This document shows positions 1-64,000 of a DNA stretch of 64,000 nucleotides, piece by piece (position 1 is the first letter of the stretch; each line of letters begins with the position of its first letter). This DNA comes from Bolinopsis microptera (lineage: Eukaryota > Ctenophora > Tentaculata > Lobata > Bolinopsidae). Under the pieces are notes generated by a model. The model did not search any database. It saw nothing but the letters and a program-made list of their open reading frames with translations, and had not been told where the DNA came from. A program made the position numbers and the translations under genes. Location: the NCBI RefSeq assembly GCF_026151205.1, contig NC_087084.1:5139538-5203537 (forward strand), given 5' to 3'.

Positions 1-2328
1 AATTTAACCCCCACAATTTTAACTGCGACTTTCCTTTCGTGAAAAAATCTCAAATCGAATTGTGCACTGCAACGAAACAGCTGCACTGCTGAACTTGTAT
101 TATTTATCTGAAGTTGCTGATCTGAAATTTAAATTGATATTGTTCCTAGTTAACCCCTCGAATTGAAAAGATGGGGGTGATAATAGTAGACAAATTGTAC
201 ATTTTGAACCAGAACTAGCTTCAATTCAACAAACAATAACGTAAGCATATAACTCTGGACGTGAATGAAAGAAACATTAAGCATATTATGAGTATGACTG
301 ATATACCAAAAGGAACACAAAAATTTTACTCGGTGGGTTAAATTATGGGGGGTAAAAATATGGACTGTTATAATTTATAAATATGGTTCTTTGGCCCGAA
401 AAGGACCAAATTAGAAATGCGTGTTAGGATCTATGGCAATTGAATTGAGTCACAAGTGTTTCCCTATTTAAAGCATAATATTGTTCATGTTATGAAGTGA
501 GCTGATTAGGGCTTGTAGTTAACAGTGAATGGAAATCTAGCGTCTGCCACAACGGTCGCAATTATTGTTTGTATTGAGCCTGATGTTTTGACTATTTTTA
601 GAGAGCTGTCAATTTTAAAATCGAATCAAAATAATTGAAAAGCATATCTCAACATTCTGATCTCTAGAACATATTCTGAAAGTTTCAGGGTGATCTCAAA
701 AATTGTGGCCATTTCAAATTATTTTTGAATCACCCTGATATGTACTTATTGGTGCTTTATTATTGCCCTTGATGGAATATAATTGGTTTCTCTGATCTTG
801 AACTGTTAATAATGCCAATGGCTATTGGTGATGCCAGTGAAGGTGACGGTAACAGTGACGATATTTTACACCTGAAATTATAAAATTAAACGGAAATTAA
901 CGAAACGTTGAACGGAGCATGCTGAAAGTTACGCTCTACAATTGAGTTAATTAATAAATTTGAAGACGTAATTTGAAGACGTACGCAGCGCAGTAACCAC
1001 ACTTGTAGTCGCGGTGATTAATTTGACAGCGCATTTAATTTTTCTTGTTTCCATCCGGTTTTTCTATGTTAACTAGGTTTTTTACGTTATTGTAATTGTA
1101 TTTATAATGTAAGTAATATCTTACATTTGAAACAGATTCGGTCATGCTATCTAAAAAACAATTGTGGAGTTTATTTATCTTTCTAAAAGTAATTTCAGTT
1201 GTAAATTGTAAATTGTAAATTCAATTTAACACTTTTCGTTTCACTATAAAATGCTAGCTCATAATTTGCTTCTCTTCGTAGGAGTATAAAAAGGCGTGGT
1301 TTTAATCAGGTACCTGCGCTAGTTTGTAAAATACCAATAAAAAGTAAAATTCCGTCATAGTTGGCAGATATGTCAGGAAAGCAGAATCTCATTTGATTTG
1401 AACAATTTAGCCGTTTATATTTATTCCATTTTGTCATCGGTAACTGTAAGTTTTCTTTATATTGGATTTGGTATATGGTAGTTTTACTCCGCTTACTGCA
1501 TAGTCTGGTCACACTGTTGTCATGGTTACAAGTTGCAATTGTATTAACTTTTTCTACTTTCGATTTACTGTATGTTAAATTTTACTCGTCGTTAATTAAT
1601 ATTTAATGCTTTTAATTAATTCTCCTTTATTTTTTTGTAACGCATATTATGGATAGTTGTCGAATTTCCTTTATTCATTTGTCAGATTTTCCGTACGGAG
1701 TAGTTTTACCGTTTCAATTTAAACAATTTGCCGACATTTACAAGTGTATAAGTGAAGAGAAATAGTAACATTGAGGGAGCTGAGAATCGTCTATATTCCT
1801 GTTTTTGTGAACTGTATTGAGATCGTTTTGCTGAATAAGAATCGTGGAGGACAGAAAATGGTATATATAAATAGGTCATTTTAATAATAGCTGTCTAGCC
1901 TTTAATTTTTTTTGCAGTTGCCAAGCCAAGCCGATTGATTTACACTTTGAAGATTCCGAACTGTTTTGCGAATTTATTTCGATTAAATAAGATCGACTTA
2001 TTAGAACACTTAGCCTAGCTGTCTTATTTTCAGATATTGGCGAGCTCGGTTAAGGTTGTTTCCTCAAATGTCACGGAAGCAACTCCCACAGGCAGCCAGT
2101 AAGCCAATTATTAATTAACCTAATTAAACTAATTACTTGAATCGCGGATATATTATGCGTATTATAACTCCGAAGTAATCGGCTATCTTTTACTAAAAGT
2201 TTTAAATGTGCTAATGAGTCTATTGCGGAAATTTTAATTCTTAGGGGAATTAGATCATCTCTTAAAAAACCTCCAAACATAATGTATCATCTAAATAGTG
2301 TCCGGAGGTTACCCGTTAAATCTTTCAG
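1..2328. other. Gene-poor AT-rich flank
   Basis: I see no convincing exon, RNA gene or complete mobile element here. The open frames are short, AT-rich and lack splice or family signals. An upstream exon of the gene that continues at 2329 may lie here or before the window, because that exon opens in mid-codon behind a splice acceptor. Confidence 0.5.
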
Positions 2329-4441
2329 GATAGGCGGAACAGCGTCACACGGGGTAACAGCGGAGGTAGTGGTAACAACTACTCCTGGTAGCAAAGCAAT
2401 GGGATATAATCCTGAGACCGTCGGGGTAAGGAGGACCTCGACTAAAGGGTGGGTAACCCCTCACCTCACCTCACCTCACCTCACCTCACCTCACCTCACC
2501 TCACCTCACCTCACCTCACCTCACCTCACCTCACCTCACCTCACCTCACCTCACCTCACCTCACCTCACCTCACCTCACCTCACCTCACCTCACCTCACC
2601 TCACCTCACCTCACCTCACCTCACCTCACCTCACCTCACCTCACCTCACCTCACCTCACCTCACCTCACCTCACCTCACCTCACCTCACCTCACCTCACC
2701 TCACCTCACCTCACCTCACCTCACCTCACCTCACCTCACCTCACCTCACCTCACCTCACCTCACCTCACCTCACCTCACCTCACCTCACCTCACCTCACC
2801 TCACCTCACCTCACCTCACCTCACCTCACCTCACCTCACCTCACCTCACCTCACCTCACCTCACCTCACCTCACCTCACCTCACCTCACCTCACCTCACC
2901 TCACCTCACCTCACCTCACCTCACCTCACCTCACCTCACCTCACCTCACCTCACCTCACCTCACCTCACCTCACCTCACTAATAGCAATATGTTTGACTT
3001 CAGGGCGATGATAGTCGGAGCTGCACCGCGACATTCACTGAGTGGGAGTGCAACAAACAGTGTCCACTCTACCTCTCCCAGAGTCAGTAGTAAGTAGAAT
3101 TCGATCGGAAATTTGATCTATCACTGACCGGATAACATCAAAATAGAATGTCACGGATTTTGTTTTACTTCGAAGTTCGAGTTCGATACTTACATCAAGC
3201 ATATTCTCATTTACTCACTCTAAACTTCTCAAATCTTCAACCATGTTTTTACGAAAGCATAATCAAATAAGCTGCATTTAAACACATTAAATAACTAAAA
3301 ACCAGCAAAGAAATATTCTTCACTCCTTTATAATATTCTTTACTCTTTTAACTGTGTTTAGTCATAATCTCGATTCTAACAGTTCGTTAGAACGTAAAGC
3401 CGATTACTCAGTTGCTTCAGCCACAGTAAACTCGATCCCTAGTCGACTAAACAGCGCCAACGGTAAGGTTTATTCCATGCATGTTATCTGCAAGTGACGT
3501 AAATAGCGGTGACGTGATTTGACGTGATTATTGTGTATTGGTTATCAATCATTAAATTAAATATCGGAGGTTTTTTATGATGAACGCCGAACGGTGAAGC
3601 GGGCATATCCTGTCCAAACCCAGGATGCACGACAAAAAGAATTTGTTTTACTTGTTCGTATGAAAAGCATCAATATAGCATTATAGTATATGAATTATGA
3701 GGTTAAGTAATTGTGAGTATGTTGTTGGTGTTCAGCGAGTGACTGTGATTCTGTGAACTAGCATGAATTTAATTTGAGGCCCGCTTAGGGCTCTCTGACC
3801 TAAGATCGCCATCCTTAATCATTAATCAATCAATCAATTAAACGCTAAATAGTTGCTCTATTCTGTGACACTAGCTGTCATACTCATGTCATTCAAAACT
3901 GTTAAATGTATAAAATGTGTAATGTTAAATAAAATTTTAGTTTAGTGTTAACAATATTATTATTATCATAATAAGAACTATACATTACATCTTACTCTGT
4001 AAATGGTTTAACCTAGAACTACTTTTAACTTACTCAGTTGCTGAGTTGACGGATGAAGAAAGAAAGAAGTTGGAAGAAAGGAGGCGTAGTTCTTTAGCTA
4101 AACGCGGGTCCCAGGTATCTTACTATATATAATTATAAAGCGAGACGATATATAACTTTAACACGACTTTCCGCAAAAACCGTACAAAATATACTTTTGA
4201 AACTTTTTTGATAGTAACCAGCGGTCACGTGATGTGGTAACTCAAGGTAGCTTTAATTAGTAACCACTAGTAACTTAACTTGTGATGACGTACATTCCTG
4301 CAGAGTGTGATAGTGTGTGATGTAACTGTGGGAGATGGCAAAGTGACGACCAAACAGAGTGAAATAATATTAGAGGAACTGGAAGAGAAGAAGGAAGAAA
4401 ATAAGAAGAAAAGATATTGTCTTTGCTGTGTTATATTGTAG
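2329..4441 (+). CDS. Candidate five-exon gene with C-terminal CaaX-like motif (5' partial)
   Basis: Exons read by eye: 2329-2425, 3004-3089, 3362-3462, 4038-4114 and 4304-4441 (stop TAG). Each is flanked by AG and GT, and phases match through all four junctions, which is the main evidence. The last two exons encode a charged, helix-prone stretch (ELTDEERKKLEERRRSS, later EEKKEENKKK) and end RYCLCCVIL. A terminal C-V-I-L fits a prenylation box, and the two upstream cysteines could be palmitoylated, giving membrane anchoring. A basic/Cys-rich tail ending in CaaX recalls paralemmins, but I cannot confirm homology. The first intron (2426-3003) is almost wholly a 5-bp satellite. The first two exons are the least certain: another frame is open through exon 2, but it breaks phase with exon 3. 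No start codon was identified. Confidence 0.5.
2459..2979 (+). repeat. (CCTCA)n pentanucleotide satellite
   Basis: About 104 head-to-tail copies of CCTCA/TCACC with no interruption visible over 521 bases. Because 5 is coprime with 3 and the unit has no stop codon, it stays open in several frames and gives an apparent HLTSP repeat protein. It lies between exons 1 and 2 of the candidate gene, so it is best read as an intronic satellite. Confidence 0.97.
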
Positions 4442-7400
4442 CCAGAAGCTAGGATCGCTTTTCAAGGGAAATGAGTGTCCCGTAATTGTGGACATAAAAT
4501 TGTGATTATTGCTAATGCTATTTCAATTTGTTTGCGGTATATAAATATTGTTATAGCGTTGTATTATATTTCGATATTGGATATAATTATAAGGCTTATT
4601 TTGATGGAAAAAGTATGAAGTTTTTAAAGACGAGTTTGGAGGTGAAGATCGAGTTTTCTTAACGGGTGATACTCGTAAAATATTTGTTCCATATATTAGG
4701 ACCGCGTCGACGAGTACAGTCCAACTCGGCGCGCGTCCTGGTAGGTTATATAAACCTACAAGAGTTTTCACGACCCCATCTAAAAGTAAACCCCATCTAA
4801 AGTAAAAGAAGCCGTCTTGTGTTTGTGAAATTTTTAACTTTCTTTTGACATTTTGGAATTGAAAATTGACTTAATTGGTGGCGACTTAATTTTATGTGTT
4901 ATGATTTGTCAAATAAAAGTGAAAGATTTTAATTACCTGGGGACCTCAGGCTATTAGATTAGGCGGAATGACAGGCTGAGCGCGGCCCAGTAAGATTTTA
5001 AATGAAAGTTTAAGTATTTTAAAATATGCGTGTACGTTATAATTATATTATACCTTGCTCTAACCAGAGCCCTCTCGCGTATACACATGGCTATGTGAAT
5101 ATTATACCCAAGATACTTTACCGGCTAGGGCCTACCCAGAAAACTTTATTTGCCGGAACCTTGTAGATCGGCGAGATGCGCTACTGTGCCGCGCCGAGCT
5201 GAGATGAATTGACATCGTCAATTAACCGGAACCTATCTCCAAAAGTAAAATTCCGGTTTTTTGCAAAATTTTCGCCTTGTAAAAACAAACAAAAAAACGT
5301 TTCCCCCGAGATAAGAAGGAAAATTAGGGACATGGTCAATTTTAGGTTCAAGGTTATCACAAAAAGTTTTATTTTGGGCCTAATAAAAGTTCTCAGCTTT
5401 AACTTTGCAGATTCTTGTCCTCTGATTGGCTGAATAGTATCACGTGATCAGTGATGATTGAATTCTTGCAATGGGTGAATTGAAGCGTGCAATAAACTTA
5501 CGAGCGCGCACGAACTTGAGCATGCCGTGAAACTGAAAACACGATCACCTCTAGTCTAGTAATATAATACGCTCAGCCAGTGAAACTGAAAACACGATCA
5601 CCTCTAGTCTAGTAATACGCTCAGCCAGTACAAAGTAAGGTTTGCTTAGTGTATTCAAAACGGTCAAAATTTAATCGCGCCCTAAAATAAAGTTATTTCT
5701 TGTAGCGCGATGCACTACTGGGCCGCGCATCTTGTAGGTTTACAACCTACCAGGACGTTGCTCTAACCAGAGCCCTCTCGCTTGCAGTAGCGCGCGACCG
5801 TCACGCAGTACGCGTAGGCACATGGCTATGTGAAACCAGGACGCGCTCCGAGTTACTGGGCCGCGCTCAGCCTGTCATTCCGCCTAATAGCCTGAGGTCC
5901 CCAGGTAAGCTCCGAGTTGAACAGATATTTTACCATTTACGAGTATCACCCGTTAACGCGCATCAAATAATTCTTCTCGCAATTGGTAGATCGGCGAGAT
6001 GCACCACTGGGCCTCGCCGAGCTGCGACGGATTGACATCGTGAATCAAAGTTATTTCGAGCGTGCTGCCACTGCCATGTAGGATTTTCAAATGTTTGTAA
6101 ATTTTTCAAATGTTTGTAGTACCATGCCAATATTCACAAAGCCATGTGTATACGCGTACTGCAAGCGAAAGGGCTCTGGTTATATTAGAGTAATACCACT
6201 ACCATTGTATTGTTTTTTTTAAAGAACGCAATGTGAGCCTTTTCACAATACCAAATTTGTTATACATTATACTTTTTCAGAATGATTAGTGAGTTTAATT
6301 TCGTTTTAGTGCCATTTAATTAAAAATGGTACTCCTCGGCCACCATAGTGCATAGACGCGCGGCTTTTGGAGCTGTAAAATTCTTAACGGGTGATACTCG
6401 TAAAATATCTGTTCCATACTCGGCGCGCGTCCTGGTAGGTTGTAAACCTAGGGGGTGCACCATAAAAATAAACTTGCTCGGATTTTAAAATTTTTTGTAC
6501 CATTGTTTTCTAGAGACTGTGAGAATTTTCACAATACTAAATTTGTCATACCTTTTTTGGAAAGATCAGTGAGTTTCGCCTATGTGCCATATTTGATGGT
6601 GCGCGGCTTTTGGAGCAAAATTAGCTGTAAAACTCGCGTAATTTGACCAAATTTGACCAAATTCGTTGATTTTTGTCGTATTATTTGGATATATCTTCAG
6701 TTCCTTGAATGAGATCATTCTGAAAATTGGCGAAGACCTTCCAATAGGGCTTTCACAACTGTCCGAAAAATTTGGTGGATATCGGAGTTGATATAGTGAT
6801 CAAAATGGAGCAAAATACGCTGCTTTTAGCTGTAACATAATGTCTGATGGTTGGATATGCTTTAAACTTTTCGGACACTTTCCTTGTAAGTCTATGAGTA
6901 AGCTTACCAATTTTTGTTGCAATCGGAGGTCGGGAAGGATACTTAATATCTATTTGTTTGAAGAAAATTGTGCTGGCCGAAATTAGCGCTAAAAAACCAT
7001 CCTACAGTCGGCACACTGTCGATGGCGCACTACCTAGTAAACCTACAATAAAATTCGCTTAATTTGACAAAATTCGTTGATTTTCGTTTTGCGTTTGAAT
7101 AGTCAATCTTTAGTTCCTGGAATGGGATCATGCTGTATATTTGTTAAGACCTTTTAATAACGGGTGATAATCGTAAAATGTTTGTTCTTTTTCGATCTGA
7201 TTTACATCTTGGATACAGTAATTCTAAATACCGTTCTAACTCCAAGCACTAAGACCATCATTGCCGCGCCGCGCATCAGATAATTCTTCTCGCAACCACA
7301 CTCACAGTAGATCGGCGAGATGCACCACAGGGCCTCACCTTAATTGACGATGTCAATTCTTCGCAGCTCGGCGAGGCCCAGTAGCGCATCTCGCCGATCT

Positions 7401-7636
7401 AGCGAGGTGGTTGCGAGAAGCATAATTGAAAAAAATCAGAATGACACAATACAACAAATGATACCAACTTTTTAAAACACGAAGGAACAGTAATAAATTA
7501 ATAAGGCATAAAAAAGGTTGTCTGCAGTTATTGTCGATTGTTCGTGATATTTATTGGGTATCCACTGTGTAGAGGCTTATGTATGAGGGTCAAGGAAAAT
7601 GCCGGAATTGCTGATCCGGCAGGACGGACACGAATG
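4442..7636. repeat. Complex of interleaved inverted and direct repeats
   Basis: No gene is seen. Several motifs recur in both orientations. A block with CCTGGGGACCTCAGGC at about 4937-4993 returns inverted at about 5850-5907. A block beginning AACGGGTGATACTCGTAAAA occurs at about 4660 and 6392, inverted near 5940-5956, and as a diverged copy near 7158. GATCGGCGAGATGC recurs near 5166, 5990 and 7311, and inverted near 7386. A direct tandem of about 50 bp lies at 5527-5629, and a 100-bp direct pair at about 6633-6740 and 7050-7155. The pattern suggests several overlapping, partly degraded foldback or MITE-like elements of one family. Confidence 0.7.
7286..7420. repeat. Long imperfect hairpin
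   Basis: Outer arms CTTCTCGCAACCA (7286-7298) and its exact complement (7408-7420). Inner arms centre on GATCGGCGAGATGC and its partner near 7386-7399. The spacer carries ATTGACGATGTCAATT, itself nearly palindromic. The same arm sequences occur singly elsewhere in 5-6 kb, so this looks like the best-preserved member of that repeat family. Confidence 0.7.
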
Positions 7637-9158
7637 TCATTCCGATGTGACTTTCACAAACTTTCCGAGTATTTCCGAATCTCTGATCAACAGATATTCC
7701 TGAGGATTTAGCGTCGTTATAAAAGATTTAGTGGCTATATAAGTTTGTTTTAAATCAGGAGGTGACCGGGACATGATTTCAGGCCTGACCGGGACCGGGA
7801 CCGGGACCGGGATACAAAATGTGACTTGACCGGGACCGGGACCGGGATCATAAACCCTCATAAATCAGCATTTGACCGGGACCGGGACGAAAAATGTGAC
7901 TTGACCGGGACCGGGATGGCTCAAAATTGCCAATCCCGGTACCGGGAATTCCGGTCGATTACTGGTTAATTCATGATCATAATTTATTACTCAAACTTGT
8001 TTAGCAATTTTAAAAATTGTTTTATTTGGCTCAGAGGATGTTTAAAGATGAAATTCACAATGAATGAAAGGAAAAACTTAAAATCACAGTGAATGAAATT
8101 ATGTAAAAGATCCCGTACCGGTCAAAATCCCGGCAAATTTGAGTGATTGACCGGGACCGGACCGGGACCAAGAATCCTGAATTAACCGGGACCGGGACCG
8201 GGATCATAAATCAGCATTTGACCGGGACCGGGACAGCTCAAAATTGCCAATCCCGGTACCGGGATTCCCGGAACCGGGAATCCCGGTCACCTCCTGTTTT
8301 AAATGTCCACATCATGATAGGGATGTAATTGTATTGTGTATGTATAATGTATTATCTACAAATGGAAACCGGCAATCGATATCCGAAAAGTGTAGACATA
8401 AAATCTCGTACCTCATCATCGAGATTGAGTTTGGTACCACCGTATTCTGGTAAAAGGACTTTGTCTCCGACCGCTACGGATACTGGGATAACCTGGGGAG
8501 ACAAGGGTTTTTGAGGGCAGGAACCGAGAATGCCCTTTTGAGAAGCTAGCAATATTTTCATTTTTCACCTACTCTGTCTTTAGGAACAAAAAAGTTGCAA
8601 AAATTTAGTAGTACCAAAATTGTAGTTAGAAATTCTGCAAATTAACATGCTTATTAAAGGACTTTTGAGGACCACAAGGTTAATAAAACCCCACTATAAA
8701 TAGATAAAAAAGAGACGGATAGAATTATAATCAGATTCACACAGCGATTAGATAATTAGATAAATACTTACATCACCGTCAGCGTCCAGAGCACCAGAAC
8801 CACATGACACGACAGTTGCCTCGTTCAGCTTCTTTTGAGAGGATTCTGGCAACATTATTCCTCCTTTTGATTTCTGGAGAAAATTCAGGTTTAATATTTT
8901 AATAGGTTCAAATGGCTCCGTTGTAGGAAAACCTAATTCTACAAGAGTGTATCTATTGATTTGATGGAATGGATTGTATGGAATGTATTGAATTGATTCA
9001 TGATGCCTGAACTGCAAGAATGTTGGCACCTGTAATACAGAACAAATAATGGGAGGAAACATTAAGTGTATTTAGTAATACATATTACTTACGGAGGCAG
9101 CCACAGCTCGGGTTACAAGGATTCTGTCAAAAAGTGGGATAAACCGTGCTACTGCGGA
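7637..9158 (-). CDS. HSPE1: 10-kDa chaperonin (Hsp10/GroES), missing only the start exon
   Basis: Mitochondrial matrix co-chaperonin that caps Hsp60 rings during ATP-driven folding. Coding order on the minus strand: 9158-9093, 8873-8772, 8492-8412, 7699-7637 (stop at 7637-7639), giving 103 residues. Every junction has AG/GT signals and is in phase 0. Diagnostic motifs: PLFDRILVTR at the N-terminus, the mobile loop KGGIMLPE that contacts Hsp60, the GDKVLLPEYGGTKL core, and EILGKFV near the end. Family members are about 100-105 residues, so only the initiator Met and perhaps a few residues are missing, in an upstream exon I could not place. The last intron (7700-8411) contains an hAT-type MITE. 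In many animals Hsp10 neighbours Hsp60, but no Hsp60 exon is visible here. Confidence 0.95.
7756..8296. mobile_element. hAT-type MITE inside the last Hsp10 intron
   Basis: Terminal inverted repeats start CAGGAGGTGACCGGGA at 7756 and end with the complement at 8296. They are flanked by a perfect 8-bp direct duplication TTTTAAAT at 7748-7755 and 8297-8304. An 8-bp duplication and ends beginning CAG fit the hAT superfamily. The 541-bp interior has no transposase. It is built from clusters of the hexamer GGGACC/ACCGGG separated by AT-rich spacers, with AAAATTGCCAATCCCGGTAC occurring twice, near 7924 and 8239. Confidence 0.92.
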
Positions 9159-9304
9159 CTGAAAACATTAGTTTTATTACTGGTATAATACTTTAAAAGA
9201 ATAGCTAACTGCTATTCAGAGGCTACCAAGTAGGGAACGTAAGCTAGATTTTTAACTTACTTCACCCTCAAGCCCAGTCCAACAGTGACAAGAGCATCTC
9301 ACAG

Positions 9305-9634
9305 ATGTACCAATCTCACGAGAAAAACAAAAAACGTGAGTACAATGACAGAGTCCTAAATGTTGAAAAGGCTTCCTTCACGCCACTGGTGTTCAGTACT
9401 ACAGGAGGAATGGCAACCGAGGCTTCACAGTTCCTAAAACATCTCGCTGAAAAGATCAGCCTAAAGAAAGGCCAACGGTATTGTGATGTGATGTCATTTG
9501 TCAGACGCAGACTGCGCTTTGATCTACTCAGAACCTGTATAATCTCTATCAGGGGGTACAGAGGTACCAGAACCCTTCCACCCACGGCAATAAGTGATTT
9601 GGACCTTAACCTGATCAACACTCTTAAACCCTAA
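9305..9634 (+). pseudogene. Retrotransposon-type C-terminal protein fragment
   Basis: An open stretch contains FTPLVFSTTGGMATEASQF, followed by a helix (LAEKISLKKGQRYCDVMSF) and a basic LRFDLLRT segment. I recognise this as the kind of tail found next to reverse transcriptase domains in many invertebrate retroelements. I am confident it is mobile-element derived but not of the family. No polymerase motifs are present upstream, so it is a truncated remnant. It lies just upstream of Hsp10 in opposite orientation. Confidence 0.5.
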
Positions 9635-11703
9635 AAGGTCATGGAGTGCTTGTTGGATGGTGGTCTAAACTGCTTTTTGTTGTGATGTGATTTAGTGGAT
9701 TTTACATATATTATTACAAAGGGTTTTATTTTACCTCAGTTTTTAAGTTTGTACCATTTTTACAGAATTTTTATAATTATAATTATTTTTATATAGGGTC
9801 ATTGCTATATTATGTGTATATTGTTTGAATAATTCTTTTTTTTTTTTTTTAACTCGTTCGTAAGCAATTTTGCAAAAAGCTATTCCACCCCCCCCCCCCC
9901 TGGGCCTGGGGCCTGGGCTGGCTCATGTAATATGTGAACGAACTCCAAATATCACAATGATGCAGATGGACATTCTTCATGAAAATATTTTCAGTGCACG
10001 TGCATGAAATCGATAACAATAACGGTAGATACCAGATATTATAGTTAAGGAAACAAAAAACCTCGTTTTCATAAAGCGGGGGGCCATATGGCCAGCATCT
10101 TGATCCAATCATAAAACCAGCCGACAAACTCAGACTGAGCACCACCGTGACCCTTAGCTACCCACGTGACACAACTTCACGGTGCCATTAGCTACCACGT
10201 GACACAACATCTCGTGACACAGCAGTTGGGATAAAAGGTAAGAGTAGGACCCGGGGTGTAACGACTAACGCGCTAACAAATTTCTGCCCATAACCACCAG
10301 CTACTGTCGTTGGGCTCACCAACCTAACTAGATAATAGATGTTTATTACGTAAACCTGTAGCTTGAAACTTTGTTAAAACCTTCAGCTACAAAAATGGAG
10401 ACGGAATTTCTGTAGCACAAAATCCAACTGACTCTAAACATTTTCTGTAGTAGCACGTACCATTGGATACTGTCCAACAGGAATCTTGAACACAATAGTA
10501 TACCGTCCGATTAGTGAGTAGTATCTTTGTTATTAGTTCCTTCGTTTAGCTACTCTGTAAATAGGCAAATGTAAAAACCCCTGGATCTAGGTTGAAGATC
10601 TAAGGACGGGTACACACTTCATCTGGCTCAGTCACATATTTGACACTGTAGAACGTTTGGTGGATTTTTTGTATTTTCGTAAATTATCATCGATTTGTGA
10701 TAGAATGCAAGAAAAAGCACGAAGAATACAAATTGAACAAACTGGCATCACGTGGCAACATTTTTGTGATCTCATGCAAATCCATATCTGCCAAAACCCA
10801 AAAAACTAAGGACATGAAAACCACTTTAGAGCAAATATACCAATCTAATACGGTAGGGAGAGAAAATCTTCAACGTCCAGGGAGATACATCAGGAACGCG
10901 ACCAAGATACACTGCAACTTATAATGCGGTCACGTGTGTTAAATGCGGTCACGTGGTGGGAAGTTGGCGGGTAATTTCATAGGAATTTGATACATACAAA
11001 TTTGGAATAATCTGTATCAGTCGGAGTTTAAGGGAGTAAAAGCACTGGGCAGAAGGAGTTAAAATTTTCATTGGATAGTTTTCAAGCAGTAGTAAAATAC
11101 TAGCACCCTTTTATATCTACCAGGATGTCGAAAGTTTAAGAAAAGGTTCCAAGACATGTCACAATAGCCAGCAAACACCATACCTTTCACGGTTATAGGA
11201 CACAAAAGCAGCATCGTCTACTTTCAGACAAAGTTGATTAAGCGAACAATCTCAATAACCATCTACATTCCAGCAGAAACAAGCTTTTATCACAAAATCT
11301 TGTACATTTAGTGCACAAGTATTAGTACATGTGTGAATGTATTAATTTAGTAAATGAATGGTTTGTCGTCATCATGCAACATTATACGTCCATTCATTAT
11401 CCACAATATCCTCTCATCCAATTTCCCTCTTGTGGAATTTATCACTGTGTCCACAGAATTTGTATTAATCTTCACAGGATATACTATCATGTAATACGGC
11501 TCATAAACATTTCGTCCACGTAACGAACGTTATTGTTGTATCTCTAGCAACGAAGGTCATACATAATAAAGGTACTTCAAATAGAAAGTAAGCATAGCTG
11601 ATAGCGCATGTACACAGAATAGTCACTACATAAAACCATAAACGATGATTACGGATACCTGTTTTAGAAAAGTTTGAAAATTGTAAAGAGATATTTAACA
11701 TTT
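9635..11703. other. Intergenic stretch
   Basis: I see no supportable gene between the retroelement fragment and the 3' end of the BPI-like gene. It contains a 12-base T run and an 11-12-base C run near 9840-9901, and four CACGTG sites near 10163, 10195, 10931 and 10950. The reading frame at about 10704-10924 is short and unlike any family I know. Confidence 0.4.
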
Positions 11704-14700
11704 TCAATGAGTCAAAAAGTGGTGTAGGTTCTGGATGCCTCTAGAGATGAGGTCCTTCGTGAGGATGATGGAGACCCCACTGTTAGGACCTGGAACCACT
11801 CCACACCAGTCTCTAGCCTGTCTCTTCTTTCTAGCTGGTTCCTCGGTGGCAGGGATGTGGATAAAGGGAGGTGTGACTATTTGTGTGGTGTTTGGTACTC
11901 CTGTCAGTTCTATAACTGCGGGTGTAGAGATAACAGCACAGCTAGGTCCCCCTGTTATTACTGATGGGTTAAAGTCCACTTTCAGTTCTCCTCCTGATTG
12001 CAATGGCATCGAAAAGTCCTGGTTGAACATTGCATTGTCGAAGTTAGCTGCAGCTTCACCCACCACTTCATTCACTTTCTCGCGAATAGATCTCTCCAAA
12101 TCTCTCTTCAGATCCTTTTCAAAGATCCACACAATGAAGTTAAGAAGCCAGGCGTACCAGGAACCTGAAATGTTAATGTCGAGAGATCCCATACTCGCCC
12201 TACAAGAACCCGAGTCATGTGAGAACCCAACTTTTCCGTTCGACTTTACCCCAAGATTGACCCTGTCTGAGATACTAAACCCATTTGAGCTAACTTGAAC
12301 TCCTCCACCAAATGTCATGGAGTACCACCAGGACCTCTTGTTGTAACTCCAGCTCCCTGAGGCTCTTATAGTCCCTCGCATACTCGCGTCCACAACAAGT
12401 TGACCTGTTCCACGGAGGGTGATGGAGGGGTTGAGGGTGAGGGTGGTTACTCTCACTCCCCAGTACTTGAACGAATGGCCACTTCCACTGTCACTTCCAC
12501 TGAATGATTTTCCCTGGTGGGGTTAACAAATATTAAAATTACCTGATTGCATGACATTATGATCACAAAATTTCCTAAGACTGATTTGAATTTGTATAAT
12601 ATTTCGAATATATCAGATTAGTACAGAGAAATCCGTCTGAAAAATCGATCTGCCGACACACAAAGCTTACAAAGGATTTTTGACGTTTTTAAGTCGTTAT
12701 AGGTGTCCTTTATGGCTGACCAACTTTTCCAAACTTTTTCACGTTTTTTAAGGCCACTTTTTGCCACTTTACCACTTTTTACCACCTTTCTTGTTTGTCA
12801 AATATCTTTAGTTGCGAACATCGTAGTAGGCACGTGCCTCTGACGCGCTACTACTTGGCGGTGGAGATGCAAGACATTCTTGGCCTGGTAGCACTCTAGC
12901 TCGGAACCCAACCCAAGTAACCCAAGTAAGTAAGTAATAGCTTAAAACACGGAGAAAAGTAGTTTTTAGAAAAAAGTTATCAGATGGCATAAAACGTGGA
13001 GAAAAATGCTTTTAAAAAAACTCCGTGAATTTTTTTTTCAAGAATACTAAAATCACCAATATATGTAGTTGGAGTTCAGTAAATCTCGGCAGATTTTAAT
13101 AATCAGGAATTACTAAATCGAAATAAATAAAAGGGCTGAAACTGAAAAACGTTAACCACAGGAAATTAGAATTTTATAAAGTTATAATTAATTACAGTAC
13201 ATCCTTATCGATTTTCACAGAAACTGCACCAAAGGCACATTGAAGATCGAACTGATAGCCTGCTCTGCTACGATAATTGCATAATATGTAATAAATATTA
13301 TCATGCCTTCTTCGGGCTGTAAATGAGCCATGAGGCCAAGTAGACGTTTTCATGATAAACTATACCGGGTCTATCGAGGTATAAAGCGTTTCATATACCG
13401 CATTAAGGGCCATTTAATACAAATGTATTGTGTCGTTTATTTTTTGCCACTTTACCACTTTTTACCACCTTTCTTGTTTGTCAAATATCTTTAGTTGTGA
13501 ACATCATAGAAAGTTGCAGATTAATCGAGGGTGTTCGTATTCGCTCCTACTAAATCGCTCGCCCAAATTTTAAGAAAATTCTTGTGAAAAGGCCCTTTGG
13601 GCATGAAAGTGATCGGAATCGGTGTATTTTTGGACGCTGATTCCGACTCACCCCCCATGACGTAGGGTTAAAATGCTTCCCTGGAGAGTTATGGGCAAAA
13701 AACCGATTTGGTCACGTGACAGGCTAGTAAAATACGAATTCGATTGTTTAGGGCTCGGGTTAGGGTTAGGGTTGTGGTAAGGGTTATGGTTAGCTTCGGG
13801 GTTATGGTTAGGGTTAGGGTTGGGATAAGGGTTTATGTAAAACCGTTTTGTACGGCTGCAATACCATAAAAACCAAAGTCACGTGAAATTTTTGGGCGAG
13901 CGAATTAGTAAGAGCCGTTCGTATTATCAGAAAGAAAAAAATTTTGTAGACTATTTTTACCTCAGATAATTAATTAATTGGATAATTATCAATTAGCTAA
14001 TTAGCAAAAATAAAAAATTTTTTTATTGGCTCAAAATGATTGGAATAGCTTAAAACACGGAGAAAATTAGTTTTTAGAAAAAAATTTCCTCCAAAAGTTA
14101 TCAAATTGCATAAAACGTGGAGAAAAATGCTTTTAAAAAAACTTCGTGATTTTTTTTTCAAGAATACTAAAATCACCAGTATATTTAAAGTCACTATTGT
14201 GACTTAGGAATCCTAGAGCACATCCAGAGAATGGGGTTGGACAGCACTACGCATCTCTACATCCTAACCGAACCCCAGTTTTATCTTTTAAGTTACTTGA
14301 TTTACAGAGTAAAACTGTTCGTAGAAAGATTGTAGAAGCGATGTATATATTGAGATTAAGTCCTGAAATGAATGATCGTTCTGAGTTGAGTTATTTGTAC
14401 AAATATTTAGTCGATATTTAACTAGTAAGTAATGTATTGATAGGACTAGCTTGGATAGTAACCATGGCAACCGAGTTATCGTTGATTAAGTGCTGATTTT
14501 ATCAATAGTTTTTACACATGAATTGGGATTTCTGAACAACCAGTTTTACGTTTACTAATTAGTATAGTATCATGAGTAGTACAGGATTTAGTTGTATTAG
14601 CTTACATTTCTTCTTGTCGTATTTTTTGAAGTTTTGAATTTTTTGCAATTACATTTTTGGGTCATATTTCGTAAATTTTATTTCTCTGTTTTTGTTTTAA

Positions 14701-17700
14701 TGTTATTTTAAATTTCTTTCCGTCGTTAATTTTACACATGTTTAACAATTTTATTACAGAACTGAAGAAGACGTAGTTACGTGGAATGATTATTTCAATT
14801 CAATAAAGTTTCTAGCCTAAAGTCTGTTTCTTCATTTTGTTCGCATCTTTAAGAGTCAAAAGATAACTTCTCCAAGCAAAATCAAGTTCAAATGCGACTC
14901 ATAAATATAGCCCCCTTGAACTACTATTGTGACGGTACATTAGAACTAGACAGAAACAAAGTGTGAAGGGCCTGAACGGAACCCCTCGGTTTCAGTTCCT
15001 TGTTTAACACTGCCGTACAGCAAGGACATCCACCGGGTTCTCCAAGGATGGGCACATAGCTCACTCCACACTATGTTCTGTCAAATGTTGCTTATATACC
15101 AAGGATCTACAGGAAATATATAGTTGGAGTTCAGTAAATATTGGCAGATTTTAGTATTCAGGAATTACTAAATCGAAATAAATAAAAGGGCTGAAACTGA
15201 AAAACGTTAACCACAGGAAATTAGAGTTTTATAATTAATTACAGTACATCCTTATCGATTTTCACAGAAACTGCACCAAAGCACATTGAAGATCGAACTG
15301 ATAGCCTGCTATACTACGATAATCATTAATCGCATAATATGTAATAAATAAAACCTCTCTTAGTCTGTACCGTCGATCGTGCTATAATCTGAACTGGCCT
15401 ACCTGGATTGCCATCTACCTCTTCTTTTCCTCAATAATTCGACCGAGTTGTGCAAGAAATGTGATTTATCATAGCTCATATTGCATTTAGTGGGTGATGT
15501 AAGTACTTATCGAGCTGTATTCAACCACAATAATAATAAACGACACAATACATTTGTATTAAACATGGCCCTTAATGCGGTATATGAAACGCTCTATACC
15601 TAGTAGTAAACCCGCGATGGGGTGGCATGTGCCTCAATAAAAATATTACAATCATTTATTATTATATTTATATCAATTTAATATCATTAAATATTTCAAC
15701 AATATCAATAACGTATGGTTGATCCTTCACACTTAGTAAAATATATAAAAATAAAGTTAATCTACACTGTCACTAAAGAATAAATAATCTATATTATATA
15801 AATCAACAATATTAACTCTCCATCTTCTTGTAGTCATTTTATCAAAGCGGTAGAAATCCAAGTAATTTTAATATGCGGTGCTCAAGGAATTTCATTAAAA
15901 AATGTGTAGGCAAGATAAGCCTAAGTGTGGCAGTGAAAGTTGAAAAATAAGTTAAAATTTTGTCATACGTTGTATGACCCGCCGCGCACGAAGTGCGCGG
16001 CTCCCCCTGTATCGTCAGGACGATAAAGTGAAACGACCGTGGGTGTCACAACGTGATACAAAATAAATTGCAGTGACTGACTGTCAAATGCATTATCGCA
16101 GTTCAATTATTTGACTGCACTAACGTTTAGGATTCTTACAGCTGTTATATTTTGCTAATATTTTGTATAAAAGTTGTAAAGGACAAAGTTCTTGTCCGTC
16201 CACGAAAGGTTTTTTAGGTCAAGTTTTTGTTTTTCCAGTAATTAACGTACCTCGATAGACCCGGTATAGTTTATCACGAAAACGTCTACTTGGCCTCATG
16301 GCTCATTTACAGCTCGAAGAAGGCAAGAAAAGACCATGGATACCAAGGAAGAGCTAGGAAGTAGGAAGCAAGTGTAAATATACCTTCCAACATATACTGT
16401 GACTTGTTTTGTATTGTTCTGCATACCGCTTCATTTGCTATGCGAGATACCTCAAATCACCCCCATATATCAGGGTCAGCTAAAATCAAAAAGAGTAAGA
16501 TACGGGCAAAGGTAAGATTTAGATACGAGCGTCGGGCATGGGCAAGAGCCGCGGGGTAGCCAAGCTTCTACAAGACGGGTTATGTTTCGCCACTATTCAA
16601 GAAAGGCAGTAGATGTGAAGCTGGAAACTACAGACCTGTCACTTTGACCTCCCACGTTGTAAAAGTGTATGAAAGAGTGGTAAGGAAACATATGGTGGAG
16701 TATTTGGAAGCCAACAGTCTCTTGACCGATAAGCAGCATGGTTTCAGAGCGAATAGGAGCTGCTTGACTCAAATGCTCGGCCATTTTGACGACATCTACG
16801 AAGGGTTTACTCGTGGTGAAGATACAGATTCTATATATCTGGATTACGCTAAGGCGTTCGATAAAGTCGACTTGAACATTCTCATCCACAAGCTGAAAAA
16901 ATATGGGTTTCATGGCAAGCTCATAGAGTGGATAAAGTCCTTTCTCTTTGATCGCGAACAAGTCGTGGTGCTTAATGGAGTTCACTCGGTTATCGCAAAG
17001 GTTTTAAGTGGTGTTCCCCAGGGAAGCGTTTTGGGGCCGCTTCTCTTTATCTTGTTCATCAACGATCTAGAACAAGTAGTGGACTCATCTAGGGTGAGTT
17101 TTTTCGCCGATGATACTAGAGTCTCCAAACAGATTGGCTGTTTTGAAGACTGTCAGTTGTTACAAGAAGATATCTATAAGATTCTTGACTGGTCACGTAG
17201 CAACAACATGAAGCTTCACGAGCAGAAGTTCGAGCTGTTAAATCACCTTCATAACAGTAAGAGCTCATTCCTCGAACTACCCTTCTTTACCGAAACACTG
17301 CGTTACAAAGTATCCAGTCAGGACATACTTTATCCTGTCGAAAACGTCCGAGATCTTGGAGTTTTGGTTTCAAGTGATCTTAGCTGGTCGACACACATCG
17401 GCAACATGGTACCCAAAGCAAGGAGCACGCTATCTTGGGTATTCAGTGTGTTCAAAACTCGCGACAAGACCGTAATGACTACTCTCTACAAGTCACTAGT
17501 AAGAAGCTTACTAGAGTATTGCTGCCCACTCTGGTGCCCTACCAAGGTGACTGAAATACAGCTGATAGAGGGGGTGCAAAGAACTTTCACCAGTCGTATT
17601 GACGGTCTTCAACATCTCAACTATTGGGATAGACTCGTACAGCTTAAATTGATGTCTCTACAGCGCAGACGGGAGAGGTATATCATCCTGATGATGTGGA

Positions 17701-20700
17701 AGATTCTCCATAATGTGGTACCAAACTGCTGTGATATCAAATTCAAGGTGACCCCAAGACACGGGGATGTAGCTGTCATACCCTCATTGTCAAAGTCAAG
17801 TTCCTTACGCAACCAGTCACTGTACGACAGGTCTTTTGCCGTTCAAGGACCGAAGCTGTGGAACAAAGTGCCTCACACAGTAAAGGCTGATTCATCCTTT
17901 GACATGTTTAAGTGTAGTTTGTCGAACTTTCTTGCTTTGATACCGGACAACCCTCCGGTCGCCGGCTACAGCTGCAGTTGGTCAAACTCACTGGTCGACT
18001 ACTCGCCATCCAGGTGGTCAGATATCTGATGACCCTTCCGGCTCCACGGATGAACTCAACGAAGTAACGAAGTAAGTAAGTAAAGAAACGGTAATAATTA
18101 TGTTGGTTTGCAATCCGGATGTTGTGAAGTAAAAAGACAGATTCTTGCCCCAGGATATTTAGGGGGGCCATGATGATCAGCTCGGGATCAATGTGGGACG
18201 GATCGAAGAGCATTAAAATGAGCGAGTTGACATTTTAGGCTTTCTGATTTTCTCTTGCCTTCTTCGAGCTGTCAATGAGCCATGAGGACAAGTAGAAGTT
18301 TTCGTGATACAGTAAAACCTCTCTATAACGGCCTTTCGCGGGAGAAACGAGAAGTGTACGGTATAGTCTATAGATTTATAGAAACACCCCGATATAGAGC
18401 GTTTCATTTACCGCATTACGGGCCATATAATGTACACGTATTGTGTCTTATTGTGATAGTGTGATTGAAAAGAGCTCGATATTATTAATTACACACCCAC
18501 CAAATGCGATATGACCCATATTGCATTTGGCAGGTGATGTAATTATTATGAGCTATGATAAATCACATTTCTTGCACAACTCGGTCTAATTATTGAGGAA
18601 AAAAAGAGGTAGATGGTAATCCAGGTAGGCCGGTTCAGATTAGCACGATCGACGGTACAGACTCAGAGAGGTTTTATTTCACCCTGATTTTTTTGTGAAA
18701 ATTGGTTTCAAGATAGCAGTTGACCAACAAACTAAGACCGGTGACCGAACTTTTGAGGGGGTCCCGGACCCAAACCGCCAAACGGTGACCGCGGGGCAGC
18801 CACGCCCATATTTGGTCCAAATTAGGCTCAATTTAGCCAAATACCCTGAACATGCCCAAAATTCAGATTTTAGTAGATTTTGTAGCTAGTGGTCCCCTGA
18901 ACTTGTATATGAATTTCCATCAAGATTGGACAAAAAATGACTGAGTTATGAGCTAAAAACTATATGCCCATATTTGGGCATACGCACCTAATTTTATCGA
19001 TTAACGCACCATAAATTGATCAAATATCAATATTTTTGAATGAAACCAACTTTATATGAAAGGTAAGCCTAAACTACACATTCTCTATGATTTTCAGCTC
19101 AATATCTACCTAACTGTGGATTCTATGTTCAAATAATCGCAAAAAATTAACAAAATCGCCCATATCTCAGTTCGTGTTATTTGCAAAACTAACTTCGCTC
19201 AAAACAATAGAACTCAATAGGGTTTCAATATTTTTTCATGAAATTTTCACATTTTTATTACATGATGATTCCAATCATTTTGAACCAATAAAAATTTGTT
19301 TGCTAATTAGCTAAGTTTTCCTTCCTGATAATATGAACACCCTCGATTAATTCGCAACTTTTTACGATGTTCACAACTAAAGATATTTGACAAACAAGAA
19401 AGGTGGTAAAAAGTGGTGAAGTGGCAAAAAGTGGCCTTAAGACACGTGGAAAAGTCAAAAATCCTTTGTAAGCTTTGTGTGTTTTTAGACGGATTTCTCT
19501 GTACTAGATGTAATTTCGACTTTAATTCTAGCCAAAGCACCCCCCCCCCCGCCCTTAAGCTATTCCAATCATTTTGAACCAATAAAAAATTTTTAAATTT
19601 TTGCTAATTAGCTAATTGATAATTATCCAATTAATTGATTATCTGAGGTAAAAATTGTCTCTACAAAAGTTTACCTTCCTGATATAATGAACACCCTCGA
19701 TTAATTCGCAACTTTCTACGATATTCACAACTAAAGATATTTGACAAACAAGAAAGGTGGTAAAAAGTGGTGAAGTGGCAAAAAGTGGCCTTAAGACACG
19801 TGGAAAAGTTTGGAAAAGTTGGTCAGCCATAAAGGACACCTATTAGGACTCAAAAACGTCAAAAATTCTTTATAAGCTTTGTGTGTTTTTCAGACGGATT
19901 TCTCTGTACTAGATGTAATTTCGACTTTAATTCTAGCCAAAGCACACCCCCGCCCTTACGGGTAAACCACCCCTAAAACGTCACCTGTTTTTTGGGCCCA
20001 GATTGCCGAGTTAGGGCTAAATTTACAGGGTTCTGAAGTGTCTAGGAATAATATTTAAACCTTTTTCTAGCCTGCCAGGAAGATTTGGAAATTTGAATAT
20101 AAAATCAGGTACAATTTTTTTGACGTTGAAATGGAGTCACTTTTAAAACACCACCCCTAAAATGTCAACTCTATATGTGTGATAATTACAAAATGTACAG
20201 GAGGCCTGATTTATCTTTTGTCACTAGTACTATTTGTTTTGTCTTATTAAAACATTAAGCTACTTGAAAACATTCACTCACTAAAGGAAGTACCTCAAAA
20301 CCATAATCACCCCCTAAAATGTCACGTGCACCACCCCTAAAACGTCAGCTAAAACAGGTTGTGTAGCACTCAGAATGTTGCTCAATTATTAATTTTAACC
20401 ACTTCTGGGACAAATATAACCTATTTCTGAGAGGTGTCGACCAGAATTTCTCTCTCTGTTGAAAAAAAATGGTGGAATTTAGTCAATTTACTTTTTGTGA
20501 CATTTTGGGGACTTTTTTTTGAATACCCAGAACTTACGGCAAAACAGTAACTCAGTCAACAAAATTTACACCTGTAGTTAGATTATCTAGTTATAAACTA
20601 ACAATTGGCAGAAAAGAAATGGATTCAATGTGATTTTAACCTAGTGCAAATTGCATGTTTTAATTGCATTTTTTGGGATTTTTAACATCATCCTGCATTT

Positions 20701-23700
20701 TGGCAATTTTAGTGACCTGTAGTTAACTAAGCCAACCCAGTAATCGATCTGACCTTCTCTATAGACTAGATTTGACTGCTTTTAGCAAAATTGAATGTCA
20801 AAAACTACGGTTTTTGGTACTTACTAGTTCATGGTAAACCTATGATATGCCCCCTAAAATGTCATTTTTTTCTCCCCTAAAATGTCAAATTTGTATTTTG
20901 TTCGCATGGTGTGCGATAATAGCTCTTGTTTTGGCACTTGTTAATTATTAACATCAACTATTAACGAAATGTGAGTATGCATTGCATCTTAGGAAAAGCC
21001 TGAGTAATTTGATCAGGTTAAAACTTAAAATGACATTTTAGGGGGGATAATTAGACATTTTAGGGGATGTTTATTGCGATTAATAAAATAAAACTAATTC
21101 CTTGAGCTACCAAAGCTTTCCAATATTACCATTAGATGCTAAATATGATGTTTAATAGGCTGGTACCTCCATTTTATGGTGCCTCCATAGTCTCAAAGCC
21201 AGAATATGATAAAATGACATTTTAGGGGGCGGCCAGGTGACATTTTAGGGGAGGGTAGTAATATTGAGTAATGTATAACTTTCCATATCTCCAGTCATAT
21301 GTACAAAGTTGCTAAAATATGTAAATATCACTATCCTAGACCAAAACTGAGTTAATATTAATGAATTCCAGAGTTATAAAATTGTGCGCTTTTTTTCAAA
21401 AGTAAAAAATTCGTACAAAGTGAAAAAAATGCCCTTATGGCATCATTTAGATTCAATTTCAGGATGTGGCAGGGTCTGAATGATATTTTTTTATGTTTAG
21501 GAGTTACAAATGATTAGGTAAGATACTTTCTAAGAAGATGGGATCCAATCAATCAAGAGTGGCGTTTTAGGGGTGGGTGACATTTTAGGGGCGGTTTACC
21601 CGTAAGCTATTCCAATCATTTTGAACCAATAAAAAAATTTCAAATTTTTGCTAATTAGCTAATTGATAATTATCCAATTAATTGATTATCTGAGGTAAAA
21701 ATTGTCTGTACAAAAGTTTTCCTTCTTGATAATATGAACACCCTCGATTAATTCGCAACTTTCTACGATGTTCACAACTAAAGATATTTGACAAACAAGA
21801 AAGGTGGTAAAAAGTGGTGAAGTTGCAAAAAGTGGCCTTAAGACACGTGGAAAAGTCAAAAATCCTTTGTAAGCTTTGTGTGTTTTTAGACGGATTTCTC
21901 TGTACTAGATGTAATTTCGACTTTAATTCTAGCCAAAGCACACCCCCCCCCCCGCCCTTAAGCTATTCCAATCATTTTGAACCAATAAAAAAAATTTAAA
22001 TTTTTGCTAATTAGCTAATTGATAATTATCCAATTAATTGATTATCTGAGGTAAAAATTGTCTCTACAAAAGTTTTCCTTCCTGATAATATGAACACCCT
22101 CGATTAATTCGCAACTTTCTACGATGTTCACAACTAAAGATATTTGACAAACAAGAAAGGTGGTAAAAAGTGGTGAAGTGGCAAAAAGTGGCCTTAAGAC
22201 ACGTGGAAAAGTCAAAAATCCTTTGTAAGCTTTGTGTGTTTTTCAGACGGATTTCTCTGTACTAGATGTAATTTCGACTTTAATTCTAGCCAAAGCACCC
22301 CCCCCCCCCCGCCCTTAAGCTATTCCAATCATTTTGAACCAATAAAAAAATTTTGCTAATTAGCTAATTGATAATTATCCAATTAATTGATTATCTGAGG
22401 TAAAAATTGTCTCTACAAAAGTTTTCCTTCCTGATAATATGAACACCCTCGATTAATTCGCAACTTTCTACGATGTTCACAACTAAAGATATTTGACAAA
22501 CAAGAAAGGTGGTAAAAAGTGGTGAAGTGGCAAAAAGTGGCCTTAAGACACGTGAAAAAGTTTGGAAAAGTTGGTCAGCCATAAAGGACACCTATTAGGA
22601 CTCAAAAACGTCGAAAATTCTTTGTAAGCTTTGTGTGTTTTTCAGACGGATTTCTCTGTACTAGATGTAATTTCGACTTTAATTCTAGCCAAAGCACACC
22701 CCCCCCCCCGCTCTTAAGCTATTCCAATCATTTTGAACCAATAAAAAAATTTCAAATTTTTGCTAATTAGCTAATTGATAATTATCCAATTAATTGATTA
22801 TCTGAGGTAAAAATTGTCTCTAAAAAGTTTTCCTTCCTGATAATATGAACACCCTCGATTAATTCGCAACTTTCTACGATGTTCACAACTAAAGATATTT
22901 GACAAACAAGAAAGGTGGTAAAAAGTGGTGAAGTGGCAAAAAGTGGCCTTAAGACACGTGGAAAAGTCAAAAATTCTTTGTAAGCTTTGTGTGTTTTTCA
23001 GACGGATTTCTCTGTACTAGATGTAATTTCGACTTTAATTCTAGCCAAAGCACACCCCCCCCCCCCCGCCCTTAAGCTATTCCAATCATTTTGAACCAAT
23101 AAAAAATTTTCAAATTTTTGCTAATTAGCTAATTGATAATTATCCAATTAATTGATTATCTGAGGTAAACATTTTCTCTATAAAAGTTTTCCTTCCTGAT
23201 AATATGAACACCCTCGATTAATTCGCAACTTTCTACGATGTTCACAACTAAAGATATTTGACAAACAAGAAAGGTGGTAAAAAGTGGTGAAGTGGCAAAA
23301 AGTGGCCTTAAGACACGTGGAAAAGTCAAAAATCCTTTGTAAGCTTTGTGTGTTTTTAGACGGATTTCTCTGTACTAGATGTAATTTCGACTTTAATTCT
23401 AGCCAAAGCACACCCCCCCCCCCCCCCGCCCTTAAGCTATTCCAATCATTTTGAACCAATAAAAAAATTTTAAATTTTTGCTAATTAGCTAATTGATAAT
23501 TATCCAATTAATTGATTATCTGAGGTAAACATTTTCTCTACAAAAGTTTTCCTTCCTGATAATATGAACACCCTCGATTAATTCGCAACTTTCTACGATG
23601 TTCACAACTAAAGATATTTGACAAACAAGAAAGGTGGTAAAAAGTGGTGAAGTGGCAAAAAGTGGCCTTAAGACACGTGGAAAAGTTTTGAAAAGTTGGT

Positions 23701-24551
23701 TAGCCATAAAGGACACCTATTAGGACTAAAAAACGTCAAAAATCCTTTGTAAGTTTTGTGTATTTTTCAGACGGATTTCTCTGTACTAGATGTAATTTCG
23801 ACTTTAAATCAAGCCAAAGCACACCCCCCCCCCCCCCACCCTTAAGTTATTCCAATCATTTTGAACCAATAAAAAAATTTTAAATTTTTGCTAATTAGCT
23901 AATTGATAATTATTCAATTAATTGATTATCTGAGGTAAACATTTTCTCTACAAAAGTTTTCCTTCCTGATAATATGAACACCCTCGATTAATTCGCAACT
24001 TTCTACGATGTTCACAACTAAAGATATTTGACAAACAAGAAAGGTGGTAAAAAGTGGTGAAGTGGCAAAAAGTGGCCTTAAGACACGTGGAAAAGTTTGG
24101 AAAAGTTGGTTAGCCATAAAGGACACCTATTAGGACTAAAAAACGTCAAAAATCCTTTGTAAGTTTTGTGTATTTTTCAGACGGATTTCACTGTACTAGA
24201 TGTAATTTCGACTTTAATTCTAGCCAAAGACACCTATTAGGACTAAAAAACGTCAAAAATCCTTTGTAAGTTTTGTGTATTTTTCAGACGGATTTCACTG
24301 TACTAGATGTAATTTCGACTTTAATTCTAGCCAAAGCACCCCCCCCCCCCCCCTCCCCCCCCCCCCCCCCCCCCCCCCCCGAGTCCCAACCTTACCTTCA
24401 ATTGTGTAGATATTCTGTCGGCCACCTCGTCCGTAAAGTCCTGTAAGAACTGTTTGGAAACCTTGCCCATAACTCCCTTGTCGAAAGGTGACACCAAGGC
24501 GGTACTACAAGTGGTAGCTACTGCCGTCATCAACATCAGCTGTATGATCAT
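11704..24551 (-). CDS. BPI/LBP-like lipid-binding protein, two visible exons
   Basis: Two exons on the minus strand: 24551-24396 (start ATG, signal peptide, then STALVSPFDKGVMGKVSKQF, donor GTAAGG) and 12513-11704 (acceptor CCACCAG, stop at the low end), joined in phase 0. Together they give about 320 residues with the hallmarks of the first BPI barrel: an N-terminal VSPFDKGV-type strand, serine-rich beta segments (GTIRASGSWSYN, SISDRVNLGV), the two conserved cysteines of that domain (GSCRASMG and PSCAVIS), and the helix DLKRDLERSIREKVNEVV. BPI-family proteins bind lipopolysaccharide or other lipids in secretions. Normal members have two barrels and about 450-480 residues. This model ends shortly after the first, so either it is a one-barrel form or the last exons are missed. 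The 11.9-kb intron is packed with repeats. Confidence 0.8.
13070..13305 (+). repeat. Direct repeat, copy A (copy B 15118-15347)
   Basis: Starting GTTGGAGTTCAGTAAAT, about 230 bp is repeated nearly identically at 15118-15347, including AAAAGGGCTGAAACTGAAAA and TACATCCTTATCGATTTTCA. After copy A come 13311-13440, sequence shared with the pogo/Tigger-like elements. After copy B comes the opposite half of such an element (15345-15605, inverted), suggesting one element broken by rearrangement or a pair in inverted orientation. Confidence 0.8.
13542..13916. mobile_element. MULE-type MITE with 9-bp target duplication
   Basis: The ends read CGCTCCTACTAAATCGCTCG and, on the other strand, GGCTCTTACTAATTCGCTCG. 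They are flanked by the perfect 9-bp direct duplication GTTCGTATT (13533-13541 and 13917-13925). The empty target site is visible in the satellite units at 19-24 kb, which have one GTTCATATT at this point. A 9-bp duplication fits Mutator-like elements. The 375-bp interior holds a degenerate telomere-like GGGTTAGGGTTAGG stretch at 13741-13830 and no coding capacity. A related copy lies at about 41955-43210. Confidence 0.92.
14921..15058 (+). repeat. Dispersed repeat (inverted partner 63397-63533)
   Basis: ACTATTGTGACGGTACATT to CAAGGATGGGCACAT is present again on the opposite strand at 63397-63533 with near identity over about 137 bp, 48 kb away. It has no coding capacity and I see no clear A/B box, so its class (SINE, MITE or other) is open. 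Confidence 0.75.
16560..18090 (+). mobile_element. 5'-truncated LINE (CR1/Jockey-like) reverse transcriptase
   Basis: Open from 16560 (just after a stop) to 18029, about 489 residues. It runs through the canonical order of a non-LTR reverse transcriptase: VSPLFKKGSRCEAGNYRPVT at the start, HGFRANRSCLTQ, LDYAKAFDKVD (first catalytic Asp), SGVPQGSVLGPLLF, and FADD (catalytic pair) about 180 residues in, then the thumb region with WSTHI and LEYCCPLW. The endonuclease and any ORF1 are missing 5', as expected of truncated LINE copies. The 3' end after the stop finishes in an AAGTAAGTAAGT-type tail, typical of CR1/L2-like elements. It is sense to the plus strand, opposite to the BPI-like gene whose intron it occupies. 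Confidence 0.9.
18310..18676. mobile_element. pogo/Tigger-like MITE
   Basis: The left end CAGTAAAACCTCTCTATAAC and the right end GAGAGGTTTTA form inverted termini, and the left resembles pogo/Tigger ends. Interior sequence (e.g. CACGATCGACGGTACAGACT) recurs inverted at 15350-15605, and its other half appears near 13311-13440 and 16247-16330. No transposase is encoded. TA flanks the left end; the right flank is less clear. Confidence 0.65.
19263..24338. repeat. Tandem satellite array of about 356/400-bp units
   Basis: Nine recognisable units plus a partial one start at about 19265, 19557, 21605, 21960, 22317, 22717, 23072, 23433 and 23845. Each runs from GCTATTCCAATCATTTTGAA through GATATTTGACAAACAAGAAA and AGTGGCCTTAAGACACGTG to CTAGCCAAAGCACA, followed by a C-run of variable length. 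Long units carry an extra ~45 bp (TTGGAAAAGTTGGTCAGCC and beyond) that short ones lack. The array fills the BPI-like intron. Short open frames on the minus strand are repetitive and probably not genes. Confidence 0.95.
19959..21602. mobile_element. 1.64-kb element with inward-facing CCCCTAAAATGTCA array, inserted in the satellite
   Basis: The ends read CGGGTAAACCACCCCTAAAA and, on the other strand, CGGGTAAACCGCCCCTAAAA. TA flanks both sides (19957-19958 and 21603-21604), and uninterrupted satellite units have a single TA there, so this is an insertion with a 2-bp TA duplication, as in Tc1/mariner-type elements. The interior has no long open frame. The motif CCCCTAAAATGTCA recurs forward near 19970, 20153, 20313, 20333, 20851 and 20874, and in reverse near 21031, 21050, 21214, 21239, 21563 and 21580. 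All copies therefore point inward around a centre near 20950. Confidence 0.9.
24338..24380 (+). repeat. Poly-C run (one T interruption)
   Basis: About 43 bases of C with a single T near 24353. It lies at the downstream edge of the satellite array, 15 bases from the 3' splice donor side of the BPI-like first exon. It appears to be an extreme version of the C-run that ends each satellite unit. Confidence 0.95.
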
Positions 24552-25893
24552 TTCTGCTTCTTTCGGGACTCGTGTTACTTTGAGGAATATCAGCGCTAAT
24601 AAAGGGTATAACGGTAAATACAACGAGGATTGTAATCATGCTTAAAGTATAAACTTGGACAGATCATGCGCTGAGTAAATACCAAACAGATTAAATGGTC
24701 GCAGAATACGGATAAGTTTATGACCAATTTAAGTAACTTGGTTCCAAATTTAAAGCTCTGCGAATTTATCAGCAGCAGAAAAATTTATAACATGTCGTTA
24801 ACATGAACTCTAGAATTGAGACTACATAATAATACAACATAAACCATACTTATCCCCGTTTTAACAATTAAAATCACTACAAAGAACTGGGTTTTTATTA
24901 TATATACATAATGAAATTGCACCCCTTACCATAACTTCGACTTTCTTTAAGCAAAATAATCAACTTTTTTCAAGATACATTCCGGAAACTTTAATTGCAT
25001 GAAATTTAAAAGAAATAAACGCTGAAGTTATTTTATTCCAGCTCAAAATCAAAAACCATTAATAATGAATCACCACTTATATTTAAATTCATTCTATTAA
25101 GTAGTACTCAAAAAAAATCATTAGGGTTAATTATGTCCGGATAAAATGTTTAAATTTTGATATCGGGCCCTTTCTGATTTCCAAATTTTATAAGTCCTCA
25201 ACATAATTTTCCATTTTCCCCTTTCTCCCGTTTTCCCACGAAAGGGTTTATGGTAAAAACCCTCAGCAAATAGATGATATAAAACCCCCCTGTAAAATGA
25301 TATCCCGCCCCCCCCCGCATAAAACTCCTCAGGGGTGTTTAGGGGGGATCCCAAATCTTTCAAAACGTCCTTTCCCGCCCCCCCTCGCCAATTTTCCCCC
25401 CCAGCAACCAGTTTTAGGGGACTCTCAAACCCTCCAGTAAACAAGTTATCCTCCCTCCAGTCCCCTTTGTTCCCGGGCATCGTCATTCCCCTCCATCTCC
25501 GGGTCCAATGTAGAAAAAACCCCTTCCAAAATCAAATTGCTGTCACGTTGGGGACTAGCCCATTCCCCTGTCCTTCTTTACCATCCCAATGTTTTTTTAA
25601 CCAATAAAACCCGGGGCTTGAACTCCGTTCTAATCTCCTTTCGGGGGAACACTTCTCAGATTTAGCCGTGCACTGAGGTTAAACCCAAAAACGGAGATAC
25701 CGTTTGTCGGGGGAAAGGGTTACTTCCGGGGGGTTTAGTGCCTGATCTTTAAAGGGGCTTCCTGGTTTAAAAAAAAGCCAGGAAAAAGTCCCTCGTTTTC
25801 AGGGGAACCCCTACACTCCCCCCCCCTTTAACTATACGCGGCCATTGCGCAACACATCGAAAAAAAACGTTTCTATCCCCCTCAGTGCCCCGC
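24552..25893. other. Upstream flank of the BPI-like gene, passing into poor-quality sequence
   Basis: 24552-25110 is ordinary AT-rich sequence and may contain the BPI-like promoter, though I see no clear elements. From about 25130 the base composition changes to many short homopolymer runs (CCCC, AAAA, GGGG), the same texture as the degraded copy that follows. I do not trust open frames in that part. Confidence 0.5.
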
Positions 25894-26760
25894 CTAAACC
25901 CAAAAAAACTTTAGTAAGTCGAAGGTGAGGTTCTGAAAGCCTCTAGAGATGAGGGCCTTCGTAGGATAAAAAGGAACCCCCCTGTTTAAACCCGGAACCC
26001 CTCCAAAACCAGTCTCTAGCCTGTCTCTTCTTTCTTGCCGGAAACCCCCCCGGGGCAGGGATGTGGATAAAGGGAGGTGTGGGCCCATTTGTGGGTTTTT
26101 TGGGGACTCCTTTTCCCCTTTTTATAACTGGGGGGTGTAGAGATAACAGCACAGCTTGGTCCCCCGTTATTACGAAAGGGGTTTAAAATCCACTTTTAGG
26201 GTTTTCCTTTCCGATTGGGAAAAGGCATCGAAAAGTCCTGGTTTTAAAAATTGCATTTTTCGAAAGTTTTGCTGCAGCTTTACCCACCCACCCAATTATT
26301 TTTATTCCCCCGGGAAAAAACTCTCCAAACTCTCTTCAGGGTCCTTTTCAAAGAAACCACAAAAATGAATTTAAAAAAGCCCGGGGTACCAGGAAACCAA
26401 AAGTTTTAAAGTTTGAGAATCCCATTACTCGCCCCCCGAAACCCCAGTCCCTGTGAGAAACCCCAAATTTTCCGTTCGACTTTAAACCCCCCGATTGAAA
26501 CCCTTCTGAATACAAACCCATTTGAAACTAACTTTGGGAACCCCCCCCACCAAAAGTCATGGAGTACCAAACCCGGACCTCTTTTTTAACTCCAGCTCCC
26601 TGAGGCTCCATATTGTCCCTCGCATAAATCGCGTTTCCAAAACAAGGGTTTACCCGTTTTCCCCGGGGGGTTAAAGGAGGGGGTTTTAGGGGGGAGGGTG
26701 GTTTCTCTCACTCCCCATACTTGAACGGGAAAGGGGCCCTTTCCCTTTTCACTTCCCGAA
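25894..26760 (-). pseudogene. Second, badly degraded or misread copy of the BPI-like last exon
   Basis: Aligns by eye with 11740-12520: KKRQARDW and the segment with LISRGFQN (LISRGIQN in the first copy) are recognisable, as are GGATGTGGATAAAGGGAGGT and GTAGAGATAACAGCACAGCT on the plus strand. Differences are mostly lengthened homopolymers, so frames break every few dozen bases. That pattern fits unpolished low-coverage sequence better than biological decay. If real, it would be the last exon of a tandem BPI-like paralogue. Confidence 0.7.
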
Positions 26761-28671
26761 TGATTTTCCCTGGGGGGGTTAAAAAAATTTAAAAATTAAA
26801 CCCCCATTGCAAGGCAAATTTTGATCACAAAATTTTTTCCCAAGACCCGGGTTTTAAAATTTGAAAAATATTTCGAATTATCGATTAGTAAAAGAGAAAT
26901 CCGTCTGAAAAAACGATCGCCCCACCACAAAGCAAAAAAAAGGATTTTTGACGTTTTTTTTAAATCGTTAAAAAGGTTTTCCTTTATGGTGACCAACTTT
27001 TTTTCCCAAAATTTTCACGTTTTTTTAAAGGGCCCCTTTTTTGCCACCCTTTTCCCCTTTTCCACCTTTCAATTGTTTGTCAAATAACTTTAGTTTTCGA
27101 ACATCGAAATTTTGGCACGTTCCCTGAGGGGCTACCCACTTTGGGGGGTTGGGGATGCAAGACAATTTTTGGCCTGGTAGCACTCAGCTCGGGAAACCCC
27201 AACCCAAGTAACCCCCGTAAAGTAAGTAAAGCTTAAAAAAACGGGGAAAAGTAGTTTTTTTTGAAAAAAGTTTTCAAAAATTTGGGATAAAACCTTGGAA
27301 AAAAAATTTCTTTTAAAAAAAAATCCCTGAATTTTTTTTTTTTAAAAAACTAAAAATTTTACCAATAATTTTTGGTTTGGGGTTTTTAGTAAAATCTGGG
27401 GGGGATTTTTTTAATCAGGGGGAATTACTAAATCGGGAAAAAAAATTTAAAAAAAGGGGTTTTTAAAAAAGAAAAACGTTTAACCACAGGAAAAATTAAA
27501 TTTTTTTTAAAAATTTAATTAAAATTTTTTCAGTTTTTTCTTCCTTATCGATTTTTACAGGGGAAAAAAATGCACCAAAGGGGCCCCCCCCCTTGAAGAT
27601 CGAAAAAGATAGCCGCTTCTGTTTTCGAAAATTGCATAAATTGTAAAAAATATTTCCCCGCCTTCTCGGGCTGAAAGGGCCATTGAGGCCAAGTAAAAGT
27701 TTTTCCTGATTTAAAATTACCCGGGGGTCTATCGGGAAGGGTTTTTTAAAAAGGGTTTTCATTTTACCGCATTAAGGGCCTTTTTTAAAAACAAAAATTA
27801 TTGGGGTTCTTTTTTTTTTTGCACTTTTACCCCCCTTTTTTTTCCACCTTTTTGTTTGTCCAAATATCTTTTTTTTTGAAAATCAAGGGAAAGTTGCAGA
27901 TTAATCGAGGGTGTTTTGTATTTCGCTCCTACTAAATCGCTCGCCCAAATTTTTTTAAGAAAATTCTTGTGAAAAGGGGGCCTTTTGGGGGATGAAAAAA
28001 TGGGGTCGGAATGGGGTTTTTAAATTTTTTTTGGGACGGGTGATTGACTCACCCCCCTTGACGTAGGTTTTAAAAATGCTTTTCCCGGGGGGAGTTTTAG
28101 GGCCAAAAAACCCCATTTTTGGTTTTTCGTGAAAAGGGGGGGTAAAAATACGAATTTTTGATTGTTTTGGGCTCGGGGTTTTTTGGGGGTTTGGGTTGTG
28201 GGGGAAAGGGGGTTTTGGTTTTGGGTTTTTGGGGTTTTTTTGGTTTTGGGGTTGGGGGATAAAGGGTTTTGTAAAAAACGTTTTTTTTTACGGCTGGCCC
28301 AATTTACCTTTAAAAACCAAAGTTTTAAGTGAAAATTTTTGGGCGGGGTTTAAGATTTTTTTGTTTTTCAGGGGAAAAAAAAAAAAAAATTTTGTAGGGG
28401 CTTTTTTTTTACCTAGTAATTTTTAAATTAATTGGAAAAATTTTCAATTAGCTAATTAGCAAAAATAAAAAAAATTTTTTTTTTTGGCTTTTAAAAAAAT
28501 TTTGGAATAGCTTAAAAAAAAACCGGAGAAAAAAAAAGTTTTTTAGGGGAAAAAAAAATTTTCCCCCAAAAATTATAAATTTTCAAAAAAAAGTGGAGGG
28601 GAAAAAAAATGCTTTTAAAAAAAAAAACTTCGTTGTTTTTTTTTTTCAAAGAATTTTCTAAAAAAACACCT
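26761..28671 (+). repeat. Poor-quality duplicate of 12520-14180
   Basis: Continues the copy past the exon: satellite fragment (about 26900-27080), the pogo-like half (about 27660-27800), the MULE-type MITE with its telomere-like interior (about 27925-28350) and CTAATTAGCAAAAATAAAAA near 28450. These are all in the same order as 12.5-14.2 kb, with inflated homopolymers, and stop at the gap. Confidence 0.85.
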
Positions 28672-28771
28672 NNNNNNNNNNNNNNNNNNNNNNNNNNNNN
28701 NNNNNNNNNNNNNNNNNNNNNNNNNNNNNNNNNNNNNNNNNNNNNNNNNNNNNNNNNNNNNNNNNNNNNNN
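28672..28771. other. Assembly gap (100 N)
   Basis: Exactly 100 N, a conventional placeholder for a gap of unknown size. The left side is the unreliable duplicate; the right side starts abruptly in clean sequence. Confidence 0.99.
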
Positions 28772-29015
28772 CCCTAGAAATCGGGGCTTTTTGGGGCCTT
28801 TTGACTTTGACCACTAAATACACTCAAATAAACATAAAAGTACTCTGCAAGTAGTCAGATAATATCATTAAAGCACTTAGCATATATCAAACTTGATGAA
28901 ATTGAAGTTAATTCTAGGGCCCCAAAAGGCCCTAAACATATCGAAAATCCAAAAAGGGCCCTAGAAATCGGGGCCTTTTGGGGCGTTGGCCCCCCCCCCC
29001 CCCCCCCCCCCCCCC
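28772..29015. repeat. Short repeats and poly-C beside the gap
   Basis: CCCTAGAAATCGGGGC occurs directly at 28772 and about 28959. An inverted version (CTAGGGCCCCAAAAGGCCCT) lies near 28915. A run of 26 C ends at 29015. Confidence 0.85.
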
Positions 29016-29286
29016 AATATAACATAATTAAATTTTAGATTGTGAAATATGTATAACGTACTTATATGTAACGTAATTATGTAGTTAACGTACTTATCAC
29101 TTATGTAACGTACTTATTTTTAAGTTGCATTAACCTGTGATATCGTCACGGAAATTAATTGAGCTACTATACATCTTCCAGCGTCAATGAGTAACTCTCG
29201 GCCACCTACATTCACAACCTCACTTTTAACAGGTCAATTTTAACCAATTAATTAATTGCCAAATAATTAACAACCCCCCATCTCAG

Positions 29287-32200
29287 AGACAAATACCATA
29301 ACCCTGGGGGTTACACCATCTTTCACTTCAAAGTGCCCAAGAAGAACGGACCGGTAGTTTCACCTCCGCTTACTGCTCTGAAAAAGACGTACCAGTCCAG
29401 TGACAATAAGATGTCACAGAAAACTGAGAAGGTTAGTTTTCGAGTTTCGCACAACACAATCATGCTTATGAGTATTGCTGAAAGCACAGTGTAAGGCCTA
29501 CACGGACCGCCTCTAACTAGCCAATCCCTGTTTACATGCCGTGTAGCAGGGGACTAGAAAGAGCTAAACTAGTAAGCGGGGCATAGCCAATACACTATAC
29601 TTTATATTTCTAAATTAAGAGTGACTGTCGACCACAATCGTTTAATTCCAAATATTGATAATTTATTTGATTCAAAATGTTAACCCACATCTCTTCCCAG
29701 ATCCCCATCACCACATCTTTACAACTGTCAACCTGGCAACAAAAATCGTTCGAGAACCATCTCTCCCGGGGTCTCTCCCGCCACTTGACCCACGGCAGCG
29801 GCCACATGACTCCCTCGCGTAACGTGATGTCATCACAACCTCACGTGACGTCACCAGTTCTGACGTCACGTGGGTTCCATCACGCGGGGTGCGGAAAATG
29901 CAGAAAGAGGAAACACAGTGGGAACTGTGATAGTAAGGACTGTGCGGGAGTCTCTGGTTAGTTTAACTCTATTATTTTTATTATTGCTTTTTTTACTCTA
30001 TAACTCTATTATTTTGTTAAACTGTTCTCTCTGACTTAATTAAAGGAGCAAAAGTTTTGCTCAACCAAGGAATGAGCTATTTTAATCCCACTCTAGTCGA
30101 CCAAGGAATGAGCTATTTTAATCCCACTCTAGTCGATGATTTAATTTTACGCTAAAGTACTCAACTACAGTCAATCTCCCGGACGATAACACTCGCCATA
30201 AAAATGTAAGTTTGGAAACTTTTCCATTTGTTATAATCTGCGAACCTCTCTTTTTTTTTCTTTTAATTTCTTTTTTTCTCAGGTATAACGAGTTACCCAC
30301 AAACGTTACCTCTCAACTTCTCGTCACCCTTGGTCAGCTCCAACTTTAACTGTACTGATATTCTGAAGAAAATAATCCATTCCCCGGAGACTATATGCAA
30401 ACCTTCGGTAAGTTTCCCTCCCGTTTTATGCTTTGATAAAAAATCAAGCGAATAATTTCTGACAACTTCACTATTAGGGTGTCCAATTATTCAATTAGTA
30501 AGTTAATGATCTAGTCAATAAGTTATTCTGAATCTGATTAATAAGTTAATCATGTAACAACATACTGCCAGATATCGGTAACAGTAGAAGACAAGGAGGC
30601 TAAGATTGACGTTATGAGTATCGATGTGACTCCCTCAACCTCCCTAACTCCATCCCCCTCTTCGTCCCACTATTCCGATGTCAGGTAACTTGCTCACTGG
30701 TCATGTGATTGGCTGCAGGTCACGTGATTAAAGTCATGTTAGAGCGCGCGAGTTTTAATAATTGTGGTAATTTGGGGGAGGGGCTAATTTTTCTAAATGA
30801 CAACATAGCGACAATTACAATCTGTTGTCGATGAAATTGGCAGCGCACTAACGCGGATCAATTAGTAGTTGCATTTTAATGAAAGAAACGAGTTGATAAA
30901 ATTACTATTAAAATAAAAGTTTGACATTAACATGCTATGAACTAAGATCGTATTATTTTACTTGGTTCAAGACTAAAATGGTCCCAAACATAACGCCCTT
31001 CCGAATCTACAGACAGCAGGTTACTCCTAAGTTATAGTTCACCCTCTTGTAAAAGAGGTTTGTATGATGCTTCATCGGATTTAATAATCTTCCAGCCAAT
31101 GACCATCCCAAATATGAGCAGACATGGCAGAGTAGCAATGATTATAATACCGATCAGCTCCACATCACCATATCCTGATTGTTCTGCACCCTTGCTATTG
31201 TCAGTTATATTCTCCCCATTCTCCCGCTCGATTGTATTTGATTGTGATAATTTTTTAGAATTTTCCAGAATTCTTCCTTTTATCTCCCTAGAGATTCCGT
31301 GATATCGCATTTTATGTTCGTCTTTTAATGGTTTGACCTCTGATGTCAGCAATTTCCCGACGTTGCCTTTGGGCCAATATTGACAAACAATGAAAACACC
31401 TTCCTCTCCAGTTCCCGGAGCTCGACCGCATCGCAATTCCTTTGTGTCTTTCCAAATAAGTTGAGTAACGTGTCCTATGTTTTTTCTCTTGTTACGTTTG
31501 CCCTCGTCTTTAAAACTGTACTGAAGAATTTCGTCGTACCATTTATTGATGCCGCTCAAATAGTCTTCTACTGGATTTAAAACTTCGGCATTCCAAGCTA
31601 TGTTCTCTCCGAGTAGGGATTGTCCGCCAGAATGTCCTACATTCTTAGGACCACGTGGCAACAGGTATTCGCTCCATTCCTGGGGAAAGAAATTGTGGGT
31701 CGAGTCTGACACACCGTAACAAATGTCTGGTGTGTCTTGGTGTAGTCGTCTCAATTCATTGTGATAATCCAGGATTGCCTGCTCGGTGATCGACAGTTTT
31801 TCTAGACATTCTGCAGCAATAAAATCGATCAATGCTAAAAACGTTGGGATCAAAATCAACTTCATTTTGATCTTAAATAAAAATAAATTCGTAACAGTAT
31901 GACTGCGTTTTATGGAACTGCAAAATTTATTATCTCGCCTGCTCCTTCATAAACGCAATTCAAACATATCCATTCAATATGAATCACCGAACAGAGGTAT
32001 TGGATGCTCTATCTTATTTCAGGAAAATTCTCGCAGTACATGCTAGCACGTGTTACGAAAAGGGGGGGGGGGGGGGGGGGGGGGGGGGATCATGAGTATT
32101 TTTGAGAGTCTCGACGAAAATGTCCAAATTCTCATTCTAAAAAATTGATTTTGAGTATTTTTACGTCTTTCATTGTGGTGTCAATTTAGATTAGCTGAAA

Positions 32201-32562
32201 GTCTCATCTCAATTGGACCACATTGCACTGATATGAATAATGGTTCCGGTTTGGTATATCACTATTTTTGAGTATTCCCGGCGAAAATGGTCAAATTCTC
32301 AGACTCAAAAATTCTCAAAATTACTATGAACATTTTCAATTACGAATCTTTATTTCAAACGATGTTAGATCAAAATGAACAAAATGAACTATAACCATTT
32401 ATACAATCTTTTATTTTCAGTCCATGTTCATCGAAATCAAGAGATCGACAGACTTTGGACACAAATCTGATTATAGATCAGCTCCTGACGGAAGATATGA
32501 CGGCGGCTCTGGCTCAGATTGGTTTAGAAATGGTTTATTCTCACTTCATTCAGCCGCCTTAG
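29287..32562 (+). CDS. Five-exon gene of unknown function (5' partial)
   Basis: Exons 29287-29431, 29701-29956, 30283-30407, 30572-30684 and 32421-32562 (stop TAG) all have AG/GT borders, and phases match through the four junctions, giving about 260 residues. Visible features: DKYHNPGGYTIFHFKVPKKN in exon 1; a His-, Ser- and Thr-rich stretch followed by a Cys cluster GCGKCRKRKHSGNCDSKDC in exon 2, which could bind a metal or DNA; NFNCTDILKKIIHSPETIC in exon 3; a Ser/Pro-rich run in exon 4; and a helix-prone tail (NLIIDQLLTEDMTAALAQIG) in exon 5. I do not recognise the family. Upstream exons probably lie in or beyond the gap. The 1.7-kb last intron holds an antisense CAP-domain gene. Confidence 0.7.
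31032..31865 (-). CDS. Membrane-anchored CAP-domain (CRISP/Antigen 5/PR-1) protein
   Basis: Single exon of 277 residues. Signal peptide at about 1-18 (MKLILIPTFLALIDFIAA). The CAP domain, about residues 25-170, shows AILDYHNELRRLHQ, GENIAW, the signature HVTQLIWKDTKELRCGRA, and the second signature VCQYWPKGNV. A Ser/Asn/Glu-rich linker follows, then a transmembrane helix at about 236-258 (LIGIIIIATLPCLLIFGMVI) and a short cytoplasmic tail (SYKPLLQEGEL). Most CAP proteins are secreted; this one should be type I, with the CAP domain outside. The usual CAP-cavity histidine just before ELRRLHQ and that in HVTQLIW are present. It lies antisense in an intron of the plus-strand gene. Lack of introns in an intron-rich region suggests retroposition or simple intron loss. 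Confidence 0.93.
   Translation of the reverse strand: MKLILIPTFLALIDFIAAECLEKLSITEQAILDYHNELRRLHQDTPDICYGVSDSTHNFFPQEWSEYLLPRGPKNVGHSGGQSLLGENIAWNAEVLNPVEDYLSGINKWYDEILQYSFKDEGKRNKRKNIGHVTQLIWKDTKELRCGRAPGTGEEGVFIVCQYWPKGNVGKLLTSEVKPLKDEHKMRYHGISREIKGRILENSKKLSQSNTIERENGENITDNSKGAEQSGYGDVELIGIIIIATLPCLLIFGMVIGWKIIKSDEASYKPLLQEGEL
32062..32088 (+). repeat. Poly-G run
   Basis: 27 consecutive G, in the intron between exons 4 and 5 of the unknown gene and about 200 bp upstream of the CAP gene start. It is the only long run with G on the plus strand. Confidence 0.97.
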
Positions 32563-33596
32563 ACTACATGCAATAGCAGATGCAATGCTTTAAAGTTATT
32601 AACTTATTTTCAAATGTTTCAATTCTGAGTTGGTTTGGCGTTTTATCAAATTTTGAAAGTGTGAAGTCTCTAAACAGCTGCATTCTTGGTAATCGAATAT
32701 GGATTAGAATTTTATTGCACACCGGACTTCTTATTTAATGATGTCAATCGAAGGTGGTTTTCATCCGATTTTTGATTCTACTATAGCAGCACAAACGGTT
32801 GCAGGTAAGATACAAATAATAATTTAATAAACTTGGGTATCTCAATTAAAAGTTGATACTTGGCAATTAATATGATTATTTTAAAAGATTGACCAATTGA
32901 AATTGGGCACTTACGGGAATTATCGATGTCAGAGATTAAAGAATTTAATTCAGGCAGTTTCCTTATGCCGTAACTTATTTTAATTTATGGCATATGCTGT
33001 CAATTTTCTGATGATTCAGTACTAAAATATCCAAATTTTACACAACTTTGATAAGTACTCTATTGGCTTTGATAAGTGTTCTATTATATTATTATGAATT
33101 AAGTAATGCCATTTTGAGGCGAATTCTTGTTACTGCTGCCTTGGTAACTGTTATCACGCCAAATTATAAAACTGTCAATGTAGCCGTGGCAGAAACAGTT
33201 ACCAAGGCAACTGTTCAATACAATTTGAAAGTTTTAATCTTTGAGGTTTTATCATTCTATAAAGTTTTATTTTGTAAAAGTTAGTTCTATAGTGTGTGTG
33301 TTTTTCTAATGATAACCTTATAAGGCACTACGCTGTTTTATAAATGTTGAATCAAAATTATTTTCCCTGCTCCAGAATTGATTTAGATATCATATTTTAT
33401 CTTCTGTCCCTATTATTCGCATTTAAACTAATTAATTAACTGATTGTTCAAAAATATATACGGATTCTTAAAAGATGAATTTGATTAAAGATGAATATTT
33501 TGGTAATTAATGTAATGTATTAGTAGTAAGTAGAATGAAAATATTAATGCTTACACTGCATGATGCGATGATTGGATGATATTTAGGGGGTATATT

Positions 33597-33913
33597 ATAC
33601 TCTAGTAGCAGAGAGGAGTTGAGTGTGCACTTCGATGTACACAATTTCTGACCACACAGGGTCCTTCATTAGGTCATTCTAAACCAAAATCATCTAGGTA
33701 CCCAATTTGTGTCGCTAGTCCTAGTGCTACAGGGCATATTTTCTAAATTGCCCTCAGTCGCGAATGGGGATTTTTGTATTTTGGCCCCTGAAGGTCGTAG
33801 AGGCTTCATTTTTAGCTTAAAATGACCGCAATGGGCATGTTTATATACAACTTATGAATCAATATGTGGTCTAAAGGTCATATTTTTGGAAATAATCTCA
33901 AAAAATTGATTTT
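33597..33913 (+). repeat. Left terminal inverted repeat of the 7.6-kb transposon
   Basis: Matches 40842-41157 in reverse complement, from ATACTCTAGTAGCAG to CTCAAAAAATTGATTT, with only scattered substitutions. It contains AAAATGACCGCAATGG at 33819-33834, a motif shared with the ends of the second element at 55.7-59.0 kb. Confidence 0.95.
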
Positions 33914-34614
33914 TTAAAATAAACACAGAAAAAAATTTTTGTAACTAAAAATCAACGTTTTCGTAGTTCCAAAACTTCTATCTCGTGTTATTTTGAACAA
34001 TAGGCATCAAAATAAAGAACAAAATGAAGTCCTAATGTGGAAATATCACCCCTGGAACAAATAAAAAGCCTAAAATTTGCACTTGAATTATCTAAGAAAA
34101 TGTGATAAATTATGGATCATGAAACTAATATATCTTTGATCTCGTATAGCAGATGGAATGGTCGGTCGTTTGTGGATGATGGCTGGATGTACCAGGAATT
34201 AACAGCTGATGATATTGTAATCACTCAAATGCCGAAAGCTGTTCTGTCATGAAATATCAGAAACCATTTGAAATTCGACCTGACACGTTAGGTTGAAGAT
34301 TTATATGAAGACCTTTGATGTCTTTTGACCTAAAGTGGGACGGCAAACATCTTTGAAATTTGACCTAGGATGTGAATTACGTGCGATGCTTGTTCTAGGT
34401 ACGATTTATCAAAATAACCAACTTAGAAACCAGATAAATGATCTTTGTTATCATAAGTCATAACTGTTCCAGTTCAGTGTACAGCTATAATTGTGGTTAG
34501 TTACTTTGTTGTTCGATTAGCTGCTCGTTGCATAGACCTCAAGTGATTTTTCTAGTCGAAAACTATTAAGGCCTGTAAATTTGTTTGTTCTGAACGTATT
34601 CGATCATTGACGCC

Positions 34615-37600
34615 ATGGATGGAGATGAGCTGAAAAAACTGGCTGACAAAGTTTGTCTCCTGAAGATGGTCAGAAAGCTCAGCACAAGGGAGATATTTGA
34701 TGCTCTTTCACCTCAGGAGTTGGCTACCGCTATTATCTTATACCGTGTGTATGTCAGTGTCAGCAGTGCCAAGGTATTAGTCAACTTAAAATTATTCAAC
34801 TACTCGTTACAAATTGAAAGTTGTACTTGCTTTATTTGGTCAATTATCCTTGAAACCCATTAATTTCAATAGTAGCCAATATATTATAACTGCAGATTAA
34901 AACGGCCGAAGAGTGTCACAAGAAAAGGAAACAGAAAATCGCTAGCATTGCAGCATTGAATGATCACAAGCCTCTGAAATATGTTATGAAGAAAGCATTT
35001 ACTTGCCTGGTGACTGCTTCAAAAGGTAAGTGAATAACAAATTGTTAGTTAATAATATATGTACTCTGCCGTATTCAAAGTTTTCCTGAACTTTTTTCGA
35101 GCTACATTATCTTAAAATATTCAGTTTTAATTGTTAGAATTAATCTCCAATTAATAGATGTTGTTTCAGTTTGGCACTTAGGATTCTTCTCTTTTCAAGA
35201 CGTTTATGACAGATTTCTTCGGTTGGCTGATGACTCTAAATCGGACATAAATGAGGTTGTCACTGGTACGTTACCTCCTCAATTCGCTTCAATGTACGGT
35301 TCATTATAACTAGAAAAACTCAGTTGTTTGTCAAATATTTTTAATGTGAACAATTTATCTCACAGGTTTCCTGGGAGGAGATGATCAAACTCTGAATTTG
35401 CTATTTTCTCCTCTACTTATTTCTCAAACAAGGGCTGTTATTCCGGCAGAACTCTCTGAGAAAGCTTTTAATTTGCTTTCGGCAACCTGCGGGGACGAAT
35501 CTCCAGAAGCAGAAAGTGATGAAGACGAAAACATAGACCAGGAGCGTCCTTCGGTTAGTGCAGCATAGTTTTTTTTCGGAATATCTACTTTATTTTTAAC
35601 ACGAATCTTTAACCGTTTGCAGTTTATATAAGATAATCACGCGGGGAATTTTCACTTGATCGTTTATGAAGTTTTAACTGGTAATCTGATCGCAGACTAG
35701 CAAAGAAACCCCCCGAATACCTGTTGAACAGTTTAAAGGTATTGTTCTCAAGAATGAACCAAGATCTGACTCTTCAAAAATCACTTATAAATGTGTCATC
35801 TGTGGTAAAGTGGAAAAAAGTGCCGATAGGCTAGAAGGTAAATTATTGAACTGTCATTATTATGCTTATTTCAATGCTTACTTGTCCCATTTACATGCTT
35901 TTTTCTGTATTAACTGAAGATATTGGTCCTTCACATCTTAGCTGTAATTTTATAAAATAAATTTTCCCTCAGGAAAAGAGGAGAAACGTTTAATTATCAA
36001 AACTGCTGCTCAGCATTTTAACGATCAAGACGTGTTAAACAATATTGCTGAGTGTCCGGATACATTTTGGTATCATAACCAATATGCAACACTCAGAAGG
36101 AAAAATCCAACTCAGTGCTTCAAAGCGTATTCAATCAAGTTTAAAAAGTCTCCTCCGAGTGATCCAGCTCCAGATCCAACCAGTAAACACGTAGAGACGG
36201 CCATGGATGCTCCAGCACGCCTGAGAAAGAGCACAAGGTCTCGATCTGACAGCGGAGAAATATCTAGTCTTACACTGCATGAGAGCAAAAAAGGCAGGAA
36301 AGATGTAACACTTGTTTGTGAAATATGTCAAAAACGAGCTTCAGGGGCCTGGCCCAATCAATCGTATAAACTACTCCGAATTTCAGAAATGAAAGAAGGT
36401 GACACAAGAGCATCAAGATTTCTTAGTGCTATGAAGTTTAACGAAGACCATATTCTCAAAAAGTTCATATACTGCAAGACTGTTGGAGACATCTTTGCTG
36501 CCGATGTCTACTACCACAGCAACTGCATGATCCTCTATCTAAGGAAATACGAGCGTCAGGTTGACAAACTTCTACAAAACCTTCAGAGAGAGGATTCAGA
36601 GGTAAATCTGGAAAATGAAATAAATTCACTCCTCAGAAATCTTGACTTCGAAAGGAAAGCTTACACATTGACCGAGATCACGAAGTTATTAAACGATAAT
36701 ACTTCTCTCGAATACAACAACAGGAGATCGAAAGCCTATTTGATTAAGTTATTTGGAGAGGAGCTATCCTTTTCTTATTCTAGAGATAGGGCACATCCTC
36801 AAGTGGTCTTTAAAAGGTCTTTTGAAGTTTCAGATATCATAGAGGGTAAGTTGAGAAACTATGATCCGATCAAAGAATGTGCTAAAACATTGGCTACCGA
36901 AATCAAATCGCATAGTTTTAACTTAGATGAAAGCCTCTGTCTTCCTGCTGATTTGACAATCGCAATGGAACGTTACACCGAGTGCAGACCAAACCATTGG
37001 CTTAGGTTTGTCACCGCACTTTTTAAAGATACAAAACACAAGATTGAAGAAGAATGGCTCATGAAGTTTGACTCAGTTTTCCAATTTTTCTATTATTGGA
37101 TGTCAGGAAATATGACTCCAATGCACTGTGGTATAACTGAATCGATTCACTGTATCTCAAAGTCCAGGGAAATTATCGATATGGTTAGTCGATTCGGCTT
37201 TGGAATAAGCTATGACTCAATGAAAAGAATAGATGTTGGTATAGTGGAAGATGTCAAAGACAAGACTGGTGACAACAGAGGACCGGTAAATGATAGTATC
37301 AAGCCGGGTACGCCCATCCAAGGTGCAGTTGACAATTTCAACCATAAAGAGAGAACTCCAACTGGAGGTGATGTTAGCAATGACACAGTTTTGGTAATTT
37401 GGCAAAATAGTCTGGGCAATGAAGAGTCCCTATCTGATATAAATGAGATTAGTAAACGGCCAAAGTTGAAGTGGGAGGAAAGAAAACGAAACTTAGATTG
37501 TCGATTACCCTGCCAAAATTTGATTGAATCTAAATTGATGAAGAACACCGGGGAGATCGGCGAAGGGTTCACCCCAGACATGAACTACAAAAATAATAGT

Positions 37601-40600
37601 TCATTGCTAGAAAAGGCTGAAGAAGACCATACTACTTGGTTCTTTGCAAGGAATTTGCAACATGTCAGTGATGAAACGTTTACTTCCCATGTGCCCAGTC
37701 AGACTGCAGTGAACAGTAAACTACTATCTGCTGTACGAAGCTCTCCAAAAAAAACATCTATCTCATTTTTCCCAATTTTGCCATACCCTGCAACAGAGAT
37801 GGACAGTATTTACACTTCTATGGTTAACTTTAAGGATGTCCTAAACCAAAGAGGTGAAACCTGTGGCGCCCTTTGGTGTGACGAAGGTGTGTATTGTCTG
37901 GCAAAGGAAATACAGATGCTTAAACCAGAACAATTTGGTATGCTGTTTATTGGTCTTGGGCCCTTCCATTGGTCTAAGATTGTCATGGGGGCCATTGGAA
38001 AGTGGCTAAACGCCTCAGGGATCGGAGAGGCACTTACCAACTCTGGTGTGTTTACCTTAGGAGCAGCCAAGTCAAGTGTTCTACAAGGAGGAGATTATGT
38101 TAAAGCCAAGGACGGAATGAACATCATTGCAGAAGCGATCACTCTACTACAATTCAAAGCTTTCTTAAAGAGCGAGGACTACGAACTAAAGAAGCATCTT
38201 CTTGGCCTTGAAGACATCAAGTATGACATGAACGAAGTTTTCGAGAACTTGTATGAGTCGTCTAATGTAGATGCTTTCCAAGGTGCATGGGAGCTGGCTA
38301 AGTTGACTCTCGAGAAGCTGAAATCTGCTTTTAATGAGTTTCGAAAGTCCCACAATGCAGATCAAAACTACGAGTACTGGAACCTGTTCCTGGATCATAT
38401 ATACCCATGTATCCGGGACTTTGAGGCATCGGTTCGAACTGGAAAATGGGATTTATTTGTATCCGCTGTTGAAAGAAGCCTTGTGATATTTTTTGCGACT
38501 GGGAGACCAAATTATAGTAGATACGGACCCTTATTCCATCAAGATTGTCTTGATCTACAAAGAAAGTCTCCTGTAATGTACAAACATTTCAAGAAAGGAA
38601 TGTTTGTTTGTTACATGTCCGAGCGATATGGCAGTGGTATAGGCTTTGATCAAGGACTCGAAAAAGCGTACAATCACACTGCGAAAGCTACTGGTGGAAT
38701 TATTGGAATGACCCGCCAAAAAAAAGCCGTGGCCATGTGGGATATCATCAAACACGAAAAGGATTGTATGTTTCTTTTGTTAGGGAGACGATTAAAATTA
38801 AGGAGACTATGGGTGAACTAGACAGCCTGCACCATGAATTTGATCTGAATCAAGCTCAGGCAACCCACAGACGTATGAAACAACTGGTTGAGTACATCGA
38901 GTCGGTAGGCAATCCTTTCCTATCAGAAGCAACAAACAAGCTGACCAACTTGACGTCAAAGGAAGCTGTTGAGAATGTCGATTATCTCTTGAACTGCCTC
39001 GACCATGGACGAAGAAACTACGAAATCTTTTTACAAGAAAGATTCGTCCACAAGGTGAAAGGTTTGCATGCGAAGATCTCGAGCAAATACGAACCAACAT
39101 TTTCAGATTATAACATGGTCGAAAAACAGAAGGTCAAGCTAACATCAGACGACCAAGAAAACAGCTCTGCAGTCAGTTTCATACAATATGCCACTGCAAG
39201 GGGAAGAAAAGTGGAAGAGGTACTATCATACCCAATTACATCTCGCCCCATATATTTGCTAGAGCCCGAGACAACCAATCAAAAGAAAGCTGTCAAAGGC
39301 ACCTTAACAAGCTCTTTACTGAACTCACTAAACAAGGAGTTTGTAATCGTCGGGCAGGATGAGCAGCGTGTTCCACACGTGAAAACTACTGCTGTTGTTA
39401 TTGACTTCATGTCAGTTATAAGACGATTCTCCTCAGTGAAGATGACCAATGTTAAGAGTTTCGGATCGTTCACTGCAATGATTCTAAGTGCCATTATCAG
39501 TTATGGTAGTGCTAGTGATGCAATACACGTTATACTGGAGAATTATAGCGAAATGTCTGTTAAATCAGCTGAGAGGGCCAGGAGGGCAACAAAAGACGGT
39601 AAGAAGACCGCTCCAATATATTGTGACGTTGTTTCAGAGGAACAGACACTCCCTGTGTCATTCGACGATTTTTTCGGAAGGACCAGCAACAAAGTCAGCC
39701 TCCAGAATTTCTTCGTAGACTATTGTCTGAAACATTACTCCTCAGACAGGTCACTTTATATAGCTGGTGGTAGCAGGTCGGATCCCGACAAATGTATTAA
39801 GATTGCTGGTGGTGCTTGGGAAGAAGCTAATGTCTACCGAGCTTCTCATGAAGAAGCTGATGATAGGATAATGTATTCTATCAACAAGTTATACGAGAGC
39901 ACACCCAATAATTGCTCAATATCAGTTATATCACCAGATGCTGATATTTTTGTGACCCTGCTGTACCATTTAAGAAACAGGTGGCATGGTATGGAACTTT
40001 ATCTGTTAAAGAAAGGCAGGGTTAAAGAAGACAAGATACTTCAGAACGAGCTCTACCCACTCCATAAGCTAATCTTGAATCTTAGTCCAAGTGTGATTGA
40101 TAATCTTCCAGCTGGGCACGCCTTAACAGGTTGTGACTCAGTCGCAAAAGTGGGCACTAAGCCATCCTTGCTGAAAGCCCTAAAAACGGACGGTAGCTTA
40201 ATTCAAGACTTCGGAGTTGATATACTGAATGATGAAATGATTGACCAGGCAGAGTCATTTCTGGTAAAGGTAACAGCTAACAAAGCCTATGAGAATTGTT
40301 ACTCGTTTGATGAACTCAGAACAACAATGTACAAGCATTCAAGGGATAAAAAGTTCATCAAACTCCCTTGCTCATCAAATGAGATACGTCAAAACATTAA
40401 GCGAGCATATTATCAAACGAGAATGTGGTTGGAATCTCCTTATGGAGATGCAAGAGAACTTCTACACGTTGAAGACTATGGATATGACACCAGTTTTGCA
40501 CCGACATGGTACCTGCCACCAAGCAGGCCATTGGATGTTCCTCTGCCTTGCAAATGTAAATCGTGTGTAAGGAGAACATGTCCCTGTAGACAGAAGGAAA

Positions 40601-40665
40601 TCTCATGCTCTGATTATTGCAAATGTTTTGGACAGTGCAAGAGCATATTTAGAAATGATTCATGA
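34615..40665 (+). CDS. Transposase with XPG/FEN1-like nuclease and CXC tail (Academ-like)
   Basis: Exons 34615-34773, 34896-35025, 35170-35265, 35366-35553, 35696-35837 and 35973 onward. All five junctions have GT-AG borders and continuous phase, giving about 1,800 residues. The N-terminal part has Cys-pair motifs (KCVICGKVEKS; VCEICQKRASG). A central region includes LGPFHWSKIVMGAIGKWLNA, QGGDYVKAKDG, YWNLFLDHIYPCIRDF and FDQGLEKAYNHTAKATGG. The C-terminal half has acidic motifs in the order of XPG/FEN1 nucleases: VVIDFMS, HEEADDRIM, SPDADIFVTLLYH and HALTGCDS followed by a helix-turn-helix-like KVGTKPSLLKAL. A Cys-rich CXC-like module ends the protein (CKCKSCVRRTCPC...CSDYCKCFGQC). Near 38740-38760 the frame moves by -1, overlapping to the stop at 38819-38821. 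This is either a mutation, a consensus error or programmed frameshifting. The role would be cutting and joining its own transposon ends. Confidence 0.85.
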
Positions 40666-40841
40666 TTTACACTTTCTGATTTTATTTGTATAGCTTTGAT
40701 TTATACTGTATGACATGATTTGGAGGGTTTATTTATTCGATTTTATCTATTGTTAGAGAAATTATTTAATTTAAAATCGTCTAACAATTATTGACGAGAT
40801 AATAGTAGTAGCAGTACCAAGTATCGTAAATAAAATTTTGT

Positions 40842-41157
40842 AAATCAATTTTTTGAGATTATCTCCAAAAATATGACCTTTAGACCACATATTGATTCAT
40901 AAGTTGTATATAAACATGCCCATTGCGGTCATTTTAAGCTAAAAATGAAGCCTCTACGACCTTCAGGGGCCAAAATACAAAAATCCCCATTCGCGACTGA
41001 GGGCAATTTAGAAAATATGCCCTGTAGCACTAGGACTAGCGACACAAATTGGGTACCTAGATGATTTTGGTTTAGAACGACCTAATGAAGGACCCTGTGT
41101 GGTCAGAAATTGTGGACATCGAAGTGCACACTCAACTCCTCTCTGCTACTCTAGTAT
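40842..41157 (-). repeat. Right terminal inverted repeat of the 7.6-kb transposon
   Basis: Reverse complement of 33597-33913. Begins about 175 bases after the transposase stop. The stretch between (40666-40841) is AT-rich and should hold the poly(A) signal. Confidence 0.95.
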
Positions 41158-41954
41158 TAGTCTTTGCTAGTAAAGCATTCCTGTTTCCTTTTAAGAGGTC
41201 ACTATTATTGGAGAACATTGGTGGCCGATTGGTGGCTAAAATAAAACCAAGCAAAAGAAAATGGAAATGTTTGAAAAAGTCTTCAACTATGTTCAGGTCC
41301 AATTGACCTTATTTTGAGTGTTTCAAGTTTGATGTTAAAGTTTAGTTTTTCTTACCCTCTTTAAGTTATGAGAATTCTTCTTTGATATCCATTTTATATA
41401 ATATCCTGTTTTTATTTGTTCCAAAACTTCAGAATTCACCCGCTCAGTCTTTTAATATTACGAAAGCAAATAAATATAATTTAATAAACCTCTTCGGAAC
41501 AATATATTGATACATCAAACAATCTGAAAAGTTGAAAGTGTTAAATTTAATTTGCTGGCCTAATTAATAAAATGTCTTTGTCCTTACAGCTACTGATACT
41601 CCTTCCTAAAATGATGAGGACAACAAACGCATATGTGTAAGCTTTGTTAAGTATACGACCACTATCTCAATAAATGATTAAAAGTTGACCTCAACTCTTA
41701 GACTATTCGAAGACTGAGTTTTAGTTTAATGTTACATTTTTATCGTGGACTGGTCCGTGGGGGCAGTCACTAGGTGTTTAAGCTTGAAATTGTTGCGAGG
41801 GAGCCCCAGTTAAACTTAAATTGCCATTGTGGATTGGTGCCTCAAATCTGCAAAGAATTTTGCGGAAATTGTTGTCAACTGCCGAGCCAAAAAATCCGAG
41901 CGTGCTAAATTATCAGTAATAGTATCACTCTACATGACAGTCGATCTTCGAAAT
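41158..41954. other. Spacer between mobile elements
   Basis: AT-rich, no gene seen; reading frames here are short and match nothing I know. Confidence 0.4.
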
Positions 41955-43210
41955 TTTTATAAACCTTTAAAAGGGCCCCTGATGCAGTTGAAACCTATTA
42001 CCTGGTTCGAAGTATTTTCGAACGCTGATTCCGAATCACGCCAAATGACATAGGGTTAAACTGCTCCCCGATACTTATACTTATAGATAATGATATCGGC
42101 AAAAAACTGTATCGATCACGTGCAATATTAGTATTACCATATAACTATAACATGTAACTATAAGCAATTATAGTAGAGGCTCTTACGGGCAAAAAGACGT
42201 GTTTTCTGCTACGATTTTAGAGACCTAACCGCTAATTGGACACAATAGTATGATGTCTAAGGATCGATAATATGTTAAGAAGTATAAATTTGGCCTTATT
42301 AGTCACGTGCTATACCAATGCGCGTTTTAAACTTTGACAGTCTATTACTCTAAGGCAAATAGAGTAATTATATTCATATTTTGTCATCTATAAGATCACA
42401 TTATTTTCTATTTAGTGTGAAAATATGAGCTAGAACGGACATAATCTCGCTGGGTTATAGCTGTTTGAAATTTATGATAAACGCGCGGGTGCCAATTGAT
42501 AACAACTAAATGCTTTTGCGCGTAGTGCGCGTCGAAAATTTGGCAAAAACGCTTGCGGAGTGACAATATTCAAACTTCGATAAAGTATATGAAGTGGGTA
42601 CTTCTCGGAAAGGAAAAATTTAGGCAAACACGATGTGACTATTTTTGGGTTGATTTAATACAACTGCAAAAAATTATTCAAACTTCAAGCAAAAAAGTCA
42701 AATTTTTACCACTTTTTTGGATTTTTACCCCCAAAAAAATAGAGGGATTTTTCAAATTTTTATATCATCTTGTGCGGCTGTGTTTTAGCTATCTCCATGC
42801 AAGTTTTGCCGACATGCCAACAAAATTTACTTGTTCAAAATATCAAAAAACATGGTTTTTTGGCCTATTTTTTTCCCAAAAATCGGTTTTTGCAATTTTA
42901 CCCCCAAAAAGTCAGTCCAATCATCTTAAAACCACTTTTAATCGATTCTACGGTCAAAAATACGTCTAGTAAGGTGTATCTGGGGTCCCTAGCGTATCGA
43001 GCAGACAATGCCCGTAAGAGCCTCTACTATTAGGAATAAGTTGGTATAATTTCTCGTTCGGGTTAGGGTTTCACTTTCAGCATATGCTTCACTAAAGCAT
43101 TGCTTCACTTTCAGTTAGGGATTTGGTTAGGGTTTATACTAGTTAGGCTTGGGATCAGAAATTAGAGGGTTACTGTTAGTGTTAGTGTTAGTGTTACTGT
43201 TAGGGTTTCG
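41955..43210 (+). mobile_element. Diverged relative of the MULE-type MITE, interrupted
   Basis: AACGCTGATTCCGAATCACG, ATAGGGTTAAACTGCT and CGATCACGTGCAAT at about 42020-42125, then GGGTTAGGGTTT near 43063, follow the order of the 13542-13916 element (AACGTTGATTCC-type core, TAGGGTTAAAATGCT, GGTCACGTGAC, then telomere-like repeats). An 859-bp insert at 42171-43029 separates the two parts. The downstream part degenerates into GTTAGT and GTTACT repeats to 43206. Its own ends are not clear. Confidence 0.55.
42171..43029. mobile_element. 859-bp element with inverted ends, nested in a MITE
   Basis: The ends TAGTAGAGGCTCTTACGGGC (42171 onward) and the exact complement (to 43029) are flanked by TTA on both sides, a possible 3-bp duplication. 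The interior is AT-rich with AAAAAATAGAGGG and TTTTTTGGCC tracts. The frame at 42553-42969 is repetitive and not convincing as protein. The superfamily is uncertain; TTA would fit PIF/Harbinger. Confidence 0.65.
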
Positions 43211-43503
43211 AATATATTTATTCAGATCAGAGCCACCTAGGGCTAGAGGACGTGTTAGAAAAGTCACATGACAGTCGAGTGTAGACAGTAAAGTGATTAA
43301 TTATCATCATCCCGAAAAATCGTCACAAATTAAAAGGTATAATATTCTCCCGCGGCTTCATATGTACATTAAACATTAAATTTAAAACTAAAAGCCAAGC
43401 TAGCATGACGTCATGACCCAATATATATAATTATTAATTTTATCTACGGCTACAACGTAAAACATGTTGTGATTTAACTTTAAGAGCTCAGCTGTACTTG
43501 TAG

Positions 43504-43659
43504 CAGGGACAAAAGGAAATCGCGGCATGTACGGATGACGGAATCGTGATTTTCCCCATTATTTGCGACAAATTTTATGTATAGTTTAAAATACCGCGAA
43601 ATGTAATTCGCGGTATCGCGATTTTTGGCCAAAATTACCGCGAAATCCTTTTGTCCCTG
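43504..43659. mobile_element. hAT-type MITE, family 2, copy 1
   Basis: 156 bp starting CAGGGACAAAAGGAAATCGC and ending GAAATCCTTTTGTCCCTG. It is flanked by imperfect 8-bp repeats (ACTTGTAG and AGCTGTAG). The same element is at 57021-57169 with a perfect 8-bp duplication. No coding capacity; the interior has GCGACAAATTTTATGTATAG and foldback CGCGGTATCGCG sequence. Confidence 0.88.
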
Positions 43660-46600
43660 AGCTGTAGCATAGCATATTGATATAGCATAAAATTAAAATA
43701 TAAACCGTGCCTGAAGTAATTGCAAATTATAAATTTTAATTATTTACCTGAGAATGTCGTATGACTATGATTATTTTGATTACATTTACACTTACAGGCC
43801 GGCTGTCTCACGGCAGGTGCGTTGTACTCGGCCTCGGAACAGCTCTTAAAGTTAAATAAATATAGTTATCTTATTTTATTTGACCAAAACCCATAATTGG
43901 GTAAAGCTGAGTGGACCGCTGCCAGTGTTTCTCTTTCCCAAACAAAAGTAATTGATATTAATATGAATTACCGTCTGCAATTAATGCAAAATGATATCGA
44001 GAATGAAGTCGGTCGCTTGCTTTTCCCATTCAATTTCATTCACGGCTTACCGCTTACGAATTGTAATAAGTTTTGGTTTATTACATCAATCAAGCTCTGT
44101 GAAAATCTCTTAATTGGGTTGCTTTCGGGTCGATACCTACCCAGTACCCGCATAGTGCTCCTTTATCTATTCCAATTGGGTTTCCAGAACCCAATTCCCG
44201 ATACGGCAATACAGGATACTCCTGAACCTTGAAACGTTTTTCAAAATAACAGTGCTGGCGCCCATATGGCGCGTATTTTGCGCAAATTTCTTAAAAACCT
44301 CCACATAACTATTTCTATCCCTTTCATCTTTGACATTGAATTAGAATGTTTTGAACTTAAAATGTGCCTGCTGAACTACTTTATTAAATGAGTCTTAATG
44401 CCTGAAAAACAGTACATAACAGCTGGGGTTTAATAATTAATAGTATAGTGGGTAAATAGTATAGTGAGTATAATAATGGCGGCGGTCGTGCTTTGCCAAC
44501 ACAGTGATACTGATAGTGATAATGTTATGGTTTTGTCAGATATGGGATACGTCTGGTTATCACTACTATACTACAGGTAATAGTACTGATCTGATCACAA
44601 TCATGAAAGTAATACTGATACAATAGGGGTCATGGATAAAAACTAAGTATGAAGTATTTGTTGAGTAGTTACTGACAAGTAAATATTTAAGTTCTCAAGG
44701 GTCTCTGCAGATTTGGTATTCATAAAACTTGAGTACAAACCTGAACCACAAAGTAAAAACTCATACTCCGACTAAACTCAACTTTGAGCACGACGCGACT
44801 TGAATCTTATTAAATCCTCCTGGTGATCAGTTGTAAAGTATTGTAAAGCATTAAATGATAGTATGACAGTCATTGCAGTTGTTGTATTGGTGTTAACAAT
44901 AACATTTTGAGATTATTGTAATTAGTATTTGTTGAGTAGTAATTTGGACAGAGTACTGTAAAAACATTTTGAAAGTATTGCCCAATTTAATTTATTTACA
45001 AAGAACTACTCAAAGTTAGAAAGTGTATAATTTAATGGCAATCTTTTATTTTTAACAAGTCCTAGCTGTGAGTACGTCTGAGAGAGTAGATTAGTCACAT
45101 GAACTTGCCAAAGATAATTTCAGTCTTACACCTATATTAATATATCAGCTTGAGCTTGAGATAATTGTTTGTTGAGCAGCTTGTGCGAGAGCAAAACTGG
45201 AATTGCATCATATATTTGAGTGGTGATGGATTGAGAATTATCAAATTAAGCTTACTTTTTTATTTTTCCTTTCTGTGGCTCTGTCAGCCTATCTGCTATC
45301 TAAATCTTTTATCCCGAAAAATTGAAAATGTTCACTAAAATGTTTTCAAACATTCTTTAAAGTAGTTCATTATAAATATACGTTTTACGTAATTATTAAG
45401 AACTTTGATCAATATTATATACAGTACTACTTCGATGGCTATTTTTTATATCAGTATCTTCATCTATCACCGACTTGCACTTCTTTTATCATTCGTCCTA
45501 TCAGGAGCGAAATAACATCTGTTGTAATCATTAGTTTGTTCGGGTGATAGCTGTAACGATGTTTACATGGTATCGTTCATATGTTTGATATTGCGTAAGT
45601 AAGCATAGGGGAGGGAGTTTGATCAAAAGCTTGCTAGTGTAATTTCTTTACAATGTGTATTGTGTAAAGTGACTTACAGTTACAGAGGGGAGAGAGGAGA
45701 ACATAATGACCAAGAATAGCTTCCATAATATTTTAACCATTCCCATTTGTTATAGTCATTAGTGTTCTTTAGGTTGCTAGCTCTCCTAGAGGCCATGTAA
45801 ACTTCAAAAAACATCAAGAATTATCAACAGATGTTTATAAAACATAATATAATTAGGGCTACCTTTTTAATACGTTCCATTTAAAAAATGCTCTCAATAT
45901 GAATGGGCATTTTGTGATTTATTAAAAATTACGCTTATTTTGTTTTGACTATATCTTTTAATGTAGACACGTGTGCAGGTATAATAGTTGTGAGTTCGTA
46001 TGATTTTCTATGAGTGTGCAACATTTTAAGACATTTTTTTGAAATAAATCCAAAAATGCCGGTTTGGGCATGTCTGTATTGCCCGAATGCCCGATTTGGA
46101 TGATAATTTTTTGGGAGTAGCTCTTATGGCCTTATAATTATATAATATATACTTATATACCTTCGATAATCTGTTGAGAAATCGGTGGGCACTTGATCTT
46201 TTGAAATTGTGGGGTCCTTAAATCTTTGTGTTGTTTTAGGACATAACATATTTCGATCCTATAGATTTGATCTGCCAATCTTAATTGAACTCATGATTAA
46301 ATATTACACGAGGCTAATAGTAATGATAGTTCGGGCAATTGAAATATTTATACACTAATGACTAAACCGACGTGCTTATTGCTAATTCATCGCAAGAATA
46401 TATTTTCCACATTCTGAACATAATTATGTGTCAGCGTAGCTCTTTTTATTTCATTTACTTGAGTTATATTTTTAGAATCACATCAATTTTAGTATTGGGA
46501 ACGCAATAAAATAAATAAAATTATTATAATTGCTTTTATTATATTATCGTTATCATTTTTCGTCCTTGTACCCTTGCTGCAAGTTGAATGAGTGGGTGAT

Positions 46601-48335
46601 CAACAACTTAACCCAATTTGACCAAATTCTCACGGAGATAACTGGGGACCCAATCAGTATGGGAAAAGTTCAAATTGGGTGAAGTTGTCCGGTAGCCTGT
46701 TATGTATCCTTGTATCCTTGCTCGCTGGAAGTTAAATGATTGTGTGGCTTATTGGCGGATTAGCCGCATATTTTATCGTGTTAATTTGTCCAACTGTCAA
46801 GTTACAAGAAGAAATAATTACCAGCCAACGTATCCTTGCCTTTTATTCTACTAGTACTATAGCACTATAACGTACAACTATAAAACTTTGAGAGCTAACT
46901 ACATTGACATCATTCTCCATGAATGTTGTTCAACTGGTTAGCATGAATCGAACCTTTTTCTGTAATTTTGATTACAATCTAGAAGTTGATGTTGTTGTAA
47001 TGTTGTACTTGTAATCGTTATGTTTTTTGTTTGTTTGTATGACCGCACTCCGCAGGCGTTTGAATTTTGAATCCGCGAAATTTAGATCCCACAAGCTTGA
47101 CTGAATTTGGTTCAGATAAAATACTAGATAACGAACTATTACAAGCCGTTTAAATAAAATTTGATAGGCACCCTTTGAGTTTGAATTATGATTATGAATA
47201 TGTTAACTCAGTGTAACCCAATCGGGTATCCAAGAATAAGACCCGGTTCCATATTAATATAATCGGCCATAAAATCTACATAATAGCCTGATCATTGGTC
47301 CGTCCCCCAATTCTATGGCAATCTTGTGAGCGTCAAAGGTCTTTACTACAGGAAGGCTTAGAGGAGGATTTAAAATAATTCCTCGTGCAGGCTAAGTCTC
47401 ATAATTACGTTTAAAATCTGAGCTACCTGTTGTTAGCCAAGGTCTTCCAGGTTTTTTCCTCACCTTAAACTGGCCGGGTCCAGACTCTCTATGCGAGTAA
47501 TGAGTAGTTACACACTCTCTCCTAGGCGAGTAGTCCTCACGAAACAATAGCATTAGCTCGGATAGCCCAGCACTGGAGATTAGAGGATTGTATAATCTCT
47601 ATTTTCTCACATGCAGCGTACCCAGCTGTCTTTGTTTTTTTTGTTTCTTTAACTTAGTTTGAGTTTAGAAGGTTACATTATTACTTTTTGTTCGCGTAAA
47701 GTGGAACACGTCTCAAACGTGATTTTAAAAACTAATAAAATACTTATATGTACTAATACTATAGATAGAATACCCTAAAACTCATTGAAAACTATAATCA
47801 TGATGATTTTGTAATTATTATTTCTAGTGATCTGTAACTGTAAGTCATAAAAACACAATCACGTAATAACTTCTTACTTCTCTCTGGTACGATTTTAACT
47901 GAAAGTATATTGTGGTCGTTTATGCACGGTCTGCAAAGTCTGTACGGTCTGCCGACTGTTACAGATAAAGCCACACTTAGTTTAGTCTAGTAGTTGTTAC
48001 ATATTATTTAAAGTTATCAAAGACCTTGGAGTCGGTGAAATTGAATGGGTGAGGGTAAGTGCACGGGAATATATTGAAATATGACCAACATAGTATTATA
48101 ATTGAAGTTTTATGGTTTCATACAAAGACATGTTTTAAGTTTGTTGCGTTTTAAAGTCAAAGTGCACCACACATCGAATTTCTAAAGAATGCGGATGAAT
48201 AGATTTGCATTTTAACACTTCACTGCACACACACACCAGTATAAAGGACCCGGGATCATTTATAGACCGATACTTGATAACGATTAAGTGCGAACTAGTT
48301 TTAGATATCTACTCCGTTTATAATTTGTTTTACAC
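43660..48335. other. Gene-poor stretch
   Basis: No supportable gene over about 4.7 kb. A possible 49-bp minus-strand exon at 43796-43844 has a strong GTAAGTGT donor but no partners. A short foldback, AACTTAACCCAATTTGA with its near-complement, lies at about 46604-46685. Confidence 0.4.
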
Positions 48336-48859
48336 ATGGCTGGTAAGAGTGGGTTACTACCGAATTGGTTGTGTTCTTGTTTTGTTTCACAACCAGAACC
48401 GCGAGATTCAGCCTACAGAGAAGCAGGTAAGTGCGAGTAAAACTGTTTTTTTGTGTTTGTTTCAACTCTGGAGAGATTTTAGCAGAATTATAACTTCTAA
48501 AAAGTCAACATCAAGGCTCTGTTTTAAAGTTTTAAGTAAACATTTACATATAATCTTAGTTTTGATTTTTTAAATGAATTTCCTGATCAACTCATTGAGC
48601 CTGGGATACCTTTGGAAATATTCTATCCCTTGTCCTAGCCAACTAGATGTTGTTAAGAATCAAGTAAGAGGTGATAATGATATTTCTGCCGTTTTCTGAC
48701 AAATGTGCTTAAAGACTATTTTTGAAGACCTGTTGTGTTGTTTGTGTTGAATTCTTTAATCTGAATTTATTTGTTGTTTCAGGAACTGTCCCTGAAAACC
48801 ACCAGAGAACATTAGATCCAACCGCCGATTTCCAGAAACCTCCTTTTGGGACCGCCTAA
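48336..48859 (+). CDS. Candidate small spliced gene, 55 residues
   Basis: Exon 1 (48336-48426) opens with ATG and ends at a consensus GTAAGT donor. Exon 2 (48783-48859) follows a good TTGTTTCAG acceptor and ends in TAA. Phase matches, giving MAGKSGLLPNWLCSCFVS at the start and a Pro/Thr-rich end (FQKPPFGTA). A second acceptor-preceded open segment at 49493-49539 (EPVPNLVSENYPTQY, stop) is in the same phase and could be an alternative last exon. The N-terminal Cys pair with a hydrophobic patch could be a membrane-association signal. I do not recognise the protein. With so short an ORF, chance is a serious alternative, and exon 1 may instead begin a longer gene. Confidence 0.4.
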
Positions 48860-50117
48860 AATGCCAAAATATGTCAAAAATGTGTCAAAAGTGCTTAAAA
48901 ACCTTATATTTTTGAGTGGCATTTAAGCACTAAAAAACGGCAAATTTGTGATCTTTATTATGAAATTAAACGTCCAGCTTATATAATATGAAGCCAGGGT
49001 TCTGACTGATTATGACTTAAAGGTTCAGTTTATCCCACCCTATTATTATTCACTCAATATTCAATAAACGTATCAGATTTAATTTTATAGCGTTATAATT
49101 TGATTATAAATGATCAATCCTTTATCATCCATCATCCAATAATGATTCTTCCGACCAAAAATGGATTATTTCTTTCCGATAATTCATCAGTCAGTCAGTT
49201 TACTCATATTTTGTTTCATCAATATCTTTAGAAAGGTGCAAAATTTGTTGTAATCTTTTTAATTTATCCCATTTTCTTAAACACAAAGTATTGTCTAACT
49301 TTACCTGTATTTTATAAAGATAAAATGAAGATGAAGAAACACATTTTTCTCGATCGGACAGTGTATGCTAAAAATATCACTATTAGGTTACAACCTGGCT
49401 AAATCAATTTTTATGTCACGGGATTTCTTCTGAACAATATTTTCAACTGTTCAGTGTTCAAATTACCTTAACATATGTTTGTTTGTTTATAGAACCCGTC
49501 CCCAATCTCGTATCGGAAAATTATCCAACTCAATACTGAGTGTAATTACGGAGTTACGGGTGGTACCTGCAGCAGAGGCGTTTATTATGATTCAGCATTT
49601 ATTACACCTTAACTTATTGGTACGCATATACTTATAAAGCAAAGTAATTCCCTTCGGCTATAACAAAGTAAGTTCCCTTTGTTAAAGGCTTGACCATCGG
49701 CCTCATTGGACTGTACAGGGTGGTGTAAGACAAAGAGTGGGTTTGTGGTTAGTAGAGCATCGATAATGTATGGCAATATTTATAATAATGATGGTCATTG
49801 TTCCTCCAAAGGGTGAGTTGCTTGGTGGAGCATTTATAATGTAAGATAATTTCTATAATTATAGTCCTTGTACCTCCAGACCAGTGGTTACCATGATTAT
49901 TATTGATATGCAACCTGGACGCTTCGACGGATTTGAAGGGTTTTAATCAATTTGCTTCGTTCTACATATCTATATCGCTTATTAACCTTGTCTCTATAGC
50001 TATATCACAATCATAAAATTGTATTTTTGGTGCCGCCATTTAATGATTTGACTTTGTGCTTGCTAGTAGTGTACTTTTAATTTGAATGGCACATTGAATA
50101 TAACGAAATCAATATTA
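48860..50117. other. Gene-poor stretch
   Basis: Nothing recognised apart from the possible alternative last exon at 49493-49539 described with the small spliced gene. Confidence 0.4.
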
Positions 50118-50440
50118 TTAAAATTCGAAAGATTATTTTTGTATGTCTGTTTGTATGTCTGTACGACCGCCCACGTGCAAATAAGATAATATGAAGTTAC
50201 ACAGTAACCATGGTAACGGTGTTGAACGCGCACATGCACGTGCAAAGATTTGCGAGCGACGTTTTGATCAGTTTGTGGTTATATTTACTTATTTATTTAC
50301 GTTGTGTGGAGTGTGTTACTGTTTCACATATTAATCGGCTGTATCTTCGGTTGTGACAGATACTTTTTGATGCGATAAAAACTTACTGCCAAAGAATACT
50401 TATATCACCCACCTCCCTGTGACCACGGGCTTTCGAGTAT
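50118..50440 (+). repeat. Dispersed repeat, copy 1 (copy 2 at 50985-51296)
   Basis: Both copies share TATGTCTGTACGACCGCCCA, AGTAACCATGGTAACGGT, TTAATCGGCTGTATCTTCGG and CCCACGGGCTTTC-like 3' ends over about 310 bp, in direct orientation 867 bp apart. No coding capacity. The region between holds short frames that I cannot support as genes. Confidence 0.85.
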
Positions 50441-50984
50441 AGTATAAACTATAAACTACTCAAAAACCGAAATTCATAATTCCAGGAATGAGGTATACGA
50501 TATTGTGGTAGTACATAATTTCTCAACTTCTCAATTATATTTAAGTATTTATATATATGACCCGCTCACAACTCACAATCGTTGTTTTTGTTAAAAATTG
50601 TGTTCCTGATCGAAGGTGGTATAATATCACGATTCTAATTTTTAAGTTTAATGCAACAATTAAACGACGCAGCGTGAGCAAAATTTTCAAAATCGGAGCA
50701 GATCATAAATTACAAATACAATCGGAGTCTTTCTTCCTAAAGTGTCGTGCATTAGAATTTAGAAAACGTGCATGAATGAATGTCACCGGTTTGATCATTT
50801 CAGAGACCAGGTTTCAATTGGTAAATGGCGGTGGAAGCCCTATAAGTATAACGTATTTATCAGAAGCACTACTATTAGTATTGTATAACGGTGGTACCGT
50901 TAATTGCGATGATGATTTTAGTGATAACTCCGCGAGTGCCATATATGCACAAACTGATGGGTTTTAGACTATGCTAGTATTAAT

Positions 50985-51296
50985 TATAATTCGGAAGATT
51001 ATCTCTGTATGTCTGTCTGTATGTCTGTACGACCGCCCACGTGCAAATTACATAGGAAATAGGAAGTTGCATAGTAACCATGGTAACGGTGGTGAACGCG
51101 CACGTGCACATGCAAAGATTTGTGAGCGACATTTCGATCGGTTTTGTGGTAATTATACGTTGTATTCAGTTCGAGCTACATTTTAATCGGCTGTATCTTC
51201 GGTTGAGATGGATATTTTTAATGCGATAAAAACTGACTACCAAAGAATACTATTAAGCTATTACCCTCCTCCCTGTGATCCCGGGCTTTCTAGTTA
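50985..51296 (+). repeat. Dispersed repeat, copy 2
   Basis: Second copy of 50118-50440 with scattered substitutions and small indels. It ends at TCCCGGGCTTTCTAGT. The family is unknown. Confidence 0.85.
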
Positions 51297-53390
51297 CTCT
51301 ATAAAATTAATTTATAAAGTGACGCTGGCGAAATAATCATATAAATTAAAAATCATCGTGAGTTTTTTTTTCATTTTAAGCTTAATATAACCTTGACCTC
51401 GTACAGGGGTACACCCTTGCATGTACAGCAGCAAACCGAATTCTTGTCGAGAAGGCGCGAATTGCTCACGATCATTTTCTGACCTCTGTTTTAAAAAGTC
51501 TTAATTCTGTATGCGCATGAACTTTGAATATTCATTTAATGAATTTAAGTTCGTTCTAGAATTTATTTGTAACTTAAGTAATACCAAAAGATGCTGCATC
51601 AACGCTGATTTTTATTATCTCATTCATTGCCTTGATTTCTTCTTGACCACGTCAAATAACAATAAATTTGTGCTAGTCAATATTCAATATAAATATAATA
51701 ATGATTTTTGTTGATGAAAATGTCAGCAAATTGCAAAAATGGCAAATAGGGTTTTGTCATATTATTTGCTATTTCCGCTAAGTTTTGCAAAATTTTGGAA
51801 TACTGACATTTAATTGACAACGATATTTTTCGACAAGAGATTATGTAGTTCTACCATATTGTTACACTATAGAACGTTTTATAACATCCAATTTATTCAC
51901 TCTATCACATATAGACATGTGAAATGTTGAAAAAATTCAGAATCATTAAACAATAAAACTAAAATACTACGTTTTCCGAAATTTAATTTTCGTAAATGGG
52001 CGTGGCCACCAAGGACGTGGTTCTCAACATCTCAGAACTTAAAACCCACATTACACGAAATGCCTTGAGACATTTATATTTGAATAACGAATCTTAAACA
52101 TCTAACATTACTCCTTCATACTAAAAAAAGCCGATTCTAGATATTTTACCTGTATAAGAAACCAATAAAATATGGCGTGCCGGTGGAGGACCGAAGATGG
52201 AAGAGTTGAAGGCTGAATTTTGTTTGGTGGACCTTTGACCCCAAGATGAACAGATTAGAACATACTCATAATATTCAAGGACATTTTTGTTTTTTGAACT
52301 CGGTCTAACATACATAGACGGAATAATCTTGAAATTTATCGAAAAAATGATAATCTAAATTTCGAGACAAATTAATGTCAATTAATTCATTAATGACAAT
52401 TAATGTCAATTAATTCAATTAATGCAATTAATGTCAATGTCAGTTTAGGGTTTTTAATGGAATACTGATATTAATATGACGTTGCATTCCCCCATTTTTA
52501 ATAACATATTACGTTCACATATTTACATAATCAACCGTATTCAAGACCCAATCCCCCCTCTCCTGAAGCAATATTACGTAATCACGTCCCCCCCCCCCCC
52601 CTTTTGAATATTCCCTGGAAACACTTTTTGGAAACACTTTTTCCTTACGTTTATGCATACCCGATCACAATGATCCGAAATCATTGTAATGATACCATCC
52701 CATCACCTTTCAAACTACTTAGGTTATAGTCGGAAATCCGATCAATTTCTAAATTTACACTGTCAGAGAGAAATTTTTAGTGAGCAATTGAACTCCCCTC
52801 AGACTATTAAGTAATTAAGAGGAACGACCCCAATGTCACTTAAATCTTAGGATACCGTTAACTCTCGATTTCTATACGATAATTTAATAAGCAACAGAGG
52901 TGGCGAATTTACCGTTTTGTTTTCAGTCATAATCTTAACTTTTTCTTCCAGTCAGTGGAGTGACAGGCCTTAAAGCCACTGTTTAACACCTGACTGATCT
53001 TCGCCTCCCTTGCACGCACATAGAAAACCTGTGGTTAAAATAAATTAATAAAGTTCATTAAAAGATAAATTATTGATCTGTATACTGGTGAAGAGATGAT
53101 TTGTTGTGACAATGACAGTGAACAGTGAGTGACACGATGACAGTGATGAGATCAAAGATGGAAACTGATTGTTTAGATCGGAGTCAGAAAATATGTTCTC
53201 TATTAACTAGAAAAGTTCATGATTATCTCATAATATAGACATTCAGCTTGGTAAGACCACAATAAAAAATTACAACGAGTAAGATGGTAATGGATCGCAA
53301 GGAGGTTTTACTGTACACAATACTAATTTTACACCCTATTAACTATTTACACTATTAGTAATACCACTCGGTCGTTCGTAGACTTTTCTT
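51297..53390. other. Gene-poor stretch
   Basis: No gene supported. Contains a small tandem of ATTAATGTCAATT-type units at 52370-52440, a 12-base C run near 52588 and AT-rich filler. Confidence 0.4.
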
Positions 53391-53482
53391 TTCAGCTGCT
53401 CAAAATCAACGCTGTACATAGGGGCAGTACCCTGAAATTAATTGGAACATTAGCAAATTAGTTAGAAACAAACGAAACAATA
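53391..53482 (+). repeat. 92-bp direct repeat, copy A (copy B at 55467-55558)
   Basis: TTCAGCTGCTCAAAATCAAC to GAAACAATA is repeated almost exactly at 55467-55558. Copy A is followed at once by the end of an Academ-like inverted repeat (ATACTCTAGTAGCAGG from 53482). Copy B is followed by different sequence. Confidence 0.93.
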
Positions 53483-53790
53483 TACTCTAGTAGCAGGAGG
53501 GTTGAGTGTGCACTCGATGTACAGAGTTTTTTTGATACTGAATCGGGTTTAATTAGGACATTGAAACTCCAATCACCGAGGGGCACATTTTGTGTCCTAG
53601 TCCCAACCCCTGATGGGGCCACGCCCCATATTTCAACATTAGGCGCATGTATGGGAATATGTATCTCACCTTCCTGAAGGTTCCTTAGAGACTCAAACTT
53701 TGGCTTAAAATGACCGCAATGCACATATTTATATTGACCCTATGAAGGTATAAAGGCCCAAAATGCTTACTTTTGAAAAAATCCCGACAA
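53482..53790 (+). mobile_element. Solo Academ-like transposon end
   Basis: Begins ATACTCTAGTAGCAGG and continues GTTGAGTGTGCACTCGATGT, then AAAATGACCGCAATG near 53707, closely following the left end of the 7.6-kb transposon with many small differences. I found no matching right end downstream, so it is a remnant. Confidence 0.85.
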
Positions 53791-55466
53791 ACCGATTTTC
53801 ACTGGGCGAGAGTGAAAAATCTCTACATCTAGAAGCTTTATTGACATCGAGTATGCAGTTTGGTGTCTACAACTTTTCGCTAGAAACCAGGTCTATTGAA
53901 GGTCATTCTGATCAAATGAGTAAGGTACGCATTTCTATCATAATCCTAATCCTAGGGGGAAATTCAATTATCCCTCAGGCAACTAAATAAATGACTTTTC
54001 TAATCTCGCTTCTGAACAGTTGTATGGGCCTCTCTATTATCTTCAAACTAACTTGCAAAGGCCACATTATCTACAGCTATAAAGCAACATAGGGTTTATT
54101 ATGTGCTTAGTTTTGGAGATATTCATTAAAAACTGTTTTTAACTTTCGTGCATCCTAAATTAGTAAACACATGTACTTAATTTAGGTATCCCCGGGCTAA
54201 ACAGTCTTACAGACACTTCCCTTGCAGCACAGCAAAAAAGTCAGCATGATCACATTCAGATAATATTTATGGAGCAACACAATCAGTTTCAGAGCTCTTT
54301 TCCGCTATCTTACTTATCCACAAATTATACATCTCCACCTCTGGTTACTTCAAACCACTTCAAACCCCAAATATTATACATGAAAATCTAACAATCTCGT
54401 TAAATCTAGCACAAGTTGGGCTCTCTCCTACGTGTTTGGCTATTATGGCTAATCACTCCCATCCACCGCATGTTGTAGAATCTCCTTCTAGTTTTCTTCA
54501 ATTCTGCTACTCCATGCCATGCCTATTCTACCCGCTACCACCATGTACCAGCACGTATAATTCTAGCTCTTCAGCAAACTCTGAATGCCTACCCTCTACC
54601 TCCTCCTCAGTGCTCTATACAGACCACCAGAGGTCATAAACCACCAACTCCAGCTCTTATCACATACTTGGCTACATCTATTTAGCTACTCGCTGCAGGC
54701 CCCTGGCCCCTTCAACCTCTGCTCTTTCTAGCAACTTAACATAAGTTTTACTACCTCTTGCCTTTTAAAACACCACCATCAACAATTGTATTCTTGCTCT
54801 TTCTGCTGGCTTGCCTCAGTGCATTCAACAATTTTCCAGTCAAGAGAAAAGGAAACCATGCATATCTAGCAACCTCTGAATCTACTTCCTGCTCTAATCT
54901 AGCTTCCACCAACACCCATGCTAATTGTTGTTACTTGTTTAAGCTACCACTAGCATGAGCACCTGCAAATTCTAGCCCTATCCAGCAACTCAGACACATT
55001 ATACTCTATCCAATAGCACTAACACCCTCAAATTCAAGCTGGAGCCTGGAGGTAGCCTGAAATTAGTAAAAACAAATAAATTTGAGAGAGCCATTTAACT
55101 GAATAAGGTGGATGTAGACCGAATTACTAGAAGAAGCTCAAATTGTGGGTACCGTTTGCTAGTGTTAGCTGATAGAGCAGAAAGTTAGTCTGAGGTAGCT
55201 GGAAAGTGCTGAATTGCAGGTGCTGGTGATAGCTGTTTGTTTGTTTGTTTGGGGACGCGGTTTTGGGTAACCATCTCCTCTGGTATACTTCAAACCACTT
55301 TCAATCCCCAAATTTTATACATCTAACCATCCCACTAGTGTTCCATCTCGTTTAAAGCCAAGGATCGACCGAGACTGCTTTTTTGGCCGGGACTGGGAAA
55401 AAGTGCTGGGACCGGGATTAAGACCGGACCAGGGATTAGGGATCGGATTCTTTCCCTTTTTTCTTT
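53791..55466. other. Low-information stretch
   Basis: No gene supported. Pyrimidine-rich imperfect repeats (e.g. ACTTCAAACCACTT near 54348 and 55288) make short open frames that look like chance. Near 55390-55440 there is a GGGACCGGGA-type tract resembling the interior of the Hsp10-intron MITE. Confidence 0.4.
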
Positions 55467-55558
55467 TTCAGCTGCTCAAAATCAACGCTGTACATAGGGG
55501 CAGTACCCTGAAATTAATTGGAACATTAGCAAATTAGTTAGAAACAAAAGAAACAATA
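55467..55558 (+). repeat. 92-bp direct repeat, copy B
   Basis: Second copy of 53391-53482, uninterrupted at the point where copy A meets the transposon end. It continues into TAGTTATGCGATGG. Confidence 0.93.
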
Positions 55559-56363
55559 GTTATGCGATGGATGGACGTGAAACGGGATGCAATGAAGGCC
55601 GCGCCCAATTCCGAGCGGCGGCAAATTGTAAAAGCGCGCAATATTCGATTGTATCTTTTCATAGAAAATTCGTTTGGTGTTTGCGCTCAAGATTCATTTA
55701 TAGTTAGGGCAAGAATTGCTGTTTATGGGTCAATCTGTGAACAAATTCGTAACAAAGGTTTGTCTACAGGAATGTGTTGTCCATAGTCCCAGGAACCACC
55801 AAAAAAAACCGTCCAGCTGAAACTTTTGGGCAAAAATTTTTATAGTCATTTTTCTCCAGGAACCCATACGCCCCACCCCTAATATTGGTTATTCGGCTCC
55901 CGAAGGTTTTGAGATCTCCATAGGGGGTGCAAAATGACCGCAATGGCCACATTATGGCAGGCGAATGATAGTTTCAGAACGATTAGAGCTTTATTTTTTC
56001 GAAATAAATGGAATTTTTCGAAATTTTTCTCAATTTTATTGAAATTTCGAAAAAAAATACACCAAATTATTTTTAACGCTTATTTCAAATCTATTTAAAA
56101 ACTCATCTACAAATAACAAATACAGTTAATCTAAAATGTGTATTCTCAGTAAATACCATGACAATTATTAATACACAGTTAATATTAATCAAAATTCGCT
56201 TGTTCTTCAGGTTCATCATGTCTAATGTTTGTGCAGTTCATACCATGGCATCGTCCACAAGCTGGCAAACAATTGAAGCCATATTTCCTACATGAACATC
56301 TGAAAGTCAAACAGGCCTGTTCCACATCGACAGAACAGTTACAACATGTAAGGTTCGAAATAG

Positions 56364-56840
56364 ACTCTGGAGAGGGATCAGGGAGGAGGAGGAAGAGGAG
56401 GACTGAGGAGGACTGAGGAGGATGAGGACTAAGAAGAAGGATGAGGAGGAGGACTGAGAAGGAGGATGAGGACTAAAGACGACTAAGGAGGATGGCTGAG
56501 GAGGATGACTGAAAGGGAGGAGGAGGAGGTTGAGAAGGAGAAGGAGGAGGACCTAGGAGGAGGACTGAGGGGGAGGATGAGGAGGAGGAGGACTGAGGAC
56601 GACTTAGAAGAAGGAGGACTGAGGAGAACTGGTGAGGAGGAGGACTAAATAGGAGGAGGAGGAGGGGGACTGGGGGAGGACTGAGGAGGATTGAGGAGGA
56701 GGGGGAGGACCGAGGAGGAGTAGGAGGGCTGAGGAGGACTGAGGAGGATGGCTGAGGAGGATGACTGAGGAGGAGGACTGAGAGGGAGGAAGAGGAGGAG
56801 GAGGAAGAAGACTGAGGAGAAGGAGGAGGAGAGGACTTTT
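56364..56840 (+). repeat. Purine-rich GGAGGA/GACTGAGGA satellite
   Basis: About 480 bp almost entirely of G and A, built from degenerate GAGGAGGAGGACT and ACTGAGGAGGAT units. It lies inside the second transposon, between the Cys-rich tail and the rest of the transposase. The Ser/Pro-rich minus-strand frames through it are products of the repeat. Confidence 0.93.
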
Positions 56841-56911
56841 TGTCCGTTTTTGTCCGCTCTATTTTTTGTCCGTTTTGAAAATATAGGGTACCGAACGAAC
56901 AAAAAACATGA

Positions 56912-56912
<1 letters not shown>

Positions 56913-56953
<41 letters not shown>
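56913..56953 (+). repeat. Poly-C run, 41 bases
   Basis: Uninterrupted C run inside the second transposon. It marks the point where transposase coding sequence ends (on the minus strand it follows SNKAALGIK). Confidence 0.97.
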
Positions 56954-57020
56954 TTTATACCAAGAGCAGCCTTATTAGATATCCTCATCATCTGATATTG
57001 ATCAAATAAGCTCATCGGCA

Positions 57021-57169
57021 CAGGGACAAAAGGAAATCGCGGCATGTACGAAATCGCGATTTTTCCCATTTTTTGCGACAAATTTTATGTATAGTTTAAT
57101 GTATAGTCTGTTAAAAATCGCGGTTTCGCGAAATTGGGCCAAAATAATCGCGAAATCCTTTTGTCCCTG
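57021..57169. mobile_element. hAT-type MITE, family 2, copy 2, nested in the second transposon
   Basis: 149 bp starting CAGGGACAAAAGGAAATCGC and ending GAAATCCTTTTGTCCCTG. It is flanked by a perfect 8-bp duplication CATCGGCA (57013-57020 and 57170-57177). Removing it would restore transposase reading at this point, so it landed after the host element. Confidence 0.95.
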
Positions 57170-59011
57170 CATCGGCACCACAGTTAACTCGTATGTTAGG
57201 CATTCCTCTATTGAAGTCTCTCTATCAGCAACCAAGACTAGACGGTTAAAACACTTCAACGGATCGACTGCAACGCTTTTATTATTCACTTTAACCTGCT
57301 TTCTTAGTTGTGTCAAGTTCTTTGCTTTACATTTGATACTTATCTTATCGATGAATGTCAACCCATCTAGCTCACGTTGAAGGACAGCCCCAACGGCCAA
57401 ACATTCCTCGGGATTCACCTCATCGTTCCCAGGCTGTGATATAAGACCAGTCGAAAAAGATATTAACTTAGTCTTATCTTCGGATTCTGTAAAGTCGACA
57501 GTAACTTTAAACCAAGTTAATAATTTTCCAAATACATCACAGTTTTTCTTGATTGATGACTTGGTAAGATCTGAGTGGATGGCAGCCTTAGTTGGTACTC
57601 CTGATCGCTTCGATGAATTAGCTAATGAATCTCCAAAAGACTGATTTATTAAAGCCATCTGATTCAGGGTGGCCACCCATAACTTGTGAGCGGACTCACG
57701 ATTACGCATCCTTCCACTTGTTAATCCACCACTAGATTTAGCTGCCTTCATAAGACTCTGCTCTATGGAGAGGTCAGTCCACACCCCGGCCCACTCGTGG
57801 TCGTTGTAACAAACCGTGTGAAGCCCAGTTACTTTAAAGGTCTTTAAAAGCGCCCCATACTTGACTTTAAAAATAGCATCCTGCTCCAAATACAGTCTTA
57901 AAGCTTTTGCATACTGTCCCCTCCCAGCTGCTGCGAAGTAGAGAAGTAGGGCAGCATCAAAGCTACTGCTGATAAATGCATAGTGTAGTCGTGCAACCTC
58001 TCTGCTCTTATGAAGTCCTTTACTAGTGTTATCATGTTGTGGTAAGTAACCCATAGAGCTGCTGTTCTACTGTTGGAAAACAGGTTCTTTAGAAGCAGAG
58101 TTATTTTCTCTGATAGATCCTGAATAGATTTAGTCTTAAAGTTAACACCTAGATTTTCGTTCACACATTTGTTGATGTAACCTTCCAAGTTTACTAGTTC
58201 ATCGTCGTAAACTTCTTCCTTTATAATGAAACAACAAAGAGCGGCGTCGATCAGAAAGTGGGCTCTCAACGCTTTATAGTAAGATCCTCCATCCGATATA
58301 TGCGTGACGTCTCCAGGATACACGAGTTTGATGAGCTCCTCTAAACCCGAGTCTGCCATTATATAGCCTATGCAGCCTAGAAAACTCGTGAGAGTGTGGA
58401 AGCCCCCAACCCTGACCACAATAGACATCCCAGTTTCCAGTACTATTTGGGTGGCCTTAATCCACAATGGCAAATCGAATGTGATTATCATCGGCTCACT
58501 GTAGGATAGGTAACTTAAGACATTCAGCCAGAGTAGTATGTACCGTCGAATAGCTGTCTGGGGGTTGGTCAATAATCTGTTGTTTGTTAGTTAACCTTGA
58601 TATTTGTTAATTGAAGTTATTTCCCGAGTAAGATTTGAAATAAGCGTTAAAAATAATTTGGTGTATTTTTTTCGAAATTTCAATAAAATTGAGAAAAATT
58701 TCGAAAAATTCCATTTATTTCGAAAAATAAAGCTCCAATCGTTCTGAAACTATCATTCGCCTGCCATAATGTGGCCATTGCGGTCATTTTGCACCCCCTA
58801 TGGAGATCTCAAAACCTTCGGGAGCCGAATAACCAATATTAGGGGTGGGGCGTATGGGTTCCTGGAGAAAAATGACTATAAAAATTTTTGCCCAAAAGTT
58901 TCAGCTGGACGGTTTTTTTTGGTGGTTCCTGGGACTATGGACAACACATTCCTGTAGACAAACCTTTGTTACGAATTTGTTCACAGAAAAATCAACTCTT
59001 GCCCTAACTAT

Positions 59012-60197
59012 TAGAATGTGCCATGAAATTGTGTTAGACTCTAGTTATGGGAATGGTGGTAAAGTTCTCACTTCGACTTTACTGCAATCTATCAGTAGGA
59101 CAGTCTATGTGTGATTTTCACGATTCGCAATCAAGGTATAATTTTAGAAATATTCAAATAGATTGTAAACTGGTCGAAACAATCAATATTGGTATTTTCT
59201 AGAGTAAAATACCAACAATTCGTGAACATTTTGATATATTTTGGAGACATTGATCTTGGAGGTCTTGGACATGAATTGGATTTAAAGCTACCTATTAATT
59301 TCGAAAATTACTGTTTTTTTCTAAAACCTGTCCTATTGCCAAAACATGATGACCACTGACCAGCGTAAACAGTACACACTGATTGAACTGTGGAAAAATA
59401 AGGAAAATTAAAAACTGAATAATCAACAAAGTGAAAGGTTACGAATGATCGTTTTTGCAGAAAAAGAGGGATTTTGGAGGGTTGCTTGCAGAGTTGTGTA
59501 CTTAATGTATAATCTGAAGTCAGTGCAAGCGCAGCACGTGTGTATTTTAATGTATTATGCAATAAGCCCAATTTGTACGTGCACTGATGTGTATAAGACA
59601 TATATATAGTTCACTTCTTGCTTCCAATTTCTTAAATTATTGATAAAAGTTACGTTCTACGGCAATTTCTACAGCAATTGAATTGAATCACATGTTATGT
59701 ATTTTCACTTTCCCGCATTTAAAGCATAATATTATGAAGTTAACTGAGCTTGTACTGAATGGAAATCTAGCGTCCGCCTCAACGAAAAAATGGGCGCAAT
59801 TCTTGTTTAATGTTTACCTTAGGTTTCCCTTTCTGAACACTGTATAGATGAACACTGGTAACTGGGTCCAACTGAGATTTCGTTTCTTCCAGCATATCCT
59901 CGTTAACAATACATACTTGGTGTGTCTGGGATGTAATAATTGCTTTAGTCAATTAGACAATTTATTACAATCTTTCGTTATAGTGTGAAAAATGCAGATT
60001 AAACACCTGATGACCTGAAGGTTATACCCAAATTTCACTGTTTTGACTGAAATTTTCTTGAATGACCAATTGATGACTTCACTGTGGATAGCACAAGACA
60101 AGATTTAGGTACTTAAAATTGGATACCAAAGAAAGCTTTGACAAACGGAAAATCGTCAGAAGAGAACGAAACAATTTGAAAGATTTCTGAATAGAAA
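59012..60197. other. Stretch without a recognised gene
   Basis: AT-rich. Downstream exons of the POLD3-like gene would be expected on the minus strand here or further left, but I could not find any with convincing splice signals. Confidence 0.4.
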
Positions 60198-61100
60198 CTA
60201 TTCTGCCGTTTTCTTGACCGAAGTTTCACAGTTCTGACTGAATTTTTTGACCAGTGACTGATCAGTGAAGTCGCCATCAAGGTACTGGAAGCTGTATATC
60301 CGGACAAAACTTTGATGGAAATGTACTTTAGGTCCGGTCAGGACTCTTGAACCACTTACCAGAACTCCCTGAGAATTGTGTCTCATCCCACTGACGTAGT
60401 AAACACCCTGAATGCTCTTGTGTTTCATATTCTTGTGTTTCATGTGGAATATCGCTAACAACCTGGGAACGTACGTTTCAAAGGAGGCAAGAGAATGAAA
60501 TATTAATATTTGATTACACTTTCATCCAAAATGCAAGCGAATTTGTTACAGTTTGTCTGTGTAAAAAACTTCAAAAATTTAAATATTAATTACTGTTTAG
60601 CTTGGTTAACATTTAGAGAAAATGTTCTGCTCAGCCACTTGTAGGTCACCTGAAAAAAACTTATTATAATAAAATAACAATATTAAACTTGAAATGAAAT
60701 ATTAAAGATATGGAGTTGCCTGCTGAGCTATTATACATATATATAAATGTCTAGTCATGGCGAATATTTTCCGCTCTATTGTTGAACTTTAGATTTAGAG
60801 TTTAGGTCTTTCTAACTTGATGGTTTCGATAGAAAAAAAAAAGTTAACCCGGCCTAATCTGATGGAATCGTTAAATCTTATAATACCAGCCCACAAAATT
60901 ACAGACAAGAATGTAAATATGTAAGAGGCATGGATCCATTTAATTTAGTCCTTGTTCTCAATAGAATTTATTGTGAACAGGAGAAAAAAACCCAAACGCA
61001 CGATGCCAACCTCAAACAAAATGTTACTCACAACTTTCTTCTGTTCCATAACATACTCCTCGATGTTCTCCAGCAGGAGCCCAAGATCTTCAATACCCAT
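60198..61100 (-). CDS. POLD3: DNA polymerase delta subunit 3, N-terminal exons
   Basis: POLD3 (p66/Cdc27/Pol32) links polymerase delta to its B subunit and to PCNA in nuclear DNA replication and repair. Exons on the minus strand: 61100-61032 (ATG at 61098-61100), 60649-60594 and 60462-60198. AG/GT borders and phases agree. The first exons read LLENIEEYVMEQKKV, VTYKWLSRTFSLNVNQAK and then Q, the conserved start of the family. Exon 3 gives HKSIQGVYYVSGMRHNSQG and VRIYSFQYLDGDFTD, fitting the next conserved block. Exon 3 runs to an in-frame stop at 60198, about 130 residues in all. Family members are about 350-470 residues with a C-terminal PCNA-binding motif, so either a donor near the end of exon 3 leads to unseen exons or the copy is truncated. 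The Asn/Lys-rich KHKNMKHK is unusual. Confidence 0.85.
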
Positions 61101-61465
61101 TGTCTAATGTCTTGTTGATAATTAGAATTAGAATTATAATTAGAATTAAATTTACACAGCAATACAATAAGAATACAAATAATTTAAAGAAGCTCTAAAC
61201 TGCTGTGCAGGACATTCAAGTCAGTCAAAAACTGTTAGTGTTGACAAAACTTGTGTTGATAAAACTTGTTAAGTGTAATTAAAACTAATTAGACCTTATT
61301 ATTACAAATATATTTAAGGACCCATACATCTAATATACACCAAGTATATAAGAACACTATTTTTTGTATCCTTGAGGTCAACTTTCCAGTTAAGTTGGCT
61401 GAGCACATTTTATAGGGCACATAGAATTATTCCATTTAATCGAACCAAATTTAATGCAGTCTGGG

Positions 61466-61526
61466 ACAAGCTTGGTACAAGCCTGGTACAAGCCTGGTTC
61501 AAGCCTGGTACAAGCCTGGTACATGA
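61466..61526 (+). repeat. Short tandem AAGCCTGGTAC
   Basis: About five copies of an 11-bp unit (AAGCCTGGTAC, with variants AAGCTTGGTAC and AAGCCTGGTTC). Nothing else of note is seen between 61101 and 62050. Confidence 0.85.
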
Positions 61527-62049
61527 TATTTATATATAACATTTGCATTCAAGTGAGCTAGTAGGAATCCTCAAAATATTATTTTGTGTGAAAATGGTGA
61601 ACGGGATTGTCACTAAAGTTTTGGTGAAACCATTTGGGCTCGACAGATATAATTATGGTGTATTGGTCCTTAATAAGTTGGTGGCTTAAAATCAGATCAA
61701 AACATAATGATACATTATACAACCAGAATCTTCTAGAATGATCACTGTATGTTCACTGCACAGCGTAGCTGTAATATAGTCTGCGGATTTAACTTGCATT
61801 TAATGATATATCATACTACTTATTGTTAATGTTGTAATTCAATTTGTATTATATTACTATACATGAAACAGCTGATTTATTATTTCAAGCTGTATTTGCT
61901 GATTTGATGGCTTATGGCTATGACATGAAAGGATATAAAACCTCAAAAACCACGGTCTGACATAAAAAGGGCCAAAAGAATGCGGCAGCACATTATTCCA
62001 AATATAAAATAGTACAACTTTGAAGACGTTGGATAACTTTTTTGGCACT

Positions 62050-62106
62050 ATTAGTGTCATCTAGTGTCATCTAGTGTCATTTAGCGTCATCTATTGTCAT
62101 CTAGCG
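62050..62106 (+). repeat. Short tandem TAGTGTCATC
   Basis: About six copies of a 10-bp unit (TAGTGTCATC, TAGCGTCATC, TATTGTCATC). Confidence 0.9.
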
Positions 62107-62535
62107 CCAGATATCAAATTTCAACTATCGGTAAAAGTCCCGTTTAAGTACAGGTCAATACAGTTTCAATATCTTTGCAAACAGTGGTTAGGAGTTCAGC
62201 TATTGTATCTCTGAGTGAATTGTGTCTAAGTGAAACGTAGCCTCCGATTTGTTAGAGTATGGTTGATATGATTTTGTTTTCCACATTCATATAGAGGACT
62301 TCTGTTAGCTGTAGACGGTGTGAGATTATATCGGAATGTCGACTGATAGTCGGATCCCAACCGTTCTAAAAGGCTATCTCGTTAGCTTTTCGTGTTAAAA
62401 GCGATTTCTCAACGGTTATCACCTCTCTAGATGATTCTTAAAACATTTGGACTTCATGGCAAGGTTGAAATACATGCAATGAGGGCGTTTTCGGCCACAC
62501 CCTTTTTCAGGGTTTCGCGGTCACTCGAATTATTG

Positions 62536-62845
62536 TATTTCAGCCCAAGAAGGTCTTAAAGACTATTCCGATACACCAAAATGTGCCTAATAGCCACATT
62601 TATTTACAACTTATGAAGTAACATATACCTTAAAATGCTTTGTTTCGGAAATATGGCCGAAAAACGGTTTTTGGCTTGACGCAGTTCATAATTTCCGTGA
62701 TTTTTGGCATTTCCGCCTAGGAAGGTCGTAGAGACTATTCTGATACACCAAAATGTGCCTAATAGCCACATTTATATACAACTTATGAAGCAACATATAC
62801 CCTAAAAGGCTTATTTTCGGAAATGTGGCTGAAAAACGGATTTTT
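62536..62845 (+). repeat. Two tandem Academ-end-like segments
   Basis: 62536-62672 and 62703-62845 are direct copies (ATACACCAAAATGTGCCTAA, TAGCCACATTTAT, CAACTTATGAAG). They follow the sub-terminal part of the 7.6-kb transposon's repeats (GAAGGTCGTAGAG, then TTTATATACAACTTATGAA). No element interior accompanies them. Confidence 0.75.
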
Positions 62846-64000
62846 GTCGAGCAAACAATGACAATATTCACAAATGGGCTATTGGACTGTTAACTAGAAA
62901 AGTCTTAAAGACTCATGAGCAACACAGCATTTGTCACAAGATGTAAGATGACTCACTTTGTGTCCAGAAACACCTACAAAAATTGGAGAATGATCTTGCA
63001 TGAGTTCGCAATTGCCGACTCATGCACATCATATACTCAAAAACGCTCACATTAGGAGTCATTAGTAAATAACTAATACATGATTTGTGAAAACTCCAAC
63101 AAAAAATAATAATAATAAAATTTGGTAGCTTAAACACAAACTCTAAGCCCAGTGGATAAACCACAAAACTTATGCTCTATTGTGTGAAACAAAGATACTA
63201 GATCAAGATAACTATCAAGGAGTGTATGCATAGGACATAAAAAGTTTTGGAACGAAGATGACATGCTTGTGAAGCGAGCTAACAGTCTAACAATTTTTCC
63301 TTGGTACAAATTTGAATAAAATGTGTGACGTGCCAGACCAAAATTCAACTTCAAACTTTTTATTTATTCATGCCATGAAACCATAATGAGTTATGTGCCC
63401 ATCCTTGGAGAACCCGGCGAATGTCCTTGCTGTACGGCAGTGTTAAACAAGGAATTGAAACCGAGGGGTTCCGTTCAGGCCCTTCACACTTTGTTTCTGT
63501 CTAGTTCTAATGTACCGTCACAATAGTGACTTTAATATATGTACCAAGAATACCAGACCTAAAATAAATCGGCACTGGATCCGGATCAGATTGTTGCTTG
63601 ACCGCTGACCAGTACCCCACTTTTTAATTATGGTTGATTTCGCTGCTTCGACCAATGTTGGTCTGTAATCCCTGGATTGAGATTTGTTGGCCACAGTTTA
63701 ATTTAGCTAATTTCTTATAATACCGCAGTGGTCTGGTTCCCACTTCAGAATGACCCCATATTCTTTTTTTCAGTCGCATAGATTTTCCCATCGTTTGATA
63801 ATGTGTGTCAACTGTCATTCCCTCGTTTTTTCTAGTGGTGACTGGCTATTTCTTCTGTTATTACAGCTGTGAGCTGCCTCGAGATCTTATCTGGGGCATG
63901 GGCACAAATACTAGAACATTAGAAGATTAGAACTGTAATTCTAGAACTTCAGATTAAGGTTACTTGGCAGAATAGCATTAGCAGGGTTCGAGATTTGACT
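62846..64000. other. Right edge of the window
   Basis: Only the dispersed repeat at 63397-63533 (inverted match to 14921-15058) is recognisable. No gene supported; the short minus-strand frames at 62934-63818 match nothing I know. Confidence 0.4.
63397..63533 (-). repeat. Dispersed repeat, inverted partner of 14921-15058
   Basis: AACCGAGGGGTTCCGTTCAG and CTTTGTTTCTGTCTAGTTCT are found reversed at 14.9-15.1 kb. See that entry for class. Confidence 0.75.

Follow-up and report, generated by a model that had tools for sequence, protein, structure and literature searches.

E1, a 7.6-kb transposon with long inverted ends, is, in the reading that we consider probable, a broken and fairly young copy of an Academ (AcademX-like) element, whose protein would combine a DDE-type core with an accessory nuclease. 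The window analysed, i.e., the whole stretch of 64,000 nucleotides (64 kb), further contains two relatives of this element, and E1 has the terminal inverted repeats (TIRs), the target-site duplication (TSD), and the ends common to other copies by which class II TIR transposons are recognised. Its edges are as follows:

33598..41156, plus strand: E1, the whole transposon (7,559 bp), delimited by its TIRs and the TTA target duplication
33595..33597, no strand: left TSD of E1, TTA, from the comparison of edges
41157..41159, no strand: right TSD of E1, TTA, from the comparison of edges
33598..33912, plus strand: left TIR of E1, starting 5'-TACTCTAGTAGCAG, identical to the right arm at 310/315 positions
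40842..41156, minus strand: right TIR of E1, starting 5'-TACTAGAGTAGCAG on the minus strand, from the comparison of arms

The arms were first detected at 33597-33912 and 40842-41157 (316 bp each, 98% complementary, 6.9 kb between them). Since the outermost base on each side was assigned to the TTA duplication, the coordinates of E1 were trimmed by one base per side, leaving arms of 315 bp that match at 310 positions and differ at five; hence, the inverted ends described in a first-pass annotation of this DNA are present, at 98%, but had been drawn one base too wide on either side. Judged by these nearly identical ends, E1 appears to be fairly young. TTA flanks both edges of E1 and, likewise, both edges of the second element, E2. 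When 20,000 pairs of positions were drawn at random, their 3-mers agreed in about 2% (0.02) of cases, so that a single TTA pair is weak alone, and the second pair around E2 adds weight. An alternative parse of E1, with TCTA/TCTA as duplication and shorter ends starting GTAGCAG, was disfavoured, and the TTA parse was preferred, because the diverged end E3 (53483) carries the same TACTCTA / TACTCTAGTAGC start; TACTCTA thus seems, from the ends compared, to belong to the element rather than to the target.

The related sequences and the block that they share with E1 are listed below:

55701..59010, minus strand: E2, a diverged and degraded second element (3,310 bp) with a TTA/TTA duplication, TIRs, and a related protein
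53483..53801, plus strand: E3, an isolated left end with the terminus TACTCTAGTAGC and an identity of about 68% with the E1 end
33819..33833, plus strand: subterminal core AAAATGACCGCAATG in the left E1 end, lying 221 bp inside the left terminus, a candidate transposase-binding site
40921..40935, minus strand: subterminal core AAAATGACCGCAATG in the right E1 end, 221 bp from the terminus, an exact match

The possibility that the ends of E1 are single-copy, which would have counted against the earlier reading, did not materialise, with a diverged end (E3) and E2 both lying within the window. The two TIRs of E2 agree in 344 of 361 alignment columns (12 columns are gaps), and the E3 end aligns with the E1 end at an E-value of 7e-17; the three bases before E3 are ATA instead of TTA, and its right end was not found within the 64-kb window. 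A model built on both ends of E1 and that of E3 recovered eight places in the window, its own three sequences included; the others are 62701-62845, 53847-54140, 62530-62672, and, within either end of E2, a stretch of 69 bp. The 15-mer AAAATGACCGCAATG, picked after the ends had been inspected, has exactly five exact matches in the 64 kb, one in each end of E1, E2, and E3, at 221 bp from the terminus on both sides of E1, 230 and 220 bp on the left and right of E2, and 224 bp in E3. Because the ends of E1 and E2 can otherwise scarcely be aligned, this block, which lies some 220 bp from the termini, is a good candidate for the site to which the protein of the element would bind. The pieces at 62.5-62.8 kb hold a diverged form of the same core.

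Between its ends, E1 carries one large predicted gene:

34615..34773, plus strand: exon 1, with the predicted start ATG, from an open frame and a GT donor
34896..35025, plus strand: exon 2 (predicted), splice model
35170..35265, plus strand: exon 3 (predicted), splice model
35366..35553, plus strand: exon 4 (predicted), splice model
35696..35837, plus strand: exon 5 (predicted), splice model
35973..40665, plus strand: exon 6 (predicted), with two long open frames and one frame change between 38650 and 38818

The frame is open from 34615, and the five predicted introns are 100-144 bp long with GT..AG borders. The last exon, of 4.7 kb, is divided between two long frames of 957 and 671 aa, which share about 170 bp: an upstream frame (P0002), which stops at 38821, and a downstream frame, which is open over 38650-40665. 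The proposal of one gene with six exons encoding about 1,800 residues was borne out by the predicted splice model when both exon-6 frames are counted, a length that is simple arithmetic on predicted exons. No splice explaining the frame change was seen by inspection. The change sits upstream of the nuclease-like part and the Cys tail, so that the E1 copy as read would lose both; consequently, "nearly intact" is a fitting description of the element as a whole but not of its last exon, which is frame-broken (38650-38818), and the view of E1 as a potentially active autonomous copy is weakened.

Alternatively, the gene of E1 may be intact, the frame change being either an artefact of sequencing or assembly or else a programmed frameshift, and this explanation, which is compatible with the other readings, we hold to be possible rather than probable. 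It is favoured by there being a single break in about 1,800 codons and by ends that differ at just 5/315 positions; nevertheless, a canonical slippery heptamer was not seen by eye at the presumed place of the break, and the comparison with E2 also speaks against it. In the E2 alignment, the upstream E1 frame is covered as far as residue 922, some eight residues short of that place, beyond which the E2 frame remains open for about 170 residues until a nested insert is reached; this is a weak hint that no break normally divides the gene at this point. Past residue 130, the E2 part shows no significant match to E1.

The part of the protein that best withstands comparison with E2 is the middle one, for which a DDE/D-type core may be proposed:

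37325..38671, plus strand: candidate DDE/D-type transposase core, with a weak DUF6589 match, colinear with E2, the roles of its residues being putative
37325, 37874, 37958, and 38645, plus strand: candidate acids and GPFH, read from the sequence, namely D in AVDNFNH (37325), D in WCDEGVY (37874), GPFH (37958), and E in FDQGLEKAY (38645)

The best of three cuts matched Pfam DUF6589 over positions 37934-38524 at 7.5e-05 (22 bits versus a cut-off of 27); in the full frame, the match covered residues 695-850 of P0002 at 6e-04. This stretch extends from just before GPFH to GRPNYS, and DUF7032 too scores weakly over part of it (0.0041 at best). No DUF6589 match appeared in the Pfam scan of the E2 protein pieces, and our search for literature on DUF6589 returned nothing. 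The minus-strand gene of E2 is colinear with that of E1, two of its pieces aligning to about residues 653-839 and 825-922 of P0002, a span that covers the FH and D...E pair; for each piece, 0/500 shuffles were as good. Ordinary similarity searches saw this match faintly: default BLASTP returned an E-value of 0.031, the BLOSUM45 comparison gave 9e-06 and 0.004 for the two pieces, and a tblastn search of the window with E1 yielded no E2 match at E-values up to 1. In E2, FH and the D...E pair are kept by alignment and the second D by eye, and no counterpart of the first candidate D (AVDNFNH) was seen, so the candidate D/D/E triad is partly checked, by one relative. Many uncharacterised animal proteins combine this middle-region layout with C-rich tails and HALTGCD-like motifs.

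Downstream of this region, and in one case upstream of it, three further features were read:

39394..40140, plus strand: XPG/FEN1-like motif series VVID, ILEN, HEEAD, SPDAD, TGCD, with 93/1,000 shuffles scoring as good
40549..40638, plus strand: CXC-like cysteine tail, with a weak Pfam TCR match below the cut-off
36317..36526, plus strand: CxxC ... HxxC pattern, a possible zinc-binding module, read from the sequence

The four motifs quoted in the first-pass annotation (39394-39414, 39847-39867, 39931-39951, and 40117-40140) and its Cys tail (40549-40638) are indeed present in the downstream frame of E1. As for the claim that they follow the order and spacing of XPG/FEN1 nucleases, the order is there and a tight-block search landed on or near the sites, but the agreement is not significant and the spacing is looser. 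Against a test set of nine FEN1/EXO1/GEN1/XPG sequences, a first chain of five wide blocks chose other sites, with 139/2,000 shuffles as good. The tight-block chain, designed after the wide-block chain had missed the sites and not given the places of the motifs, fell on VVID, SPDAD, and TGCD, and one residue (ILEN) and two residues (HEEAD) off the manual assignment; 93/1,000 shuffled versions of this protein scored as well, as did 9/85 real ORFs. Two subsets of blocks did worse (410/1,000 and 209/1,000 shuffles, and 22/85 ORFs each), P0002, the other half of the protein, outscoring P0001 on both. Taken singly, three blocks rank second or third of about 610 positions and the other two 10th and 53rd. 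The spacing from DxD to GxD is 64 in E1 and 52 in FEN1.

Profile methods did not strengthen the likeness. An XPG profile built from these nine sequences gave 0.13 with hmmsearch in a search space of two sequences and a probability of 0.4% with hhalign, and in neither case did the aligned place correspond to the motifs; the XPG family of Pfam did not match the exon-6 frames of E1 or cuts of them, so that no profile-level similarity was found, and phmmer against the PDB lent no support to a FEN1/EXO1/GEN1/XPG likeness. Single-sequence AlphaFold models, made without relatives, had a mean pLDDT of 33.5 and 36.1 and no usable fold. For the tail alone, Pfam TCR reached an E-value of 0.19 (12.5 bits versus a cut-off of 23.5), and 3.4 in the longer frame, and the 152-aa stretch around CxxC ... 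HxxC (36245-36700) had no Pfam match. On the nuclease side, E2 contains a tract of poly-C and an array rich in GGA, and its pieces showed no significant similarity to the nuclease-side half of E1 (385/500 and 264/500 shuffles as good); its 3' end keeps, by eye, a Cys pattern with spacing resembling that of the E1 tail. An XPG/FEN1-like reading of the C-terminal part of E1 is plausible, but one sequence is too little to prove it.

A stronger version of this reading, put forward in the first-pass annotation, makes the XPG/FEN1-like domain the catalytic core. As we spell it out, such a core would cut structured DNA at the ends, such as hairpins or flaps formed by the inverted ends, and move the element without a DDE domain. 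The tight-block search, which landed on or near a five-site series, and the length of the motif-bearing frame (618 residues counted from its first ATG) are in its favour. However, the motif series is not statistically significant, and the sole region significantly common to E1 and E2 is the middle one. XPG enzymes hydrolyse DNA, and we know of no strand joining by them. In addition, such a core runs against the DDE/D treatment of Academ in the accessible parts of three papers (PMC9587614, PMC9004415, PMC10294476), and altogether we regard it as very improbable. The more specific version, in which the XPG fold rather than a DDE domain cuts DNA in this family and recognises the end block about 220 bp inside the termini, is scarcely to be expected. 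The FEN1-like part, if real, would more likely assist transposition than catalyse it.

Under the DDE-type reading that we prefer, an intact member of the family would produce one protein of about 1,800 residues. This protein would attach to the long inverted ends, its probable contact site in each being the conserved block some 220 bp from the terminus. The middle domain, with a putative RNase-H fold of the DDE/D type, would excise the element and join it to a TTA target, giving the 3-bp duplication, and the C-terminal XPG/FEN1-like nuclease could act as an accessory, trimming flaps or gaps at the junctions or processing the donor break, while the Cys tail may help to hold the DNA. To our knowledge, the nuclease part of a large Academ-type protein has no tested role. 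As a feature of the genome, E1 is ordinary, another broken copy of a known transposon type; with its good ends, clear 3-bp duplication, and common end block, it makes a binding site and two candidate active sites testable.

Searches for relatives beyond the window gave little. In viral contigs, neither the C-terminal protein nor a degenerate HALTGCD[ST] pattern revealed a relative, and a FEN1 query there likewise confirmed no relative. The C-terminal frame had no relative in phages and plasmids, nor had the N-terminal frame in plasmids, and the E1 end sequence had no match in plasmids. In genome contigs, the HALTGCD[ST] pattern occurred in 20 stretches with 21 pattern-bearing frames; the best tblastn E-value of both exon-6 proteins against these stretches was 0.19, reading of the 21 frames disclosed no relative, and PF00867 was absent from the genome behind one of the 20 pattern loci. 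NCBIfam yielded no family, PHROGs two chance-level matches, and the Rfam and tRNA scans were empty.

Regarding classification, Academ elements carry an XPG nuclease, and the first-pass annotation had set this apart from the DDE/D transposases of most DNA transposons. Our search found no literature joining Academ, XPG, and transposon. As far as their accessible parts go, published accounts contradict the separation, as Academ is counted among the superfamilies with a DDD/E transposase (PMC9587614), named as a DDE transposon superfamily (PMC9004415), and sought with DDE/D profiles built from earlier work (PMC10294476), whereas the corresponding part of PMC10045372 speaks of a nuclease only, not of XPG by name. 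The anatomy of E1, with a large single gene, XPG-like motifs, a CXC-like tail, and a 3-bp TSD, agrees with a TIR DNA transposon of Academ-like kind. We infer Academ membership from this anatomy and the literature, E1 being set beside Academ by description only. It is nonetheless conceivable, if unlikely, that E1 belongs to another or a new superfamily of TIR transposons, which has the Cys tail and the XPG-like motifs in common with Academ. The long 315-bp ends and the TTA found around both E1 and E2 would suit such an origin, as would an Academ likeness established by description and not by reference sequence. PIF/Harbinger elements use TWA targets, and TTA duplications would fit other groups too. 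However, no Pfam transposase or Myb-type family matched the frames scanned, which were those of exon 6, and gene size, motif set, and TSD length agree with Academ as described.

Compared with known systems, E1 resembles FEN1/EXO1/GEN1/XPG in the order of its candidate D, D/E, ExD, DxD, and GxD motifs, but differs in their looser spacing and in going without Pfam, PDB phmmer, hmmsearch, and hhalign support. To Pfam DUF6589 it is linked by the weak match of its middle region, from just before GPFH to GRPNYS, although at 22 bits this stays under the cut-off of 27, and the Pfam entry gives no function. The AcademX lineage of the Academ superfamily is reportedly treated by Kapitonov and Jurka in 2010 and by Kojima in 2020, and the XPG-like motifs of E1 are presumably a feature in common with it. 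According to the accessible part of PMC10045372, TSDs are 3-4 bp in AcademX and 9-10 bp in AcademH, and are linked to nuclease and helicase. In this context, E1 approaches AcademX in its 3-bp TSD, which lies within that range, its nuclease-like rather than helicase product, and its one large gene, but departs from it in its 315-bp ends and in its length of 7.6 kb versus a mean of 5,565 bp for curated bivalve Academ elements, as given in the accessible part of PMC10294476. With AcademH, the AcademX-like E1 has the superfamily name in common; its TSD, in contrast, is 3 bp and not 9-10 bp (PMC10045372, accessible part), and its two exon-6 frames matched no helicase family in Pfam.

The isolated left end of a related Academ-like element (E3) starts exactly where one copy of a 100-bp direct repeat stops, the copies of this repeat being located at 53384-53482 and 55459-55558 (98% identity) and possibly representing a duplicated flank or exon. 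Diverged pieces of the end block, the subterminal sequence common to the ends of E3, the main transposon (E1) and the second element (E2), were further detected as a tandem pair at 62530-62672 and 62701-62845.

Elsewhere in the window, a perfect CCTCA array of 104 copies occupies 2459-2979, and another tandem array, with a unit length of about 356-410 bp and poly-C tracts in some units, spans 21599-24340. Moreover, a retroelement reverse transcriptase ORF was identified at 16560-18029 (RVT_1 match, 1.2e-29), and host-like ORFs were found on the minus strand at 11704-12522 (LBP/BPI/CETP match, 7.9e-08) and 31032-31946 (CAP family match, 2.4e-08), these two ORFs pointing to a probable animal as the host.

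The second Academ-like element is itself interrupted:

55701-59010, gene on minus strand: E2, second Academ-like element, TTA-flanked and degraded.

Within E2, an insert of 149 bp (57021-57169) presents the inverted ends CAGGGACAAAAGG and an 8-bp duplication, CATCGGCA; we take this insert to resemble a hAT-type MITE.
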